Assembly (NCBI RefSeq): GCF_003399645.1
Contig: NZ_NBXD01000012.1
Coordinates: forward strand, 1-64,000
DNA length: 64,000 bases
Reading direction: 5' to 3'
Source of the DNA: Subtercola boreus
GTDB lineage: Bacteria > Actinomycetota > Actinomycetes > Actinomycetales > Microbacteriaceae
The notes under the pieces were generated by a model. The model was not told where the DNA came from. It did no database searches and saw only the letters and a list, made by a program, of their open reading frames with translations. Each line of letters opens with the position of its first letter. Within the stretch, counting starts at the first letter, position 1. Shown one piece after another: positions 1 to 64,000 of the stretch. The position numbers and the translations under genes were made by a program.

Positions 1-56
1 TCAGCGCCGATGGTACTGCAAGGGAGACCTTGTGGGAGAGTAGGACACCGCCGGAC
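1..56 (+). rRNA. rrf: 5S ribosomal RNA, 3' part (cut by window start)
   Basis: The first bases match the conserved 3' half of actinobacterial 5S rRNA: GCGCCGATGGTACTGC, then GTGGGAGAGTAGGACACCGCCGG. The 5' half, and presumably 16S and 23S, lie upstream of the window. The 3' end is placed near base 56, where the segment that pairs with the 5' end should finish. Two terminators follow directly, as expected at the end of an rRNA operon. Confidence 0.9.
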
Positions 57-68
57 CCATCCTCGAAA

Positions 69-100
69 CAGCCCAGCCCACACCGGCTGGGCTGTTCTCG
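69..100 (+). terminator. Intrinsic terminator after the rRNA operon
   Basis: A perfect 10-bp stem (CAGCCCAGCC at 69-78 with GGCTGGGCTG at 85-94) closes a 6-nt loop and is followed by TTCTCGTT. It lies 13 nt after the 5S end. Confidence 0.85.
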
Positions 101-130
101 TTAAGCCACCACAAACCCGCCACTAGAACA

Positions 131-160
131 GGGCCCAACCCCACCCGGTTGGGCTCTTTT
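131..160 (+). terminator. Second, tandem intrinsic terminator
   Basis: GCCCAACC (133-140) pairs with GGTTGGGC (147-154), followed by TCTTTT. It backs up the terminator at 69-100; tandem terminators are common after rRNA operons. Confidence 0.85.
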
Positions 161-197
161 ACATTAGACGCCCAACTCGATGACGTAGGTTGGGCCA

Positions 198-848
198 ATG
201 CCCGCACACCCTCGCCGCACCACGATCCAGCTCGGGGTTTTGAGCGTCGTCGCTCTGGGGGGAGTCGTTGTCTTCGGGTCGCTCCGCTCCGCTCCGGCGG
301 ATCCGCCTGTTGCCGAGACAGCGGCAGCGGAGAGCCCGTTCCTTCCGCAGACGACGGCGACCGGAGCTGCCACGGCGGCGCCGTGGGCGCGGCCCACCGA
401 TCCGACAGATCGGGCTGCACGTGCGGGACTTCGGATGCTCGGCACGGAGGGGACCGTCGAGCACATCCACGCGCACCTGGCCATCAGCGTCGACGGACAG
501 GCTCAGACCGTGCCGGGCGAGATCGGTATCGACAACCCATCGAGCACGGTGTCGCCGCTGCACACGCACGACGAAACGGGGATCATCCACGTCGAGTCGC
601 CCGTCCCTGCCGACTTCACCCTCGGCCAGTTCTTCACCGAGTGGAACGTGGCGTTGGACCCAACCCGAATCGGGTCGTATGTGGCGTCGCCGACGGAGAC
701 GTTCACGGTCTTCATCGACAAGAAGCCCTACACGGGTGACCCGGCCTCCATCGTCTTCACCAACCGGATGGAGATCGACCTGGTGGTGTCGGCGGCCGGA
801 ACAGCTGCAGAACCGAGCCCCGCCTTCGATTGGCCGACGCAGTACTGA
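198..848 (+). CDS. Secreted or membrane-anchored His-rich protein of unknown function
   Basis: This 216-residue protein has a basic N-terminus, a single hydrophobic segment (about residues 11-27, a signal anchor or uncleaved signal peptide) and an Ala/Pro/Thr-rich linker to about residue 75. A compact exported domain follows. That domain carries regularly spaced histidines (EHIHAHLAI near residue 89 and SPLHTHDETGIIHVESP near residue 115) and a TLGQFFTEWNVAL motif. The His clusters suggest metal binding, but that is inference. I recognise the pattern as a conserved actinobacterial hypothetical family without a known function. It stands alone between the rRNA terminators and the convergent uricase gene. 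The ribosome-binding site is weak, so the start is moderately certain. Confidence 0.75.
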   Translation: MPAHPRRTTIQLGVLSVVALGGVVVFGSLRSAPADPPVAETAAAESPFLPQTTATGAATAAPWARPTDPTDRAARAGLRMLGTEGTVEHIHAHLAISVDGQAQTVPGEIGIDNPSSTVSPLHTHDETGIIHVESPVPADFTLGQFFTEWNVALDPTRIGSYVASPTETFTVFIDKKPYTGDPASIVFTNRMEIDLVVSAAGTAAEPSPAFDWPTQY

Positions 849-887
849 CCACATCCAGGACCCGCCGCTGCAGAACCGGCCGCAGTG

Positions 888-1796
888 CTAGACGAGCCCG
901 GTGTAACTGTCCCAGGCCTCTGCTGGGGCGGGTGCGACATCGTCGCGCAGCACCGTCGCCTGGATGAGACCGTAGGGTCGGTCATCCGCATTGAAGACTT
1001 CGTTGTTGTTCTCGACGCCGAACGGGCTGAGATTGAAGAGGAAGTGATGCTTGTTGGGGGCGGAGAAGCGGATCTCGGCGATCTCGTCGAAGGCCTCGAG
1101 TACCGCCTTGCCCATCTCGTACAGCGTCTGCTGCAGCGCGAGGGAGTAGACGGTGGCGAAGGTCGCGACGAGGATCTGCTTGACGGCGGGGTAGTTCGCC
1201 TCCCAGTCGGCCGGCGCCTCAGTGAAGCGCCACTGCGCCACCAGGGAGGTGGCCATGATGCGATCATGGGTGGGTTCGAGAACGGTGTACGCGTCTTCGT
1301 AGAACCCGGCGAACTCCGAGCCAGTCGACTTGAGGATGATGAGGTCTTTGAACCCCGCGATGACGGTGGTCTGCCGCTCGTCGCCCCGGCCGGTGACGAC
1401 AATGGCCGCTGTGCGGGTCTCCTGCCCCTGGCGTGTCCACGTGTGGTCGTGCTCGGTGCCGTCGACCAGCACACGCTGCCAGGCGAACTCCTCGATTTCG
1501 ACACGGGCGCTGTCGATGTGCTCGACGGTGTCGACGAGATGTGCGCCGAGCGTCATCCCGTAGTCCTCGATCGAAACGAGACCCTTCTCCTTCGCGAAGG
1601 AGTAGGCCGTCTGCTTCTGGCTGTCGGTGGGGAGCACCTTGGACTGGTCACCGAACAGGTGGGCTCCCGCGAAGTCGCCGCGGAGGGCGGTCGAGACGTT
1701 GATGTCTCGAATCTCGTGGCGCGATTCGTCACGGTAGATGCGAACGACGCGGCTTTCGGCTTTGCCGTAGCGGTTGGGGCCAAGAACGATGGACAC
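888..1796 (-). CDS. pucL: Urate oxidase (uricase, cofactor-independent)
   Basis: The predicted product (302 aa) oxidises urate with O2 to 5-hydroxyisourate in cytosolic purine degradation. Uricase hallmarks are present: LGPNRYGKAE at the N-terminus with catalytic Lys12, the partner Thr57 in LPTDSQKQT, and NKHHFLFNLSPF near residue 248 holding the active-site His. I place the start at the GTG at 1796 because AAGGAG lies 6 nt upstream and the protein then begins in the family-typical way; the longer reading frame to 1904 adds non-conserved sequence inside allB. The gene starts 10 nt after the allantoinase stop, so the two are co-transcribed. No 5-hydroxyisourate hydrolase or OHCU decarboxylase gene is found nearby. 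Confidence 0.95.
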   Translation of the reverse strand: MSIVLGPNRYGKAESRVVRIYRDESRHEIRDINVSTALRGDFAGAHLFGDQSKVLPTDSQKQTAYSFAKEKGLVSIEDYGMTLGAHLVDTVEHIDSARVEIEEFAWQRVLVDGTEHDHTWTRQGQETRTAAIVVTGRGDERQTTVIAGFKDLIILKSTGSEFAGFYEDAYTVLEPTHDRIMATSLVAQWRFTEAPADWEANYPAVKQILVATFATVYSLALQQTLYEMGKAVLEAFDEIAEIRFSAPNKHHFLFNLSPFGVENNNEVFNADDRPYGLIQATVLRDDVAPAPAEAWDSYTGLV

Positions 1797-1806
1797 GAAG
1801 AACTCC

Positions 1807-3204
1807 TTAGACGGGTGACGGTGTGGAACGAGGGGTGAGCAGACGGCCGGAGAGTGTCGAGACGAGGGGTGCCTCGTCACGGGAGAACACGGCCGCGCCC
1901 GCAAGCCAGGTCGTATGCACGACCCCGCGCAGGTCGGAGCCCTCGAAGGCCGTGAGCTTGTTCTTGTGCTCGAGGTGGTCGGCGAGCACCGTGAAAGTCT
2001 CGTCCGGGGCGAACGCGATGAAGTCTGCGTCGGCGCCGGCCGCGAGCGAGCCCTTCTGCGGGAGGGCGGCCAGGCGCGACGTGCTGCCGGACATCCATTC
2101 GCTCACCGCCTCGAGGGAGATCTGCTGGTCGTGGGCGGCGGTCCAGACGGCGGCCAGGCTGACCTCAAGGCCGGAGATGCCGCCCCAGGCCAGGCCGAAA
2201 TCGCCGCCATGGGCGAGTTTCAGCTCGCGGGTGCTGGGGGAATGATCGGAGGCGATGAGGTCGATGTCGCCGGAGAGGAGCGCCTGCCACAGCGCCACAC
2301 GGTTTCTCTCGTCGCGGATGGGCGGGCAGCACTTGTACTGGGTCGCGCCATCGGGGATGCCTTCGGCGGCGAAACTGAGGTAGTGGGGACAGGTCTCGAC
2401 AGTGAGGCGCAGGCCGTCGGCCTTCGCGGCCCGGATGGCGGGCAGGGCGCTGGCCGCGGAGAGGTGCAGGATGTGGGCGCGCGCGCCGGTCATCCGGAGC
2501 CCCTCGATGAGGTGTTCGATCGCCTGGAGCTCGGAGGATTCCGGGCGGCTGGCCACGAAGTCGCTGTAGCCGACACCTCCGGCGTTCTCATGCTCGGCGA
2601 GCACGGCAGGGTCTTCGGCGTGAACGATCAGCAGCCCGTCGAACTCGGCGAGCTCTGCCAGGGCGAGGTGGAGCTGCTCGGTGCTGAGGTGGGGGAACTC
2701 GTCGACGCCGGAGGGGGAGAGGAACGCCTTGAACCCGAAGACCCCGGCGTCGTGCAGCTCGCGGAGGTGGCCGAGGCTCGACGGGATGGCGCCGCCCCAG
2801 AACCCGACGTCGACCGTGGCCTGGCGGGCGGCGGCCGTACGCTTCAGGGCGAGCGCCTCGGGAGTCGTGGTGGGCGGGATGCTGTTCAGCGGCATGTCGA
2901 TGATGGTGGTCACACCGCCGGCGGCGGCTGCGCGGGTGGCGCTGGCGAAGCCCTCCCAGTCGGTGCGGCCGGGTTCGTTGACGTGCACGTGCGTATCGAC
3001 GATTCCCGGGAGGAGCACCTGGCTGTCGGGGAGGGTCACGTCAGCGACAGCGCTGAACGGGGCGGCGATGTCGGCGATCGCGTGGATGGTGCCGTTTCGC
3101 ACCACGACGGCAGCCGGGCGGAACGTTCCGTCGACGAGTACGCGCTGCGAGCGCACGACGAGATCGTAGGTGCTGTCGGCCGGGGTGGGGGACTGTGGTG
3201 CCAT
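1807..3204 (-). CDS. allB: Allantoinase
   Basis: This 465-residue cyclic amidohydrolase should hydrolyse allantoin to allantoate, downstream of uricase. The dinuclear metal set of the allantoinase/dihydroorotase group is complete: DTHVHVNEPGR (His72, His74), carboxylatable Lys159 in GFKAFLSPSG, His195 in LLIVHAEDP, a His near 244-247 in AHILHLS, and Asp320 in IASDHSPS. The Pro-Asn-Ser stretch after IIDMPLN is also typical. It is the first gene of a two-gene operon with urate oxidase. The MTHFR-like gene is transcribed divergently from the 41-nt gap upstream. No strong Shine-Dalgarno is seen, so the transcript may be near-leaderless. Confidence 0.95.
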   Translation of the reverse strand: MAPQSPTPADSTYDLVVRSQRVLVDGTFRPAAVVVRNGTIHAIADIAAPFSAVADVTLPDSQVLLPGIVDTHVHVNEPGRTDWEGFASATRAAAAGGVTTIIDMPLNSIPPTTTPEALALKRTAAARQATVDVGFWGGAIPSSLGHLRELHDAGVFGFKAFLSPSGVDEFPHLSTEQLHLALAELAEFDGLLIVHAEDPAVLAEHENAGGVGYSDFVASRPESSELQAIEHLIEGLRMTGARAHILHLSAASALPAIRAAKADGLRLTVETCPHYLSFAAEGIPDGATQYKCCPPIRDERNRVALWQALLSGDIDLIASDHSPSTRELKLAHGGDFGLAWGGISGLEVSLAAVWTAAHDQQISLEAVSEWMSGSTSRLAALPQKGSLAAGADADFIAFAPDETFTVLADHLEHKNKLTAFEGSDLRGVVHTTWLAGAAVFSRDEAPLVSTLSGRLLTPRSTPSPV

Positions 3205-3245
3205 AATGCTGTTGTCTCGCCCTAACGTTGTGAGGAGTGCTGCCC

Positions 3246-4355
3246 GTGACAGCTGTGGTGGGAGTTTTCACGTGCCCCAAGAAGATGGAGTACGGCCCGT
3301 GCGGCGGGGTGGGGTTCGACGGCTGTTGCGAGGTGTCTGATCACCGGTGCGTGTTCGTCGATGCCCCGACGGTGCGGTGGCCGGGCGTAGCCGGCGACGG
3401 TCGGATGCCCGGCGAACCGGCCCCGAGCCAGGGCGTCGCGGCGGCGAACGCCGGTGCCGAGGCCATGCGTGCGGTGATCGCCGAGCGCCAGATCGTCGTG
3501 GCGGACTTTCCGGCTCGCGCGCTCGACGCGGCGTCGATCGCCGAGTGCGCCGCCCTGCTCGCCGGTGAGGTCGATGCGGTGCTGGCCGGAGACTCCGGGG
3601 CCGAACGGGTACAGTTCTCGCCCACCTACCGGGCCGCCCTCATCCAGAGCCAGGGGCTTGCCGTGTGGAGCGGCCTCAACTGCCGCGACCGCAACCGGGT
3701 GGCGATCGAGGGTGAACTGGCCGGGCTCGCAGACGTCGGGGTGGGCGGGGTGCACTGCGTGACGGGGGATCACACCCTGACGGGTTCCCGGCCGGATGCC
3801 CTGCCGGTCTTCGATCTCGACTCGACCCGGGTCGCGGCCCTGGCCCGTGCGGCGGGGCACCTGGTATCGGTGGGAGACTCGCCCGCGACTCCGCCCGTGG
3901 GTGAGCGAGCGGCGCGGCTGGTCGAGAAGGAGCGAGCCGGGGCCGAGATCGCGTTCGTCAACCACGCGGGCGGCGTGGAGCCCGTGGCCAGCTTCATCCG
4001 CGACGTGCGGCGGCACGAGGAGGCGGCCGGGCTGCGGGTGCGCGGCACGGGCGGGCTCGGGTTCGTGGGGTGCGTTCCGGTCGTCGTCGACCGCGGGAGC
4101 GCCGAGCTGCTCGCGACGTTCACCACGCTGGTGCTGCCCGAGGGGTATCTCGAGCGCATTCTGGGCGCCCGCGATGTGTACGCCGAGGGTGTCGCTGCAG
4201 CGATCGAGTTCAGCCAGGGGCTGCTCGAGCTGAGCGGGATGATCGGGGTCAATCTCTCGGGCGGGGCGACGCCGGGTCGCGAAGGTCACTTCGCCGATGC
4301 GCTCGCCCGCATCTCGGCGGGCATCGGCGTGCGGCAGCGCCCGGCGCGCGGCTAG
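3246..4355 (+). CDS. MetV-domain / methylenetetrahydrofolate reductase-like fusion protein
   Basis: This 369-residue protein begins with a Cys-rich domain (TCPKKMEYGPCGGV; Cys10, Cys19, Cys27/28, Cys35) like the MTHFR C-terminal/MetV domain. A barrel with MTHFR features follows: WSGLNCRDRNR near residue 140, VHCVTGDHTLTG, and GGLGFVGCVPVVVD. MetV-type domains partner MetF in acetogens and some C1 pathways; here both parts are in one chain with the Cys-rich part first. The GTG at 3246 is preferred over the GTG at 3237 because GAGGAG ends 8 nt upstream of it. A role in tetrahydrofolate C1 chemistry is inferred from family membership, and the actual reaction is unknown. It is divergent from allB and tail-to-tail (4-nt overlap) with the PNPOx-like gene. 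Confidence 0.75.
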   Translation: MTAVVGVFTCPKKMEYGPCGGVGFDGCCEVSDHRCVFVDAPTVRWPGVAGDGRMPGEPAPSQGVAAANAGAEAMRAVIAERQIVVADFPARALDAASIAECAALLAGEVDAVLAGDSGAERVQFSPTYRAALIQSQGLAVWSGLNCRDRNRVAIEGELAGLADVGVGGVHCVTGDHTLTGSRPDALPVFDLDSTRVAALARAAGHLVSVGDSPATPPVGERAARLVEKERAGAEIAFVNHAGGVEPVASFIRDVRRHEEAAGLRVRGTGGLGFVGCVPVVVDRGSAELLATFTTLVLPEGYLERILGARDVYAEGVAAAIEFSQGLLELSGMIGVNLSGGATPGREGHFADALARISAGIGVRQRPARG

Positions 4356-4972
4356 CCGGGGAGGATGGCAGTGCTCCATGTTCCGTCGGCCTCCCGGGTG
4401 TGCTCGGTGCGCCGGCTGGCGGTGTCGGGTCGACCGTGCCACAGGGTGACGCGACGGGGGCGGAGCAGGATGCCGGCCCAGGTCTCGGGCGGGGAGAGCG
4501 TGCCGGTGGCGTGCGCGGCGGTGAAGGCAGCCCAGTGGGAGAGCCGATCATCCAGAGCCTGCTGGGCGAACGCCGAGTCGTTCAGATGGGCGAGCACCTG
4601 CAGGTAGGGCGAGCGCTTGGCGAAGACGTGCGCTGCCGCATCGGAGGTGAGCATCTCGGTGTCACCGGTGACGCTGAGCTGGCGGCCGAATTCCGGCCAG
4701 GCGATGGTGAAGGATGCCCGGGGCGCGCGGGCGAGTTCGGCGACCTTGCGCGAGCGGGAGTCGGTGTGGAAGAAGAACCCCTCCTCGCTGAATTCGCTCA
4801 GCAGCACATGGCGCACGTCGGGGTAGCCGTCTTCGCCGAGGGTGGCGAGCGCGACGAGCGGACGCACGAACTCGTCGTTCGTCGGCAGCCACTCACGGAG
4901 TTCGCTGAGGAACGGAGCCGACGACAGGCCGACCGGGATGGTCGAGGCGCCCAGCGGATTGCCCGAGGCCAT
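4352..4972 (-). CDS. Pyridoxamine 5'-phosphate oxidase-family flavoprotein
   Basis: The 206-residue product has the FMN-binding split-barrel pattern of PNPOx proteins: RPLVALATLGEDGYPDVRHVL, GFFFHTDSRSRKVAELA, FTIAWPEFGRQLSVTG and an R-S segment (FAKRSPYLQ). The C-terminal dimerisation/PLP-contact region is present but the canonical RLHDR substrate motif of true PdxH is replaced by SRRTEH. I therefore call it a family member rather than pyridoxine-phosphate oxidase. It is the last gene of the eight-gene catabolic operon, and its ATG overlaps the stop of the FAD oxidase (TGATG), indicating translational coupling. Its flavin chemistry may serve that pathway. Confidence 0.8.
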   Translation of the reverse strand: MASGNPLGASTIPVGLSSAPFLSELREWLPTNDEFVRPLVALATLGEDGYPDVRHVLLSEFSEEGFFFHTDSRSRKVAELARAPRASFTIAWPEFGRQLSVTGDTEMLTSDAAAHVFAKRSPYLQVLAHLNDSAFAQQALDDRLSHWAAFTAAHATGTLSPPETWAGILLRPRRVTLWHGRPDTASRRTEHTREADGTWSTAILPG

Positions 4973-6321
4973 CAGGTGACCTTGCCGGCGCCCGCCACGG
5001 CCTCGGCACCCTCAGCCGGCAGCTTTCCCGGGTTGAAGAGGCCCTCGGGGTCTGTCTGCACCGCGAGGCGGCGCGTGCGCTCGACCTCGTGGTCGACCTC
5101 CCAGTGGTGCGGATTGTGCGAGCCCACGCCGAGCGCGTCGAGGGCCGCGAAGCCCGCGTAGACCTGTTCGGGGCTCTCATAGATTCCGGCGAGCATGCCG
5201 ATGGGGCGATTGTGCTGGGCTTCGATGTGCAGCATCCCTCCGTTGTACACGGCGTGCACCTCGTCGATGCGGTCGACCAGTGCGTCACCGGCCACCTCGA
5301 TGTGGAAGTACTTGCCCGGGTCGCTCTTCTGCAGCCACTCGATGGGGTGGTTGTACGAGAGCATGCTGATCTTCATCGAAGCCTGGGCGCCCTCGCGGAC
5401 ATCTTCGATGCGGCCGCCGGCGCCGAAGATGAGCGCGGTCGCCGCTTCGACGGTCGAGTCGTCGAGAATGGCGCGGAGGCTGGCGCGGTCCTTCGGGATG
5501 GCCGGGTCATCCGGCAGAGCGTTGGCGAGCACGGGCAGGTCGGCGGAGACGAGCCGGGGGGTGGGCTCGAGGCGCCCGATCTCACGGATGACGCTCAGCG
5601 CGTCGGCGAAGGTGTCGAAGCTGGCGTAGAGGCCCTTCCAGTTCTGCAGCGGCTCGAGCGCGAGGGTGGCGCGGGCGATGATGCCGAGGGTGCCGTACGT
5701 GTGCACGTAGGGCTCCGCGGCCTCGCCGTCGACATGGATGAGCCGGGCATCCGGAACCGCGTGCACCACATCGAGCGCCTTGACGAAGCCGGTGTGGTTC
5801 GAGCCGTGCTTGATCGACCCCGTGCCGCCGGAGCCGCCGGAGAGGAAGCCGCCGATCGAGGACTGTGCGGTGGAGGGGTACATGAGGATCTGCTGGCCTG
5901 CGGCGTTCGCCGCCTGCTCGATCATCACCATGGGAGTGCCGGCTTCGACGGTGATGAAGCCATCACCGACCTCGATCACGCCCCGGGCCTTCGACATGTC
6001 GAGCACGAGGCCGCCCTGCATCGGGATGCCCTGGCCGTAGTTGCCGGTGCCCTTGCCGCGGGGGGTGATGGGCACGTGGTGGCGCACGGCGGCCGCTATC
6101 ACGGCGGCGATCTGCTCGGCAGAGGTGGGGAACGCGACGAGGTCGGCCAGACCGAGCGGCAGCTGCGCCATCAGGATGGGGGAGAGGTAGGCGCCGTCGA
6201 TGGAGGCCTTCTCGCGCGCGCGGAGTTCGGTGGTGACGCCGCGGTCGCCGAGCAGTTCGCGGAGTTCCACGGCGAGGTCATCGGTGGCTTCGATGGTGGG
6301 GGCGGAGGTGGTGTCGGTCAT
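4972..6321 (-). CDS. FAD-binding oxidase (GlcD/VAO-type)
   Basis: The 449-residue protein has a PCMH-type FAD domain: ADLVAFPTSAEQIAAV, PITPRGKGTGNYGQG (about residues 85-100), LVLDMSKARGVIEV, and PSTAQSSIGGFLSGGSGG. It ends with the family's typical LFNPGKL motif. Such enzymes oxidise alcohols, hydroxy acids or amines with FAD; the substrate cannot be read from the sequence. A good Shine-Dalgarno (GAGGAA, 6-7 nt) supports the ATG at 6321. It sits between the creatininase-family gene (56-nt gap) and the PNPOx-like gene (1-nt overlap), so it is probably part of one degradative pathway with them. Confidence 0.88.
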   Translation of the reverse strand: MTDTTSAPTIEATDDLAVELRELLGDRGVTTELRAREKASIDGAYLSPILMAQLPLGLADLVAFPTSAEQIAAVIAAAVRHHVPITPRGKGTGNYGQGIPMQGGLVLDMSKARGVIEVGDGFITVEAGTPMVMIEQAANAAGQQILMYPSTAQSSIGGFLSGGSGGTGSIKHGSNHTGFVKALDVVHAVPDARLIHVDGEAAEPYVHTYGTLGIIARATLALEPLQNWKGLYASFDTFADALSVIREIGRLEPTPRLVSADLPVLANALPDDPAIPKDRASLRAILDDSTVEAATALIFGAGGRIEDVREGAQASMKISMLSYNHPIEWLQKSDPGKYFHIEVAGDALVDRIDEVHAVYNGGMLHIEAQHNRPIGMLAGIYESPEQVYAGFAALDALGVGSHNPHHWEVDHEVERTRRLAVQTDPEGLFNPGKLPAEGAEAVAGAGKVT

Positions 6322-6377
6322 TCGGGTTCCTCGGGTTCCTCAGGTGTTCAGGGGTGAAGGGACGGATGTCGCGGGGA

Positions 6378-7181
6378 TCAGCCCGCAGAGAAGCCGATAC
6401 GCTTCTGGGGTGCTGTCGGGGTGAAGCGGGCGATCTCGGCGAGGGCGGCCGCGGCCTGGGCGACGTTGTTCTCGAAATGGGCCCTGCCGAATTCAGCGGT
6501 CGCGGTGGTCGGGTCGCCGATGACGCCGGAGGCCGCGAAGTCACGGCTCACCCAGCCGAAGCTGACGGGCTTGCCGAAACCGACGTACTCGTAGTCGAGG
6601 AGGTGCTCGGGAACGCTCCGCACGGCGAGGCTCATGTCGACGAGCTCGGGGCGGAGGTGCAGCACCACGCTGGTCTCGACGTGACCGCCGTGGATGCCGA
6701 GTCCGAACTCGGTCTCACCCGACTTCGCACCGCCGTTGGCCGGCATCTGGCCGCCGATCAGAAAGGTCTGCAGGCCGAACCGGCGGCGGAGCTCCCGGCA
6801 GGCGACCTGCAGCAGGGCGACATTGCCGCCGTGGCCGTTGTAGAAGACGAGCCTGGTGCAGGGTGTCTGGGCGATCGACTCGCCGATCTCGACGATCGTC
6901 TGCATCAGCGTCTCCCAGCTGAGCCAGACGGTGCCGGGCGCCCAGTGGTGCTCGTCGGACTTCGTGTAGGCGAGGCCGGGGAGCAGCCAGGCGTTGACAC
7001 CGTTCGCAGCCGCGAGGTCGACAGCGGCTTTCGCCGACTCCTCGGCGACGAGGAAGTCGGTCGACAGCGGCAGGTGCGGCCCGTGGTGCTCGATCGCCCC
7101 GGTGGGCAGTACGACGACGGAGTCGGTGCGCAGGGCCTCGACGGCGGCGAGGCTGGAGAGTTCGACGAGGTTGCGCGGCAT
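6378..7181 (-). CDS. Creatininase-family amidohydrolase
   Basis: The 267-residue protein carries the creatininase-family metal ligands: GAIEHHGPHLPLSTD (Glu, His and Asp near residues 30-43), FYNGHGGN (His near 116), and HGGHVETSVV (Glu near 168). The family hydrolyses small cyclic or linear amides (creatinine, formamidopyrimidines, a mycofactocin peptide), so exact activity is open. AAGGA lies upstream of the ATG. The gene follows the SDR by 54 nt in the operon. With a CodA-like deaminase upstream, a ring-opening or deamidation step in N-heterocycle degradation is the likeliest role (inference). No creatinase or sarcosine oxidase is in the window, which argues against a plain creatinine pathway. 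Confidence 0.88.
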   Translation of the reverse strand: MPRNLVELSSLAAVEALRTDSVVVLPTGAIEHHGPHLPLSTDFLVAEESAKAAVDLAAANGVNAWLLPGLAYTKSDEHHWAPGTVWLSWETLMQTIVEIGESIAQTPCTRLVFYNGHGGNVALLQVACRELRRRFGLQTFLIGGQMPANGGAKSGETEFGLGIHGGHVETSVVLHLRPELVDMSLAVRSVPEHLLDYEYVGFGKPVSFGWVSRDFAASGVIGDPTTATAEFGRAHFENNVAQAAAALAEIARFTPTAPQKRIGFSAG

Positions 7182-7235
7182 GGCTTCAATCCTTGGGGGG
7201 TGGTTCGCGGGTGAGACGGGTGGGGCGGTCGTTCG

Positions 7236-7997
7236 TCAGTGCATGATCATCCCGCCGGTGACGTTGAACGACTGGCCGGTGAGGTAGTCGGCATCGGGGC
7301 TGGCGAGAAAAGCGGCGACCCCGGCGACATCGTCGGGCTGCGCCAGCCTGCCGAGTGGGGAGTAGCTCGACCACTGGGCGATGTCGGCCTCCGTGCGGGT
7401 TGCCGCACCCATCTCGGTGAGCACATAACCCGGGCAGAGGCAGTTGGCCGTGATCGAGTGGGCGCCCAGTTCGAGCGCGGTGACCCGGGTGAGGGCGATG
7501 ACGGCGGCCTTCGAGGCGGCGTAGTGGCCCTGGCCGGCACCACCGGTCTTGCCGCCCATGCTCGCCATGTTGATGATCTTTCCGGGCGACTTCTGGGCGA
7601 TCATCCGTTTCGCGGCCACCTGCGTGGTGACCAGCATGGCGCGCGTGTTGATCTGGAACATCGCGTCCCAGTCGGCGACGGAGATCTCGAGCAGGGGGGC
7701 GAAGCGCAGGATGCCCGCGTTGTTGACGAGCACGTCGATACCGCTGAGCGCATCCATCGCCTCGCCGAGCGCGTCGCGGGTGTTCTGTTCGTCAGAGAGA
7801 TCGACCCGGTGGAAGGTGCCGCCGATCTCAGCGGCGGTGGCCCGGCCCTGCTCTTCGAGCAGGTCGAGGATCGCGACATCCGCCCCCTCGCCTCTGAAAC
7901 GCCGGGCGATGGAGGCGCCGATGCCACGGGCTCCGCCGGTGACCACGACACGGCGCCCCGAAAGGCGAGCGGTGGGCACCGGCGAAGCGTGTGTCAT
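7236..7997 (-). CDS. Short-chain dehydrogenase/reductase (SDR)
   Basis: This 253-residue classical SDR has the Rossmann motif TGGARGIG (about residues 20-27), NNAG near residue 92, a catalytic Ser in INMASMGG, YAASKAA near residue 160, and PGYVLTEM. Asp at the end of strand 2 (AILDLLEE) suggests NAD(H) preference. It probably oxidises an alcohol or hydroxy intermediate in the operon's pathway. It starts 4 nt after the stop of the ABC substrate-binding protein, so it is clearly in the same operon. Confidence 0.9.
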   Translation of the reverse strand: MTHASPVPTARLSGRRVVVTGGARGIGASIARRFRGEGADVAILDLLEEQGRATAAEIGGTFHRVDLSDEQNTRDALGEAMDALSGIDVLVNNAGILRFAPLLEISVADWDAMFQINTRAMLVTTQVAAKRMIAQKSPGKIINMASMGGKTGGAGQGHYAASKAAVIALTRVTALELGAHSITANCLCPGYVLTEMGAATRTEADIAQWSSYSPLGRLAQPDDVAGVAAFLASPDADYLTGQSFNVTGGMIMH

Positions 7998-8001
7998 CGG
8001 A

Positions 8002-9171
8002 CTACTTCAGACCGATGGAGGTGTCGATGAACTCATTGGTGAAGATGTCGGCGGGGGTCAGGCCCGACTTGACCGCCTTGCCTCCGGCGGCATAGATCGG
8101 GGTGTCGACGTCGATGATCTTCTGCACGTTGATTTCATCCATGTCGCCGATCGTGCTGTTGTCGCCGTTGCCGACGAGTCCGAGGTCTTTCTGGGTCTTG
8201 ACCGAGTAGTCGGCCATGCCCTGCGAGTAGACCCAGCCGGTGTTGAACTGCGTGACCAGGTCGAGGATCATCGTGTTCACGGCGTCGGGGCTGTCGAAGT
8301 AGTCGACCTCCGCCTGCTGCAGCACGGGTACGAGGGCCTTCAGGCAGCCCGAGAGCTTCTCTTTGTCGCCCGTCTTGATCGAGACAGCGGATGCGTAGAC
8401 CGGGTACCCGGCGTCACCGATCGTCTGGTAGTTCACGGCCTTGCCCCACGCCGGCACCTCGTACTGGTACTGGTACGGCTCGGCGCTGGCGAAGCCCTGC
8501 TGGCCCGCCTTGCCCTGGTCGGCGACGAAGCTGGCGGGGGTGCCGTCGTAGCTGCCGTCGGTCTTGTCCTTCGACAGGAGGCCGGCGCTGATCAGGTACT
8601 CCATGTAGGCCGAGCCGCCGAAGTAGCGAACGACGGCGTCGGTCTTGCCGAGGTCGGCGATCGTCTTGACGTTCGGGTAGGTCGCCGGGTCCCACATGAT
8701 CATCAGCGGGGTCTTGTCCAGGGGCGCGAAGACGGCGGTCGTGGGCTGGTCGGCCGAGAGCTGCACGGCCTCGTCGGTGGTGACATAGCCGAGGGTGATG
8801 TCGGGGTCGGCGTACATCTGGCTGGTCACGGTCTGGAAACCGATGGCAGGGCCGCCCGAGCGGATCTCGACGTTGACGCCGGTCGCCGCGCCATTCGAGT
8901 ACAGCGGGCCGGAGACCGACTTCTGGTTGGCGTCGACCACCGGGTTCGGGCCGAGCAGTTCGTACAAATGGCCGTGCTCGGCTTCGGGGTTCCAGTCGGT
9001 CTGGATGACGACCGTGGCCGGGCAACCCGCAGCCGCGAGGTCGACCCCGCCGGCTGCAGCGCTCGCCGCAGGGGTGGTGGTGGCGCCGCCCGAGCTGCAG
9101 GCGGCGAGGGCCGCCATGCTCAGAATGGCGAGGCCGCTCGCGAGAACGACTCTCTTGGACTGTTTGCGCAT
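8002..9171 (-). CDS. ABC transporter substrate-binding lipoprotein (NitT/TauT-like system)
   Basis: The 389-residue product starts MRKQSKRV followed by a hydrophobic stretch and the lipobox LAAC (Cys about residue 25), then a Gly/Ala/Thr linker. It is therefore a membrane-tethered solute receptor. The body contains VVIQTDWNPEAEHGHLYELLG near the start of the mature domain, as in binding proteins of the SsuA/ThiY type. The start at 9171 is chosen for AAGGAG 5 nt upstream and the signal peptide; the frame runs open to 9279 without such support. It is encoded with a permease and an ATPase immediately upstream. The ligand is unknown; the neighbouring deaminase, creatininase-like and oxidase genes suggest a nitrogenous ring compound. 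Confidence 0.88.
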   Translation of the reverse strand: MRKQSKRVVLASGLAILSMAALAACSSGGATTTPAASAAAGGVDLAAAGCPATVVIQTDWNPEAEHGHLYELLGPNPVVDANQKSVSGPLYSNGAATGVNVEIRSGGPAIGFQTVTSQMYADPDITLGYVTTDEAVQLSADQPTTAVFAPLDKTPLMIMWDPATYPNVKTIADLGKTDAVVRYFGGSAYMEYLISAGLLSKDKTDGSYDGTPASFVADQGKAGQQGFASAEPYQYQYEVPAWGKAVNYQTIGDAGYPVYASAVSIKTGDKEKLSGCLKALVPVLQQAEVDYFDSPDAVNTMILDLVTQFNTGWVYSQGMADYSVKTQKDLGLVGNGDNSTIGDMDEINVQKIIDVDTPIYAAGGKAVKSGLTPADIFTNEFIDTSIGLK

Positions 9172-9260
9172 GAGTTCTCCTTGGGATGTGTGCAGGGGAA
9201 GTGCTGTGCTGGTGCGGGAGGTGCTGTGCGGGTGGTGCGGTGGGACAGTTGAGGGGGGAA

Positions 9261-10145
9261 TCAGTTGAAGTCGTACCACTTGCCGACGGCGCGTCGGCCG
9301 AGCAGTCCGAAGAGCCAGAAGATGACGACGCCGAAGAGGGCGGCTGTGATGATCGTTGCGAACAGCTGTTCACCCTGCAGGCGCGAGCTGTAGTTGCTGA
9401 TCAGGATGCCGAGACCGGGCGTTCCGCGTCGGAAGAACTGGTCGCCGACGATGGCGCCGACCACGGCGAGGCCGGCCGAGATGCGCATGCCCGCGAAGAT
9501 CGCCGGAAGGGCGGCAGGGAACGACAGCTTCAGGAGCGTGGTCGTGCGGCTCGCATCCTGCAGCTTGAACAGCTCTTTGTGGCCCTTGTCGACGGACTGC
9601 AGACCGAACAGCGTGTTGTTGACCATCGGGAACAGGGCGATCATCACGCAGACGAGCACCCGCGACTGGAACTCGTAACCGAACCAGAAGCCGATGAGCG
9701 GAACGAGGGCGAGAATCGGGATGCACTGCAGAATGACGGCGTAGGGGAAGAGTGAGCGTTCGATCCACTTCGCCTGCGACATGGCGACGGCCCAGGCGAC
9801 ACCGATGACGATGGCGATCGCGAGCCCTAGCATGGAGACGATGACCGTCTGCCAGAGTGCCACGATCAGGGCGTTGAACGACAGCGGATCGATGAACCCC
9901 TTCATGATGATGTCCTGCGGCAGCGGCAGCAGGAAACGCAGGGCCGGGTTGAGCACGAAGAGACTGATCAGGTACCAGACCACCACGATCGCGAGAAAGA
10001 CGATGAGCGGGGGCAGCCACTTGGTGATGCGGTTCTTGCCCTTCGGCTTCGCGACCGTCGCGGTGACCGGGAGCCCGGGGGTGGGGTGGGACTGGAGCGT
10101 GTCGACGTCGTCTCCGACCGCCGTTTCGTTCGAGATGGTGGTCAT
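9261..10145 (-). CDS. ABC transporter permease (NitT/TauT family)
   Basis: The 294-residue membrane protein has six or so hydrophobic segments after a polar 40-residue N-terminus. It has the family's EAA-like loop (FKLQDASRTTTLLKLSFPAALPAIFAGMRIS, about residues 200-230), which contacts the ATPase. The first membrane segment is IVFLAIVVVWYLISLFV. It overlaps the ATPase gene by 4 nt. An 89-nt gap separates its stop from the binding-protein start, long enough for differential expression of the receptor. Confidence 0.92.
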   Translation of the reverse strand: MTTISNETAVGDDVDTLQSHPTPGLPVTATVAKPKGKNRITKWLPPLIVFLAIVVVWYLISLFVLNPALRFLLPLPQDIIMKGFIDPLSFNALIVALWQTVIVSMLGLAIAIVIGVAWAVAMSQAKWIERSLFPYAVILQCIPILALVPLIGFWFGYEFQSRVLVCVMIALFPMVNNTLFGLQSVDKGHKELFKLQDASRTTTLLKLSFPAALPAIFAGMRISAGLAVVGAIVGDQFFRRGTPGLGILISNYSSRLQGEQLFATIITAALFGVVIFWLFGLLGRRAVGKWYDFN

Positions 10146-10927
10146 GAGTGGCCGTGTCCCTTCCGGAGAGCGTGCGAGACCTCGCCGACGAGCGCGGCGT
10201 ACTCGGGGGTGAAGCGGATCTCGGGATCGCGGGGTTGCGGGAAGGGCACGTCGAACGTCTCGACGATCTTTCCGGGCCGGCCCGACATGACGACGACCTT
10301 GGTCGACATGTAGACGGCTTCGGAGACGGAGTGGGTGATGAACAGCCCGGCGAAGTTCTTGGCGTTGAAGAGCCGGATGAGTTCGTCGTTCAGGCGCTCG
10401 CGGGTGATCTCGTCGAGAGCACCGAACGGCTCATCGAAGAGAAAGAGCTCGGGGTCGAGCGTCAACGAGCGGGCGAGGGAGGCGCGCATCTTCATGCCGC
10501 CCGAGAGAGCACGCGGCAGGTGCTTCTCGAAGCCTTTCAGGCCGACGAGCTCAATGGCCTCTGCGGCCTTCTCGGCGCGGGCCTTCTTCTTCTCGCCGTG
10601 CAGCTCGGCGAGCAGTTCGACGTTGTCGGTCACCGTGCGCCAGGGCAGCAGCGTCGCATCCTGGAAGACGTAGCCGATGCGGTCGGTGCCCAGCTCTGCG
10701 GTGCCGTGCGAGGCGTGTTCGAGGCCCGACGCGATGCGCAGCAGGGTGCTCTTGCCGCAGCCCGAGGGGCCCACGACGGTCACGAACTCACCGCGCTTGA
10801 CGACGAGATCGACGCCCTGCAGCGCGATGGTGCCGTCGGGGAAGGTCATCTCGACGTCGCGGAAGTCGAGCAGAGTGTCGGTCGGGGTCGAATGTGTGGC
10901 GCGTGGTGCGGGGGATGTGAGAGTCAT
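10142..10927 (-). CDS. ABC transporter ATP-binding protein (SsuB/TauB-like)
   Basis: This 261-residue nucleotide-binding subunit has Walker A GPSGCGKSTLLR (about residues 54-65), a Q-loop in GYVFQDATLLPW, the signature LSGGMKMRASLARSL, Walker B LFLFDEPFGALD and the H-loop FITHSVSEAV. Sequence style matches importers of sulfonates, taurine, pyrimidine-type thiamine precursors and related compounds. It starts 7 nt after the CodA-like gene and overlaps the permease by 4 nt. Confidence 0.93.
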   Translation of the reverse strand: MTLTSPAPRATHSTPTDTLLDFRDVEMTFPDGTIALQGVDLVVKRGEFVTVVGPSGCGKSTLLRIASGLEHASHGTAELGTDRIGYVFQDATLLPWRTVTDNVELLAELHGEKKKARAEKAAEAIELVGLKGFEKHLPRALSGGMKMRASLARSLTLDPELFLFDEPFGALDEITRERLNDELIRLFNAKNFAGLFITHSVSEAVYMSTKVVVMSGRPGKIVETFDVPFPQPRDPEIRFTPEYAALVGEVSHALRKGHGHS

Positions 10928-10934
10928 GGCAGCT

Positions 10935-12197
10935 CTACCTCGTTTGCAGGAGTGACGGTTGGCGTGCGGGGGAGGGCAGGGCGACGTCGTACGTCACAGT
11001 GCTCTGGGCAACGAGGTTGCCGGCATGGATCACGTACCGGTCTGCCGAGGCGTTGGCCACGGCATCCGAGAGGTTGGTGGCCCTGATGGCGAGCAGCTCG
11101 GCGCGGGCACCGACGGCGACACCGGCCGAGGGGAGCGCCATGACGGCGCGGGCTCCATCGCTCACCGCGGTGTACGCCTCGTCGAGCGTGAGGTGGCCCG
11201 CGATGACGAGGAGTGAGGCGGTCTCGAGCGCATCGCTTCGGCCGACCGGGTTGAAGGGGTCGCGCACATTGTCGGCGCCAGCGGCAAAACGGATGCCGCC
11301 GCGGTCGAGCACGGCGCGGGCTGCGGTGAGTCCGCGGGGCGTCGAGACCGGGTGCTCCCAGCCCTGCAGGTAGAGGTTGGTGATCGGGTTGGCGATGATG
11401 CCCACGTCGGAGGCTTCGACCTCGTCGAGAACGGCGGCCAGATCATCCTGCTGCAGTGTGCCGAGCCGCACGCAGTGTCCGGCGCTGCGGTTGCGCTCGG
11501 TGGGCCAGTCACGAACGCTCTGGGCGAATTCGGCGAGAGTGAGCGCGCCGGTGAGGTTCTCGTCGGTGTGGATGTCGACGCCCACGCCCTTGCGCTCGGC
11601 GAGGCGCAGCAGGCGCTGCAGATCGGCGCTGGGGTCGATCGCGAGGTGCGGGGAGCCGCCGACCAGGTCGACTCCGAGGTCGATCGCGGCCTCGATGTCG
11701 GCGTCGGGAACGTCGGAGCCGGCGAGGGCGACGATCTCGATGTGCATCAGGTCGCGGAGCTCCTCCCGCACCTGGAGGATCGCCCGCACTCCGCGGAGGG
11801 GTTCGTCACCGAGCAGCACGTCGACGTGACTGCGCACAGCGGTGGTGCCCTGGCGCAGCATCAGCAGAGCTGCCTTTCGGGCCCGCTCGACGATGCTCTC
11901 GGTGGTCATGGTCTGGGCGTACGCGCGCCACGCGAGGATCGCCGAGACGAGGTCGCCCATCGGCGGGTCGATCGCGTCCCACGACAGCGCCTTGTCGAGG
12001 TGAGCGTGCGGGTCGGCGGGGGCGGTGAGCAGCAGGAACCCGGTGAGGTCGAGGGTGTCGCCGCCCGCTTCGACGGGCACGCTGTGCGCCGGACCGATCG
12101 CGCCGACCGTGTCGCCATCGAGTCTCACGTCGCAGGTCGAGCCGTCGGGCAGTGTTGCGTTCTGCAGCAGAGTGACCCGACGAGGCAGTGCGTTCAC
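10935..12197 (-). CDS. Amidohydrolase, cytosine deaminase (CodA)-like
   Basis: This roughly 420-residue metal-dependent hydrolase of the CodA branch keeps every expected ligand: DPHAHLDKAL (HxH), VDIHTDENL (His and catalytic Glu), a His in RSAGHCVRL, and Asp in AAGADNVRDPFNP. The last motif resembles CodA HDDVFDPWYP. It probably deaminates or hydrolyses a pyrimidine-like or related ring. The reading frame opens at GTG 12206, but AGGAG would then be only 1 nt away. The GTG at 12197 is 10 nt from AGGAG and is preferred. It is the first gene of the operon running down to 4352, with a divergent XRE-cupin regulator on the other side of a palindrome-rich intergenic region. Confidence 0.85.
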   Translation of the reverse strand: MNALPRRVTLLQNATLPDGSTCDVRLDGDTVGAIGPAHSVPVEAGGDTLDLTGFLLLTAPADPHAHLDKALSWDAIDPPMGDLVSAILAWRAYAQTMTTESIVERARKAALLMLRQGTTAVRSHVDVLLGDEPLRGVRAILQVREELRDLMHIEIVALAGSDVPDADIEAAIDLGVDLVGGSPHLAIDPSADLQRLLRLAERKGVGVDIHTDENLTGALTLAEFAQSVRDWPTERNRSAGHCVRLGTLQQDDLAAVLDEVEASDVGIIANPITNLYLQGWEHPVSTPRGLTAARAVLDRGGIRFAAGADNVRDPFNPVGRSDALETASLLVIAGHLTLDEAYTAVSDGARAVMALPSAGVAVGARAELLAIRATNLSDAVANASADRYVIHAGNLVAQSTVTYDVALPSPARQPSLLQTR

Positions 12198-12251
12198 GGT
12201 ATTCACACTCCTGGCGACGACGGGTTGCGGCCCGCTGCGAAGGGCACGCGG

Positions 12252-12326
12252 ATGTTGATGTGTTCAACATGTCAAAACTTACGGTTGGCGCGTTTCCAAC
12301 GTGTAACACGAACATTTCGGAGTGTT
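12252..12326. promoter_or_regulatory. Divergent control region with several palindromes
   Basis: The 266-nt gap between the CodA-like gene and the XRE-cupin gene is AT-richer than its surroundings. It contains a perfect 7-bp inverted repeat ATGTTGA-N5-TCAACAT (12252-12270), GTTGG-N7-CCAAC (12284-12300), GTGTAACAC (12301-12309), and AACAC-N12-GTGTT (12305-12326). Their clustering between divergent genes fits operator sites for the adjacent regulator. The promoters themselves could not be assigned with confidence. Confidence 0.55.
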
Positions 12327-12463
12327 AAGAAGGGGCGATCCGGTTTGTCGAACGGGTGGTCGGGGCGGTTACTGTTCGTCAGGGGCGTCTGCCCCCGCTT
12401 CGTGCGCGTGTCGTTCCCGTCGCGAGATCCGTCGACGTTGATCGCTGTTGAGAGGAGGCCGTG

Positions 12464-13093
12464 ATGCCGCAGGTAGTCGGAGCCCTCGACCCGCAGACCC
12501 TGCAGCTGGGGGCTGCCATCCGGGCGGCACGGCTCGCCAAGGCGTTCACGCTCGTGGAGCTGGCCCGACTCTCGAACCTCTCGCATCCGTTCCTCAGCCA
12601 GCTCGAGCGCGGGCACGCGCGGCCCAGCATGGCGTCGCTCGAACGCATTGCGCGCGCGCTGGAGACGAGCCAGCTCGACCTGCTCGCGGGCGCTGCCGAT
12701 TTCGATGCGACGGATGCGTGGGGTGAGGTCACCGTGTCGGCCCACGGCCGGTCGGCCCCCCGCGTCGAGACCCGGGCACACGTCGTGAGGGCGAGTGAGG
12801 GAACGCGGGGCCCGTACGCCGAAGGGCAGGGACGCCTGCTCGTCGATGCGCGGGCCCGGTTCCAGCCGATGGATTTCACGGCCAGCAATGCAGGGTTCGG
12901 CGACTTCTACCATCACGCCGAAGACGAGTTCGTCACGGTGATCGCGGGTGGAGTCGTCGTCGACCTCTCCGGTGACGGAGAATTCGTTCTGGCGGCCGGC
13001 GATTCGGTGTACTACCAGGGTGGCACGGCGCACCGGTGGCGGTCGCTCGACAGCGGGGCCTACCGCCTGCTGATCGTCAAGCAGCGTCTCTGA
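12464..13093 (+). CDS. XRE-family transcriptional regulator with C-terminal cupin domain
   Basis: The 209-residue protein has an N-terminal helix-turn-helix (about residues 12-67; IRAARLAKAFTLVELARLSNLSHPFLSQ region). A C-terminal cupin follows (about 140-205; FYHHAEDEFVTVIAGG, LAAGDSVYYQGGTAHRW) that likely senses a small ligand. Such regulators usually control an adjacent catabolic or transport operon. This one is divergent from the CodA-ABC-SDR-creatininase operon and separated from it by palindromes, so it is the obvious candidate regulator. The ATG at 12464 is chosen over GTG 12461 because GGAGG ends 5 nt before it. Confidence 0.9.
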   Translation: MPQVVGALDPQTLQLGAAIRAARLAKAFTLVELARLSNLSHPFLSQLERGHARPSMASLERIARALETSQLDLLAGAADFDATDAWGEVTVSAHGRSAPRVETRAHVVRASEGTRGPYAEGQGRLLVDARARFQPMDFTASNAGFGDFYHHAEDEFVTVIAGGVVVDLSGDGEFVLAAGDSVYYQGGTAHRWRSLDSGAYRLLIVKQRL

Positions 13094-13218
13094 GCCGGCC
13101 CCGTGAGCCGGCCCCCCTGTGCCCGCCTTCCTGAGCCGGCGCTTCCAGTGCCGGCCCCTCGGCATCGACGCTGCAGTGCCGTAACCTCGGAACCGGCGCC
13201 CCTGAGAGAGAGTCCGAC

Positions 13219-14184
13219 GTGAACCTTCATCCCCTGCCCGCCTTCGACGTGGTCGTCACCGGCCGCGCCGAGATCGCGAGCGACATCGTGCTGCTGACCT
13301 TGGAGCGTGCCGGCGGGGAAGCGCTGCCGTCGTGGTCTCCGGGGGCGCACATCGACCTGATGCTGCCGAACGGTATCGAACGCCAGTATTCGCTCTGCTC
13401 CGACCCCGCTGACACGGCTCGCTGGAGTGTAGCGGTGCTTCGTGAGGCCGCAGGTCGAGGCGGTTCGGAATACGTTCACTCCACGCTTGCCGTCGGCGAG
13501 ACCCTGCGCGTGCGTGGCCCCCTGAACCACTTCGCGTTCGACACGGCCCCGGAGTACGCGTTCGTCGCCGGAGGGATCGGGATCACGCCGCTGCTGCCGA
13601 TGATCCGGGCTGCCGAAGCGGCCGGGGTGCCGTGGACGCTCGACTACGCCGGACGGTCGGAAGGCTCGATGGCTTTCGTCCGCGAGCTTCGATCCGATCA
13701 TCCGTTGCAGGTGTCGGTGTACTCCAGCGAAGCGGGCGAACGGCTCGCGCTCGACGAACGCTTCGCATCGGTTGCTGCCGGGGCGCTCGTGTACTGCTGC
13801 GGGCCGTCGCGTCTGCTCGATGCCGCGCAGGCGGTCGCAGACGGTTCCGGATGGCCGGCGGGGCGATTGCATCTGGAGCGGTTCGAGGCGAAGGCGGCCG
13901 GCGCGCCGGTGCTCGCCGATGCGTTCGACGTGGAACTCGAGCTTTCGGGGATGACGCTGACGGTGCCGCCGGAGCGGAGCATCCTCGACGTGGTGGAGGA
14001 GGCGGGCGTGCTGGTTCTGTCGTCGTGCCGCGAAGGAACGTGCGGCACCTGCGAGACGCCGGTCGTCTCGGGCGAGGTCGACCACCGCGACTCGGTACTG
14101 ACGCCCGAAGAGCAGGCCGACAACGAGGTCATGATGATCTGCGTGTCACGGGCAGCGTGCCCGCGGTTGGTGCTCGAGCTCTAG
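13219..14184 (+). CDS. PDR/VanB-type oxidoreductase (FMN/NAD domain plus 2Fe-2S ferredoxin)
   Basis: This 321-residue electron-transfer protein has a flavin-binding barrel (RQYSLCS near residue 55), an NAD-binding region (FVAGGIGITPLLPMI near residue 115; YCCGP near 193) and a C-terminal plant-type ferredoxin domain. The cluster cysteines are in SSCREGTCGTCE (about 270-281) and ICVSRAACPR. Proteins of this layout reduce Rieske-type oxygenases such as vanillate demethylase or phthalate dioxygenase. No oxygenase gene is present in the window, so the partner is unknown. It may belong with the regulator upstream (125-nt gap) or act alone. GTG start with a GAGAGAG-rich purine tract upstream. Confidence 0.9.
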   Translation: MNLHPLPAFDVVVTGRAEIASDIVLLTLERAGGEALPSWSPGAHIDLMLPNGIERQYSLCSDPADTARWSVAVLREAAGRGGSEYVHSTLAVGETLRVRGPLNHFAFDTAPEYAFVAGGIGITPLLPMIRAAEAAGVPWTLDYAGRSEGSMAFVRELRSDHPLQVSVYSSEAGERLALDERFASVAAGALVYCCGPSRLLDAAQAVADGSGWPAGRLHLERFEAKAAGAPVLADAFDVELELSGMTLTVPPERSILDVVEEAGVLVLSSCREGTCGTCETPVVSGEVDHRDSVLTPEEQADNEVMMICVSRAACPRLVLEL

Positions 14185-14226
14185 CGTCTGCGCTACGCGT
14201 CGAACGACGGGCGCGGATGCCGTGGG

Positions 14227-15648
14227 TCACGCGGGGCGGCGGGCGGTGAGGAGGGTCGTGAGGTCGGCGGCGATGTTGCGCTCGTCGTGGGCGACGAGGC
14301 GGTAGTCGCGCACCACGACGCGGCCCGCCACGACGACGTGCTTCGGGCGGCGGCCCGGGTTGGCCCAGAGAAGGCCCGCCACGGGATCGGCGATGCCTGC
14401 GTCGGACGCACCGGTGACGTCCCAGACGCAGAGATCGGCGGCGCTGCCGGGGGTGAGCGAGCCGAGTTCGGGGCGGCCGAGACCGGCGGCGGATCCGCGG
14501 GTGGCCATGCCGAGAATCTGCCGGGCCGGGATCGGCGCACCGACCAGCGGGGCGACCTGCATCGCAAGGCGGGCGTCGGCGAGCAGGTTCGAGGCGTCGT
14601 TGCTGCCGCCGCCGCTGGTGCCGAGGCCGACGGCGATTCCGGATGCCCGGAGCGCCGCCACGGGTGCGATACCCCATCCCATCGGCAGATCGCAGGCGGG
14701 AGCATGGGTCGCGGTCACGCCGGCCGCCGACAGCCGGGCGATCTCGTTCTCGGTGACCGCGCAGAGGTGGGCAAGGGTCACGTCGGGGGTGAGCCAGCCC
14801 CAGTCGTCCAGCAGGTCGATGGGCCGTCGACCGTACTTCTCGAGCGCGATCGCCACGTCGACCTGTTCGTTCGCCTGGCTGCGGCGTCTCAGTCCGAAGC
14901 GTTCGGCGACCTCGGCGAGCAGGCGGAACGTCTCGGGGCTGTCGCTGTGCACTCCTGCCGGGCCGACCGCCACCTGCAGCATCCCGTCGGCGCGTACCCC
15001 GCCCTCCGCGCCCGGTACGAGGGCCTGCACGATCGATTCCGCCGAGAGGGCCGCCTGTTCGGCATCGTCTCGGGCTGACCCGCGCACGAAGACGAGTCGG
15101 GCGCCGAGCTCTGCGGCGGCCTGCGCTGCGGCACTCGCGATCTGCACGGTCAGGACATTGTCGGTGTTGCCCGGCCCCCCGGGCCAGTTCAGGTGGTGGT
15201 CGGCGACCGTCGTCACACCGCAGAGCAGACTCTCGGCGAGGCCGACGAGGGCAGCAGCGTGTTCGAGCTCAGGGTCTATGCCGACCTCGGCATATGCGGC
15301 GGCCATGGTCGGCAGCCAGCTCGCCATGGGAACGCCACGCGTGCCGTGCAGGGTGCGGAAGGCCGACTGCAGCAGGTGGTGATGGGCATTGACGAGACCG
15401 GGGGTGACGACGCAGCCTGTGGCGTCGAGGGTCTCGTCGGAGGAGTCTGCGGAGTGGCCCGCGGGCCCTCTGCGGTCACCGTTGGAGGCCGGGTCGGAAT
15501 GGCCCGCGGCGGCCCTGCGGTCATCGTTGGAGGGCTGGTCGGAGTAGCCCGCGCCAGCCACCACGCGGCCGCCGTCGAGGTGCAGATCGGCGGTCGTCTC
15601 GGTCGATTCGTCGACGAAAGTCGCGATGGCGTTGTGAATGGTGAGCAT
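14227..15648 (-). CDS. 8-oxoguanine/guanine deaminase-like amidohydrolase with altered metal site
   Basis: This 473-residue protein is in the TrzN/8-oxoguanine deaminase branch of the amidohydrolase superfamily. It has GLVNAHHHLLQS (first metal His pair), TTVADHHL, WGWLTPDVTLAHL (His) and the C-terminal TPGSAADLCVWD. The fifth-strand motif that is normally HTHLAE reads RSQANE (only Glu kept), and the eighth-strand GTDGSxSND reads GTSGGGSND, losing the catalytic Asp. Its N-terminal strand region contains a 45-bp tandem repeat giving a Gly/Ser/Asp-rich insert (residues about 34-72). It lies divergent from the XdhC-like gene, so a purine-catabolic origin is likely, but present activity is doubtful. 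Confidence 0.8.
   Translation of the reverse strand: MLTIHNAIATFVDESTETTADLHLDGGRVVAGAGYSDQPSNDDRRAAAGHSDPASNGDRRGPAGHSADSSDETLDATGCVVTPGLVNAHHHLLQSAFRTLHGTRGVPMASWLPTMAAAYAEVGIDPELEHAAALVGLAESLLCGVTTVADHHLNWPGGPGNTDNVLTVQIASAAAQAAAELGARLVFVRGSARDDAEQAALSAESIVQALVPGAEGGVRADGMLQVAVGPAGVHSDSPETFRLLAEVAERFGLRRRSQANEQVDVAIALEKYGRRPIDLLDDWGWLTPDVTLAHLCAVTENEIARLSAAGVTATHAPACDLPMGWGIAPVAALRASGIAVGLGTSGGGSNDASNLLADARLAMQVAPLVGAPIPARQILGMATRGSAAGLGRPELGSLTPGSAADLCVWDVTGASDAGIADPVAGLLWANPGRRPKHVVVAGRVVVRDYRLVAHDERNIAADLTTLLTARRPA
15451..15540. repeat. 45-bp tandem repeat inside the amidohydrolase gene
   Basis: Two adjacent 45-bp copies (15451-15495 and 15496-15540) and the start of a third encode HSDPASNGDRRGPAG-like units near the N-terminus of the deaminase-like protein. 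The unit is a multiple of three, so frame is kept. Confidence 0.8.
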
Positions 15649-15702
15649 GAATGAGTTCTAACATTCTTTTGTGTCGCGTTCGTGACGCGGGAGGGACTTC
15701 GC

Positions 15703-17076
15703 ATGCTCGAGCTGGCTGCTGCGCTGCTGGAACGGCTCGACCGCGGCGAGGCTGTGGCGGTCGCCACGGTGACGCGCATCGACGGAAGCGCCCCGCGGAC
15801 CCTCGGAACGGCGATGGCCGTCGACGCGGCGGGCGCGGTGATCGGCAGCATCTCGGGCGGGTGTGTCGAGGGCGCGGTGTACGAGGCGTGCCTCGAGGTT
15901 CTCGAGACCGGGATGCCGGTGGTGCAGGAGTTCGGGTACTCCGACGATGATGCGTTTGCGGTGGGGTTGGCGTGCGGGGGCCGGATCGAGGTCATGGTTC
16001 AGAAGGTGGAGGCACCGTCGCCCTCGCTGCACGCCGAGCTGGTCGCAGCCGCGGGTGGAACGGCGGCGGGGGTGCTGCTGGTGACCGCGGGTGCCGCGCT
16101 GGGGACGCTACTGGCGGCAGGGAGCGATCCGGCTGAGGCCGACGGCGCGGCCGCCGGTGGCGGGCCGGCTCGTGGCGGACTGACTGATGGTGGGCCGGCT
16201 CGTGGCGGACTGACGGATGGTGGACTGGCTCGTGGCGGACTGACGGATGGTGGACTGGCTCGTGGCGGACTGACTGGTGGCGGACTGACTGGTGGTGGGC
16301 TGGCTGGTGCTGGGCTGGCTGATGGCGGGCTGGCCAGCGGCGGGCAGGACGAAGGCCGCGGCGGTGGTGCGGGGGGTGAGTCGGTGGAGGGTGCCGGCCG
16401 GACGGGCGGTGGCACGCTCGGGGTCGATGCGCGGCGGCGGCTGCTCGCGGAGTTGGCGGCGCGCATCCGCATCGGGCGATCGGGGGTCGCGGTCGTGGAC
16501 TGCGAAGACGGGCCGGTGGAGGCACTGTTCGTCGTGGCGTCGACGCAGCCGCGAATGATCGTCTTCGGCGCGGTCGACTTCTCGGTGGCGCTGTCGAACG
16601 CGGCGGCCCTGCTTGGATACCGAGTGACTGTCTGCGACGCCCGGCCCGTCTTTGCGACCCCGGAACGGTTTCCGGCCGCCGCCGAGGTCGTCGTCGAATG
16701 GCCGGCGCACTATCTCGCCCGCACAGAGATCGATTCGCGCACAGCCGTGGTGGTGCTGACGCACGACGACAGGTTCGACATCCCGCTGCTCGAGGTGGCG
16801 CTGGCCCTGCCGGTGGCCTATGTCGGGGCGATGGGTTCGCGGCGCACCCACGACCGTCGGCTGGAGTCATTGCGGCCCCTGGTGGGTGACAGCTCACTGG
16901 CCCGGCTGCATTCGCCCATCGGGCTCGACATCGGAGCGAGTACGCCCGAAGAGACCGCGCTATCCATTCTCGCGGAGATCGTCGCCGTGAGGAATGCGGC
17001 TTCCGGGGCGCGCCTGAGAGCCTTGGAGGGCCCGATCCACCGCCCACCGCCCATCCATGCCGTTACAGGCATATAA
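15703..17076 (+). CDS. XdhC/CoxI-family molybdenum-enzyme maturation factor
   Basis: The predicted protein (457 aa) has the N-terminal XdhC/CoxI domain (VAVATVTRIDGSAPRTLGT, SISGGCVEGAVYEACLEV, GLACGGRIEVMV) and a C-terminal Rossmann domain (RMIVFGAVDFSVALSNAAALLG, VVLTHDDRFDIPLLEVAL, YVGAMGSRRTH). XdhC binds sulfurated Moco and inserts it into xanthine dehydrogenase. The two domains are separated by an unusual Gly-rich decapeptide-repeat stretch (about residues 155-230). The ATG at 15703 is preferred over GTG 15682 because GGGAGGG ends 7 nt before it. It is divergent from the deaminase-like gene and convergent with xdh, whose stop lies 30 nt away. Confidence 0.9.
   Translation: MLELAAALLERLDRGEAVAVATVTRIDGSAPRTLGTAMAVDAAGAVIGSISGGCVEGAVYEACLEVLETGMPVVQEFGYSDDDAFAVGLACGGRIEVMVQKVEAPSPSLHAELVAAAGGTAAGVLLVTAGAALGTLLAAGSDPAEADGAAAGGGPARGGLTDGGPARGGLTDGGLARGGLTDGGLARGGLTGGGLTGGGLAGAGLADGGLASGGQDEGRGGGAGGESVEGAGRTGGGTLGVDARRRLLAELAARIRIGRSGVAVVDCEDGPVEALFVVASTQPRMIVFGAVDFSVALSNAAALLGYRVTVCDARPVFATPERFPAAAEVVVEWPAHYLARTEIDSRTAVVVLTHDDRFDIPLLEVALALPVAYVGAMGSRRTHDRRLESLRPLVGDSSLARLHSPIGLDIGASTPEETALSILAEIVAVRNAASGARLRALEGPIHRPPPIHAVTGI
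16171..16290. repeat. 30-bp tandem repeats in the XdhC-like gene
   Basis: Four 30-bp units begin at 16171, 16201, 16231 and 16261. The second and third are identical, and the last degenerates into shorter GGTGGCGGACTGACT-like pieces that continue to about 16345. They encode RGGLTDGGLA-type decapeptides between the two XdhC domains. Confidence 0.9.
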
Positions 17077-17106
17077 CCCTCCGGTGCACGTAGGTGGGGT
17101 GCGGCG

Positions 17107-20100
17107 TCAGCCGTGCAACAGGCGCCAGACCCGGTCGCGCGAGATCGGGAGTTCGTGGGGACGCACGCCGATGGCGTCGCGCACGGCATTGGCCAGGGCG
17201 GCCGGCACGGGATTGTAGGGCGACTCGCTCATCGACTTGGCGCCGAAGGGGCCGAGTCCGTCGGTGGTCTCGGCGAAATAGACCTCGGTGACCGGGAGGT
17301 CGGCGATCGAGGGCAGATGGTAGTTGCGCAGCACCGAGGTGAGCGCTTCGCCGTCTTCGCCGATGAGGAGTTCTTCGAACATCGCGGTTCCGAGCCCCTG
17401 GGCGACTCCGCCCTCGATCTGGCCGCGGCACTGTTCGGGGTTGATGACGAAGCCGGCGTCGACGGCATGGACCGACTGGAGGATGCGGATCTCACCCGTG
17501 CCGGTGTGCACTCCCACCCGGAACGCGTGCACGTTGAACGCTAGCGAGCGCTGCGCCCCGTCGTGTTCGCCCGTGGCGGTGATCCCGAAGGCGGTGGCGA
17601 GGACGCGGGCGCGGCCCCCGGGGATGGTCACGGTGCCGGGTTCAGAGGTGGCGGTGAGCCCGTCGTCCGGGGAGGTCGCGGCCATGTTCTCTGCGTGCGC
17701 GCCCGAGGCCGCCACCTCGGTGAGGGGTACGAAACGCCCACCAGAACGCAGGCCCTCGGATTCGAGCATCCATTCGGCTGCTGCCGTGCCTGTCAGGGCG
17801 GCAGCGGCCTCGCGGAGCTTCAGCGCGAGGGCTGTGGCCGCGGCGAGTACGGCCTTGCCGGCCACGACGGTTCCCGCCGAGCCGAAGGCGCCGGTGTCGT
17901 AGGGCACGACGTCGGTGTCGGACTGGCGGATGACCAGCGAACCGGGCTCGGTGTTGAGGGCGGTCGCGGCCAGCTGCGAGTGCACGGTGGTCGTGCCGTT
18001 GCCGAACTCGGCCGTGCCGACGCTCAGCGTGTAGACGCCGTCGAGCCCGAGGGTGACGGAGCTTGTCGCGAAGTGCCCGCGCGGCGGAATCGTGGCGATC
18101 ATCGCGGTCGCCATGCCCTCGCCGACCTTCCATTCGTCGCCCTCCGGTGCGGCAACACCGTTTCCCCTGGCGAGAGCCGACTGTGCCAGATCGAGCACCT
18201 GGTCGAGACCGTAGCTCCCGCCGAAGACGAGGTCGTCGCCCTCGACGTGGGTGATGACGAGGGGATCGTTCGGACCGACCGCATTGAGGCGCCGCAGGTC
18301 GAAGGGGTTCATGCCCAGGGCGATGGCGAGGTCATCCATCGCCGACTCGATACCGAAGATGACCTGCCCCAGACCGTAGCCGCGAAAGGCGCCCGAGGGC
18401 ATGTTGTTCGTGTAGACAGCCTCCGCGTCGACGCGCTTGTTGGGGGAGTTGTAGAGGCTGACCGACTCGGCGCAGCCGTGGAACATGGTGCCGGGGCCGT
18501 GGTTTCCGTAGGCTCCGGTGTCGCTCAGGACGGTGACGTGCATGGCGGTGAGGCGCCCGTCGCGGGTGGCGCCGAGGGTGACGCTGGTCGTCATCGGGTG
18601 GCGGCAGGGCACGACGGTGAGCTCGTCGGTGCGCGTCATCTCATACTGAACGGGGCGGCCGGTCGCCAGCACGGCGAGGGTTACGAGGTCTTCGGTCTGG
18701 ATCTCCTGTTTGCCGCCGAAGCCGCCGCCGACGCGGGTCGTGAAGACGCGGATCTTCTCGAGGTCGAGGTCGAAGATGCGCGCGATCTCGTTCTGCACCA
18801 GGAACGGTACCTGCGAGCTGGTGCGCAGCACGAGTCGGCCGTCGTCGTCGAGCCAGCCGACGGTGGCGTGGGTCTCGAGGGCGCTGGCGGAGATGCGAGC
18901 GGTCTGCCAGGTGCCGCTCACCGTGACGTCGGCGTCGTCGAGGCCCTGGGCGAGGTCGCCGTACTCGCCGTGCAGCTCGGCGACGAGATTGCGGGTGGGG
19001 TCGGCGATGCGGGAGGCGGCCGCGTCTTTGTCGGCGTGCAGGGGCGGGATGCCCGGCAGCTGTGCGCGGGCCGGGTCGAAGTTCGCAGACAGAACCTCGT
19101 AGGTCACGTCGAGAAGGCGGCAGGCCTCCTCGGCGATCGCGATCGACTCGGCCACGACGACGGCCACGCGCTGGCCGCGAAACCTGACGACGCTGTCGAG
19201 GATGCGCGTGTCGTCGGGGTCCTCGGTGCGGTTCTGGTGGCGTGCGGTGGAGAAGAGGGTGGTGGGAACGTTCTCGTGGGTGAAGACGGCCGCCACGCCG
19301 TCGAGGGCCCGGGCTGCTGCCGTATCGATCGAGGTGATGCGGGCGTGCGGGTGGGGGCTCCGCAGCACGACGAGGTACAGCAGGCCGGGCACGGCGAGGT
19401 CGAGGGTGTAGCGCTCTCGGCCGGTGACGATGTCGGTGCCGGCGGGGGCTCTGACGGAGGTTCCGACCGAGCGGATGATCGTGGTCGGCGCCGTGCGGCC
19501 GGTGTCGGTGGGGGCGTCGGCGGTTCCGGCGGCCGCCGCGGCCGCGGTGTCGGCGAGGAGGGCGGTGGCGCCGGTCACGGGTTCGCGGGTGGCTGTGCCG
19601 GGCACGGCGGGGGGTGCGGTGTCGGCCGAGGCGGAGCGGGACGGGCATCCGGAGCCCGCGTGTGCCGAGCAGGGGGAGCCCGACGCGGCCGCGCGGGCGG
19701 AGCAGCCGGGGTTGGCGATGTTCGAGACGCCATGCAGGGCATCGTTGATCGCTCGGTAGCCGGTGCACCGGCAGAGGTTGCCCTTCATGAGGCGGGGCAG
19801 GTCGGCGGGGTCGGCGTCGGTCAGGGTCGAGGCGGTGACCACCATGCCGGCGGTGCAGTAGCCGCACTGGAAGCCGGCCGCGTTCACGAACTGCTGCTGC
19901 ACGGGGTGGAGGTCGTCGGGGGTGCCGAGCCCGGCGACGGTGGTGACGTCACGGCCCTCCACGCGGTGGGCGGGGAACACGCAGGAGTGGATGGGGGTGC
20001 CGTCGACGAGCACGGAGCAGGCCCCGCAGTCGCCGGTGTCGCAGCCCTTCTTGACCTCGAAGTGCGAGGTGTCGCGAAGGAGGGTGCGGAGGGATTGGCC

Positions 20101-20148
20101 CGGGCGCGGGGTGACCTCGAGCGGACGGCCGTTGACGTCGAACCTCAT
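17107..20148 (-). CDS. Xanthine dehydrogenase-type enzyme: fused [2Fe-2S] and Moco subunits
   Basis: This 1013-residue protein joins two subunits that are usually separate. Residues 1-140 are the two-cluster [2Fe-2S] subunit (Cys36, 41, 44, 56 and Cys95, 98, 126, 128). A low-complexity Ala/Gly/Pro/Thr linker (about 141-223) leads to the Moco subunit (IVTGRERYTLDLAVPG; RVGGGFGGKQEIQTE; GAFRGYGLGQV; near the end GAKSMSES with the expected catalytic Glu). Together with the FAD subunit encoded upstream it should oxidise xanthine/hypoxanthine or a related heterocycle. Neighbouring XdhC, Moco and uricase genes favour xanthine. GAGGAG lies 6 nt before the ATG. The 28-nt gap to the FAD gene indicates one operon. 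Confidence 0.9.
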   Translation of the reverse strand: MRFDVNGRPLEVTPRPGQSLRTLLRDTSHFEVKKGCDTGDCGACSVLVDGTPIHSCVFPAHRVEGRDVTTVAGLGTPDDLHPVQQQFVNAAGFQCGYCTAGMVVTASTLTDADPADLPRLMKGNLCRCTGYRAINDALHGVSNIANPGCSARAAASGSPCSAHAGSGCPSRSASADTAPPAVPGTATREPVTGATALLADTAAAAAAGTADAPTDTGRTAPTTIIRSVGTSVRAPAGTDIVTGRERYTLDLAVPGLLYLVVLRSPHPHARITSIDTAAARALDGVAAVFTHENVPTTLFSTARHQNRTEDPDDTRILDSVVRFRGQRVAVVVAESIAIAEEACRLLDVTYEVLSANFDPARAQLPGIPPLHADKDAAASRIADPTRNLVAELHGEYGDLAQGLDDADVTVSGTWQTARISASALETHATVGWLDDDGRLVLRTSSQVPFLVQNEIARIFDLDLEKIRVFTTRVGGGFGGKQEIQTEDLVTLAVLATGRPVQYEMTRTDELTVVPCRHPMTTSVTLGATRDGRLTAMHVTVLSDTGAYGNHGPGTMFHGCAESVSLYNSPNKRVDAEAVYTNNMPSGAFRGYGLGQVIFGIESAMDDLAIALGMNPFDLRRLNAVGPNDPLVITHVEGDDLVFGGSYGLDQVLDLAQSALARGNGVAAPEGDEWKVGEGMATAMIATIPPRGHFATSSVTLGLDGVYTLSVGTAEFGNGTTTVHSQLAATALNTEPGSLVIRQSDTDVVPYDTGAFGSAGTVVAGKAVLAAATALALKLREAAAALTGTAAAEWMLESEGLRSGGRFVPLTEVAASGAHAENMAATSPDDGLTATSEPGTVTIPGGRARVLATAFGITATGEHDGAQRSLAFNVHAFRVGVHTGTGEIRILQSVHAVDAGFVINPEQCRGQIEGGVAQGLGTAMFEELLIGEDGEALTSVLRNYHLPSIADLPVTEVYFAETTDGLGPFGAKSMSESPYNPVPAALANAVRDAIGVRPHELPISRDRVWRLLHG

Positions 20149-20176
20149 GCGGGCTCCTCGCGAATCTCGGTGGCGT

Positions 20177-20980
20177 TCATGAGAGCTCCTCCCGGATCTC
20201 CTCGGCCAGCAGGGCGCTGACGGCGCGGCGCCAGTCGGCGGCCCCGTGTGCGTCAGTGAACCATTCGCTGATGGCGAGCACGTCGCTCCGGAGGGTGGCA
20301 GCGGGCGGGCGGGTCTCGTAACGCAGCTGGATCGGCCGCACGGTGCCGCCGGTGACGGTCAGTACGAAGGCGCCGCCGGGGGCGAGCCGGCCGAGCAGCA
20401 CCGCGCCGGAGCGGCCGAGCGGTGACAGGGCGATCTTCCGGTAGGCGACACGGGAGAGCAGGGAATCCTCAGGCAGGGTGATCGAACGCAGAACGTCGCC
20501 GGGGTTCAGCGCCGTGGTCTTGTTGCCCGTGATGAACGCGGCCACGGGCATCCGTTCGTCGCTGCCATCGGCGCGCCAGACGAGGGCCTCGCCGTCGAGG
20601 GCGGCCGTGAGAGAGGTCATCGGGCCGGCGGGGAGGGCGGCGCAGAGGTTGCCGCCGACGGTGGCGACGTTCCAGACCTTGAAGGAGCCGTAGAGCGCGG
20701 TGCAGCAGTCGAAGAACGCGTGGTGGGCGGCCCAGCCGGGCTGCGCGGGGATCTGTGAGAGTTCGGCGAGGGTGCAGGTGGCGGCGATCTCGAGGCCATC
20801 GTCGGTGCGGGTGAGTGCGGGCCAGCCCATGGTGGTGAGGTCGACGAGCGCGGTCAGGTGGTGCTGGGGTTCGCCGTAGAGGGCGGATCCGCCGGCGACC
20901 GCAGCGACGCTCTCACCGAGTGCCCGCAGATCGGCGCGGTCACGGGCGAGGTGCACTTCGGTGACGGTGTTGAGATCCAC
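20177..20980 (-). CDS. Xanthine dehydrogenase FAD-binding subunit
   Basis: The 267-residue protein matches the FAD subunit of molybdenum hydroxylases: AVAGGSALYG near residue 28, LVDLTTMGWPALTRTDDGLEI, then VATVGGNLCAALPAGPM (second FAD motif, about 104-120) and a CO-dehydrogenase-type C-terminal domain. It passes electrons from the iron-sulfur clusters of the fused subunit to NAD or another acceptor. The start is a GTG at 20980 with AAAGG upstream. It is the first gene of the xdh pair; a 167-nt gap separates it from moaE, in which I see no clear element. Confidence 0.9.
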   Translation of the reverse strand: MDLNTVTEVHLARDRADLRALGESVAAVAGGSALYGEPQHHLTALVDLTTMGWPALTRTDDGLEIAATCTLAELSQIPAQPGWAAHHAFFDCCTALYGSFKVWNVATVGGNLCAALPAGPMTSLTAALDGEALVWRADGSDERMPVAAFITGNKTTALNPGDVLRSITLPEDSLLSRVAYRKIALSPLGRSGAVLLGRLAPGGAFVLTVTGGTVRPIQLRYETRPPAATLRSDVLAISEWFTDAHGAADWRRAVSALLAEEIREELS

Positions 20981-21147
20981 GCCGACCTTTCACGGGGTTG
21001 AGGGGTTCGATCGCCGGAGCATGAGGCTCTGCGCGCCGGTTGTGCTGCCCCGGCTTCAGTGAACAGCATGCAGATGACGAATGTGTAAACGGGCACGCGG
21101 ATGCTCCGAACCGGCGCGCATGCCGCGGGCGAAGGGGGGCGGGGATG

Positions 21148-21609
21148 TCAGCCGATCGAGCCGACCCACTCCGAGGTGCCGCCCTCGAAGAACTGCTCCT
21201 TCCAGATGGGCACGCGCGCCTTCACCTCGTCGACCAGCGCCGCGCAGGCCGCGAAGGCGACGCCGCGATGGGCGGATGCGACGGCGCAGGCCAGCGCGAC
21301 ATCGCCGATTGCGAGGTCTCCGATGCGGTGCGCCACGGCGAGACGGACGCCCGGGTGAGCGGCCGCGATGTCGTCGGCCACCTGGCGGATGACATCGCCG
21401 GCCGATGGATGCCCGGTGTAGCTCAGGCGGGCGACGCTCCGCCCGTCGTCGTGGTCGCGAACGACGCCGCTGAAGGTCACGACCGCACCGGCGCTGTCGG
21501 AGGCGACAGCGTCGACGCACCACTCCACGAAGAGGGGGGAGGCGCTGACCTCGGCGAAGGCGACCCGGCCCGAAGCGCTGCGTTCGTCGACGTCGAACCC
21601 TCCCCTCAC
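21148..21609 (-). CDS. moaE: Molybdopterin synthase catalytic subunit MoaE
   Basis: The 153-residue subunit converts cyclic pyranopterin monophosphate to molybdopterin using the MoaD thiocarboxylate. Family motifs are GAVVTFSGVVRDHDDGR (about 42-58), LAVAHRIGDLAIGD, SAHRGVAFAAC and the catalytic-lysine region KARVPIWKEQFF. The GTG at 21609 is the most upstream start and lies 100 nt after the mogA stop. Its partner MoaD is encoded at 25482 on the other strand. Confidence 0.93.
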   Translation of the reverse strand: MRGGFDVDERSASGRVAFAEVSASPLFVEWCVDAVASDSAGAVVTFSGVVRDHDDGRSVARLSYTGHPSAGDVIRQVADDIAAAHPGVRLAVAHRIGDLAIGDVALACAVASAHRGVAFAACAALVDEVKARVPIWKEQFFEGGTSEWVGSIG

Positions 21610-21709
21610 CGGCGCCGTCGGGCTACCGGGGGCCGGGATGGCGGGCTCGGGCGATGCGGCGGCTGGGCCTGTGGGCGCGGCCGGGCCTGTGGGCGCCGGG
21701 TCTGGGGAG

Positions 21710-22207
21710 TCAGTCGATGCGTCGATGATCGCCTCCGTGCACTTGGTCGACCATGTGGTCGAGGATCTCGTCGAGCAGGCCGAGGCCGTCTTTCACTCCG
21801 CCGCTCGATCCGGGCAGATTGACGACGATGGTCGAGCCCGCGACGCCGGCGATTCCTCGGGAGAGCAACGCACTCGCCACCTTCGTACCACCGCGGCGGC
21901 GAAGCTCCTCCGAGAATCCGGGGATCTCATAGTCGAGCAGGTCGCGGGTGTGGTCGGGGGTGCGGTCGCTGGGGTGGATGCCGGTGCCACCGCTGGTCAC
22001 AATGAGGTCGGGCCCCAGCGCGATCATGCGGGCGAGGGTACTCCCCACCTCGGGACCGTCGGCGACGACGAGGCGCTCGGGCACCGACCACCGGCGATTC
22101 GTCGCCCAGGTCTCGATGAGCGGACCGGTCACGTCGTCGTACACACCGGCCGACGCTCGGGTCGACACGATGAGGATGCGAACCGATCCGCTGCGCTCTG
22201 CGGTCAT
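21710..22207 (-). CDS. mogA: Molybdopterin adenylyltransferase (MogA/MoaB family)
   Basis: This 165-residue protein of the MoCF-binding fold activates molybdopterin by adenylation before Mo insertion. Typical motifs are SGGTGIHPSDRTPD (about 89-102) and VNLPGSSGGVKDGL (about 128-141). It overlaps moaC by 4 nt, so the two are translationally coupled in the order moeA-moaC-mogA-moaE. Confidence 0.92.
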   Translation of the reverse strand: MTAERSGSVRILIVSTRASAGVYDDVTGPLIETWATNRRWSVPERLVVADGPEVGSTLARMIALGPDLIVTSGGTGIHPSDRTPDHTRDLLDYEIPGFSEELRRRGGTKVASALLSRGIAGVAGSTIVVNLPGSSGGVKDGLGLLDEILDHMVDQVHGGDHRRID

Positions 22208-22755
22208 GCGCCGGCGTCCCCGGGCCGAGCGGGTGCGGTTGCAGCATCCGACCCCACCGGACGGACCCAGTCGCCGCTCTTGCCGCCGCTCTTGGAGACC
22301 ACGCGGATGTCGGTGATGCTCGCGTGCCGGTCGACCGCTTTGATCATGTCGTAGAGCGTCAACGCCGCGATCGAGGCTGCGGTCAGCGCCTCCATTTCGA
22401 CCCCGGTGACGCCGGTGGTCTTCACCATGGTGCGGATGATCACCCGCCCGGTCTCGGCTGTGAAATCGACGGTGGCACCGGACAGGGGCAGGGGATGGCA
22501 GAGCGGGATGAGGCTGGAGGTCTGCTTGGCGCCCATGATGCCGGCGATGCGGGCCGTCGCCAGGGCCTCGCCCTTGGGCAGCGAACCGGCGACCAGCATC
22601 GCGATGACGTCGGGGCGCGTGTTCAGCGTCGCCTCGGCGTGGGCCTGCCGTTTCGTGATCGCCTTGTCGCTGACGTCGACCATGAGCACGGCGCCGTCGG
22701 GTGTCACATGGGTGAGAGCGTCGGGGCCGTCGGGCGCGACCTGTTCGTCACTCAT
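22204..22755 (-). CDS. moaC: Cyclic pyranopterin monophosphate synthase MoaC
   Basis: The 183-residue enzyme acts with MoaA in the first Moco step, turning 3',8-cyclo-GTP into cPMP. Conserved segments are VDVSDKAITKRQAHAEA (about 26-42), AGIMGAKQTSSLIPLCHPL (about 69-87) and GVEMEALTAASIAALTLYDM with KAVDR. An extra 18-residue Ala/Pro tail is present. It overlaps moeA by 8 nt and mogA by 4 nt. Confidence 0.95.
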   Translation of the reverse strand: MSDEQVAPDGPDALTHVTPDGAVLMVDVSDKAITKRQAHAEATLNTRPDVIAMLVAGSLPKGEALATARIAGIMGAKQTSSLIPLCHPLPLSGATVDFTAETGRVIIRTMVKTTGVTGVEMEALTAASIAALTLYDMIKAVDRHASITDIRVVSKSGGKSGDWVRPVGSDAATAPARPGDAGA

Positions 22756-24274
22756 CGATCCTCCACACCATCACGGGATCGCCCGCATCGAGGTGTTCGA
22801 CCTCGACGGGCAGGTGCACCAGCGCATTCGACGACGCGTAGGAGTGCAGCAGGTGCGAACTCGGCCCACCGACGAGCGCGACCGTTCCGTCGTCGCCGAC
22901 GAAGCCACGGCGCACCTGGTAGATGCCGGGAGGGGAGTCGGCGGCTTCGGACAGCATCGCGACCTCGCGCACCCGCTCGGCGGGTTCGAACGCGGAGAGC
23001 CTGCGCAGCACCGGGCGCACAAACATCTCGAACGAGATGAGTGCACTCACGGGATTGCCCGGCAGGCAGAGCGTCGGGCGGGTGAGAGGGGTGCTCGGCG
23101 CCGACGACGGAATCACGGCCAGCCCGAACCCCTGTGGCCCACCCGGCTGCATCGCGATCGTGCTGAACTCGACCCCGAGCGGGGCCAGGGCGTCGCGAAC
23201 GACCTCACGCGCGCCGGCGCTCACCCCGCCGACCGTGATGATGAGGTCTGCCGCCGGCCCGTGCTGGTTCAGGATGCCCAGAAGCACCGGAGCGTCATCC
23301 GAGCGGCAGGCGACCGCTGTCACCTCGCAGCCCGCGTCGAGGAGGGCGCTGCTCAGCGCGATGCTGTTGGCGTCGAAGATCTGGCCCTCGGTGAGCGCCG
23401 TACCGGGGTCGCGGATCTCGTGCCCCGTCGACACGAGCAGCACCCGCAGGCGCCTGACCACCTCCACCTCGGTGAGCCCGGTGCCGGCGATGACGCCGAA
23501 CTGGGCCGGCCCGAGCGTGGTGCCGACAGGCAGGAGAACCGCGCCTGCCGCAACGTCGCTGCCGGCACGACGGATGAACGCCCCCGGCGTCACGGGTGAG
23601 GTGAACGCGACCGTGGGGCCGCCCGGGTGGCCGTCGCGTGGCGCGTCAGGGGCGGGCACGTCGGTCGCGTCGCCGACGGCCGCCGACGGCGCGGCCGCCG
23701 CCGACTCCGGGGCGCCGGGCACGTCAGCTCTGCCGGTGGCGGTGCTCTGTGCGCCTGAACCGCTGGTCGCAGCATCCTGGGCCGAGGGCCGTACCGACCC
23801 GTCGCTCACTCCGTTGCCGAGAATGAGGTCGGGCTGCTGGTCGGGCCCGCCGTCGACCAGCGCCTGGTCGGGGAACACCGGAGGCAGCGCCTGCTCGATC
23901 GGCACCACCGCATCGGCTCCCACCGGCACCGGTGCGCCGGTCATGATCGGCGCGGCCGTGCCCGCGATGAGGGGCGACCCGCCGTCGCCCGCCGCGATCT
24001 GGGCGGCCACGGAGACGGTGACCGGATGCTCGGGCGACGCTGTGACGAGATCGAACCACGAGACGGCATAGCCGTCCATCTGGGAGTTGTCGAACGCCGG
24101 CAGGTCGGTGGGCGACACCACCTCGGTGGCGAGCACGCGACCGCGGTACTCGCCGGGGCGCGCCGCCATGCGCTGGGGCGAGACGACGAGACGCTCACTC
24201 GGCCGGTTGTCGGCGAGCGGCGCGAGCAGGCGTTCGACGGCAGCGCGGTGTTCTTCTATCGGACGGCGGTTCAC
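22748..24274 (-). CDS. moeA: Molybdopterin molybdotransferase MoeA with a 90-residue insertion
   Basis: The enzyme inserts molybdate into adenylated molybdopterin. Motifs include FDNSQMDGYA (about 61-70), PIMTGAPVPVGADAVVP (about 109-125), LVSTGHEI, FDANS, ITVGGVSAG and LCLPGNPVSALISFE. At 508 residues it exceeds the usual 400-420. The excess is a low-complexity Ala/Asp/Gly/Pro stretch (about 131-220) inserted before TVAFTSPVTPGAFIRRAGSDV. The start is the GTG at 24274; the frame stays open far upstream through antisense of moaA, but moaA is clearly the real gene there. It is first in the moeA-moaC-mogA-moaE run and divergent from moaA. Confidence 0.92.
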   Translation of the reverse strand: MNRRPIEEHRAAVERLLAPLADNRPSERLVVSPQRMAARPGEYRGRVLATEVVSPTDLPAFDNSQMDGYAVSWFDLVTASPEHPVTVSVAAQIAAGDGGSPLIAGTAAPIMTGAPVPVGADAVVPIEQALPPVFPDQALVDGGPDQQPDLILGNGVSDGSVRPSAQDAATSGSGAQSTATGRADVPGAPESAAAAPSAAVGDATDVPAPDAPRDGHPGGPTVAFTSPVTPGAFIRRAGSDVAAGAVLLPVGTTLGPAQFGVIAGTGLTEVEVVRRLRVLLVSTGHEIRDPGTALTEGQIFDANSIALSSALLDAGCEVTAVACRSDDAPVLLGILNQHGPAADLIITVGGVSAGAREVVRDALAPLGVEFSTIAMQPGGPQGFGLAVIPSSAPSTPLTRPTLCLPGNPVSALISFEMFVRPVLRRLSAFEPAERVREVAMLSEAADSPPGIYQVRRGFVGDDGTVALVGGPSSHLLHSYASSNALVHLPVEVEHLDAGDPVMVWRIDE

Positions 24275-24373
24275 ACGTCCATCCTGCCGCACTCCACCGA
24301 CATGCCCACTGCCGGAGTCGACAATATGCGCGCGAGGGCCCTCGGGCCCCGCTGGCGCTTCTAGGATTGGGGG

Positions 24374-25480
24374 ATGACCGTCATGTTGGGTGTTCCGCAG
24401 CTGAGGCTCGCACCCGGCACCGCGTCGGGCGAAGAATCCGCGCCCGCACAGCCGCGCCCGCACGTTCCGGGCCTGCTCGACACCTACGGGAGAACGGCGA
24501 CCGACCTCCGCATCTCGCTGACCGACCGGTGCAACCTGCGCTGCACCTACTGCATGCCGGCGGAGGGTCTCCCGTTCCAGCCGGCGTCGAAGCTCATGCA
24601 GCGCGACGAGATCGTACGGCTCGCGCGCCTGGCGACCGGGCAGCTGGGGGTGCGGCAGATCCGTTTCACCGGGGGCGAGCCGCTGCTTCGCAAAGACCTG
24701 GTCGAGATCATCCGCGATGTGGCCGCCCTGGATGCCCGGCCCGAGATCTCGCTGACCACCAACGCCATCGGCCTCACCGGTCGCGCCCAGGCCCTGGCGG
24801 ACGCCGGGCTCGACCGCGTCAACGTCTCCCTCGACACGATCTGCCCCGAGACCTTCGCCATCATCACCCGCCGCCCGTTCCTCGAGCGGGTGCTGAAGGG
24901 TATCGATGCGCTGGCGGCGGCGGGCACCCGTCACACGAAGATCAACGCGGTGCTCATTCCCGGCGTGAACGACACGCACGGCCCCGACCTCCTCGAGTGG
25001 GCGCTCGCGGGCGGGCACGAGTTGCGGTTCATCGAGCAGATGCCGCTCGACGCCGACCACATCTGGGATCGCGACGTGATGATCACCGCCGGCGAGATTC
25101 GGCGCCGGCTCTCCGAACGGTTCGACCTGACGCCCGATACCGTGGCGCGCGACGGCGCCCCCGCGGAGTTGTACGTGGTGAAGCACCGGGGCGCATCCGT
25201 CGAAGACCCGGTTCTCGGGAAGGTGGGCATCATCGCCTCGGTCACCGAGGCCTTCTGTGCCGACTGCCGCCGAACCCGCCTCACGGCTGAGGGCGGCGTT
25301 CGGAGCTGCCTCTTCTCGCATGTCGAGACCGATCTGCTCGGGCCGATGCGCGCCGGTGCGAGCGACGCCGAGGTGGCCGACCTCTGGCGACGGGCGATGT
25401 GGGCAAAGCCCTCGGGCCACAGCATGAACTCCGCCGGCTTCGAGCAGCCCGCCCGCCCGATGAGCGCCATCGGTGGCTGA
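24374..25480 (+). CDS. moaA: GTP 3',8-cyclase MoaA (radical SAM)
   Basis: This 368-residue radical-SAM enzyme starts Moco synthesis from GTP. The N-terminal cluster is CNLRCTYC (Cys53, 57, 60). The C-terminal cluster region (FCADCRRTRL, RSCLFS) and the terminal Gly-Gly needed for catalysis are intact. Also visible are RFTGGEPLLRKD and VNVSLDT. The N-terminal 35 residues are variable. Start: the ATG at 24374 follows GGGGG closely; an in-frame ATG 9 nt on is an alternative. It forms an operon with moaD and the BKACE gene. Confidence 0.95.
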   Translation: MTVMLGVPQLRLAPGTASGEESAPAQPRPHVPGLLDTYGRTATDLRISLTDRCNLRCTYCMPAEGLPFQPASKLMQRDEIVRLARLATGQLGVRQIRFTGGEPLLRKDLVEIIRDVAALDARPEISLTTNAIGLTGRAQALADAGLDRVNVSLDTICPETFAIITRRPFLERVLKGIDALAAAGTRHTKINAVLIPGVNDTHGPDLLEWALAGGHELRFIEQMPLDADHIWDRDVMITAGEIRRRLSERFDLTPDTVARDGAPAELYVVKHRGASVEDPVLGKVGIIASVTEAFCADCRRTRLTAEGGVRSCLFSHVETDLLGPMRAGASDAEVADLWRRAMWAKPSGHSMNSAGFEQPARPMSAIGG

Positions 25481-25481
25481 G

Positions 25482-25772
25482 ATGGATGCGCGTTCCCAGG
25501 CCGTCACGGAAGGCGCCGACGGTCGCTCGAGGGTAGGCGTGCGCGTGCGGTACTTCGCCGCAGCGAAGGCAGCGGCGGGCGTGGCCGAGGAGGTGTGCGA
25601 GGTGGGCGACGGAAGCACGATCGACGCACTCCTGGGCGAGGCCGGCCTGGGCGGGCATCCCGTTCTCGGCAGAAGCACCTTTCTGGTCAACGGCGTCGCC
25701 ACCACCGATCGTGCACATCTTCTCAGAGACGCGGACCAGCTCGACGTCCTGCCGCCGTTCGCCGGTGGCTAA
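25482..25772 (+). CDS. moaD: Molybdopterin synthase sulfur carrier MoaD
   Basis: The small ubiquitin-like protein (about 96 aa) has VRVRYFAAAKAAAGVAEE, FLVNG and the C-terminal PPFAGG, whose Gly-Gly is adenylated and thiocarboxylated by MoeZ. I prefer the ATG at 25482, just after the moaA stop, with GGTGG 6 nt upstream. A GTG at 25473 overlapping moaA is possible. The 20-residue N-terminal extension is unusual for MoaD. Confidence 0.9.
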   Translation: MDARSQAVTEGADGRSRVGVRVRYFAAAKAAAGVAEEVCEVGDGSTIDALLGEAGLGGHPVLGRSTFLVNGVATTDRAHLLRDADQLDVLPPFAGG

Positions 25773-25784
25773 ACTGGCGCCCAG

Positions 25785-26504
25785 ATGATCCAGGCAAGCC
25801 TCAACGGTCCCTTCACGAAAGACGACCATCCCGCGCTCCCCATCACCGGTGCTGAGCTGGCGGCCAGTGCGGCCGAGTGTGCCGCGGCGGGCGCGCGGTC
25901 GTTCCACGTGCACCCGCGCACGGAGGCGGGCGTCGAGACCCTCGCGGCCGACGTCATCGACACCGTCGTGGCGGCGGTGAAGAGCAGCCAGCCCTACCCG
26001 GTGGGGGTCGGCACCGGTGCCTGGATCGAGGGGAGCATCGCCCGGCGACTCGCCAACGTCTCCGGCTGGAAGGTTCCCGACTTCGCGTCGGTCAATGTGG
26101 CCGAAGAAGGGGCGTTCGAGGTCATGCGGCGCCTGTCGATCCTCGGCATCGACATCGAGGCCGGCGTCTGGACGGTCGACGACGCCGAGGTGCTGGTTCG
26201 AAGCGACGTCGTCGGGTCGCTGGCGCGCATCCTGGTGGAGCCTGTCGAACTCGACACTCCCAAGGCGCTGGAGATCGTTGGAACGATCCACGAGATCCTC
26301 GACCGCGGCGGTGTGGAGGTGCCGCGGCTGCAGCACGGTGACGGCGAGGCGACGTGGGTGCTGCTCGAAGACGCGGTGCGGCGGGGAATCGACGTGCGAG
26401 TCGGCTTCGAAGACACGTTCACGCTTCCCGACGGGTCGATGGCATATACCAACGCCGACCTGGTGCGCGCTGCGATGGGAATCGCGGGGGGCGCGCGGAA
26501 GTAG
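25785..26504 (+). CDS. BKACE-family (DUF849) beta-keto acid cleavage enzyme
   Basis: The 239-residue protein resembles 3-keto-5-aminohexanoate cleavage enzymes, which condense a beta-keto acid with acetyl-CoA in a zinc-dependent retro-Claisen reaction. Visible signatures are QASLNGP at the N-terminus, the zinc His pair in FHVHPRTEAG (about 42-51), ILVEPVE, and the GFEDTF motif near the C-terminus (Glu-Asp). It is shorter than many family members (270-300). It lies 12 nt after moaD, so it is co-transcribed with Moco genes. No functional link is known; the substrate is open. Confidence 0.82.
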   Translation: MIQASLNGPFTKDDHPALPITGAELAASAAECAAAGARSFHVHPRTEAGVETLAADVIDTVVAAVKSSQPYPVGVGTGAWIEGSIARRLANVSGWKVPDFASVNVAEEGAFEVMRRLSILGIDIEAGVWTVDDAEVLVRSDVVGSLARILVEPVELDTPKALEIVGTIHEILDRGGVEVPRLQHGDGEATWVLLEDAVRRGIDVRVGFEDTFTLPDGSMAYTNADLVRAAMGIAGGARK

Positions 26505-26554
26505 GGCGGGGCGACGGCGGGCGTGCGGGTTCGGTGGGGTGCGGGTGCGTCGGC

Positions 26555-27784
26555 TCAGTAGCGAGGAACGTCGGGGTCGATCCCGAGCGACCACGCCTCG
26601 ATGCCGCCTTCGACGAACGTCACGTTCTCCCACCCCGACTGGAGCATCACGTCACGGGCGTACTGCGACCGTGTGTCGTGATGGCAGTGCACGAGAATCT
26701 CTTCGGTCTTCGGCAGTACCTCGGCTGCCGCTTCCGACAGCAGCGACGCCAGCGGCACGAGCACCGACCCGTCGATGCCGGCCAGCTCCCGCTCCCAGGG
26801 CTCCCGTACGTCGACCAGCACGAAGTCGTCGGCACCGGATGCCCGGGCATCCAGTCGCGCCCGGAGCTCGGTGACCCCGAGCGACGCGGCGCGTCGCGTC
26901 GGCGCGGTGGCGATATGTGGTGCGGTGGCGATGTGTGGCGCGGCGTTGGTGGGCGGCGTGACAGCCGGTGGCGTGGTGGTGGATGCCGCCGCGAAGGGCA
27001 CCTCGGTGTAGCTGCCCTCCAGCGCATCGATCACCAGGATGCGCCCGAACAACGGCACGCCGAACCCGACCAGGAGCTTCATCGCCTCCGTCGCCATGGC
27101 CGATCCGACGGCTCCGCAGAGCGGACCCAGCACGCCCGCCTCCGAGCACGACTCGGCCGCATCGTCCGCGATCTCGACGGGGAAGAGATCGCGCAGGGTG
27201 AGCCCGCCACTCGCACCTGTTGCGTCCCGGAAAACTCCGGCGTCACCCGCCCCCGGGCGGCGCCAGAACGTCGACAGCTGCCCGTCGAAGCGCAGCACCG
27301 AGCCCCAGACGTAGGGCATTCCGAGGGCCGCCGCCGTGTCGTTCGCCAGGTAGCGGGTCGCGAAGTTGTCGGTTGCGTCGATGACGAGGTCGTAGGACGA
27401 GAAGAGACCCGCCGCGTTGCCCGCCTCGAGCCGGGTCTCGTGCAGCTCGACCGCCACGAGAGGGTTCAGTTCGGCGATGGCCGCCCGCGCGGACCGAGCC
27501 TTGGCGGTGCCGAGCGCGGTCGACGAGTGGATGATCTGCCGCTGCAGGTTCGACTCGTCGACGGTGTCGTCGTCGACGATTCCCAGCGTTCCGACTCCCG
27601 CTGCGGCGAGGTAGAGCAGGATGGGCGATCCGAGGCCGCCCGCCCCGAGCACCAGAACCCTCGCGCCCTTCAGCCGTCGCTGCCCCTCGAGGCCGATCTG
27701 CGGCATCCGGAGCTGCCGGGAGTAGCGGCTGAGTTCCCGTTCATCCAACTCGGGCCCGAGCTCGACGAGGGAGGTGCGTGCCAT
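26555..27784 (-). CDS. moeZ: MoaD/ThiS adenylyltransferase-sulfurtransferase MoeZ (ThiF plus rhodanese)
   Basis: The 409-residue protein has an E1-like ThiF domain (RYSRQLRMPQIGLEGQ, VLGAGGLGSPILLYLAAAG, DATDNFATRYLAND, ESCSEAGVLG). A Pro/Thr/Ala linker (about 270-300) leads to a rhodanese domain with active-site Cys in ILVHCHHDTRS. It adenylates and thiocarboxylates MoaD. Zinc cysteines of E. coli MoeB are absent, as is normal in actinobacterial MoeZ. It is convergent with the BKACE gene and completes the Moco gene set here. Confidence 0.92.
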   Translation of the reverse strand: MARTSLVELGPELDERELSRYSRQLRMPQIGLEGQRRLKGARVLVLGAGGLGSPILLYLAAAGVGTLGIVDDDTVDESNLQRQIIHSSTALGTAKARSARAAIAELNPLVAVELHETRLEAGNAAGLFSSYDLVIDATDNFATRYLANDTAAALGMPYVWGSVLRFDGQLSTFWRRPGAGDAGVFRDATGASGGLTLRDLFPVEIADDAAESCSEAGVLGPLCGAVGSAMATEAMKLLVGFGVPLFGRILVIDALEGSYTEVPFAAASTTTPPAVTPPTNAAPHIATAPHIATAPTRRAASLGVTELRARLDARASGADDFVLVDVREPWERELAGIDGSVLVPLASLLSEAAAEVLPKTEEILVHCHHDTRSQYARDVMLQSGWENVTFVEGGIEAWSLGIDPDVPRY

Positions 27785-27866
27785 CCCCCGAGTTTACCGC
27801 CGCCCCCCAACCCGCCCCCCTGCGCGGGCTCGGGAGATCGCTGAGACGTTCACCGAGGTCGGAGCG

Positions 27867-28112
27867 GTGGGGAACGGGGCGCTCATCGCCCAGCTGGCAG
27901 ACCACCTCGAGTCGTATGAGTCCGAACAACCCGACGGGTCTGTCGAACGCGGTGTTGCGGCTCACTTCGGTTCGTACCGGGCGAGGATCGCTGGACCGTA
28001 CTTCCCGGTTCCGAAGCTGAAGGAGGAGGTGGGGCTCGCGCTCTGCGAGTACGTGCGGAGTCGGCTCGGGGAGGTGCCCGCCGCGTCAGCTCCGCTGACC
28101 TGGGTCGACTGA
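27867..28112 (+). CDS. Small hypothetical protein, possibly a gene remnant
   Basis: An open frame with strongly coding-like third-position GC encodes about 81 residues (ALIAQLADHLESYES, VPKLKEEVGLALCEYVRSRLG). I do not recognise the family. The frame is open back to 27774, overlapping the moeZ start, but that part reads as low-complexity Arg/Pro. The GTG at 27867 is a tentative start with only a weak GGAG. It may be the tail of a decayed gene left upstream of smc. Confidence 0.4.
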   Translation: MGNGALIAQLADHLESYESEQPDGSVERGVAAHFGSYRARIAGPYFPVPKLKEEVGLALCEYVRSRLGEVPAASAPLTWVD

Positions 28113-28140
28113 GCGCGTGGGTGGCCAGAAGCGGTACGCG

Positions 28141-28178
28141 CCCGCGGTGCGGCGCCCTCGCGGGCGCGGCACCGCGGG
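28141..28178. terminator. Long GC hairpin upstream of smc
   Basis: CCCGCGGTGC-G-GCGCCC (28141-28157) pairs with GGGCGC-G-GCACCGCGGG (28162-28178) around a TCGC tetraloop: 16 base pairs with one G-G mismatch. It has no U-tract and ends 72 nt before the smc start. It may stop transcription from upstream or structure the smc leader. Confidence 0.6.
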
Positions 28179-28250
28179 GCGGGGCATCCGATTGGGTAGC
28201 GTAGACCAACACGCGAAAGCGCCGCCATCGACGACCGGGAAGGGTGGGCG

Positions 28251-31200
28251 TTGTACCTCAAGAGCCTCACCCTCAAGGGTTTCAAGTCGTTCGCCCAGCC
28301 CACCACGTTCGCCTTCGAGACCGGCGTCACCTGCGTGGTCGGCCCCAACGGGTCGGGCAAGAGCAACGTCGTCGACGCCCTCGCCTGGGTCATGGGCGAA
28401 CAGGGCGTCAAGACCCTGCGCGGCGGCAAGATGGAGGACGTCATCTTCGCCGGCACCTCCACCCGGGGTCCGCTCGGCCGCGCCGAGGTCGTGCTGACGA
28501 TCGACAACTCCGACGGCGCCCTGCCGATCGACTACTCCGAGGTCACGATCGGGCGCACGCTGTTCCGCAACGGGGGCAGCGAGTACGCGATCAACGGAGA
28601 CTCCTGCCGCCTGCTCGACGTGCAGGAGCTGCTGAGCGACTCCGGGCTCGGCCGCGAGATGCACGTGATCGTCGGGCAGGGCCAGCTCGACGCGGTGCTG
28701 CACGCCACCCCCGAGGGGCGACGCGGTTTCATCGAGGAGGCCGCGGGCATCCTGAAGCACCGTCGCCGCAAGGAGAAGACCGAGCGCAAGCTCGAGGCGA
28801 TGCAGGCGAACCTGACCCGGCTGAGCGACCTGGCGGGTGAGCTGCGCCGGCAGCTCAAACCGCTCGGTCGCCAGGCCGAGGTGGCGAAGGAGGCCCAGTC
28901 GATCGCCTCCGTGGTGCGGGATGCCCGGGCACGCCTGCTCGCCGACGAGGTCGTCACCCTCCGAACGGCCCTCGACGACCATTCGCGCACCGAGAACGAG
29001 CGCCGCACCGAGCGGATCGTTCTGCAGGAGCGGCTCGAGCAGAACCAGCTGCGACTCGGCCGCATCGTCGAGGCACAGGACGGCGACGCCGTCGACCTCG
29101 CCCGACGCACCGCGTTCGGGCTCGAATCGGTGCAGGAGCGCCTGCGCGGCCTCTATACGCTCGCGAACCAGCGTCTGGCGCTGCTCGGCTCCGAGCCCGG
29201 CGGCCGCGAGACCGGGCCGGGCGTCACTCCGACGATGGTCGCCGCTCCCCGTGACGAGGTGGTGCGGCTGACCGGCGACGTGGTCGTGGCCGAGCAGGCG
29301 TTCGCGACGGCGCAGCAGCTCACCCGAGCGGCCCGGCTGGCACTGGATGCGGCCGACGAGCAGATCGCCGCACAGAGCGCGCTTGTCTCGCGGCACGATC
29401 TCGAGATCTCGAAGTTGACGGGGCAGCTCGAATCCGCGAACTCCCGGCTCGCAGCCGTGCGGGGTGAAGACCTCCGGCAGGCGAACGCGCTCGACGCCGC
29501 GGCCCTCCGCCGTGAAGCCCTGCAGATCGAGTTCACGGCGCTCGAGGCGCAGGCCGCGACCGCGGATGCCGGCGAGACCAACCTCGACGAGATCTACGAA
29601 TTCGCGCAGGCGGCGGTCTTCGAGGCCGAGGGCGGGATCGAACAGCTTCGGGATGCACTGCACACGCACGAGCGTGAGCGCGACGCCCTGGCGGCGAAGA
29701 CCAGTGCCCTCTCGATGGCGCTCGGGCAGAAAGACGGGTCGAGCGAGCTCGCGGCATCCGGAGTCGCGGGGGTGCGCGGCCTGGTCGCCGACCACGTGCA
29801 GGTCGAACCGGGGTTCGAGGTGGCGATCGCGGCGGCGCTCGGTTCACTCGCCGACGGCGTGCTGGCCGAGACGACGGATGACGCGTTCGCGGCCCTGGCA
29901 CGGGCCCGTGAGGGCGACATGGGCCGCGTCGAGGTGATCGTGGCGCGGGGCGGGGGCTCCGGAACAGGCAGCGCCAAGGCGTTCGCGGGCGACGGGCTGA
30001 GGTTCGCGGGGGAGGTCGTGACCGCGCCCGAGGGGGTGCATGCGCTGCTCGCGGCGACCCTCATCGCCGACGACCTCGATGCTGCGCGAGCGGCGTGGCC
30101 GAGCATCCGGAGCCTGGCGTCCGACAGCCCGGGCCGGCCGACCCCGCCGCTCACCGTCATCACGCGCGTCGGCGACGTGCTCACCGAGTACGTGCTGCGC
30201 GGCGGGTCGGGCGCCAAGCGGTCCCGGCTGGAGCTGGTGGCCGAGCGCGACTCCGCTGCCGCTCGCCTCGAGGTCGTCACGGCCGACATCGACCGGGCGA
30301 AGTTCGCGCTGGCCGAGCAGCGAGGCATTCTGCAGAACGCCAAGCAGCAGTCCCAGGCGGCGCTCGCCGCGCTCCGTGAGTTCGACTCCCGGCTGGCGGC
30401 CCAGACCGAGCGGCTTTCGCGGCTCCGGGCGCAGGTCGACGCGAGCCAGGGCGAGTACGACCGCCTCGACCGCAGCCGGGCGCTCGCCGGCGAGACCGTC
30501 GCCACCGCCCTGGCCGCTGCTGAGAAGGCCCGCGCCGAACTCGACGCGGCACGGTCGCGCCCGCGCCCGATTCTCGACGTCAGCTCGCGCGACGATCTGC
30601 TGGGCGCGGTCGAAGCAGCCCGCGAGGGCGAGTTGGATGCCCGGCTGCAGCTCGAGACGGTGCGCGAGCGCGTGAGAGGCGAACAGGCTCGCGTGCAGGC
30701 CCTCGAGAGGCAGCTGACCGCTGAGCGCGCCGCCGCAGAGGAGGCTGCGCGCCGTGAGGTGCTGCGGCGTCGCCAGGTCGACCGGGCCACCGCCGTCGTC
30801 GGGAGCCTGCCCGAAGTGCTGGACTCCGTCGACCGTTCCGTTGCGACGGCGCGGCTCGAGCTGGCCCGGCGGGAAGCCGAGCGCGCCGAGCAGAACGCCG
30901 AGCTGGGGGAGCTGCGCCGCGAGGAGGCGGTTCTGCGCGAGCGGTTGCAGGGCATCACCGAGAATGTGCACGGCCTCGAGCTGCAGATCTACGAGAAGAA
31001 GCTGCACCTCTCGAGCGTGCTGGAGCGGGTGGGGTCGGAGCTCGGGCTCATCGAGGCGGATCTCGTCGCGGAGTACGGGCCCGAGGAGCTGGTTCCGGTG
31101 GAGGGCGCGGGGGCTGAGGCAGCCGGGCGGGGCCCAGCCGACGCGCGCTCCTCCGATGCGCGCTCCTCCGACGCGAACGCGAACGCGCCGCAGGGCATCC

Positions 31201-31862
31201 CGTTCGACCGAGACGATCAGAAGCGTCGGCTCGCGAAGTACGAACGAATGCTGACCGAGCTCGGGCGGGTCAACCCGCTGGCGCTCGAGGAGTTCGAGGC
31301 GCTGGAGCAGCGCCACAGATTCCTCACGGAGCAGCTCACCGACCTCACGAACACGAGAAAAGACCTGCTGACGATCATCGACGAGATCGACGACAAGATG
31401 AAGTTCATCTTCGAGAGCGCCTTCACCGACACTCGTGACGCCTTCGCCGAGGTGTTTCCTGTGCTCTTTCCCGGCGGAACGGGCAGTATCTCACTCACGA
31501 ACCCCGACGACCTGCTCACGACCGGCGTCGAGGTGTCGGTGAAACCGGCGGGCAAGAAGATCGAGCGGCTGTCGCTGCTCTCGGGCGGCGAGCGGTCGCT
31601 TGCTGCCGTCGCGCTGCTGATCGCCATCTTCAAGGCCCGGCCCAGCCCGTTCTACATCATGGACGAGGTCGAAGCGGCGCTCGACGACGCCAACCTGGGG
31701 CGTCTGTTGACGATCTTCGAAGACCTGCGGCAGACCTCGCAGCTGATCGTCATCACGCACCAGAAGCGCACGATGGAGATAGCCGATGCCCTCTACGGCG
31801 TCTCGATGCGCCAGGACGGCGTTTCGGCCGTCATCGGGCAGCGGGTCAGCGTCGCGACCTGA
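28251..31862 (+). CDS. smc: Chromosome segregation protein SMC
   Basis: The 1203-residue SMC ATPase organises and segregates the chromosome with ScpA/ScpB. It has Walker A GPNGSGKSNVVDAL (about residues 31-44), a coiled coil, a hinge region around 495-650 (GVRGLVADHVQVEPGFEVA near the start), a second coiled coil, the signature LSGGERSLAAVALL and Walker B FYIMDEVEAALDD near the C-terminus. An Asp/Ala/Ser repeat-like insert (DARSSDARSSDANANA, near 965-980) sits just before the C-terminal coil. The start is a TTG at 28251 with GGAAGGG upstream, giving the family-typical MYLKSLTLKGFKSFA. Confidence 0.96.
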   Translation: MYLKSLTLKGFKSFAQPTTFAFETGVTCVVGPNGSGKSNVVDALAWVMGEQGVKTLRGGKMEDVIFAGTSTRGPLGRAEVVLTIDNSDGALPIDYSEVTIGRTLFRNGGSEYAINGDSCRLLDVQELLSDSGLGREMHVIVGQGQLDAVLHATPEGRRGFIEEAAGILKHRRRKEKTERKLEAMQANLTRLSDLAGELRRQLKPLGRQAEVAKEAQSIASVVRDARARLLADEVVTLRTALDDHSRTENERRTERIVLQERLEQNQLRLGRIVEAQDGDAVDLARRTAFGLESVQERLRGLYTLANQRLALLGSEPGGRETGPGVTPTMVAAPRDEVVRLTGDVVVAEQAFATAQQLTRAARLALDAADEQIAAQSALVSRHDLEISKLTGQLESANSRLAAVRGEDLRQANALDAAALRREALQIEFTALEAQAATADAGETNLDEIYEFAQAAVFEAEGGIEQLRDALHTHERERDALAAKTSALSMALGQKDGSSELAASGVAGVRGLVADHVQVEPGFEVAIAAALGSLADGVLAETTDDAFAALARAREGDMGRVEVIVARGGGSGTGSAKAFAGDGLRFAGEVVTAPEGVHALLAATLIADDLDAARAAWPSIRSLASDSPGRPTPPLTVITRVGDVLTEYVLRGGSGAKRSRLELVAERDSAAARLEVVTADIDRAKFALAEQRGILQNAKQQSQAALAALREFDSRLAAQTERLSRLRAQVDASQGEYDRLDRSRALAGETVATALAAAEKARAELDAARSRPRPILDVSSRDDLLGAVEAAREGELDARLQLETVRERVRGEQARVQALERQLTAERAAAEEAARREVLRRRQVDRATAVVGSLPEVLDSVDRSVATARLELARREAERAEQNAELGELRREEAVLRERLQGITENVHGLELQIYEKKLHLSSVLERVGSELGLIEADLVAEYGPEELVPVEGAGAEAAGRGPADARSSDARSSDANANAPQGIPFDRDDQKRRLAKYERMLTELGRVNPLALEEFEALEQRHRFLTEQLTDLTNTRKDLLTIIDEIDDKMKFIFESAFTDTRDAFAEVFPVLFPGGTGSISLTNPDDLLTTGVEVSVKPAGKKIERLSLLSGGERSLAAVALLIAIFKARPSPFYIMDEVEAALDDANLGRLLTIFEDLRQTSQLIVITHQKRTMEIADALYGVSMRQDGVSAVIGQRVSVAT

Positions 31863-31866
31863 CGGG

Positions 31867-32178
31867 TTAGGCCCCGTTGCCGTCCAACGCCTTCGAGCGG
31901 GCACGCACGTACTCTTCGGGCGAGATCGCGCGGCGATGGTCGAGTTCGTCGAGTTCGCGGAGCCGCTCCTCGGTGCTCTCCGCCCCGAGCTGGGTGCTCG
32001 CGTGAGCGGGTGCCGACGTATCGAGATACGAAAGCATCGGCTCGCGATCGGCCGATCTCGCGCTGCGGTGCTGGCGCGCGACCAGGATGATCGCGATGAC
32101 AATGCTGACGGCCACGATGACGGCGGCCACGGAGAAGACGATGGGGAAGTAGTCGTATGCAGTACGTGCAGCGGGCAT
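31867..32178 (-). CDS. Small membrane protein with C-terminal SHOCT-like segment
   Basis: The 103-residue protein has one N-terminal membrane helix (FPIVFSVAAVIVAVSIVIAIILVA, about residues 10-33), a basic then Ser/Ala-rich cytoplasmic linker, and a C-terminal RLRELDELDHRRAISPEEYV segment typical of SHOCT domains. The function is unknown. The start at 32178 is chosen because AAAGGGGG lies 5 nt upstream. Its stop is 5 nt from the smc stop, so the two are convergent. Confidence 0.75.
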   Translation of the reverse strand: MPAARTAYDYFPIVFSVAAVIVAVSIVIAIILVARQHRSARSADREPMLSYLDTSAPAHASTQLGAESTEERLRELDELDHRRAISPEEYVRARSKALDGNGA

Positions 32179-32306
32179 CAGTGCCCCCTTTCCGGATATC
32201 CCCAGCCTGAACCTTTCGACAGGCCGCGTCAATCACCCACGAAGATGACACGCGGGTGCCGTCGCCGGCGGCTCCGACAATACCCGCCGGCGAATAGTCT
32301 GGACCC

Positions 32307-33182
32307 ATGGCTGAACGAACTCCCTGGTCGCTTTCCGGTGCCCTTCGCGGCATGTTCGCGAAGCGAACCATCGACGATGAAACGTGGGACGACCTCGAGA
32401 CCGCCCTGATCACCGGCGACTTCGGCATCGATGTCACCGACCAGATCGTCGGCGACCTGCGCGCCAAGGTCGCCCGGTACAACACGACCGACCCGAAAGA
32501 CCTGCAGCGGATGCTGCGCGAGACCCTCGAGGAACGCTTCTCCACGCTCGACTCGACCCTCAAACTCACCGAGCGGCCCGCGATCGTCCTGGTTGTCGGA
32601 GTGAATGGTGTCGGCAAGACCACCACCATCGGGAAGTTCGCGAAGTTCCTCGCCAACTACAACCGCACCGTCGTGGTCGGAGCGGCTGACACCTTTCGCG
32701 CCGCCGCGGTCGAGCAGGTCGCGACCTGGGCCGAACGGGCCGGCGCGCACATCGTGCGGCCGCAGCAGGAGGGGCAGGATCCGGCGTCCGTCGCCTTTCA
32801 GACCGTCGACTACGCGAAGCGCAACAACATCGAGATCGCGATCATCGACACCGCCGGGCGCCTGCAGACCAAGGGCGGGCTGATGGATGAGCTGACGAAG
32901 ATCCGGCGCGTCATCGAGAAGCAGGCGCCGGTTGCCGAGGTGCTGCTCGTGCTCGACGCCACCACTGGGCAGAACGGGCTGCTGCAGGCGGAGGCCTTCA
33001 TCGAGCACGCCGGCGTGACGGGGCTGGTGCTGACGAAACTCGACGGGTCGGCCAAGGCCGGCTTCGTTCTCGCCGTGCAGGAGCGCACCGGCATCCCGAT
33101 CAAGCTGATCGGCCAGGGCGAGGGTATCAACGACCTCACCGGTTTCACCCCGCACGTCTTCGTACAGAACCTGATCGGCTGA
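32307..33182 (+). CDS. ftsY: Signal recognition particle receptor FtsY
   Basis: This 291-residue SRP-type GTPase docks ribosome-SRP complexes at the membrane. It has GVNGVGKTTTIGKFAKF (about 100-116), AADTFRAAAVEQ, IIDTAGRLQTKGGLM, TKLDGSAKAG and GEGINDL. The acidic A domain found in E. coli is missing; the protein starts almost directly with the N domain. It lies 40 nt before ffh, so both halves of the SRP system are together. Confidence 0.97.
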   Translation: MAERTPWSLSGALRGMFAKRTIDDETWDDLETALITGDFGIDVTDQIVGDLRAKVARYNTTDPKDLQRMLRETLEERFSTLDSTLKLTERPAIVLVVGVNGVGKTTTIGKFAKFLANYNRTVVVGAADTFRAAAVEQVATWAERAGAHIVRPQQEGQDPASVAFQTVDYAKRNNIEIAIIDTAGRLQTKGGLMDELTKIRRVIEKQAPVAEVLLVLDATTGQNGLLQAEAFIEHAGVTGLVLTKLDGSAKAGFVLAVQERTGIPIKLIGQGEGINDLTGFTPHVFVQNLIG

Positions 33183-33221
33183 GAGCACCGCACCCTCTGA
33201 CGCGTTAAGATTGGGTTCACC

Positions 33222-34814
33222 ATGGCAACTTTTGGAAACCTGTCTGACCGCTTGGCGGAGACGTTCAGAAACCTCCGCACCAAAGGCAAACTGAGCCCGG
33301 CGGATGTCGACACCACCGTTCGCGAGATCCGCCGCGCCCTGCTCGACGCCGACGTCGCGCTCGACGTGGTGAAGGAGTTCACGGGGAGGGTGCGCGAACG
33401 CGCCCTCGGCGGCGAGGTCAACCGGGCGTTGAACCCGGCGCAGCAGGTCGTTCAGATCGTCAACGAAGAACTCATCACCATCCTCGGCGGTGAGGCCAGG
33501 CAGATCCAGTTCGCGAAGAAGCCGCCGACCGTCATCATGCTCGCTGGCCTCCAGGGTGCGGGCAAGACCACGCTCGCCGGCAAGCTGGCGAAATGGCTCG
33601 CGAAGCAGCAGCACACGCCGCTGCTCGTCGCGGCCGACCTCCAGCGCCCGAACGCGGTGCAGCAGCTCGAGGTCGTCGCCCGCCAGGCCGGTGTCGCGGT
33701 GTATGCGCCGCAGCCCGGCAACGGTGTCGGCAACCCGGTGCGGGTCGCGAAAGACAGCATCAAGTGGGCCATCGACAAGCAGTACGACGTGGTCATCGTC
33801 GACACGGCCGGCCGACTGGGTGTCGACGCCGACATGATGAAGCAGGCCGCCGACATCCGTAAGGCCGTCGATCCCGACGAGGTTCTGTTCGTCATCGACG
33901 CGATGATCGGCCAGGATGCCGTGGCCACCGCCAAGGCGTTCCAGGCCGGTGTCGACTTCACCGGTGTCGTGCTCACCAAGCTCGACGGTGATGCTCGCGG
34001 TGGTGCAGCGCTGTCCGTCGCCTCCGTCACGGGTCGCCCGATCATCTTCGCTTCGACCGGTGAGTCGCTCGACGACTTCGAACCGTTCCACCCCGACCGC
34101 ATGGCATCCCGGATCCTCGACCTCGGCGACATTCTCACCCTCATCGAGCAGGCGCAGGGCGCGTTCGACGAAGAGGAGGCGGCGAAGGTCGCGGAGAAGT
34201 TCCGCACCGATTCGTTCACCCTCGACGACTTCCTCGGGCAGATGCAGCAGCTGCGGGGCGCCGGGTCGCTCAAGAAGATGATCGGCATGCTTCCGGGCGC
34301 CGGCGCGATGAAAGAGCAGCTGAACAACTTCGACGAGCGCGAGATCGTGCGCACCGAGGCGATCATCCAGTCGATGACCAAGGCCGAGCGGACGAACCCC
34401 AAGCTGCTGAACGGGTCGCGCCGCGTACGCATCGCGCGCGGTTCGGGTATGACGGTGACCGACGTGAACCAGCTGGTGCAGCGCTTCGAGCAGGCCTCGA
34501 AGATGATGAAGACCGTGGCCAAGGGCGGCGTTCCGCAGATTCCGGGGATGGGCCCGATGCCGGGTGCCGCGTTCGGCGGGGGCCGGGGGCGTCAGCAGCC
34601 GCCGAAGAAGAAGGGCTCGAAGTCAGGCAATCCGGCGAAGCGTGCCACGGAGAACGCCGCGATCCTGTCGGGAGAGAAGGTGCCGGGCGCGGGCGGCGGC
34701 ACTCCGGCGCCCGCCGGTACGGGGTTCGGCCTCGGCGGCGGTCGCGGGGAGGCCCCTGCGGGCGGCCCGTCGGAGAAGGAGCTCGAGTCGCTGCAGAAGT
34801 TCCTGCGGCGCTGA
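33222..34814 (+). CDS. ffh: Signal recognition particle protein Ffh
   Basis: The 530-residue SRP54 GTPase has an N domain, a G domain (GLQGAGKTTLAGKLAKWL near residue 106, VDTAGRLGVD, TKLDGDARGGAAL) and a Met-rich M domain (about 325-450; RGSGMTVTDVNQLVQRFEQASKMM). The M domain binds signal peptides and 4.5S RNA. A Gly/Pro/Ala-rich C-terminal tail (about 450-530) is longer than usual. The 4.5S RNA gene is not in the window. Confidence 0.97.
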   Translation: MATFGNLSDRLAETFRNLRTKGKLSPADVDTTVREIRRALLDADVALDVVKEFTGRVRERALGGEVNRALNPAQQVVQIVNEELITILGGEARQIQFAKKPPTVIMLAGLQGAGKTTLAGKLAKWLAKQQHTPLLVAADLQRPNAVQQLEVVARQAGVAVYAPQPGNGVGNPVRVAKDSIKWAIDKQYDVVIVDTAGRLGVDADMMKQAADIRKAVDPDEVLFVIDAMIGQDAVATAKAFQAGVDFTGVVLTKLDGDARGGAALSVASVTGRPIIFASTGESLDDFEPFHPDRMASRILDLGDILTLIEQAQGAFDEEEAAKVAEKFRTDSFTLDDFLGQMQQLRGAGSLKKMIGMLPGAGAMKEQLNNFDEREIVRTEAIIQSMTKAERTNPKLLNGSRRVRIARGSGMTVTDVNQLVQRFEQASKMMKTVAKGGVPQIPGMGPMPGAAFGGGRGRQQPPKKKGSKSGNPAKRATENAAILSGEKVPGAGGGTPAPAGTGFGLGGGRGEAPAGGPSEKELESLQKFLRR

Positions 34815-34904
34815 GCCGCTGCCGGGCATCCTGAGCGGGTGCCCGAGCCCGCCATTGAGCCACACCCGCATCCTGAATCTGCCACGCGGTCGTAGGATTC
34901 AGCC

Positions 34905-35726
34905 ATGACCTCTTCGACCCTCCGCCCGGTGCGCATCGGCGTGCAGATCGCCCCGCAGCACTCCAGCTACACCGAGATCCGCGACACCCTCACCACGCTC
35001 GAGGAGCTCGGGGTCGACGTCGCGTTCAACTGGGATCACTTCTTTCCGCTGTCGGGTGACCCGGCGGGTACGCACTTCGAGGGTTGGAGCATGCTCGCGG
35101 CCTGGGCCGAGCAGACCACGACGATCGAATTCGGCCCGCTCGTCACGTGCAACACCTACCGCAACCCCGACCTGCTGGCCGACATGGCCCGCACGGTCGA
35201 CCACATCAGTGCCAAGAACGGTGCCGAGGGCCGGCTCGTCTTCGGCATCGGGTCAGGCTGGTTCGAGCGGGACTACGACGAGTACGGCTACGAATTCGGC
35301 ACGGTCGGGCAGCGACTGGATGCCCTGGCCGACGCCATGCCGCGCATCGAATCGCGCTGGTCGGTGCTGAACCCCGCCCCCACGCGCAAGATCCCCGTGT
35401 TGATCGGCGGCGGCGGCGAGAAGAAGACGCTGCGCATCGTGGCGAAGCACGCCGACATCTGGCACAGCTTCGCCGACACCGAGACGCTCGAACGCAAGCT
35501 CGGTATTCTGCGCGGGCACTGCGAGGAGATCGGTCGTGACTTCTCACGGATCGAGATCTCGACCGGGGCGAGCGTGCGTGCGGGGATCGGAAACGCCGAC
35601 ACCGACGCCCTCGAGGCGCAGCACGCCCTCGGCGCTACCCTCTTCACCCTCGGCATCACGGGCCCGGGCCTCGATGTGGCGCCCGTGCGCGACCTGCTGG
35701 CCTGGCGCGACGCCAAGAACGCCTAG
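34905..35726 (+). CDS. LLM-class oxidoreductase, probably F420-dependent
   Basis: This 273-residue luciferase-like monooxygenase/reductase shows GVQIAPQHSSY at the N-terminus, VDVAFNWDHFFPL, EFGPLVTCNTYRNPDLLADMA, FGIGSGWFERDYDEYG and IPVLIGGGGEKKTLRI. In actinobacteria this subgroup generally uses coenzyme F420; the substrate cannot be inferred. A 90-nt gap separates it from ffh. Confidence 0.88.
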   Translation: MTSSTLRPVRIGVQIAPQHSSYTEIRDTLTTLEELGVDVAFNWDHFFPLSGDPAGTHFEGWSMLAAWAEQTTTIEFGPLVTCNTYRNPDLLADMARTVDHISAKNGAEGRLVFGIGSGWFERDYDEYGYEFGTVGQRLDALADAMPRIESRWSVLNPAPTRKIPVLIGGGGEKKTLRIVAKHADIWHSFADTETLERKLGILRGHCEEIGRDFSRIEISTGASVRAGIGNADTDALEAQHALGATLFTLGITGPGLDVAPVRDLLAWRDAKNA

Positions 35727-35735
35727 CCCCCGCCG

Positions 35736-35819
35736 CCGCATTCACCGCTCCGCATTCGCCGCCCCGCGTTCACTGCCCCGCATTCACCGCTCCGCGTTCG
35801 CTGCCCCGCGTTCGCCGCC
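35736..35819. repeat. 14-bp tandem repeat, six copies
   Basis: Six head-to-tail 14-bp units of the form CCGCRTTCRCYGCY begin at 35736, 35750, 35764, 35778, 35792 and 35806. They fill the gap between the convergent LLM and glutamate-cysteine ligase genes. The period is not a multiple of three and the sequence is non-coding. It may be a variable-number repeat. Confidence 0.9.
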
Positions 35820-35838
35820 CGGGCTTGGCGAGGGCGGG

Positions 35839-36975
35839 TCAGGCGCTGAGGCCGTGCCGCAGTTCGTGGGTCAGCGAGGAGACCACCGCCTGCAGGCTGC
35901 CGCCGTTCTGCTCGGCGACACGCAACTGGCGCTGGTAGCTCGCGCCCCGGTCGAGGATGAGGTTCACCTGCGACAGCTCCGCCGAGCATCCGAGTCTCTC
36001 AGCCGTCGGCGCCAGGGTCACCAGCAGCTCACGGATGTCGTCGGTCACCAGCCGCTCGTCGCCCGCCCGGTTCAGGATGATCTCCGCATCGAGCCCGTAG
36101 CGCGCAGCGCGCCACTTGTTCTCGCGAACGAACCACGGTTGCAGCGTCGTGAGCTCCTCACCCGCATCGAGCCTGTCGCTCATCTGGTCGACGAGGCACT
36201 GGATGAGCGCGGCCACGGCCCCGATCTCCTGCGGCGTCGACAGTCCGTCGCACGCCCGCATCTCGACCGTTCCCCACTTCGGTGAGGGTCGGATGTCCCA
36301 TCGCACCTCGGTGTGGTCGTCGATGATGCCCGTGGTCATCATGTCGGCGACGTACTCCTCGTACTTCTCCCAGCTCGCGAACTGGTAGGGCAGCCCGGCC
36401 GTCGGCAGCTGCTGGAACATCAGTGCCCGGTTCGAGGCGTACCCCGTGTTGACCCCGCCCCAGAACGGGCTCGAGGCGCTCAGCGCCTGAAGGTGCGGGT
36501 AGTACGTGAGCAGCCCGTCGAGCAGGGGGAGCACCTTGGCGCGGCTCTCGATGCCCACGTGCACGTGGATTCCCCAGATGAGCATGTTGCGCCCCCACCA
36601 CTGGGTGCGGTCGACCAGCCGGTGGTAGCGCTCGTTGTCGGTGACCTGCTGGTCGAACCACTGGGCGAACGGGTGACTTCCTGCGCACATCAACTCCACG
36701 TCGAGCGGGTCGGTGATGGCCCGCACTTCATCCAACATGCCCAGAAGGTCGGCCACAGCATCCGGAACCGATCTGTGCACTTTCGTCACCAACTCGACGG
36801 TGTTGAGGAGGAGTTCGCCCGTGATCTGCGGATGCTCGGAGCCGTCGCTCTGACGGAGCTCCTCCAGCACCTCGCCGGCCACCGACACCAGGTCGCCCGA
36901 CGTCTTCTCGACCAGCGCGATCTCCCATTCGATGCCGAGAGTGGAGCGCTCGGACTGAGCAAAGGTGATCTCCAT
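35839..36975 (-). CDS. Carboxylate-amine ligase / glutamate-cysteine ligase (YbdK type)
   Basis: The 378-residue protein matches the YbdK-like GCS2 family: GIEWEIALVEKTSGDLV (about 13-29), ITGELLLNTVELVT, MCAGSHPFAQW, WGRNMLIWGIHVHVGI, and SSPFWGGVNTGYASNRALMFQQLP. It should ligate an amino group to the gamma-carboxyl of glutamate; weak gamma-glutamylcysteine synthesis is known for the family. In actinobacteria the true product may differ, for example in ergothioneine-related metabolism. The ATG at 36975 is preceded by GAGGAA; the open frame to 37023 is less supported. It is divergent from rpsP. Confidence 0.88.
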   Translation of the reverse strand: MEITFAQSERSTLGIEWEIALVEKTSGDLVSVAGEVLEELRQSDGSEHPQITGELLLNTVELVTKVHRSVPDAVADLLGMLDEVRAITDPLDVELMCAGSHPFAQWFDQQVTDNERYHRLVDRTQWWGRNMLIWGIHVHVGIESRAKVLPLLDGLLTYYPHLQALSASSPFWGGVNTGYASNRALMFQQLPTAGLPYQFASWEKYEEYVADMMTTGIIDDHTEVRWDIRPSPKWGTVEMRACDGLSTPQEIGAVAALIQCLVDQMSDRLDAGEELTTLQPWFVRENKWRAARYGLDAEIILNRAGDERLVTDDIRELLVTLAPTAERLGCSAELSQVNLILDRGASYQRQLRVAEQNGGSLQAVVSSLTHELRHGLSA

Positions 36976-37212
36976 GAACGTTCCTCTGTCTGGTCTTCGC
37001 CGGTGCGGGGCATGTCCCGGCACATTCCCGGTGGGATTTCGCGGTCTGATTACTCTATGGCCTATTTTTCTGACAGAATGGTCAGTCGAGTCTGCCCCCG
37101 CCCGACCCTCTAATCAGGCGTCGCGCAGAACCTTAGAACTTCTTCTTGGCCGAGTGTGCTTCCCCACGCTCACGGCCGGCAGTTCGCCCCATACAAATTA
37201 CCCAGGAGAATT
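36976..37212. promoter_or_regulatory. Divergent promoter/leader region of the GCS-like gene and rpsP
   Basis: This 237-nt gap contains an AT-rich stretch around 37045-37075 and an inverted repeat CTGAC-N6-GTCAG (37070-37085). The rpsP leader ends with AGGAGA 5 nt before GTG 37213. Promoters for both genes should lie here but I cannot assign -35/-10 boxes confidently. Confidence 0.4.
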
Positions 37213-37647
37213 GTGGCTGTAAAAATCCGTCTGAAGCGCATGGGCAAGATCCGCGCTCCGTACTACCGTATTGTCGTCGCCGACTCGCGCACCAAGCGTG
37301 ACGGCCGTGTCATCGAGGAGATCGGCAAGTACCACCCGACCGAGGAGCCCTCGCTCATCGAGATCGAGAGCGACCGGGCACAGTACTGGCTCGGCGTCGG
37401 CGCTCAGCCGACCGAGCAGGTCGCTGCGCTGCTGAAGCTCACCGGTGACTGGGGAATCTTCAAGAAAGATGCCGCGACGTCGGTGTCGACCGTTCGCGTC
37501 AAGGCACCGAAAGAGGCCTTCGTCGCCGACGAGAAGAAGAAGCCTGTGCTCCGCCCCAAGGCTGAGGCCCCCGCGGCACCCGTCGCTGCCGCCCCCGCTG
37601 CCGACGAGTCGGCCCCGGCCGACGACGCTGCGACGACCGAGGCGTAA
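37213..37647 (+). CDS. rpsP: 30S ribosomal protein S16
   Basis: The 144-residue protein begins [20 protein letters not shown], the universal S16 start. It carries an actinobacterial C-terminal Ala/Pro/acidic extension after about residue 110. The start is the GTG at 37213 with AGGAGA upstream. First gene of the rpsP-khpA-rimM-trmD operon. Confidence 0.97.
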
Positions 37648-37650
37648 GTC

Positions 37651-37887
37651 TTGCTCGCACCAGCACTCGAGCACCTCGTCAAAGGGATTGTCGACAATCC
37701 GGGCGATGTGCGCGTCGTGGCGAAGAACTCTCCACGCGGCGAGGTTCTCGAGGTTCGTGTGAACCCCGACGACCTCGGCCGCGTGATCGGCCGTTCGGGT
37801 CGCACCGCGAAAGCGCTGCGCACCCTGGTCGCCGCCCTTGCCGATGGCAAGCGCGTGCGCGTCGACGTGGTTGATACAGATTTCTAG
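37651..37887 (+). CDS. khpA: KH-domain RNA-binding protein KhpA (YlqC family)
   Basis: This 78-residue single KH domain contains LGRVIGRSGRTAKALRTLV (the GxxG loop, about 47-65). KhpA usually pairs with KhpB and binds RNA, with effects on cell elongation and ribosome assembly. The start is a TTG 3 nt after the rpsP stop, so it probably depends on coupling. Confidence 0.93.
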   Translation: MLAPALEHLVKGIVDNPGDVRVVAKNSPRGEVLEVRVNPDDLGRVIGRSGRTAKALRTLVAALADGKRVRVDVVDTDF

Positions 37888-38572
37888 GAACGAGACGCAA
37901 CTGAGAGTCGGTCGCCTCACGAAGGCCCACGGGCTGAAGGGCGCGATCAAACTCGAACTGTTCACCGACGACCCGGAACGACGCTTCGTTCCGGGCTCGG
38001 TGTTCACGCTGCAGGTGCCCAGCACCTCGCCGTGGCACGGAAAGACCCTCGAACTGGCTGAACTGCGCTGGTACAACGGGCATCCGGTCGGCTTCTTCGT
38101 GGGCGTGCCCGATCGCACGGCGGCCGAGTCGCTGGCGAAGGCGATCCTCTGGATCGACCACGACCTCAGCGAGACCACCGACGAAGAAGACGCGTGGTTC
38201 GACCACCAGCTCGTCGGCCTGGCCGTCATTCGGGATGGTGTGCGTATCGGAACCATGACGCAGATCGATCACCTCGCCGCCCAGGACCTGTTGCACGTGT
38301 CGACCGTTTCGGGCGAAGTGCTGGTTCCGTTCGTCAAGGCGATCGTCTCGGAGGTGGATGTTGCGGGCGGCACCATCACGGTCACACCGCCCCCCGGGCT
38401 CTTCGAGGAGCTGCCGTCGTCTGACGACGACGACGCGGCCGCGATCACTGAAGCTCCGGGAGAGGTTGAGGCCACGGCCGACGCTGACGACGACGGTGAC
38501 GGTGAGGCCGAGGCTGACGACGCGCGCGACGCCGGGTCTGACGATGCGCACGACGCCGAGCCGGCGAAATAG
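37871..38572 (+). CDS. rimM: Ribosome maturation factor RimM
   Basis: The roughly 233-residue protein assists 30S 3'-domain assembly. The N-terminal barrel is [24 protein letters not shown], and the PRC-barrel half has [17 protein letters not shown] and [16 protein letters not shown]-terminal Asp/Glu/Ala-rich tail of about 55 residues is unusual for RimM. No ATG fits; the TTG at 37871, overlapping khpA by 17 nt, is the best in-frame start. A CTG at 37901 after GGAACGAG is an alternative. Confidence 0.88.
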
Positions 38573-38594
38573 GGCCGCCCGCCAGGGTTCTCCG

Positions 38595-39311
38595 ATGCGA
38601 ATCGACATCGTCACGATCTTCCCCGAGTTCTTCGATGCGCTCGACATCTCGCTGCTCGGGCGGGCGCGTGAAGACGGCATCCTCGATGTGACCGTCCACC
38701 AGCTGCGTGACTACACCCACGACCGGCACCGCACCGTCGACGACAAGCCCTACGGCGGTGGCGCCGGTATGGTGATGAAGCCGGAGCCGTGGGGCGAGGC
38801 GCTCGACGCGATCCTCGGCGAGGCGGTTCCGGATGTCGCGGGCGGCGTCGAGGGTTCCCCGATGGTCATCTTCCCCTCCCCGGCGGGGGAGGTGTTCACG
38901 CAGGCGATGGCGCGCGAACTGAGCGGCGCGGAGCATCTCGTCTTCGGCTGCGGGCGTTACGAGGGTATCGACCAGAGGGTCTTCGAGTACGCCGGCAGCC
39001 GGGCATCCGTTCGGCTGGTGAGCCTGGGCGACTATGTCCTCAACGGCGGCGAGGTCGCTGTGATGGCCATGATCGAGGCGGTCGGGCGGCTCATCCCGGG
39101 CGTCATCGGCAACCCGGAGAGCCTCGTCGAAGAGTCTCACGAAGACGGGCTGCTGGAGTACCCGAGCTACACGAAGCCCTCGACGTGGCGCGGGCACGAG
39201 GTTCCGCCGGTGCTCATCGGGGGCAACCACGGGGCGATCGCGACATGGCGGCGTGAGGCCCAGCTCGAGCGCACGCGCCGGGTTCGACCCGACCTTCTGC
39301 CGCCCGAGTAG
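38595..39311 (+). CDS. trmD: tRNA (guanine-37-N1)-methyltransferase TrmD
   Basis: This 238-residue SPOUT-knot enzyme methylates G37 of tRNAs with [19 protein letters not shown] starts the protein. Signature segments are [31 protein letters not shown] and [20 protein letters not shown] (knot, about 130-150). It follows rimM by 22 nt. Confidence 0.97.
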
Positions 39312-39357
39312 CTGCTCAGACGCTTGTTCGAGAGTTGAGGAATGCGAATGTTCAGGG

Positions 39358-39630
39358 ATGAACTCACGCCCTGATTTCTCGACCTCGCTCACGACTCTGC
39401 TCGTGGCCGAAGACCGCGGGTCGCCGTGCGCCGAGCAGGCACTCATCGAGTTCGCGCAAGCTGATCCGGCGGCCGGCCGGAGTCTTGCCGCGATCGAGTA
39501 TTCCCTGGCCCTCCGCTACCTGGACGGAGAAGGCGTGGCCTGTGACCTCGGTCTCGCCCAGCGACACTTCGAGAATGCAGCGGTCTTCGGGCACCCGTTC
39601 CCCGATGCCCTCCGCTGGGTCGACTGCTGA
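39358..39630 (+). CDS. Small Sel1-repeat-like protein
   Basis: The 90-residue protein has a C-terminal SLALRYLDGEGVACDLGLAQRHFENAA segment that looks like one Sel1/TPR-like repeat, preceded by a helical region (CAEQALIEFAQADPAAGR). The function is unknown. The ATG at 39358 follows CAGGG; its stop overlaps the next ORF's ATG (TGATG), suggesting a two-gene unit. Confidence 0.65.
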   Translation: MNSRPDFSTSLTTLLVAEDRGSPCAEQALIEFAQADPAAGRSLAAIEYSLALRYLDGEGVACDLGLAQRHFENAAVFGHPFPDALRWVDC

Positions 39631-40049
39631 TGGAGCACAGCGCTCTCGTCGAAACCGTCGTCTCCCTGCTCGCCAGCATCGATGCGGGCGATGACCGGGC
39701 AGAGACCGCACTGTTCGAGTTCCTGGGGTTTCCGCCCTGGGACGACAACCGGCCCCGGGTCATCCGAGAGGTGCGGCAGTCGCTGGACGACGACACGGTC
39801 GAGATTTCGACCGGTACATCAGCATCGCGTAGGCTGCCCAACCGGTGCGGCGGCGGGGCCGGGCGCGGTCAGGCGCGGGCGCTCAGAACGAGGGGGCCGT
39901 CGGGGGTGATGGCGACGGTGTGCTCCATGTGGGCCCCGCGTGAGCCGTCAGCGCTCCGCAGGGTCCAGCCGTCGCGATCGGTCACGATTCTGTCGGTGCT
40001 CTCGAGAAACCACGGTTCGATGGCGATGACGAGCCCGGGGTCGAGGTGA
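39630..40049 (+). CDS. Hypothetical protein, C-terminus antisense to map
   Basis: The first 65 or so residues (MEHSALVETVVSLLASIDAG, ALFEFLGFPPWDDNRPRVI) look coding. The ATG overlaps the stop of the Sel1-like gene, as in translational coupling. Beyond about 39830 the frame runs antisense over the 3' end of map and becomes Arg/Gly-rich, so the true C-terminus may be shorter through a frameshift, or the gene may be decaying. No family recognised. Confidence 0.4.
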   Translation: MEHSALVETVVSLLASIDAGDDRAETALFEFLGFPPWDDNRPRVIREVRQSLDDDTVEISTGTSASRRLPNRCGGGAGRGQARALRTRGPSGVMATVCSMWAPREPSALRRVQPSRSVTILSVLSRNHGSMAMTSPGSR

Positions 40050-40636
40050 ACGCCCCGGCCCGGCCGGCCGTTGTTCGGAATGTGCGGGTCTCCGTGCATG
40101 GTGCGGCCGACACCGTGACCCCCGAAGTCGGTGTTGATCGAGTATCCGTCGGCCAGGGCGACGGCGGCGATGGCGGCCGAGATGTCGCCCACACGCCCGC
40201 CGGGCTGTGCGGCAGCGATGCCCGCCGCGAGGGCGCGCGTCGTGGTGTCGATGAGCCGGACATCCTGGGGCCTCGGCGTACCGACGATCACGGTGACGGC
40301 CGAGTCGGCGACCCAGCCGTCGACGGAGGCCGCGAAGTCGAGCGACACCATGTCGCCGTCGCGCAGGCGGTAGTCATGGGGGAGGCCGTGCAGAACGCCG
40401 TCGTTCACCGAGGTGCAGAGCACCTTGCCGAACGGGCTCGCTCCGAACGACGGATGATAGGTGATGTAGCAGGACTCGGCGCCGCGCGCCCGGATCATCT
40501 CGTGCGCGATCGCATCGAGCTTCAGCAGGTTCACGCCCACGGCGGCGCGCGCCGCGAGTTCTGTGAGCACGTCGCCCACGAAGGCGCCGGCTGGCCGCAT
40601 CTGCTCGATTTCGGCGGGCGTTCGGAGCTCGATCAT
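39869..40636 (-). CDS. map: Type I methionine aminopeptidase
   Basis: The 255-residue enzyme removes the initiator Met. Ligands expected for the di-metal site are visible: the catalytic-pocket His in CYITYHPSFGASPFGK, Asp in LRDGDMVSLDFAASVDGWVADSA, His in TDFGGHGVGRTMH, and Glu in VIAIEPW and HMEHTVAI. It is transcribed opposite to its neighbours and divergent from the membrane protein at 40713. Confidence 0.96.
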   Translation of the reverse strand: MIELRTPAEIEQMRPAGAFVGDVLTELAARAAVGVNLLKLDAIAHEMIRARGAESCYITYHPSFGASPFGKVLCTSVNDGVLHGLPHDYRLRDGDMVSLDFAASVDGWVADSAVTVIVGTPRPQDVRLIDTTTRALAAGIAAAQPGGRVGDISAAIAAVALADGYSINTDFGGHGVGRTMHGDPHIPNNGRPGRGVHLDPGLVIAIEPWFLESTDRIVTDRDGWTLRSADGSRGAHMEHTVAITPDGPLVLSARA

Positions 40637-40712
40637 GGTGGTTCCTTTGACTTGCCTGTGTTTTCTTCTGGCCGTGAGACTCCGCCTAGGCTACTCGCCG
40701 TACTCTTGAGCC

Positions 40713-41207
40713 ATGTTCGTACGTCGGGCCTTCTTCTACTGGCAGGTTGCTGCCGTCGTTCTGCTGCCCCTCTGGGTGCTGATCGGATGGTCGGTCTTCG
40801 GCGGCCAGGTCTGGCAGTTTCTCCTCGTGATGCTCGCGTGCGGCGTTCTGGCGCTGGCGATGGCAGCCGTCGGTGTTCTCATCTGGGCGCGCAAGGGTGT
40901 TCGGGCGACGAAGACGCTGTCGTGGCTGGATGTCATGATGGTCGCTCTCTGGCACGTCTCGATCATCGTTCTGGGCTTCTTCACCCCGGCTGCCTCGCTG
41001 GTCGCGGTCGCTGCGGTGCTGCTCGGCCTCGGTGCCTTCTGGGCGGCGATCTACCAGCTCGTTCGCGAGACCCGCCAGAGGGTGCAGGGCGTGTTCGACT
41101 CGTTCCAGTACGCCGCGCAAATGGGAGCTTCGCCCCAGATGGCCCGCGAACCCCTGGCCGAGGGCGAGTACATCGTCATCGAGACCGGCCGCACCGCCCA
41201 GAAGTAG
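40713..41207 (+). CDS. Conserved four-helix membrane protein
   Basis: The 164-residue protein has four hydrophobic segments (around 10-30, 33-58, 70-90 and 93-115) followed by a soluble amphipathic tail (RETRQRVQGVFDSFQYAAQMG). I do not recognise a named family. Its place between map and rplS suggests a housekeeping or envelope role, but no function can be assigned. The 212-nt gap to rplS carries only a short GGCCC-N5-GGGCC repeat (41360-41374). Confidence 0.8.
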   Translation: MFVRRAFFYWQVAAVVLLPLWVLIGWSVFGGQVWQFLLVMLACGVLALAMAAVGVLIWARKGVRATKTLSWLDVMMVALWHVSIIVLGFFTPAASLVAVAAVLLGLGAFWAAIYQLVRETRQRVQGVFDSFQYAAQMGASPQMAREPLAEGEYIVIETGRTAQK

Positions 41208-41419
41208 CAATGCGGCATCCCGTCGCCTGAAGCAACCGGGTGTACGGCCGATGTCTTTGCGGAATCATGCGTTCTCATGGCAGACTGTTCGATTGTGCCG
41301 CCGCCAGACTCTGCCACAGGGGAGTCCTGCAGTTACGATCGCACACCACTCCACTGACTGGCCCCCACTGGGCCTCTAGAACGTAGTCGACCTGTGGCGG
41401 TTACAGAGAGCGATACACC

Positions 41420-41767
41420 ATGCACATTCTCGACAGCGTCGACGCGGCCTCACTGCGGAGCGACGTTCCCGACTTCCGCGCCGGTGACACCGTTCGCGTC
41501 CACGTGAACATCATCGAAGGTACGCGTTCGCGCGTGCAGGTCTTCCAGGGCGTCGTCATCGGCCGCTCGGGCGAAGGCATCCGCGAGACATTCTGCGTTC
41601 GCAAGGTCAGCTTCCAGGTCGGCGTCGAGCGTACCTTCCCGGTGCACTCCCCGATCATCGACCACATCGAGGTCGTCACGCGCGGCGACGTGCGTCGCGC
41701 CAAGCTGTACTACCTGCGCGGTCTCCGCGGCAAAAAGGCCAAGATCAAAGAGAAGCGCGACGCCTAG
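41420..41767 (+). CDS. rplS: 50S ribosomal protein L19
   Basis: The 115-residue protein has the L19 core: [41 protein letters not shown] and [17 protein letters not shown], ending [18 protein letters not shown]. It sits at the 30S-50S interface. AGAGAG lies before the ATG. Confidence 0.97.
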
Positions 41768-41881
41768 GCCCTCGCTTTCTCGTTCGGGTCCAGGCAATCG
41801 AGCGGTATTCCTGTGGTCGTCCTGACGTTTGGATGACTGGGCTGGGAAAACGCCGGTTTCGCTCTGCGACACGAACATTCC

Positions 41882-41920
41882 CCTGAGCTCCTGACCCATA
41901 AAATGGGTCGGGAGCTCAGG
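41882..41920 (+). promoter_or_regulatory. 18-bp hairpin covering the lepB ribosome-binding region
   Basis: CCTGAGCTCCTGACCCAT (41882-41899) pairs with ATGGGTCGGGAGCTCAGG (41903-41920) around AAA, with a single G-U pair. The 3' arm ends in AGG followed by TGG, the only plausible Shine-Dalgarno for the lepB ATG at 41928. The stem has no U-tract. It could terminate rplS transcription or gate lepB translation. Confidence 0.75.
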
Positions 41921-41927
41921 TGGTTAA

Positions 41928-42692
41928 ATGACAGAAACATCGCTGCGGCCACGATCGGATCGTGGTGGCAGGCGTCGGGGGCGACGCCAGAAGAGTGCGG
42001 CACTCTTCATCCGGGACATCATCGTCATCTTCCTGATCGCCCTTCTCGCCTCCGTGCTCATCAAGACCTTCCTCGTCAGGTCGTTCTACATTCCTTCGGG
42101 GTCGATGGAGAACACGCTGCAGGTGGGCGACCGCATCCTGGTCAATGAGCTCGAGCCACGCCTCATCCCGATCCAGCGCGGCGACGTCGTCGTGTTCAAA
42201 GATCCGGGCGGGTGGCTGCCGGCCCACACCGATGCTCCCGTCTCTCCGCTCGTCGGCGCCGTCAACTGGGTGCTCGACGCGGTCGGGCTCGCGGCGACCG
42301 ACAGCAACGACCACCTGATCAAGCGGGTGATCGGCCTGCCGGGCGACCACGTCGAGTGCTGCAATGCGGTCGGACAGATGATGGTCAACGGAGTGCCGCT
42401 CAACGAGCCCTACCTGAAACTGCCCAGCGGGGTGTCGAAGGTCTCCGACCTGGCCTTCGATGTGACGGTGCCCGAGGACTCGCTGTGGGTGATGGGCGAC
42501 AACCGCTACAACTCAGCCGATTCGCGCTACAACCAGACCAATCCCGGGGGCGGTTTCGTGCCGGAGAGCGACGTTGTGGGTCGTGCGCTCTGGATCACCT
42601 TCCCCGTCGGCCGGTGGACCTTTCTCGACAACTTCTCATCGGTGTTCCGGGGGGCGAAAGACGCGGCGGCCTCATCGGGGGGCTCCGGATGA
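41928..42692 (+). CDS. lepB: Signal peptidase I
   Basis: The 254-residue membrane peptidase cleaves signal peptides. It has a basic N-terminus, one membrane helix (IIVIFLIALLASVLIKTFLV, about 31-50), catalytic Ser in YIPSGSMENTL, catalytic Lys in LIKRVIGLPGD, and VMGDNRYNSADSRY. A short Ala/Ser/Gly tail follows. It is translationally coupled to rnhB (ATGA overlap). Confidence 0.96.
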   Translation: MTETSLRPRSDRGGRRRGRRQKSAALFIRDIIVIFLIALLASVLIKTFLVRSFYIPSGSMENTLQVGDRILVNELEPRLIPIQRGDVVVFKDPGGWLPAHTDAPVSPLVGAVNWVLDAVGLAATDSNDHLIKRVIGLPGDHVECCNAVGQMMVNGVPLNEPYLKLPSGVSKVSDLAFDVTVPEDSLWVMGDNRYNSADSRYNQTNPGGGFVPESDVVGRALWITFPVGRWTFLDNFSSVFRGAKDAAASSGGSG

Positions 42693-43408
42693 CCGGGGAC
42701 TCGGGTGTCGTCGCGGTTCGTGCCGCGAAGCAACGTCACTCCGGTGTGTGCGACCCCTCTCTTCGCCATGAGCGGAGGCTCGGTCGGGATGGCGCGCGCC
42801 TCGTCATCGGCGTCGACGAGGTCGGCCGCGGAGCCCTGGCCGGCCCGGTCGCTGTAGGTATGTGCGTGATCGATCCCCATCGGCGCGGTACGTTCCCGGC
42901 GGGGCTCCGCGACTCGAAGATGCTCTCGGAAGCCAAGCGGGAACAGCTCGCACCCCTCGCCTCGGCCTGGGCCAGTGCCTCCGCAGTCGGGCTGGCGAGT
43001 GCCGACGAGGTCGACCGGCTGGGCATCATCGCCTGCCTCGGGCTCGCCGGCGCCCGCGCGCTCGCTCAGCTCGCTGCCCTGGGTGTGCAGACCGGCGGCT
43101 CCGTGATCCTGCTCGACGGGTCGCACAACTGGCTGGCCACACACGTGGCCCACGATGCCCGGGTGGTGATGCGGATCAAAGCCGATCGTGACTGCGCGTC
43201 TGTGGCCGCGGCATCCGTCGTCGCCAAGGTACACCGCGACCGCATCATGATCGAGCTCGACACTGTCGCGCCCGGGTACAGCTGGGCCCGCAACAAGGGG
43301 TACGCGAGCGCCGCGCATTTCGAGGGGCTCGACCTTCTCGGCGCGACCGACCACCACCGGCGTACCTGGCTGAAGGGCGAGCGGATGCTCGAGGGGTCGG
43401 GCGGGTAG
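42689..43408 (+). CDS. rnhB: Ribonuclease HII
   Basis: The 239-residue enzyme removes ribonucleotides from DNA. Catalytic motifs are VIGVDEVGRGALAGPVAVG (Asp-Glu pair, about 39-57), the acidic residue in ILLDGSHNWL, and ADRDCASVAAASVVAKVHRD. The ATG overlaps the lepB stop. The N-terminal 35 residues are a non-conserved extension. Confidence 0.95.
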   Translation: MTGDSGVVAVRAAKQRHSGVCDPSLRHERRLGRDGARLVIGVDEVGRGALAGPVAVGMCVIDPHRRGTFPAGLRDSKMLSEAKREQLAPLASAWASASAVGLASADEVDRLGIIACLGLAGARALAQLAALGVQTGGSVILLDGSHNWLATHVAHDARVVMRIKADRDCASVAAASVVAKVHRDRIMIELDTVAPGYSWARNKGYASAAHFEGLDLLGATDHHRRTWLKGERMLEGSGG

Positions 43409-43420
43409 ACTTGGCTCACC

Positions 43421-43744
43421 ATGGAAGAAGATGAGTTCGAGGATTACGACCGTGAGGTCGAGCTGGCCCTCTACCGCGAATACCGTGACGTCGTGTCGCA
43501 GTTCAAGTACGTGATCGAGACGGAACGCCGGTTCTACCTGGCAAACGATGTCGACCTCGTCAGGCGCGACACCGAGCATGACTTCTACTTCGAACTGACG
43601 ATGAGCGACGTCTGGGTGTGGGACGTGTATCGTTCCGACCGTTTCGTGAAGTCGGTGCGCGTGCTCACCTTCAAAGACGTGAACATCGAAGAGCTGTCGT
43701 CGAAGGACTTCGAGCTGCCGAAGGAACTCGCGCTCGACGAGTAG
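43421..43744 (+). CDS. DUF2469 family protein
   Basis: The 107-residue acidic protein (EFEDYDREVELALYREYRDV, FKYVIETERRFYLANDVDL) belongs to the actinobacterial DUF2469 family. That family is regularly encoded between rnhB and yraN. Function unknown. It starts 12 nt after rnhB. Confidence 0.92.
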   Translation: MEEDEFEDYDREVELALYREYRDVVSQFKYVIETERRFYLANDVDLVRRDTEHDFYFELTMSDVWVWDVYRSDRFVKSVRVLTFKDVNIEELSSKDFELPKELALDE

Positions 43745-43844
43745 CACTCCCTCACAATCGCTCCTGCGTAGGCGTTCTCCACAGATGTAGACATCGCTCC
43801 TTCCGCTTCGTTCCGGCTCGGCCACGCTGGTGGCGGAGGTCGAA

Positions 43845-44201
43845 ATGAGAGCGAAAGACGAGTTGGGCAGACGCGGCGAAACACTCGCCGCCGACTACCT
43901 GGTCGAACACGGGTACACGATCCTGGAGCGCAACTGGCGCTGTCGCCAGGGCGAGATCGACGTGATCGCCGAGCACGAGGGTGTCACGGTGTTCGTCGAG
44001 GTGAAGACGCGCTCGGGTCTGAGGTATGGGCATCCGTTCGAGGCGATCACCATCGCCAAGCTCGCCCGGTTGAGACGCCTCGCGAGTGCCTGGTGCGATA
44101 AGGCCGAGTCGAAGAGGCGACGCATTCGCATCGACGCCATCGGTGTGGTCGCGGCCCCTCGTCAGCCCGTGCTGATCGAGCATCTCACGGGCATCTTCTG
44201 A
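43845..44201 (+). CDS. yraN: YraN family (UPF0102) endonuclease-like protein
   Basis: The 118-residue protein has the restriction-endonuclease-like fold motif: GRRGETLAADYLVEHGYTIL, then GEIDVIAEH and FVEVKTRS (acidic/Lys active-site pattern, about 45-65). A nucleic-acid role is inferred. The ATG at 43845 follows GGAGG by 5 nt. Its stop overlaps the comM ATG (TGATG). Confidence 0.93.
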   Translation: MRAKDELGRRGETLAADYLVEHGYTILERNWRCRQGEIDVIAEHEGVTVFVEVKTRSGLRYGHPFEAITIAKLARLRRLASAWCDKAESKRRRIRIDAIGVVAAPRQPVLIEHLTGIF

Positions 44202-45733
44202 TGGTGTCGCGCACACACTCCGTCGCCCTGCTCGGGATGACCGGGTCGATGGTCGAGGTCGAGGCAGACATCGGCAACGGGCTCCCGACGCTGATGATCA
44301 TCGGTCTGCCCGACACGGCACTGTCTGATGCCCGGGATCGCGTTCGAGCGGCCGCCGCGAACTCGGGGTGCCCGCTGCCCACCAGCAAGATCACGGTGAA
44401 TCTGTCCCCGGCGGCGCTGCCGAAACACGGCTCGACCTTCGACCTCAGCATCGCGATGGCCATTCTCGCGGCCGCCGGAACGATCTCTGCAGAGTCGATC
44501 GAGAACGTCGTGCACCTCGGTGAGCTGAGCCTCGACGGTCGGCTGCGGCCGATGAACGGGGTGCTGCCCGCCATTGCTGCTGCCGCTGCCGAGGGCTTCC
44601 GCACCTTCGTCGTGCCGGCGGGCAACCGGCACGAGGCCGAACTCGTGCCCGGCGTTCGCATTGTGCCGGTCATTTCGGTTCGGGATGCCGCGATCCACCA
44701 CGGAGCGAGCTTCGAACCGATTCCGCTCGATGTCATCGAGGGTACGGAGGCCCGCGATTCGAGCGAGCCGCACCACGAACTCGCCGACGTGATCGGCAAC
44801 GACGACGCGGTGCTCGCGCTGGTCGCGGCGGCGGCGGGTGGTCACCACATCTTCATGCTCGGGCCTCCGGGTGCGGGCAAGACCATGCTCGCGATGCGTC
44901 TGCCGGGGCTGCTGCCCGATCTCGAGACGTCGGCGGCACTCGAGGTGAGTTCGGTGCGCTCGTTGTCGGGTGCGTCTGTGCCGCGCTCGCTCGCTGTGCG
45001 GCCGCCCTTCGAGAGTCCGCACCACACGGCCTCTGCGGCCGCGCTCGTCGGTGGGGGTTCGAAGCAGATCCGTCCCGGTGCAGCCGCCCGGGCGTCGCAC
45101 GGGGTGCTCTTTCTCGACGAGGCCCCCGAATTCGCCACGAGTGCGCTCGACGCCCTCCGGCAGCCGCTGGAGTCCGGCGTCATCAGCATCCACCGCGCGA
45201 ATGCCATTGCTCGTTTCCCGGGGCGCTTCCAACTCGTACTCGCGGCCAATCCGTGCCCGTGCGGGCAGTACGGCACGGCCGAACTGAACTGCCTCTGCAC
45301 GCCGAACACCCGTCGCCGTTACCTGGCCCGACTGTCGGGTCCGCTCCTGGACCGCATCGACATCCAGGTGCAGGTCAGGCGGGTGACCGCAGCCCAGCTC
45401 CGGATGGGCGCTGGCGAGACCCGATTGACAACGACGGCCGCCCGCGAACACGTTGTGGAGGCGCGTGGGCGCATGGCGCGCCGGCTCGCGGCGACTCCGT
45501 GGCGGCTCAACAGCGAGGTTCTAGGAACGTGGTTGCGAACCGGTCCCGAGCGGCTGCCGAGAGGTGCGACCGACGCCCTCGATCGGGCTCTCGAACGGGG
45601 CCTCATCACCATGCGCGGTTACGACCGCATCCTCCGGGTCGCCTGGACCCTCTCCGATCTCGACGGCGTCGACCGCCCCACCGCCGACCAGATCGGCCGT
45701 GCCCTCTACCTCAGAAAGTCCCTGTCGACATGA
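44201..45733 (+). CDS. comM: ComM/YifB family Mg-chelatase-like AAA ATPase
   Basis: The 510-residue protein has an N-terminal Lon-protease-like domain (GLPTLMIIGLPDTALSDARDR region) and an AAA domain with GPPGAGKTMLAMRLPGLL (about 222-239), GVLFLDEAPEF, and a C-terminal ANPCPCGQYG Cys motif. ComM homologues drive branch migration during natural transformation. It is tightly coupled to yraN (1-nt overlap) and dprA (4-nt overlap), so this is a DNA-processing unit. Confidence 0.94.
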   Translation: MVSRTHSVALLGMTGSMVEVEADIGNGLPTLMIIGLPDTALSDARDRVRAAAANSGCPLPTSKITVNLSPAALPKHGSTFDLSIAMAILAAAGTISAESIENVVHLGELSLDGRLRPMNGVLPAIAAAAAEGFRTFVVPAGNRHEAELVPGVRIVPVISVRDAAIHHGASFEPIPLDVIEGTEARDSSEPHHELADVIGNDDAVLALVAAAAGGHHIFMLGPPGAGKTMLAMRLPGLLPDLETSAALEVSSVRSLSGASVPRSLAVRPPFESPHHTASAAALVGGGSKQIRPGAAARASHGVLFLDEAPEFATSALDALRQPLESGVISIHRANAIARFPGRFQLVLAANPCPCGQYGTAELNCLCTPNTRRRYLARLSGPLLDRIDIQVQVRRVTAAQLRMGAGETRLTTTAAREHVVEARGRMARRLAATPWRLNSEVLGTWLRTGPERLPRGATDALDRALERGLITMRGYDRILRVAWTLSDLDGVDRPTADQIGRALYLRKSLST

Positions 45734-47094
45734 GCATCTTCTCGCTTGATGAAACTGTGGTCGTCGAGGCCGTCGTCTCGGTGAGCCCCGACCTGGCCGG
45801 TGGCGGGGCGCGGGGTGACGGAGTGGCGGGCGACGAACGGGACGGCCCGCCAGCCGATGACGAGCTCACGGTGCGGGTCGCGGAGCGTTTCGCGCGCGCG
45901 ACCTGGAGCGGCATCGCTGAGCCGGGTGACTCGCTCGCCGGGCTGCTGGTGCGTGCGCTGGGCGCCGGCGCGGCGCTCAGCGCACTCGTTGAACATCGAA
46001 CCTCTACCCAGCTCTCTGTGGCGCTGGCCGAGGCCGGGGCGGAGGGCATTCCGGTGGGAGATCTCGACGGGGCACTCGAGCGGTGGCGGCCACGGCTGAT
46101 CTCCTCCTCGGCACTCACCACCTTGAGACTGGCAGCTCGCTGCGGCGCTCGCCTCGTCGTGCCGGGAGATCCGGAGTGGCCGGAGGCTCTCGGCGACCTC
46201 GGTCCGCACGAGCCCCTGGCTCTGTGGATGCGCGGCCGGCCCGATGCCGCAGGCGGTCTGTCGAACTCGATCGCCGTGGTGGGCGCCCGGGCGGCCACGG
46301 GGTACGGCGAACACATGGCCATGGAGATCGCGGCGGGGCTCGCCGACCGGGGGTACGGAGTCGTCTCCGGTGCCGCGTACGGCGTCGACGGCATGGCCCA
46401 CCGCTCGGCGCTCGCGAGTTCGGGGCAGACATTCGCCTTTCTCGCCGGTGGGGTGGACCGCTTCTATCCGAGCGGCCATGACGCCCTGCTCTCCCGCATC
46501 GCAGAGGTCGGGGTCGTGCTCTCCGAGCTGCCCTGCGGTTCAGCGCCGACCAAATGGCGGTTCCTGCAGCGCAATCGACTCATCGCGGCTGCAGCCCGGG
46601 CCACGGTGGTCGTGGAGGCCGGGGTGCGCAGCGGTTCGCTGAACACGGCCGCGCACGCTGCGGCGCTCGGCCGACCGCTCGGAGCGGTGCCGGGGCCGGT
46701 GACCTCCCTGTCGTCGGCCGGGTGTCATCGCCTACTGCGGGAATTCGATGCGACCTGCGTCACCACGGCCGATGAGGTCATCGAGATGATCGGGCCGAGC
46801 GTTCACCAGCGGCCGAGGCTCGCTCTCGACCCGGCGAAGCCTCCCGGTGAGCCGCTGCTGGTCGGCGCCCGTGCTTCGTCGGCGGCAGGAGGGCCTCCGA
46901 GGGACACGCACCGTTCGGCGGAACAGGTGCGCGTACTCGATGCCGTCAGTCGTCGCACGCCCCGAAGGGCGGTCGACATCGCGAGACGGTCGGGGCTCAG
47001 CGTCGCCGTGACGCAGGCGGCCCTCGGCACGCTCGGGGTGGATGGTGCAGTTCATGAGCGCGAGGGCGGCTGGTGCTCAGGAGGTTCGGGGTGA
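45730..47094 (+). CDS. dprA: DNA-processing protein DprA
   Basis: The 454-residue protein loads RecA on incoming single-stranded DNA. The Rossmann-like core contains IAVVGARAATGYGEHMA, VVSGAAYGVDGMAHRSAL, FLAGGVDRFYPSGHDALL and RNRLIAAAARATVVVEAG. A C-terminal winged-helix-like region follows (RRTPRRAVDIARRSGLSV). A Gly/Asp-rich insertion lies near residues 24-45. The ATG overlaps the comM stop. Confidence 0.94.
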   Translation: MSIFSLDETVVVEAVVSVSPDLAGGGARGDGVAGDERDGPPADDELTVRVAERFARATWSGIAEPGDSLAGLLVRALGAGAALSALVEHRTSTQLSVALAEAGAEGIPVGDLDGALERWRPRLISSSALTTLRLAARCGARLVVPGDPEWPEALGDLGPHEPLALWMRGRPDAAGGLSNSIAVVGARAATGYGEHMAMEIAAGLADRGYGVVSGAAYGVDGMAHRSALASSGQTFAFLAGGVDRFYPSGHDALLSRIAEVGVVLSELPCGSAPTKWRFLQRNRLIAAAARATVVVEAGVRSGSLNTAAHAAALGRPLGAVPGPVTSLSSAGCHRLLREFDATCVTTADEVIEMIGPSVHQRPRLALDPAKPPGEPLLVGARASSAAGGPPRDTHRSAEQVRVLDAVSRRTPRRAVDIARRSGLSVAVTQAALGTLGVDGAVHEREGGWCSGGSG

Positions 47095-47131
47095 GCGCCT
47101 CAGGGTCGGATGTGTTTGGCAGGATGGAGAC

Positions 47132-48058
47132 ATGGTCGACTCGAGCGCTCCCACCCACGTCATCGCCCACCTGAGCGACACCCACTTCCTCGCCGACTCG
47201 GCCAGGCTCTACGGAGTGGTCGACACCGACTCGACGCTTGCTCGGGCGCTTGCGCAGCTCGAACGCTCCGAAATCGCGCTCGATGCGCTGGTGTTCACGG
47301 GCGACATCACCGACCTCGGCCAGCGGGACGCCTACGAGCGCATCAGGGCGATCGTCGAGCCGGCCGCGGCGCGGATGGGTGCGCAGCTGGTCTGGGTGAT
47401 GGGCAACCACGACTCGAGGCGCCGCATGCGGGTCGAGTTGCTCGGTGAGGGCAAGGCCGACGGTGAGGGCGACGCCGAAGGTGAGGGCGACGAGCCCGTC
47501 GACCGGGTGTTCGATCTGAATGGTCTGCGAATGATCGCGCTCGACACCTCGGTCCCCGGATTCCATCACGGCGAACTGACGGCGAAACAGCTCGAGTGGC
47601 TGGCGGCAGAGTTGTCGACCCCGGCAGCGCATGGCACGGTGGTGGCGCTGCATCATCCGCCGATCCCGACGAGCCTGCCGCTCATGCCGATCCTCGAGCT
47701 GCAGGAGCAGGAGCTGCTTGCGGCGGTGATCAGGGGAACGGACGTTCGTGGCATCCTCGGAGGGCACCTGCACTACTCGACCACCTCACTCTTCGCGGGC
47801 GTGCCGATCTCGGTGGCGGCCGCGACCTGCTACGTGATGGATCTCACCGCGGGGCCCCACCGACTGGCGGGAGTCGGCGGCGGGCAGTCGTTCAACCTGG
47901 TGCATCTGTATCCGGAGCAGGTGGTGCACTCGGTGGTTCCGATCGGGGATCACGCGTTCGTGAACGACTTTCCCGTAGACCAGGTGAAGCGCATCGAGGC
48001 GCTGAGCCCCGAGGGCCGCCGCGAGGCCTTCTCCCGCCACGCCCCGACGACGTCGTGA
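47132..48058 (+). CDS. Metallophosphoesterase, cyclic-nucleotide phosphodiesterase-like (CpdA/Icc type)
   Basis: The 308-residue enzyme has the full calcineurin-like set: AHLSDTHFLADS (about 10-21), FTGDITDLG, VMGNHDSR, VALHHPPIP and GILGGHLHYSTTS. Class III phosphodiesterases of this kind hydrolyse cAMP or other phosphodiesters. An acidic repeat (GEGKADGEGDAEGEGDEP) interrupts the domain near residues 106-123. AGGA lies 7 nt before the ATG. Confidence 0.9.
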   Translation: MVDSSAPTHVIAHLSDTHFLADSARLYGVVDTDSTLARALAQLERSEIALDALVFTGDITDLGQRDAYERIRAIVEPAAARMGAQLVWVMGNHDSRRRMRVELLGEGKADGEGDAEGEGDEPVDRVFDLNGLRMIALDTSVPGFHHGELTAKQLEWLAAELSTPAAHGTVVALHHPPIPTSLPLMPILELQEQELLAAVIRGTDVRGILGGHLHYSTTSLFAGVPISVAAATCYVMDLTAGPHRLAGVGGGQSFNLVHLYPEQVVHSVVPIGDHAFVNDFPVDQVKRIEALSPEGRREAFSRHAPTTS

Positions 48059-48089
48059 GCTGCGGTGCGGCTGAGGCATCCTTGACACC

Positions 48090-49085
48090 ATGAGCCTCGA
48101 ACAGGATGCGCGCGACTTCCTGTCGCACCTCGAGCTCGAGCGGGGCTACTCGCCCAACACGGTGCGCGCCTACCGCGCCGACCTCGCGAACCTGTGTGCG
48201 TTTGCGGCCGCGGCGGGCGGAGCGAATGGCGCGGGTGGAACGGAGGCCGCGGGCGAAACGGACGGCGCGGGCGAGGGTTACGGGGGAGGTGGGCACTCAC
48301 TGACGCTGGGGTTTCTGCGGGACTGGCTGTGGGCGGCGTCCAACCAGGGGTTGTCGAAAGCTACGCTCGCGCGGCGTTCCGCGACGGCGAAGAGCTTCTC
48401 GGCCTGGCTTTCCCGAACCCAGCGGCAGTCGGGTGACGCGGGGGTGCGGTTGCGGGCTCCGCGCCCTGAACGGTCCCTTCCCCGGGTGTTGAGCCGGGCA
48501 TCCATGCAGTCGATCTTCGATGTGCTGGAGCAACGGGCGCAGGATGGAGACCCTATCGCGCAGCGCGACCGTGCGATCGTGGAACTGCTCTACGCGTCGG
48601 CGCTCCGGGTGTCGGAGATCGTCGGCATCGATCTCGACGATCTCGACGTCGAACGCAGAACGGTGCTGGTGATGGGGAAGGGTTCGAAGGAGAGGGTGGT
48701 GCCGTTCGGCGCGCCGGCGCTCGCGGCGATCATCGAGTACCGGGACCTGGGCCGGCGGGAGCTTCTCGTGCACACAGCGCCGAGGGAGGCCTCGCAGGTG
48801 CGCGTGTCGGCGGCCCTCTTCCTCAACTCGCGCGGTGCTCGGCTCGGCACGCGATCGGTCTATTCGATCGTGTCTGAGGTGCTCGCGGGGGTACCGGGGT
48901 CGGGGCCGGCGGGTCCGCACGCGTTTCGGCACACAGCAGCGACGCACCTGCTCGACGGAGGAGCCGACCTGCGGGCGGTGCAGGAGATGCTCGGGCACTC
49001 GAGCCTCGGCACGACGCAGATCTACACCCACGTGACGACGGAGCGCCTGCGCGCGACCTACCTCGGGGCCCACCCGCGCGCCTGA
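48090..49085 (+). CDS. xerC: Tyrosine recombinase XerC
   Basis: This 331-residue recombinase should resolve chromosome dimers at dif. The catalytic set is visible: Arg in YASALRVSEI, Lys in VMGKGSKERVVP, HAFRHTAATHLL (His, Arg), GHSSLGTTQIYTHV (His, Tyr). A Gly/Ala/Glu-rich insertion (about 42-68) lies between the first helices of the N-terminal SAM-like domain, lengthening the protein past the usual 300. Confidence 0.94.
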   Translation: MSLEQDARDFLSHLELERGYSPNTVRAYRADLANLCAFAAAAGGANGAGGTEAAGETDGAGEGYGGGGHSLTLGFLRDWLWAASNQGLSKATLARRSATAKSFSAWLSRTQRQSGDAGVRLRAPRPERSLPRVLSRASMQSIFDVLEQRAQDGDPIAQRDRAIVELLYASALRVSEIVGIDLDDLDVERRTVLVMGKGSKERVVPFGAPALAAIIEYRDLGRRELLVHTAPREASQVRVSAALFLNSRGARLGTRSVYSIVSEVLAGVPGSGPAGPHAFRHTAATHLLDGGADLRAVQEMLGHSSLGTTQIYTHVTTERLRATYLGAHPRA

Positions 49086-49136
49086 CGGCTTTTGCGCCGG
49101 GCCCGGCCCAGCCCGACCCGCGTCAGAGCGCCCCGC

Positions 49137-49325
49137 TTCAGAGTGGTGAAGGGGGAGCAGCACGGGCGGCGGCTGAGCGCGCGGGACTTCAGAGGGGTGG
49201 AGGGGGAGCAGCACAGACGGCGGCAGTGCACGCGAAGCTTCAGCCGGGGTGGAGAGGGAGCAGCACGGACGGCGGCAGTGCGCGCCAGGCTTCAGCCGGG
49301 GTGGAGGGGAGCAGGACGGCGCGGG
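49137..49325. repeat. 51/52-bp tandem repeat across the 3' end of the M23 gene
   Basis: About 3.7 copies of a TTCAG...GGAGCAGCACGGACGGCGGC unit start at 49137, 49188, 49239 and 49291. The copies are 51, 51 and 52 bp, then a partial one. The last two lie within the M23 coding sequence. The one-base length difference decides where its reading frame stops. Confidence 0.85.
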
Positions 49326-49986
49326 GGATGCCACCGAGGAGCAACAGCGGAGAGACGTAGTCCCCCCGAAGGCGGAGGCCGAGGTGCACACAGCCCAGTT
49401 CGCAGTGGGTGGAGGAGGCGACGACGCCGATCTGGTCGCCCGCCGCCACCGTCTGGCCCGCGACGACACTGGGGGTGACCGGTTCGACAGCGGAGACGAG
49501 GGAGTCTGCGTGCACGACAGACACGACCGGGCGGTCGACGACGGTGCCGGCGAAGGAGACGGTGCCGGCGGCGATCGCGTAGACCGGCTGGCCCGGGGTG
49601 GCCGCGATGTCGATTCCGCGGTGCCCGGCGGAGTATCTCGTGGCGGGGGCCTCGAAGGGGCGGAGAACGGCGTGCGGAGCCTCCGTCGGCCACACGGCGA
49701 CGATCGAGGGCACGCGCCCCCCAGGAGCACCACCCACACCCGCGCCACCCACACCAGCGCCACCCAGACCAGCACCACCTAGACCAGCACCACCCAGACC
49801 AACACCACGCACACCAGCACTACCCGCACCCGCACCCGCACCACCGCCACCCGCGCCAGCGCCGCCCGCCCCCACGCCACCCGACCCGGGGCCGGGAACG
49901 ACCAGAACGGGCACGATGAGCACGACGAGCAGCAGCGCGAATGGTGTGAGTCTGTACATGAGGGCAGCCTTGCGGTTCGTGCGCAA
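49240..49986 (-). CDS. Secreted M23-family metallopeptidase domain protein
   Basis: The 248-residue product has an N-terminal signal/membrane segment ([16 protein letters not shown]), a Gly/Ala/Val pentapeptide-repeat linker (about 33-90), and a LytM-like domain. The domain has [19 protein letters not shown] (zinc His and Asp, about 118-136) and [17 protein letters not shown] in place of the usual HxH near the end. It would cleave or bind cell-wall peptides outside the membrane. The C-terminus consists of tandem-repeat-encoded PSVLLPLHP-type sequence. It is convergent with xerC. Confidence 0.85.
49729..49833. repeat. 15-bp repeats coding the Gly-rich linker of the M23 protein
   Basis: Seven 15-bp units (GCCACCCAGACCAGC-like) run from 49729 to 49833 and continue in degenerate form to about 49870. 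On the minus strand they encode [10 protein letters not shown] pentapeptides. Confidence 0.85.
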
Positions 49987-50129
49987 GTCCCCGTCGCAAT
50001 AGCTTCATCTGTGGGAAACGGTGGCAAGATCGTAGGTGTGAGGGAGTGCTCGCCCACGGCGGCCGAGAAACGAACCCACGGGTCACGACCACACAGGGCC
50101 GCGATGTTCACGTTCCAAAGGGGCACGCC

Positions 50130-51641
50130 ATGGTTGAAACAGCCAGAAGTTCGTCGAAGCAGGAGTCAGAGCAGACTCTGCAGAAGCGTCTCAATCGAAA
50201 GGTGATCGCGCTGTCGATCGCCGCAGCGCTCGGCGGGTTCCTGTTCGGGTTCGATTCGTCGGTCATCAACGGCGCGGTCGACGCGATCAAGACCGACTTC
50301 GGCCTCGACAACCTGCCGTTCCTGAGCGGGTTCGCCGTGGCATCCGCCCTGCTGGGCTGCGCGGTCGGCGCGTACTTCGCCGGGCGCATCGCCGACCGGC
50401 TGGGCCGCATTCCGGTCATGCTGATCGGCGCCGGCCTCTTTCTGGCCAGCTCCATCGGCTCGGCGTTCGCCTTCTCGGTCACCGACCTGATCCTCTGGCG
50501 GGTGCTCGGCGGCCTCGGGATCGGCATCGCGAGCGTCATCGCTCCGGCCTACATCGCCGAGATCGCTCCCAAGGCGGTGCGCGGCAGCCTCGGGTCGCTC
50601 CAGCAGCTCGCCATCACTCTCGGCATCTTCGCGGCCCTCCTCTCCGATGCCATTCTGGCGAACGCTGCCGGCGATGCGAACAGCCCGCTCTTCTTCGGCG
50701 CGGATGCCTGGCGGTGGATGTTCGTGGTCTGCGCCATCCCGGCCATCGTGTACGGCGTGCTGGCCTGGCGCCTGCCCGAATCACCGCGGTATCTCGCGGG
50801 CAAGGGGCGCCACGAGGATGCGCGTGACGTTCTGGCGAGCGTGATGCCGAAGGCGCAGGTCGACGATGCCCTCTCCGAGATCGAGCAGTCGCTCAAGGAG
50901 GACAAGGAAAACGCTCGCACGGCCAGTCTTCGCGGCAAGCTGTTCGGCCTGCTGCCTGTGGTGTGGGTGGGTATCCTGCTGTCGATGTTCCAGCAGCTCG
51001 TGGGCATCAACGTGATCTTCTACTACTCGACGTCACTGTGGAGTTCGGTCGGTTTCGACACGGGGAACGCCGGCACGAGCCTCACCATCTCGGTGGTGAC
51101 CGCCGTCGTGAACGTTCTGGTCACCTTCGTCGCGATCTTCACTGTCGACAAGGCGGGCCGCCGGCCGCTGCTGCTCATCGGGTCGATCGGGATGTTCGTG
51201 AGTCTCGGCGTCATGGCGCTCGCTTTCGCGCAGTCCGTACAGGTCGACGGCAACCCGTCGCTGCCCGGTGCCTGGGGGCCGATCGCCCTGGTCGCCGCCA
51301 ACCTCTTCGTGATCTCGTTCGGTGCGACCTGGGGCCCACTGGTGTGGGTGCTGCTCGGCGAGATCTTCCCGAACCGCATCCGCGGCAAGGCGCTCGGCAT
51401 CGCCGCTGCGGCCCAGTGGCTGACGAACTTCGCCATCACCGAGACCTTCCCGGCGCTGTCGGCCTTCTCGCTGCCCTTCACCTATGGCATGTATGCGTTC
51501 TTCGCTCTGGTGTCGTTCGTGTTCGTCTTCTTCGCGGTGCCCGAGACGAAGGGGCGTTCGCTGGAGAGCATGGACGATCTCAAGGTCGATCGCGGGGGAC
51601 GGGCGGCCAAGGCGGCCGCGGCCCTCAAGGCGTCGGCCTAG
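50130..51641 (+). CDS. Sugar porter family MFS transporter
   Basis: The 503-residue twelve-helix transporter has the sugar-porter signatures FLFGFDSSVINGAV (first helix), GRIADRLGRIPVM, PAYIAEIAPKAVRGSLGSLQQL, WRLPESPRYL, FQQLVGINVIFYYS, DKAGRRPLLLIG and VPETKGRSLE. It likely imports a hexose or polyol by proton symport. The ATG at 50130 has AAAGGGG 7 nt upstream; the frame opens at 50046 without such support. It sits alone between the M23 gene (divergent) and rpsB. Confidence 0.94.
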   Translation: MVETARSSSKQESEQTLQKRLNRKVIALSIAAALGGFLFGFDSSVINGAVDAIKTDFGLDNLPFLSGFAVASALLGCAVGAYFAGRIADRLGRIPVMLIGAGLFLASSIGSAFAFSVTDLILWRVLGGLGIGIASVIAPAYIAEIAPKAVRGSLGSLQQLAITLGIFAALLSDAILANAAGDANSPLFFGADAWRWMFVVCAIPAIVYGVLAWRLPESPRYLAGKGRHEDARDVLASVMPKAQVDDALSEIEQSLKEDKENARTASLRGKLFGLLPVVWVGILLSMFQQLVGINVIFYYSTSLWSSVGFDTGNAGTSLTISVVTAVVNVLVTFVAIFTVDKAGRRPLLLIGSIGMFVSLGVMALAFAQSVQVDGNPSLPGAWGPIALVAANLFVISFGATWGPLVWVLLGEIFPNRIRGKALGIAAAAQWLTNFAITETFPALSAFSLPFTYGMYAFFALVSFVFVFFAVPETKGRSLESMDDLKVDRGGRAAKAAAALKASA

Positions 51642-51874
51642 CGCACAGGTCGAGGCTCCCTCAATCGGTGCTATTCTTTTCGTAGCACCGCGCTCGTCGC
51701 GGTGACTACGCGTGCCCATTCGGCCACCACTCCCATTCGGTCTTGTTCCTCTTAGGGGAACGGGCGGGTCTGCGCCGGGCACCAGGAGAGACGATCATCC
51801 GATCGTCGCTGAAGAACCGATTCGGCTGAGCCGCGCATCCGTGCGCGCCGGCTGAGAGAACAGGAGAACGGCTC
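51642..51874 (+). promoter_or_regulatory. rpsB leader region with hairpin and direct repeats
   Basis: The 233-nt gap holds a perfect 8-bp inverted repeat CGGTGCTA-N9-TAGCACCG (51666-51690), which may terminate the MFS transcript. It also holds two CCCATTCGG copies 17 nt apart (51715 and 51732) and a GTTCC-N7-GGAAC hairpin (51745-51761). The last elements lie where the rpsB promoter or leader should be and could serve S2 autoregulation (inference). Confidence 0.45.
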
Positions 51875-52927
51875 ATGGCCGTCGTAACCATCCGCCAGCT
51901 GCTCGACAGCGGCGTGCACTTCGGGCACCAGACCCGCCGTTGGAACCCGAAGATGAAGCGCTTCATCTTCACCGAGCGCAGCGGCATCTACATCATCGAC
52001 CTGCAGCAGTCGCTGGGCTTCATCGACAAGGCCTACGACTTCGTCAAGGAGACGGTCGCCCACGGCGGCACCATCCTCTTCGTCGGCACCAAGAAGCAGG
52101 CCCAGGAAGCGATCGCCGAGCAGGCGACCCGCGTCGGCCAGCCCTACGTCAACCAGCGTTGGCTCGGTGGCCTCCTCACCAACTTCCAGACGGTCTCCAA
52201 GCGCCTCGCGCGCATGAAGGAGCTGGAGGAGCTCGACTTCGAAGACACCGCGAAGAGCGGTTTCACGAAGAAGGAGCTGCTCATCAAGAAGCGCGAGCTC
52301 GACAAGCTGCACAAGAGCCTCGGTGGCATCCGCAACCTCGCGAAGACCCCGTCGGCGCTCTGGGTGGTCGACACCAAGAAGGAGCACCTCGCGATCGACG
52401 AGGCGAAGAAGCTCGGCATCCCCGTGATCGGCATCCTCGACACCAACTGCGACCCCGATGAAGTGCAGTACCCGATCCCGGGCAACGACGACGCCATCCG
52501 TTCGGTCGGCCTGCTGACGCGTATCATCGCCGACGCTGCCGCCGAGGGCCTCATCCAGCGCCACCAGAAGCCCGAGGAGACCGGCAACGTGTCGGCCGTC
52601 GAGCCCCTGGCCGAGTGGGAGCGCGAGCTGCTCGGCGCATCGACCGACAGTGCATCGACCGACAGCGCATCGACCGACAGTGCGTCGACCGATGACGCCG
52701 CCACGACGACTCCGGATGCTGCGGCCACCGCTTCGGCAGACGACACCGCTGAAGCACCCGCCGCTCAGGCACCCGCGGCTGAGGCACCCGCCGCCGACGC
52801 GACCGAGGTCGAGGAGCCCACCGAGGAGAACGACGCTGACGCGCAGCTCGTCGGCAAGAACATCGGTGACCCTATCGCGAACCCGGTCGCCGAGGCCCGC
52901 ACGGAAGACCCCGAGCAGACCGTTTAG
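51875..52927 (+). CDS. rpsB: 30S ribosomal protein S2 with long C-terminal extension
   Basis: The S2 core is clear ([68 protein letters not shown]). At 350 residues it is about 100 longer than typical S2. The extra part after about residue 250 is a Ser/Thr/Asp then Ala/Pro/Glu-rich tail, partly encoded by 15-bp repeats. It is likely surface-exposed and disordered. GGAGAA lies upstream of the ATG. First gene of rpsB-tsf. Confidence 0.97.
52637..52696. repeat. 15-bp tandem repeats in rpsB
   Basis: Four 15-bp units beginning GCATCGACCGACAGT start at 52637, 52652, 52667 and 52682 (the last diverged). They encode ASTDS pentapeptides in the C-terminal tail of S2. Confidence 0.9.
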
Positions 52928-53027
52928 CCCTTTCCGGTAATCCAGAACACCCATGCACTGCCCGGGAACTGCGGCGTCTTCGCCACAGGCCCGGGCAGAG
53001 CTATTCAGCTAGGAGAAGAGAAGCACT

Positions 53028-53855
53028 ATGGCAAACTTCAACGTTGCCGATGTCAAGATTCTGCGCGACCGTCTCGGCGCCGGAATGGTGGACAGCAAGA
53101 ACGCCCTCGTAGAGGCCGATGGTGACATCGACAAGGCGATCGAGATCCTGCGTCTCAAGGGCCAGAAGGGCGTCGCGAAGCGCGAGGGCCGCGCCACCAG
53201 TGAGGGCCTCGTCGCCGCGAAGGAGAATGGCGACACCGCCACGCTCATCGAGCTCGCCTGCGAGACCGACTTCGTCGCGAAGAACCAGAATTTCATCGAC
53301 CTGAGCGAGAAGGTGCTCGAGGCGGTCACCGCTTCCGGCGCCTCGACCGTCGACGAGGCGCTTGTCGCCTCGGCCGGATCGCAGACCGTCGGCGAGCTCA
53401 TCTCCGACGAGGCCGCAATCCTCGGCGAGAAGCTCGAGCTGCGCCGCGTCGCGAAGATCAGCGGCGAGCACTTCGCCATCTACCTGCACCGCACGAGCAA
53501 AGACCTGCCCCCGCAGGTCGGTGTCGTCGTCGGCTACGCCGGTTCTGACGCAGACACCGCCCGCAGCATCGCGCAGCACATCTCCTTCGCGAACCCCGAG
53601 TACGTGACCCGCGACGAGGTTCCTGCCGAGGCTGTCGACGCCGAGCGCAAGATCGTCACCGAGATCGCCGAGAACGAGGGCAAGCCCGCCGCGGCGCTGC
53701 CCAAGATCATCGAAGGCCGCCTGACCGGTTACTTCAAGCAGGTCGCCCTGCTCGACCAGGACTACGCGAAAGACAACAAGCAGTCCGTCGCCAAGGTGCT
53801 CTCAGACTCCGGTCTGACCGTCGCCGGCTTCGCCCGCTTCAAGGTCGGCGCCTGA
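53028..53855 (+). CDS. tsf: Translation elongation factor Ts
   Basis: This 275-residue guanine-nucleotide exchange factor for EF-Tu has VKILRDRLGAGMVDSKNALV (about 9-28), LIELACETDFVAKN and GRLTGYFKQVALLDQ. The ATG follows AGGAGAAGAG. A strong terminator lies 25 nt after the stop. Confidence 0.97.
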   Translation: MANFNVADVKILRDRLGAGMVDSKNALVEADGDIDKAIEILRLKGQKGVAKREGRATSEGLVAAKENGDTATLIELACETDFVAKNQNFIDLSEKVLEAVTASGASTVDEALVASAGSQTVGELISDEAAILGEKLELRRVAKISGEHFAIYLHRTSKDLPPQVGVVVGYAGSDADTARSIAQHISFANPEYVTRDEVPAEAVDAERKIVTEIAENEGKPAAALPKIIEGRLTGYFKQVALLDQDYAKDNKQSVAKVLSDSGLTVAGFARFKVGA

Positions 53856-53879
53856 CCGGCACCGACGCCTGACGAACGA

Positions 53880-53914
53880 AAGCCCCGACGCCCTTCCCGG
53901 CGTCGGGGCTTTTT
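53880..53914 (+). terminator. Intrinsic terminator of the rpsB-tsf operon
   Basis: A 13-bp perfect stem (AAGCCCCGACGCC 53880-53892 with GGCGTCGGGGCTT 53899-53911) is followed by a T-run. It ends the rpsB-tsf transcript, so pyrH likely starts from its own promoter in the short gap that follows. Confidence 0.93.
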
Positions 53915-53960
53915 GTTTACCGGTAGCCTGAACAGCGAACGAACGAAGGGACACCACCAC

Positions 53961-54686
53961 ATGTCAGAAGCAACCGGACGACGACGGGTTCTGCTGAAGC
54001 TCTCGGGTGAAGCCTTCGGCGGGGGTTCGCTCGGCGTGAACCCCGACGTGGTCGGCGAACTCGCCCGCGAGATCGCCGAGGCCGCCAAGCAGGTCGAGAT
54101 CGCGATCGTCGTCGGCGGCGGCAACTTCTTTCGCGGCGCGGAGCTCTCCCAGCGCGGCATGGATCGAGGCCGCGCCGACTACATGGGCATGCTCGGCACC
54201 GTGATGAACGCCCTCGCCCTGCAGGACTTCCTCGAGCAGGCCGGCGCCGCGACCCGGGTTCAGTCGGCCATCTCGATGACCCAGGTCGCTGAGCCGTACA
54301 TCCCGCGCCGCGCTGAGCGCCACCTCGAGAAGGGGCGTGTCGTGATCTTCGGTGCAGGCGCCGGCCTGCCCTACTTCTCCACCGACACGGTCGCCGCCCA
54401 GCGGGCCCTCGAGATCGGCGCCGACGTGGTTCTCGTCGCGAAGAACGGGGTCGACGGCGTGTACGACTCCGACCCTCGATCGAACCCTGACGCGAAGAAG
54501 ATCGACAGGCTCACCTACATCGATGCTCTGCAGCGCGAACTCAAGGTCGTCGACTCCACCGCGTTCAGCCTCTGCATGGACAACGACATGCCCATGATGG
54601 TGTTCGGCATGGAGCCGATGGGCAATGTGACCAAGGCGATCCTCGGCGAGCGGATCGGTACCCTGGTTCACACCTCGCATGAGTGA
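53961..54686 (+). CDS. pyrH: Uridylate kinase
   Basis: This 241-residue hexameric UMP kinase of the amino-acid-kinase fold has [14 protein letters not shown] (about 9-22), [27 protein letters not shown], and [10 protein letters not shown]. The ATG at 53961 is chosen over the upstream ATG at 53913, which lies inside the terminator. AAGGGA is 10 nt upstream. Confidence 0.96.
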
Positions 54687-54758
54687 CGGGGCCGGTGCCG
54701 GGGTCGGGTGCCCCGCGCTCTTCGAACTAAACTGGGCCCAGATCTTGAAGGAGCTACT

Positions 54759-55313
54759 GTGATTGCCGATGTACTGACCGATGCCGCCGAGCGGATGCGC
54801 AAAGCGCTGGAGTCGACCAAAGACGACTTCGCGACCGTGCGCACCGGGCGAGCGAACCCTGCCCTCTTCCAGAAGCTCCTGGTCGACTACTACGGTTCGC
54901 CGACGCCGCTCGAGCAGCTCGCCTCGCTGCAGAATCCCGAGGCCCGCACGATTCTCGTGACGCCCTACGACAAGGGTGCCCTGCGCGACATCGAGCAGGC
55001 TCTCCGCGATATGCCGAACCTCGGGGCAAACCCGACCAACGATGGAACGATCATCCGCGTCACGCTGCCCGACCTCACCGAGGAGCGACGCCGGGAGTTC
55101 GTGAAGGTCGTGAAGGGCAAGGCCGAAGACGGCAAAGTCTCGGTGCGAAACATCCGGCGGAAGGCGAAAGACGACCTCGACGCCCTGAAGAGCGAGGTCG
55201 GCGACGACGAGGTCGCCCGGGCCGAGAAGGAGCTCGAGGCGAGCACCAGGGCCACCGTCGACGCCATTGACGACGCACTGAAGCGCAAGGAATCAGAACT
55301 GCTGGAGATCTAG
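54759..55313 (+). CDS. frr: Ribosome recycling factor
   Basis: The 184-residue factor splits post-termination ribosomes with EF-G. It has [53 protein letters not shown] and [14 protein letters not shown]. The start is the GTG at 54759 with AAGGAG 5 nt upstream. Confidence 0.97.
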
Positions 55314-55342
55314 AGGGTCGGCAGAGTCCCAGGGGAGCGGTC

Positions 55343-56299
55343 GTGACAGACGACTCGGGTTCGCGAGGCCCGTCGAAACAGAGGCGTGCCTCTGCGGGCA
55401 TCTCGCGGGCCGAACTCGAAGATCGCGTTCGCGCCCGCCGTGAGCAGTTCGAAGAGGCGAACGAACGAATCACCGCCCGCTCGGGCCGTAACCTGCTGAG
55501 CGCCGTGGCCATCGGCCTGGTGCTCGGCGGCCTGATGTTCGTGAGCCTGCTGTTCGTGACCGAGCTGTTCCTCGTGTTCGTCGGGCTGATCGCCTGCATC
55601 GGTACCTTGGAGCTGGTCGGTGCGCTGAAACGGTCGGGGCGATACGTGCCCGTCATTCCCTCGGTGATCTCGGCCGCCGGAGTGTCGATCGCCTCGTTCT
55701 ACGCGGGCGCATCCGGCCAGTGGCTCACTCTGCTCGCCGGAACGGGTCTCGTGCTCGTCTGGCGACTCGGGATGCTCGCAAACCCTGCCCATCGCGCAGA
55801 CGCGAAGCAGTTGCTGCGCGACCTCGCTGCGGCCGTTCTCGTGCAGACCTATGTCGTCTTCCTCGCCAGCATCTCGATCCTGCTCGTCGCCCAGCCCGAT
55901 GGCCGCTGGTGGGTTCTGGCGTTCATGCTCGTCGTCATCTGCGTCGACACCGGTGCCTATGCCGCCGGCCTGAACTTCGGGAAGCACCCGATGGCGCCCC
56001 GGATCAGCCCGAAGAAGACCTGGGAGGGCTTCGCCGGTGCCCTGCTGGTCGCCCTCGTCGCCGGCGTTCTCCTTTCGATCTTCATGCTGCACCAGCCGTG
56101 GTGGTTCGGACTGATCTTCGGTGCCGTACTCACGCTGACGGCGACCTTCGGCGATCTCGCCGAGTCGTTGCTGAAGCGGGACATGGGCATCAAGGACATG
56201 AGCACGTGGTTGCCCGGCCACGGCGGGTTCCTCGACCGCCTCGACTCGATGCTGCCGTCGGCTGCGGCGGCCTACGTGCTCTTCATCGTGTTCTCCTAG
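55343..56299 (+). CDS. cdsA: Phosphatidate cytidylyltransferase
   Basis: This 318-residue membrane enzyme makes CDP-diacylglycerol for phospholipid synthesis. After a 45-residue basic, helical cytoplasmic N-terminus come about eight membrane helices and the CdsA signature region (ISPKKTWEGFAGAL, about 226-239; FGDLAESLLKRDMGIKDM; PGHGGFLDRLDSMLPS). GTG start at 55343, 29 nt after frr. Confidence 0.95.
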   Translation: MTDDSGSRGPSKQRRASAGISRAELEDRVRARREQFEEANERITARSGRNLLSAVAIGLVLGGLMFVSLLFVTELFLVFVGLIACIGTLELVGALKRSGRYVPVIPSVISAAGVSIASFYAGASGQWLTLLAGTGLVLVWRLGMLANPAHRADAKQLLRDLAAAVLVQTYVVFLASISILLVAQPDGRWWVLAFMLVVICVDTGAYAAGLNFGKHPMAPRISPKKTWEGFAGALLVALVAGVLLSIFMLHQPWWFGLIFGAVLTLTATFGDLAESLLKRDMGIKDMSTWLPGHGGFLDRLDSMLPSAAAAYVLFIVFS

Positions 56300-56381
56300 C
56301 CCCGCGGCTTGTTCCAGCCCCGCGGCGAGCCCCGCGGCGCCTATGTGACGTTCTCCCATCGCCGTTTGGCAGAATGGCGGG

Positions 56382-56978
56382 GTGAGCCAAACATTCCCCG
56401 TCACGCGTCGCTCCGAACTCGGCTACCGGGTCGACGACGTCGAGCAGTTCCTCGCGGATGCGCGGAACGCCTACGAGGCCCGCGCCGAGACCCGCGCCGA
56501 GGCCCGGGGTGAGCCCGCCGCTGGCGCCCGAACCGCTTCGGGGGACTTCACATCGCGAAGCATCCGGGGCACCTCGTTCGACCTCGTCAAGGGTGGCTAC
56601 TCCACGCTGCACGTCGACGCGGCACTCGAGCGCCTCGAGGAGGCGTTCGCGGCGCGCGAGCGCGCGCTGGCGAAGCACGAACTCGGCGATGAGGCGTGGT
56701 ACGAGCTGAACCGCAACCGCGCCCGCGAGATCCTGGCCCGCCTCGACCGGGCGCCGGGTGAGAAGTTCAGGCGCGCGGGCCGGCTCACCGGCGGTTACGA
56801 CCGGCACCAGGTCGACGCCTTCTGCAGTCGTCTCGTGGCCTACTTCCGCGAGGGGGCGGCGATGGATGTTCCGACCGTGCGATCCGTCGTCTTCACCCCG
56901 AAGCTCGGCGGGTACAGTGAGGCCCAGGTCGATCTCGTGCTCGATGCCGTGGTCGACGTGATGATCGCGGTCAAGTAG
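56382..56978 (+). CDS. DivIVA-domain protein
   Basis: The 198-residue protein contains two short DivIVA-like segments: LGYRVDDVEQFLADARNAYEA near residue 12 and GYDRHQVDAFCSRLVAYFR near 143. A third related piece is GGYSEAQVDLVLDAVVDVM at the end. It also has helical Glu/Arg/Ala-rich linkers. DivIVA-type proteins act at poles and septa; the exact role here is unknown. GTG start. Confidence 0.8.
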   Translation: MSQTFPVTRRSELGYRVDDVEQFLADARNAYEARAETRAEARGEPAAGARTASGDFTSRSIRGTSFDLVKGGYSTLHVDAALERLEEAFAARERALAKHELGDEAWYELNRNRAREILARLDRAPGEKFRRAGRLTGGYDRHQVDAFCSRLVAYFREGAAMDVPTVRSVVFTPKLGGYSEAQVDLVLDAVVDVMIAVK

Positions 56979-57284
56979 GTGCCGCGCAGCAATCGGCCGC
57001 GCCGCAGGGTCGGCCCGGCCGACGAAGACTCCCGCGCCGACATCGAACGCATGATGACCGGTTCGCGTACCGTCGAGCGCCGCCGCGGCCACGACTGGAA
57101 CGTGCAGCCCCTGTCGGCGGGCCAGGCGACGAAAGACTACGTGTGCCCCGGATGCTCGCTGCCGATCACCGCCGGAACCGCCCACCTCGTCGCGTGGCGG
57201 GCCGACGGCGTGCTCGGCGATGCCAGCGACCTCGCGGCGAGGCGGCACTGGCACGCCCACTGCTGGAGGATCGGAGCGTCATGA
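56979..57284 (+). CDS. Small zinc-ribbon-like hypothetical protein
   Basis: The 101-residue basic protein contains VCPGCSLPITAG (about 55-66) and RRHWHAHCWRIG (about 87-98). This Cys2-His/Cys pattern suggests a zinc site. The function is not recognised. The GTG start follows the preceding stop with no gap, and its own stop overlaps the next ATG, so the three genes are translated in series. Confidence 0.75.
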   Translation: MPRSNRPRRRVGPADEDSRADIERMMTGSRTVERRRGHDWNVQPLSAGQATKDYVCPGCSLPITAGTAHLVAWRADGVLGDASDLAARRHWHAHCWRIGAS

Positions 57285-58006
57285 GCATCATCGAGATCAG
57301 GTCCACGGTCGTACTGCCCGCGGAGCGCGAGAACATCGAGCTGGAGACGGCCGACGGGCTGACGCTGGTGGGGGAGCTGGCCCTGCCGGTGGGGCGCCCG
57401 CCGGTCGCGACCCTGGTCACGCTTCATCCGCTGCCCACCGCCGGCGGCTTCATGGACTCGCACATCCTCCGGAAGGCCGCGTGGCGTCTGCCCGCGCTGG
57501 CCGACCTCGCCGTGCTGCGCTTCAACACGCGTGGCACGTCGTCACCGCGCGGAACGAGCGAGGGCAGCTTCGACGGCGGGGCGGATGAGCGGCTCGACGT
57601 CGCCGCGGCGATGCGGTTCGTCGGCGAGCGTCAGCTGCCGCATCCGTGGCTCGTCGGCTGGTCGTTCGGTACCGAGCTGGCACTGAAGTACGGTCTCGAG
57701 CACGAGATCGACGGTGCGATTCTGCTCTCGCCTCCGCTGCACCGCGCGACCGACGACGACCTGCGTGCCTGGGCGGCGAGCGGCGTGCCCCTGGCCGCGC
57801 TTGTGCCGGAGTTCGACGACTTCCTGAAGCCTTCCGAGGCCCGGGAGAGGTTCGCGCTGGTTCCCGGCATCGACCTCGTGGCGGTCGACGGCGCGAAGCA
57901 CCTCTGGGTGGGGGAGACGCAGACCCGGCGCGTGCTGAACGAGATCGTCGAACGCGTGAACCCGGCACGTGCCCCTCTGCCGGAAACCTACGAAACCGGC
58001 GAGTAG
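57281..58006 (+). CDS. Alpha/beta-hydrolase family protein
   Basis: The 241-residue protein resembles small dienelactone-hydrolase-like or KANL3/Tex30-like alpha/beta hydrolases: VTLHPLPTAGGFMDSHIL, LRFNTRGTSSPRGTSEG, and the nucleophile elbow VGWSFGTELAL (Ser near residue 126). An acidic member and a His (AVDGAKHLWVG) could complete the triad. The substrate is unknown. ATGA overlap with the zinc-ribbon gene. Confidence 0.85.
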   Translation: MSIIEIRSTVVLPAERENIELETADGLTLVGELALPVGRPPVATLVTLHPLPTAGGFMDSHILRKAAWRLPALADLAVLRFNTRGTSSPRGTSEGSFDGGADERLDVAAAMRFVGERQLPHPWLVGWSFGTELALKYGLEHEIDGAILLSPPLHRATDDDLRAWAASGVPLAALVPEFDDFLKPSEARERFALVPGIDLVAVDGAKHLWVGETQTRRVLNEIVERVNPARAPLPETYETGE

Positions 58007-58021
58007 AAGGTCTGGCGGGGG

Positions 58022-59077
58022 TCAGCGCTCGTTCTGCGCGGGGATGACGACCTGCTTCACGATCAGCATGATCGAGGCGGCGATGGGAATGGCGACGAGC
58101 GCCCCCAGCACGCCGAGCAGCGAACCGCCGGCCAGCGCGGCGATCACGACGACGGAGCCCGGAACCGACACGGCCCGCCGCATGATGTTCGGGCTGAGGA
58201 GGTAAGCCTCGACCTGCATGTAGATGAGGTAGTAGATCCCGGCAACGAGTGCGGTGAGCGGCGAGCCGATCGTCGGGATGATGCAGATGCCCACGATGAT
58301 CACCGACCCGGTGATCGTTCCGACGAGGGGGATGAGCGACAGGATGCCCGCGATGAAGGCCAGCACGGCGGCGTAGGGGGCCTGGATGATCGAGAGGAAG
58401 ATGAAGCTCAGCACGCCGTTGCACGCGGCCAGGGCCACCTGCCCGACCACGTAGCGACCGACCGCATCCGTGATCTGCTCGCCCAGGTCAGCGAACCGCT
58501 CGCGCTTCGACGCCGGCACCAGGAGATAGACGGTGCGCTTCATCATGCCGAGGTTGGCCGTGAAGAAGAGGGTGAGAATGATGACGATCACCACTCCGAA
58601 GACGCCGTTCGCAATTCCGACGCCCACAGCCAATGCCCCGCCGGCGATCGTGGTGATGTTGCCGGGGTCTTGCAGGTACTTGGTGACGGCATCCACCACG
58701 GCCTGCACATCGATGTAGCCACCGAGCGAATCGGTGAGGTCGGAGGCCCACGTCGAGGAGGTGAGCTGGTCGAAGAGGAGGGGGACCTGGCTGAACAGCT
58801 GCGTCAGCTGGTCGACGATGATCGGCAGAACGGCGAACACCAGGCCGGTGACCACGCCGGCCACGAGCACGACGACGAAGAGGATGGCGAGGGCCCGTGG
58901 CCACTTCTTGCGCTGCAGCCACGAGACCAGGGGATCAAGGCCCAGGGCGAGGAAGATCGCGATGCCGACGTAGGTCAGAACGGTGGCGAGGCTGCCGACC
59001 GCGAAGAGGATGACCAGCCCCACGCCCACCCCGAGGGTGCCGACCAGACCGAACACGAACGCGTTCTGGATCTTCAC
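58022..59077 (-). CDS. AI-2E family transporter (first paralogue)
   Basis: The 351-residue protein has the AI-2E (TqsA/PerM) layout: two helices at the N-terminus, a periplasmic-type region, then helices with GRYVVGQVALAACNGVLSFI, SLIPLVGTITGSVIIV and YMQVEAYLLSPNIMRRAVSVPG, ending LGALVAIPIAAS. The family exports small molecules or sodium; the substrate here is unknown. GTG start with AGGAG. It closely resembles the transporter at 62147. Confidence 0.92.
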   Translation of the reverse strand: MKIQNAFVFGLVGTLGVGVGLVILFAVGSLATVLTYVGIAIFLALGLDPLVSWLQRKKWPRALAILFVVVLVAGVVTGLVFAVLPIIVDQLTQLFSQVPLLFDQLTSSTWASDLTDSLGGYIDVQAVVDAVTKYLQDPGNITTIAGGALAVGVGIANGVFGVVIVIILTLFFTANLGMMKRTVYLLVPASKRERFADLGEQITDAVGRYVVGQVALAACNGVLSFIFLSIIQAPYAAVLAFIAGILSLIPLVGTITGSVIIVGICIIPTIGSPLTALVAGIYYLIYMQVEAYLLSPNIMRRAVSVPGSVVVIAALAGGSLLGVLGALVAIPIAASIMLIVKQVVIPAQNER

Positions 59078-59225
59078 AGCTTCTCCTCGCCACGCACTGC
59101 GGATGCGGTGCGCAGGGTCATTCTAGGGGAGCGGCCGAATCGTGGATTAGCCGCCTCCACCGAAGTCTGGGAGCATACCCAAGGAGGATCAGCTATCTTT
59201 TAATGTCCTTGTCTGGAGTTCACAC

Positions 59226-61049
59226 GTGCGATTCATTCTTGCCATCTTCGCCTTCGTCGTTGCGACGGCGCTCATCGGCATCGGTATCGCCGAACGCACG
59301 GTGCTGCTTCCGCCCTCCTCGCTGAGTGTCTCCACCGCGACGAGCGGCACCTCGCCCTACCTCTACATCGACAGCAGCGTGCTCCAGGCCGAGAGCGGCA
59401 ACCAGACCCTGACCCTCGGCGGCAGCTCGAAGGTGTTCGCGGCCTACGGGCGCACCGACGATGTGAAGGCCTGGCTGAACGGGTCGGCCTACGACAGCAT
59501 CGGGTACAGCGCGGGCAGCGGCAGCGACGACAGTCTCACCTCGACGACCGTGGCGGCCACTCCCGACGGCGAGGCGAATGTGGCGAGCGGGTCGAGCAAC
59601 CCCGACGGCTCCGATCTCTGGCTCGAGCAGTACACGAGCGACGGCACCATGAACCGCACGTTCAACCTGCCCGCGGGGTACTCGCTCATCGTCGCCGACG
59701 ACGGAACGGCGCCCGCTCCCACGTCGGTGCAGATCTCGTGGCCGCTCGACGACAGCACGCCCCTGGCCGTCCCGTTCCTGCTCGCCGGGGCCTTCTTCCT
59801 GCTCGCCGGGCTCGTGCTGCTGATTCTCGGGCTGCACCACCTGCGCAAATCGCAGGGCCCCCGCCGCAAGCCGCCGGCGCTGCCCCGGGGCCGCGGAAAG
59901 CGTTTCTCGTCGTCACGCCACAACGCGATCGAGTCCGGGGTCGGCCGTCGTGGTCGCCGCTCAATCTCGCGTTCGGTCGCGGTTATCGCCCCTGTCGCGC
60001 TTCTGACGAGCCTGGCCTTCGGCGGGCAGGCCTACGCCGAGGTGACGCCGACTCCCGGCTCGACGCCTGCAACAACCTCCACTCCGACGCCCACTCCCGA
60101 CGTCGCCACCGCCGAGCCCACCCCGGCGCCGACGAGCGTGAGCGGCCCGCCGCCCGCCGTCACCGAGGCGCAGCTGAACGGTATCCTCACCAAGATCTCG
60201 GCAACGACGAACGCGGCGGATGCTGCGTCAGACGCGACCGCGCTGGCAACGCGGTTCACGGGGCCGGCCCTCGACCTCCGCACCGAGACCTACACGATCC
60301 GAAAGACCTATCCGGCCTACGCGGCACCGCAGGCCATCCCCGCGGCGCCGGCCTCCCTCACGCTGCCCCAGGCAACGGATTCCTGGCCCCGCACGGTCTT
60401 CACAATCGTCTCGAACCCCGATGACAAGACCATCGCCCCGCTCTCGCTGATGCTCGTCCAGGAGACACCGCGAAGCGTCTACAAGGTGTACTACGCCATC
60501 GCGCTCGAGCCCGACACGACCATCCCGCCCGTCGCACCGCCCACCATCGGCACCTCTCGACTGTCGAACGACACGAAGCTGCTCTCGGAGACACCGGCCG
60601 ATGTCGCCGCCGGATACGCCGACATCCTCGCGGTCGGCCAGGCCAGCACCTTCTTCGACCAGTTCGACGCGACCGGCGACACCCTGCGCACCAGCGTCGG
60701 TGCCGACTACAAGGCCGAGAAGAAGGCCGGGCTGCAGAACACCGCCGTCCTCGAGTATGCCAAGGTCGCCGGTACCGGGGAGAGCATCGCGCTGGCGACG
60801 AACCAGTCCGGCGCGATCGTCGCCCTCAACATCCGAGAGTCCGAGACCGCGAGGGTTGTCGTTCCGGGCGCCACGGTCAAGACCGAGGGTGCAGTGACAG
60901 TGGCTTCGGGAGTACTCGACACCCCCAAGGGCACCGAAGCGATCTACGACTACCAGCTGCTCTTCTACATCCCGCCGTCAGGTGACGCCTCGAAGGTCAG
61001 ACTTCTCGGTTTCGCCCAGGGCCTACTGTCTGCAAAGGAATTGCCGTGA
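59226..61049 (+). CDS. Large membrane-anchored protein of unknown function
   Basis: The 607-residue protein has an N-terminal signal-anchor (about 4-22), an extracytoplasmic Ser/Gly/Asp-rich domain to about 175, a membrane helix (FLLAGAFFLLAGLVLLILGLH, about 181-201) and a basic Arg-rich cytoplasmic stretch. A second hydrophobic segment follows (VIAPVALLTSLAFGGQAYA, about 250-268), then a Thr/Pro linker and a C-terminal extracytoplasmic domain of about 290 residues. I recognise it only as a Microbacteriaceae-type hypothetical. It is coupled to the YbbN-like gene by a GTGA overlap. Confidence 0.8.
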   Translation: MRFILAIFAFVVATALIGIGIAERTVLLPPSSLSVSTATSGTSPYLYIDSSVLQAESGNQTLTLGGSSKVFAAYGRTDDVKAWLNGSAYDSIGYSAGSGSDDSLTSTTVAATPDGEANVASGSSNPDGSDLWLEQYTSDGTMNRTFNLPAGYSLIVADDGTAPAPTSVQISWPLDDSTPLAVPFLLAGAFFLLAGLVLLILGLHHLRKSQGPRRKPPALPRGRGKRFSSSRHNAIESGVGRRGRRSISRSVAVIAPVALLTSLAFGGQAYAEVTPTPGSTPATTSTPTPTPDVATAEPTPAPTSVSGPPPAVTEAQLNGILTKISATTNAADAASDATALATRFTGPALDLRTETYTIRKTYPAYAAPQAIPAAPASLTLPQATDSWPRTVFTIVSNPDDKTIAPLSLMLVQETPRSVYKVYYAIALEPDTTIPPVAPPTIGTSRLSNDTKLLSETPADVAAGYADILAVGQASTFFDQFDATGDTLRTSVGADYKAEKKAGLQNTAVLEYAKVAGTGESIALATNQSGAIVALNIRESETARVVVPGATVKTEGAVTVASGVLDTPKGTEAIYDYQLLFYIPPSGDASKVRLLGFAQGLLSAKELP

Positions 61050-62068
61050 GCCAGGTTCCCCCCTCCGCCGCCAGCCTCCGAGGGGCGGTCGACCTCTCGT
61101 CCCTGGTTAACCGTGCTGCCGCTCCCGCCCCGGGCGCGGCAGGCGCAGCCGGTTCCGGTGCTGCTGTCGGGGCTGGTATGCCCGGCACACCCGGCGGTGC
61201 GCCCGGTGCCGGTGTCAGCGTGCCGAGCCTGCTGCTCGATGCGACCGACGCCACGATCTCGCAGGTGCTCGATCTCTCCAATGCCGTGCCCGTCATCGTG
61301 GAGCTGTGGGCGTCGTACGCCGACGCCTCCCGCGTGCTGGCACCCGTCATCCAGAAGCTCATCCTCGAGTACGGCGGCCAGCTCGTGCTGGTGCGGGTCG
61401 ACACCGAGAGCAATCCGCAGCTGACCGCTGCCTTCCAGGCCCAGACCGTTCCGACGGTGGCCGCGATCATCGCCGGGCGGCCGGTGGCCCTGTTCGAGGG
61501 CGCCCAGCCCGAGGCATCCGTTCGCGACGTGTTCGACCAGGTGCTGCAGCTCGCCGAGCAGAACGGGGTCACCGGATCGGCGATCCCCGCAGACGGCCGG
61601 GTCGCAGGGGCCGAGGGCGATGCCGACGGTGCGGCCGAGCCGGTCGAGGAGCCACTGCCACCGCACCATGCCGAGGCGTTCGAGGCCATCTCGCGCGGAG
61701 ACTACAAGCTCGCGATCGCCGAGTACGAGAAGGCCATCGCCCAGGGTCCCCGTGACCAGCTCGCGATTGCCGGCCTGGCTCAGGTCAAGCTGCTCGACCG
61801 GCTCGACGGCACGACTCTCGACGCCATCAGGAGCGGTGCGGCAGCTGCGCCCGACGATATCGACGCGCAGCTGCTCGTCGCCGACCTCGACGTCTCGGGC
61901 GGACACGTCGAAGACGCGTTCGACCGCATCCTGGGCCTGTTCGCGAGGGCCGACCAGCCGACGAAAGACCTGCTGCGCACCCGGCTGCTCGACCTGTTCG
62001 AGGTCGTCGGTACCGACGACCCGCGGGTGACCGCGGCCCGCCGCCGGCTGACCATGCTGCTGTACTGA
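61046..62068 (+). CDS. YbbN-like thioredoxin-fold/TPR protein
   Basis: The 340-residue protein has an Ala/Gly-rich N-terminus (about 20-50), then a thioredoxin fold (VIVELWASYADASRVLAPVI, VLVRVDTESNPQLTAAFQAQTVPTVAAI). The CxxC motif is replaced by SYAD. A C-terminal TPR-type region follows (about 205-340; AFEAISRGDYKLAIAEYEKAIA, DDIDAQLLVADLDVSGGHVEDAF). YbbN/CnoX proteins act as co-chaperones under oxidative stress. GTG start with AAGGA, overlapping the previous stop. Confidence 0.88.
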   Translation: MSQVPPSAASLRGAVDLSSLVNRAAAPAPGAAGAAGSGAAVGAGMPGTPGGAPGAGVSVPSLLLDATDATISQVLDLSNAVPVIVELWASYADASRVLAPVIQKLILEYGGQLVLVRVDTESNPQLTAAFQAQTVPTVAAIIAGRPVALFEGAQPEASVRDVFDQVLQLAEQNGVTGSAIPADGRVAGAEGDADGAAEPVEEPLPPHHAEAFEAISRGDYKLAIAEYEKAIAQGPRDQLAIAGLAQVKLLDRLDGTTLDAIRSGAAAAPDDIDAQLLVADLDVSGGHVEDAFDRILGLFARADQPTKDLLRTRLLDLFEVVGTDDPRVTAARRRLTMLLY

Positions 62069-62146
62069 CAGGCCTCGCCCCCGCACTGACGCCGCCACCC
62101 GTGTCAGCTGTCGGCCGGGCATGCCCGGCTGCAATACAGTCGACCT

Positions 62147-63268
62147 ATGTGGAAACGAACGCCCCCAGCACCCTCCCAGGCAAAAGTCTCACCTGAAGTG
62201 CAGGTGGCGACCGAGGGGTCGCGGGCCTTCGCGCAGGTCAACGCCTTCAAGATCGGTCTGCTCGGGGCTCTCGGGGTGCTGGTCGCCCTCGTCATCGGCG
62301 GCCTGGTCACCCAGCTGGGCACCGTGCTCATCTACGTGGGCGTCGCGCTGTTCATCGCACTGGGGCTCGATCCCCTGGTGTCGAGGCTGTCGAAGCGGAT
62401 GCCCCGAGGCCTGGCCATCGGGGTCGTGTTCGGCTTCGTGGTGCTCGTTCTCGCGGCGCTGCTCCTGACGATCATCCCGATCATCGTGGAGCAGACCGGC
62501 AACCTCGTCAACAACTTTCCGACCTACATCTCCAACCTGCAGGCCCAGCAGTGGGTGAAAGACCTCGAACAGCAGCTGTCGGGCGTCGTCAGCGTCGACG
62601 ACATCATCACCAACCTGCAGTCGTTCCTCAGCCCCGACAAGATCCTCTCTGTCGGCGGCGGCATCCTGGCGGTGGGCGCCGGTGTGGCGAGCGGGGTGAC
62701 GGGCACGGTCATCGTGCTGATCCTCACGCTGTACTTCCTCGCCTCGCTGCGTTCGATGAAGCGCGTCACGTACCGTTTCGTGCCCGCCACCAAGCGCGCG
62801 TCGTTCGCGGACATCACCGAGCAGATCACGGCGGCCGTGGGTCGGTACGTGGTCGGCCAGATCTCCCTGGCGCTGGTCAACGGCGTGCTGAGCTTCATCT
62901 TTCTGACGATCATCGGGGCGCCCCTGCCGGTGCTGCTCGCGTTCATTGCGTTCCTGCTGTCACTGGTGCCGCTCGTGGGTACGGTCACCGGGTCGGCCAT
63001 CATCGTGCTCATCAGCCTGCTCGCGTCGCCGCTCACCGCGCTCGTCGCTGCGATCTACTACCTCGTCTACATGCAGGTGGAGGCGTACCTTCTGAGCCCG
63101 CGCATCATGAACAAGGCGGTGTCGGTGCCCGGCGCGGTCGTGGTGATCGGCGCGGTAGCGGGTGGCACCATCGGCGGCGTACTCGGCGCCCTGGTCGCCA
63201 TCCCGATAGCGGCCTCCGTCATCATCATCATCGAGAAGGTCGTCTTCCCCCAGCAGGACGCCAAATAA
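62147..63268 (+). CDS. AI-2E family transporter (second paralogue)
   Basis: The 373-residue protein shares long near-identical segments with the product of 58022-59077 (GRYVVGQISLALVNGVLSFI, SLVPLVGTVTGSAIIV, YMQVEAYLLSPRIMNKAVSV), so they are paralogues. It has a 25-residue longer N-terminus and a region with alternating polar residues (about 110-165). The substrate is unknown. Confidence 0.92.
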   Translation: MWKRTPPAPSQAKVSPEVQVATEGSRAFAQVNAFKIGLLGALGVLVALVIGGLVTQLGTVLIYVGVALFIALGLDPLVSRLSKRMPRGLAIGVVFGFVVLVLAALLLTIIPIIVEQTGNLVNNFPTYISNLQAQQWVKDLEQQLSGVVSVDDIITNLQSFLSPDKILSVGGGILAVGAGVASGVTGTVIVLILTLYFLASLRSMKRVTYRFVPATKRASFADITEQITAAVGRYVVGQISLALVNGVLSFIFLTIIGAPLPVLLAFIAFLLSLVPLVGTVTGSAIIVLISLLASPLTALVAAIYYLVYMQVEAYLLSPRIMNKAVSVPGAVVVIGAVAGGTIGGVLGALVAIPIAASVIIIIEKVVFPQQDAK

Positions 63269-63270
63269 CA

Positions 63271-63329
63271 ATCGAGAGGTCGATATCTCTCCAAAAACGC
63301 GAGTTTCGGAGAGATATCGACCTCTCGAT
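63271..63329. repeat. Perfect 22-bp inverted repeat between convergent genes
   Basis: The arm at 63271-63292 (ATCGAGAGGTCGATATCTCT plus CC) is exactly the reverse complement of 63308-63329, with a 15-nt spacer. It starts 2 nt after the AI-2E stop and lies before the convergent glgB end. It may act as a bidirectional terminator or be a dispersed intergenic palindrome. Confidence 0.9.
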
Positions 63330-63340
63330 CGGCCGGGCGG

Positions 63341-63380
63341 TGTCAGGCCCGGGGGTGCGGTGTCAGGCCCGGGGGCGGGG
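63341..63380. repeat. 20-bp tandem duplication at the glgB stop
   Basis: TGTCAGGCCCGGGGGTGCGG (63341-63360) is followed by a near copy (63361-63380). The second copy includes the glgB stop codon; the first lies just downstream of the gene. Confidence 0.85.
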
Positions 63381-64000
63381 CTTGAGGTAGAGGGCCGCCA
63401 AGGGGGGGAGGGTGAGTTCCACCGAGGCGGGGCGACCCTGCCAGGGGGTGTTCTCGGCGTTGACGGCACCGAAGTTGCCGACGCCCGATCCGCCGTACTC
63501 GAGGGCGTCGGTGTTGATGACCTCATCCCAGATGCCGCTGAACGGCAGTGAGACGCGGTACGGGCCGACGGGGGCGCCGCTGAAATTCATCAGCACCGCG
63601 ATGGGGTTGCCCTCGGCATCCCAGCGCAGGAACGACACCAGGTTCTTCTCGCTCGAACCGCCGTCGATCCACTCGAAGCCGGCCGACTCGTTGTCGCGCA
63701 GCCACAGCGCCGGGTTCTCCCGGTACACCCGGTTCAGCGACGACACGAGGTGCAGCAGCGAGCGGTGCACGGGCTGGTCGAGAATCCACCAGTCGAGGCC
63801 GCGTTCCTCGCTCCACTCGGACGGCTGGCCGAACTCCTGGCCCATGAAGAGCAGCTGCTTGCCCGGGTGCGCCCACATGAACCCGAGGTAGGCGCGCAGG
63901 TTCGCGAGCTTCTGCCAGTGGTCGCCGGGCATCTTGGTCAGCAGCGAACCCTTGCCGTGCACGACCTCGTCGTGCGAGATCGGCAGCATGAAGTTCTCGC
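63363..64000 (-). CDS. glgB: 1,4-alpha-glucan branching enzyme GlgB, C-terminal part (cut by window end)
   Basis: About 212 C-terminal residues of a GH13 branching enzyme are visible: LPISHDEVVHGKGSLLTKMPGD with the catalytic-region His-Asp, LLFMGQEFGQPSEW, LDWWILDQPVHR, and the C-terminal beta domain (VLMNFSGAPVGPYRV, WDEVINTDALEYGGSG). It introduces alpha-1,6 branches in glycogen. The 5' part lies beyond base 64000. Confidence 0.95.
   Translation of the reverse strand, partial: ENFMLPISHDEVVHGKGSLLTKMPGDHWQKLANLRAYLGFMWAHPGKQLLFMGQEFGQPSEWSEERGLDWWILDQPVHRSLLHLVSSLNRVYRENPALWLRDNESAGFEWIDGGSSEKNLVSFLRWDAEGNPIAVLMNFSGAPVGPYRVSLPFSGIWDEVINTDALEYGGSGVGNFGAVNAENTPWQGRPASVELTLPPLAALYLKPRPRA

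Follow-up and report, generated by a model that had tools for sequence, protein, structure and literature searches.

What compound is taken up and broken down by eight tightly spaced genes of Subtercola boreus? The genes lie on the minus strand of a 64,000-nucleotide stretch of contig NZ_NBXD01000012.1, referred to here as the window. The first-pass annotation placed them at 4352–12197, facing a divergent XRE-cupin regulator gene, and all eight are present in this compact arrangement (Table 1). From the CodA-like gene to the PNPOx-like gene, the spacings are 7, −4, 89, 4, 54, 56 and −1 nt. The end point at 12197 is correct, since the GTG codon at that position is kept in the window and in three aligned congeners, and a GTG at 12206 is not. 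Two linked genes, for an MTHFR-like protein and a PDR/VanB-type reductase, lie beyond this span.

Table 1. Genes and sites of the operon and its surroundings; positions are those of the window.
Feature	Positions	Strand	Basis or remark
Uricase (context)	888-1904	-	TIGR03383 338 bits, cut-off 168; 9/20 family loci
Allantoinase (context)	1807-3204	-	TIGR03178 540 bits, cut-off 358; 14/20 family loci
MTHFR-like protein, tail to tail with operon	3237-4355	+	PF12225
PNPOx-like flavoprotein, not PdxH	4352-4972	-	PF01243
FAD flavin oxygenase, 6v42 type	4972-6321	-	Sequence and fold match to 6v42
Creatininase-family amidohydrolase, proposed ring-opening hydrolase	6378-7181	-	PF02633, 218 bits
SDR oxidoreductase, optional member	7236-7997	-	PF13561
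THI5/ThiY-like lipoprotein receptor	8002-9171	-	Profile of 9 cluster receptors
NitT/TauT-type ABC permease	9261-10145	-	PF00528
NitT/TauT-type ABC ATPase	10142-10927	-	PF00005
CodA-like amidohydrolase, proposed pterin-type deaminase	10935-12197	-	PF07969/PF01979
Operator-like palindrome ATGTTGA-N5-TCAACAT	12252-12270	.	Conserved inverted repeat
XRE-cupin regulator	12461-13093	+	HTH_3 and Cupin_2
PDR/VanB-type ferredoxin reductase, proposed oxygenase electron donor	13219-14184	+	FAD_binding_6, Fer2, weak NAD_binding_1
Amidohydrolase, TrzN/8-oxoguanine deaminase group (context)	14227-15648	-	In 13/20 family loci
Xanthine-dehydrogenase-like subunits, two genes (context)	17107-20980	-	Below equivalog cut-offs

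The eight genes form a real operon, co-inherited beyond chance. Within the family, 51 of the 299 genomes have the FAD oxygenase gene. Loci fetched from 20 relatives all contained the deaminase-like, FAD, creatininase-family and PNPOx-like genes together, and 19 of them the three ABC genes; the FAD and creatininase-family genes did not always follow one order, and the SDR gene was present in 10 of 20 loci. Beside the oxygenase gene, CodA-like, creatininase-family, receptor, ATPase, permease and reductase genes are found in the window, and each in 18–20 of the 20 family loci. The same core gene set occurs in Proteobacteria. Co-occurrence in other genomes, the test suggested along with the first-pass annotation, was thus passed both within the family and in Proteobacteria. 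RidA is not universal to the cluster, since only 30 of 80 named loci have it; none was found in 34 actinobacterial loci.

The enzyme originally called a GlcD-type FAD oxidase is better described as a flavin oxygenase resembling PDB entry 6v42. The glcD model gave 63 bits against a cut-off of 568, and FAD_binding_4 was the sole Pfam match. Among 24 PDB sequences, 6v42 was the only full-length match (143 bits across residues 37–436; approximately 25% identity). It was also the first Foldseek match (E 1.3e-34, TM 0.85) to the predicted fold; a separate single-sequence prediction, with a mean pLDDT of 37, was too poor to use. The deposit is entitled ‘flavin oxygenase ... involved in folate catabolism’, the folate label appearing in the title only, and by this relationship the product of the FAD gene would have a folate-related activity. 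In a quick tree the window oxygenase falls outside the 6v42 clade, in a sister actinobacterial clade with a support of 100. The two clades may differ in substrate, since one genome (L085) has both side by side.

A fragment of 6v42 is 86% identical to a Hoeflea protein and 76–77% identical to Mesorhizobium proteins, whose genes adjoin creatininase-family, RidA, receptor, ATPase, permease, CodA-like and FMN reductase genes. With 6v42/6v43 and this rhizobial cluster the window shares the oxygenase fold, full-length homology, the creatininase-family and CodA-like genes, a THI5-like receptor, the ATPase, the permease and a reductase. It differs in having a PDR/VanB-type rather than an FMN reductase and in that no RidA was found, and it adds the PNPOx-like and MTHFR-like genes, the XRE-cupin gene with its operator-like site, and a purine island.

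The CodA-like enzyme is not a cytosine deaminase by any CodA model, all of which scored below cut-off (NF005748, 177 vs. 438 bits; NF006685, 120 vs. 483 bits). Six residues at amidohydrolase active-site positions, whose importance we assume from CodA, are invariant in nine of nine cluster homologs (H67, H69, H213, E216, H244 and D312). A second line of evidence comes from Variovorax sp. F1, whose pterin deaminase has been assayed with folic acid and pteroic acid as substrates; deaminopteroic acid was not broken down by cell extract (PMC9513972). Two Variovorax genomes contain a gene that matches the assayed enzyme in N-terminus, length and RidA neighbour, and in both it sits inside a full cluster with RidA, oxygenase, importer and creatininase-family genes. 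Two other primers for the assayed enzyme did not match these genes. The Variovorax cluster gene is likely the ortholog of the assayed deaminase (PMC9513972). The window enzyme, also an amidohydrolase, is 29–32% identical to the two likely orthologs, and pterin deamination is predicted for it from this similarity.

Creatinine and vitamin B6 were among the substrates first suggested, and breakdown of creatinine, hydantoin or vitamin B6 would account for the creatininase-family and PNPOx-like members. The models of the corresponding enzymes all scored below cut-off: creatininase (TIGR04448), 90 of 235 bits; PdxH pyridoxamine phosphate oxidase (TIGR00558), 99 of 180; and pyridoxal 4-dehydrogenase, 179 of 325. 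We consider a role in these pathways very improbable. The creatininase-family protein, whose gene is in 20 of 20 family loci, also scored below the cut-offs for MftE and IolN. As had been noted at the outset, the PNPOx-like protein does not have RLHDR, which we take to be the PdxH motif; TASRR stands at that site. Its gene is present in 50 of 51 oxygenase-positive genomes of the family and in 3 of 248 negative ones.

The genes of the NitT/TauT-type importer, with its lipoprotein receptor, were correctly recognized; to this can be added that the receptor is of the THI5/ThiY type by profile. Taurine/nitrate models gave the best scores with the ATPase, yet were below cut-off. By itself the receptor has no Pfam match; five of nine cluster receptors match NMT1, and a profile of the nine matches 4nmy, ThiY (3ix1) and THI5. 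This profile match and the cytosine-deaminase-like enzyme would suit a route in which a ThiY-like importer takes up a simple pyrimidine (thiamine pyrimidine or a methylated cytosine, for example) and a Rut-like flavin oxygenation opens the ring. In the Rut uracil pathway the RutA flavin oxygenase acts along with the products of rutB, rutC and rutF. The RidA, flavin reductase and isochorismatase-type hydrolase genes of homologous clusters resemble rutC, rutF and rutB, and a flavin oxygenase with a reductase is common to Rut and the window. The window oxygenase, however, belongs to another fold family, and no RutA-type luciferase-like domain was found by Pfam in the eight operon proteins; the window also has an ABC importer, an extra deaminase and a creatininase-family hydrolase. 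Cytosine deaminase models were all below cut-off, and the linked relatives, 6v42 and the Variovorax deaminase, indicate pterins. A pyrimidine is, on this evidence, quite unlikely.

A reductase accompanies the oxygenase in most loci. It is of the PDR/VanB type in 19 of 20 loci of the window's own family, and this type is also found beside the oxygenase in Klebsiella. Of the 45 named loci with four or more of the six partners, 42 carry such a reductase, of the FMN type only in 38 and of the PDR/VanB type only in four; none has both types and three have neither. Mutual exclusion of the two types is not claimed, since the Variovorax deaminase locus L201 carries both.

The MTHFR-like gene is present in 31 of 51 oxygenase-positive genomes of the family compared to 1 of 248 negative ones; it is absent from the other 20 oxygenase-positive genomes and was found in none of the 80 named loci. 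In five of six loci of another actinobacterial family it adjoins the CodA-like gene. The window protein aligns with the host MetF (E 3e-6) and has PF12225 alone, PF02219 not being found above cut-off. Among nine homologs, eight have PF12225 and three PF02219, and a congener's paralog exceeds the PF02219 cut-off. The window protein does not have the Gln of the MetF ITQ sequence, which is presumably important in MetF, and a profile of these proteins had no match among PDB sequences. A congener's second oxygenase locus contains two MTHFR-like genes and an FTCD_C cyclodeaminase gene; no FTCD_C gene was found in the host genome.

The surroundings of the operon raise the alternative of a purine-like compound, such as a methylated or oxidized purine, with the operon as a branch of the surrounding purine pathway whose deaminase and hydrolase would supply uricase and allantoinase with urate or ureide intermediates. 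The operon is flanked by uricase and allantoinase equivalogs, an enzyme of the 8-oxoguanine deaminase group, XdhC and xanthine-dehydrogenase-like genes, and 8-oxoguanine-deaminase-like, allantoinase and uricase genes are held by 13, 14 and 9 of the 20 family loci. Because the operon lies inside such an island, a purine-like substrate retains a small share of the probability, though we consider it unlikely. Outside the family these links are thin though the core persists: purine-gene queries matched none of the six loci of another actinobacterial family (f25), and genes of the 8-oxoguanine deaminase type are near 3 of the 80 named loci, or 5 at a laxer threshold. The folate label of 6v42 and the assays of the Variovorax deaminase on folic and pteroic acid (PMC9513972) also speak against it. 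The idea that the neighbouring amidohydrolase is an isoxanthopterin deaminase, which would have strengthened the argument for pterins, was not supported. Among solved structures a triazine hydrolase and an 8-oxoguanine deaminase come closest to it; 2paj, which we take to represent isoxanthopterin deaminase, was far behind.

The co-inherited operon supports the first proposal, that a nitrogen heterocycle is taken up and degraded step by step. The suggested substrate shifts from pyrimidine, vitamin B6 or creatinine to a pteridine: on balance, the operon is probably an actinobacterial version of a widespread module for the import and oxidative breakdown of pteridines (folate or pterins). We infer this substrate, because the window enzymes are just 25–32% identical to the linked enzymes and the oxygenase is in a sister clade. 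The relationship to 6v42, the Variovorax cluster deaminase, the reductases, the MTHFR-like and FTCD_C partners and the THI5/ThiY-type receptor would all favour a pteridine. Sequence distance, the gaps in MTHFR-like distribution, a host without FTCD_C, the absence of RidA from actinobacterial loci, and purine rather than folate surroundings may be counted against it.

In the pathway proposed for a pteridine, the THI5-like receptor and ABC importer would take up a pterin-type ring compound. The CodA-like enzyme would then remove the ring amino group, converting a pterin to a lumazine type, a step suggested by the homologous cluster in which the likely ortholog of the Variovorax deaminase lies. 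The FAD oxygenase, reduced via the adjoining PDR/VanB-type reductase, may oxygenate the pteridine, as 6v42 and the reductase genes beside the oxygenase suggest, and the creatininase-family hydrolase could open the resulting cyclic amide or ureide. The PNPOx-like protein and the SDR are assigned putative accessory redox steps, with no set position in the sequence. In the weakest link of the scheme, the MTHFR-like protein would bind or convert folate-type one-carbon species. Ureide products may enter the adjacent allantoin pathway.

The statement that no named pathway has this set needs amendment, as two components have relatives in such clusters, 6v42 and the likely Variovorax pterin deaminase. 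Relatives of two operon enzymes are already tied to folate breakdown, and the whole pathway has not been worked out. Searches of open-licence PMC papers found neither a gene-for-gene match to a complete published pathway nor a paper on the 6v42 enzyme or on this gene set. Bacterial cleavage of the folate pteridine ring has been poorly described (cf. PMC9513972). Through the conserved module, the oxygenase structure deposited under a ‘folate catabolism’ title and an assayed pterin deaminase (the latter by likely orthology) come together in one gene set, and the module supplies candidates for missing folate-ring steps: the creatininase-family hydrolase, importer, reductase and RidA. It also offers a better guess for annotation than ‘cytosine deaminase’, ‘glycolate oxidase’ or ‘creatininase’, and harmless bacteria from soil and plants would allow the question to be put directly to the test.

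A broader proposal, for which the chances fall a little short of even, is that of a general bacterial pathway for opening the folate (vitamin B9) pteridine ring, with a pterin deaminase, a flavin oxygenase plus reductase and a ring-opening hydrolase of the creatininase fold as its basis, the actinobacterial form being tied to purine/ureide salvage and an XRE-cupin switch. If true, vitamin B9 would have its own equivalent of the riboflavin pathway, across Actinobacteria, Proteobacteria and, in part, Cyanobacteria. The riboflavin/lumichrome pathway is likewise encoded by a cluster for breaking down a vitamin ring, in which several hydrolases and a xanthine oxidase are found; it uses a P450, a thiamin-dependent decarboxylase and a Rieske dioxygenase (PMC12746152). 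The eight genes encode nothing equivalent to these three enzymes, and the lumichrome pathway was rejected for the operon on this enzyme content.

The gap between the operon and the XRE-cupin gene, which is present in 19 of 20 family loci, was rightly noted as rich in palindromes. It contains a single perfect 7-5-7 inverted repeat, which is the conserved element, along with some repeats of 6 bases. A sigma-70 scan of the gap gave no promoter match. By virtue of this conserved site, the XRE-cupin regulator could bind there and act on both divergent promoters. The core of the palindrome has a single exact copy in the equivalent gap of 17 of the 20 loci from relatives, and the host genome likewise contains it once.

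Eight intact genes, -4 to 89 nt apart, occupy the minus strand, as the first-pass annotation had described. Pfam and NCBIfam assign them, in order, to a PNPOx-like protein, FAD_binding_4, the creatininase family, an SDR, a receptor without family, an ABC permease, an ABC ATPase and a CodA-like amidohydrolase; the XRE-cupin regulator, which had been called divergent, indeed lies opposite them by the same assignments. The reading that we favor, with modest confidence, is import and breakdown of a pterin-type compound whose products enter ureide breakdown, each reaction being a prediction. The importer would take up the compound, which would then be deaminated and oxygenated by a flavin-dependent enzyme served by a dedicated reductase; the creatininase-fold enzyme would open the ring, and the resulting products would feed ureide breakdown.

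Positions of features in the window and, for L085 and L087, in fetched actinobacterial loci
Feature	Positions	Strand	Remark
MTHFR-like gene	3237-4355	+	part of neighbourhood
Eight-gene operon	4352-12197	-	
FAD enzyme (oxygenase)	4972-6321	-	
CodA-like amidohydrolase	10935-12197	-	
Palindrome ATGTTGA-N5-TCAACAT	12252-12270		inside regulator-deaminase gap
XRE-cupin regulator	12461-13093	+	
PDR/VanB-type reductase	13219-14184	+	part of neighbourhood
XdhC-family gene	15682-17076		
BKACE-family ORF	25785-26504		
L085, cluster with both oxygenase clades	2318-17062		
L087, cluster	2163-12733		

Among 24 PDB sequences, the only full-length match to the FAD enzyme is 6v42, deposited as ‘Crystal structure of the flavin oxygenase with cofactor bound involved in folate catabolism’. 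A structure model built from 53 sequences (mean pLDDT 83) also ranked 6v42 first in Foldseek (TM 0.85), followed by D-lactate dehydrogenase (0.75). A Hoeflea protein shares 86% identity with the 6v42 fragment, Mesorhizobium proteins 76-77% and the window enzyme about 25%; the Hoeflea and Mesorhizobium genes sit inside the full cluster. In a quick tree of 123 homologs, with SH-aLRT support only, the window protein groups with an actinobacterial clade (30 members, support 100) whose sister is the clade that holds 6v42. In another actinobacterium (L085) both oxygenase clades stand side by side in one cluster, which also holds two OxoGD-type amidohydrolases; the placement of its second oxygenase is unsure because of a long branch.

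Oxygenase homologs were found on 126 plasmid records, with 27-31% identity among the 40 matches listed. In each of the five regions examined initially (Alloyangia, a Comamonadaceae, Rhizobium tumorigenes, Pseudosulfitobacter and Klebsiella) the oxygenase is accompanied by creatininase-family, receptor, ATPase, permease and RidA genes and adjoined by an amidohydrolase or annotated ‘cytosine deaminase’ gene; in four, an NAD(P)H-dependent or PDR/VanB oxidoreductase is annotated. For 80 named loci, the best 80 of 465 relatives, the partners counted up to 8 kb from the oxygenase were ATPase (53, which may take in unrelated ABC genes), receptor (49), creatininase-family (48), permease (46), FMN reductase (45), CodA-like (43), RidA (30) and PDR/VanB-type (4), counts that are minima at low-GC cyanobacterial loci. 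Plain ORF reading gave receptor-ATPase-permease-oxygenase in Nostoc (L127), oxygenase with creatininase-type and isochorismatase genes at L119 and, by eye, oxygenase homologs without the rest of the cluster in Microcystis and Arthrospira (L135, L137). Four loci of Mesorhizobium and kin (L158-L160, L167) have beside the cluster an FAD dehydrogenase of about 815 residues, by eye of dimethylglycine/sarcosine type.

PMC9513972 describes a Variovorax deaminase of 399 residues, active on folic and pteroic acid and 37% identical to Arad3529, and a conserved ‘endoribonuclease’ gene downstream of the deaminase in V. paradoxus. Its 5′ primer was searched against eight genomes behind the fetched loci; four stretches were taken, and chance matches also occurred. 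Each of two Variovorax genomes encodes a candidate amidohydrolase, one with 396 residues and the N-terminus MKLEAVR, the other with 400 residues and MKLEALR; the primer reads MKLEAVR. This primer has three mismatches to each gene, and two other primers of the paper match neither. A RidA-family gene follows each, and both adjoin TetR, PDR/VanB-type reductase, receptor, oxygenase, permease, ATPase and creatininase-family genes, with an FMN reductase in one. Judged by N-terminus, length and RidA neighbour, the two are likely orthologs of the assayed enzyme. Each genome has two separate clusters (L103 with L196/L200; L107 with L198/L201), one of which holds the likely ortholog. Identities between the Rhizobium cluster deaminase and the two Variovorax proteins are 36% and 34%, near the published figure for Arad3529, and our guess is that Arad3529 is a rhizobial cluster enzyme. 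The window CodA-like enzyme shows 29% and 32% identity to the pair, and its H67, H69, H213, E216, H244 and D312 are invariant in 9/9 aligned cluster homologs.

In the host's family, Microbacteriaceae, the FAD gene is present in 51 of 299 genomes, host counted (E 1e-60), and class-wide in 25/394 (E 1e-50). The gene set picked out by the first-pass annotation largely recurs at 20 loci sampled across genera from the 50 other positive genomes: none of the 20 lacks the CodA-like, FAD, creatininase-family or PNPOx-like gene, and 19 have the receptor, permease and ATPase, the count also for the XRE-cupin and PDR/VanB-type reductase genes. Allantoinase (14), OxoGD-type amidohydrolase (13), MTHFR-like (12), SDR (10) and uricase (9) follow, in stretches of 14-19 kb beyond which flanking genes may fall. 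At six loci of another actinobacterial family, f25, CodA-ATPase-permease-receptor-oxygenase is retained, with oxygenase identity of 41-43%, and an MTHFR-like gene adjoins the CodA-like gene in five. In the actinobacterial cluster L087 the core is adjoined by a flavin reductase, an isochorismatase-type hydrolase and an amidase with an AtzH-like domain, candidates for late steps to ammonia.

The window operon is surrounded by uricase, allantoinase, TrzN/8-oxoguanine-deaminase-group amidohydrolase, XdhC and xanthine-dehydrogenase-like genes, and its position in this purine-gene island favors the chief rival, a purine-like substrate; outside the family the island link fades but the core stays, and we consider this rival rather doubtful. 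We place the operon as a divergent representative of an already recognisable module and not as a type of its own. The PNPOx-like and MTHFR-like genes, the XRE-cupin regulator with its operator and the purine island are actinobacterial additions, and it therefore differs as a variant of that module.

The PNPOx-like gene is found in 50/51 oxygenase-positive vs. 3/248 negative family genomes, the three being weak matches (Fisher 4.6e-52), and the MTHFR-like gene in 31/51 vs. 1/248 (Fisher 1.7e-27), kinship being ignored in both tests. Since the host's own MetF is encoded elsewhere, the MTHFR-like gene is an extra; its product aligns to MetF (E 3e-6) without the Gln of ITQ. The gene was absent from all 80 named loci (tblastn, E 1e-6), and hence lies outside the general module. 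G072, the one oxygenase-negative family genome with this gene, carries it twice, along with an importer and a gene that by eye is cyclodeaminase-like. In a congener (G007), a second locus (L096, L184) combines an oxygenase paralog (46%) and an XRE-cupin gene with an FTCD_C cyclodeaminase, a THI5-like importer and two MTHFR-like genes, and is a sister locus more openly folate-like than the window operon; the host genome has no FTCD_C.

The window receptor alone has no Pfam match. Aligned with eight cluster receptors it matches 4nmy, ThiY (3ix1) and THI5, and five of the nine match NMT1. This fits a pyrimidine-containing ring, pteridines included, without choosing among such rings. The first-pass annotation had suggested pyrimidine-like, B6-like or creatinine-like substrates; we rank all below a pterin, a pyrimidine being unlikely and creatinine or B6 very improbable.

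The palindrome is identical in the window and three congeners, where mean column identity around it is 68%. An exact copy of its core, TGTTGA-N5-TCAACA, is found a single time per locus in the regulator-deaminase gap of 17/20 family loci; L052 has the core with one mismatch and L055 with two; in L042 neither the core nor an XRE-cupin gene is detectable. The host genome has one exact site and two with one mismatch (reversed control, 0). The XRE-cupin protein is predicted to bind the palindrome and act locally.

Elsewhere in the window, the XdhC-family gene has a Gly-rich repeated insert (GGLTDGG-like units) separating its two domains. The best match of the BKACE-family ORF takes in no more than the leading 110 of the model's 274 positions, and the ORF is perhaps short or coded differently at its end.
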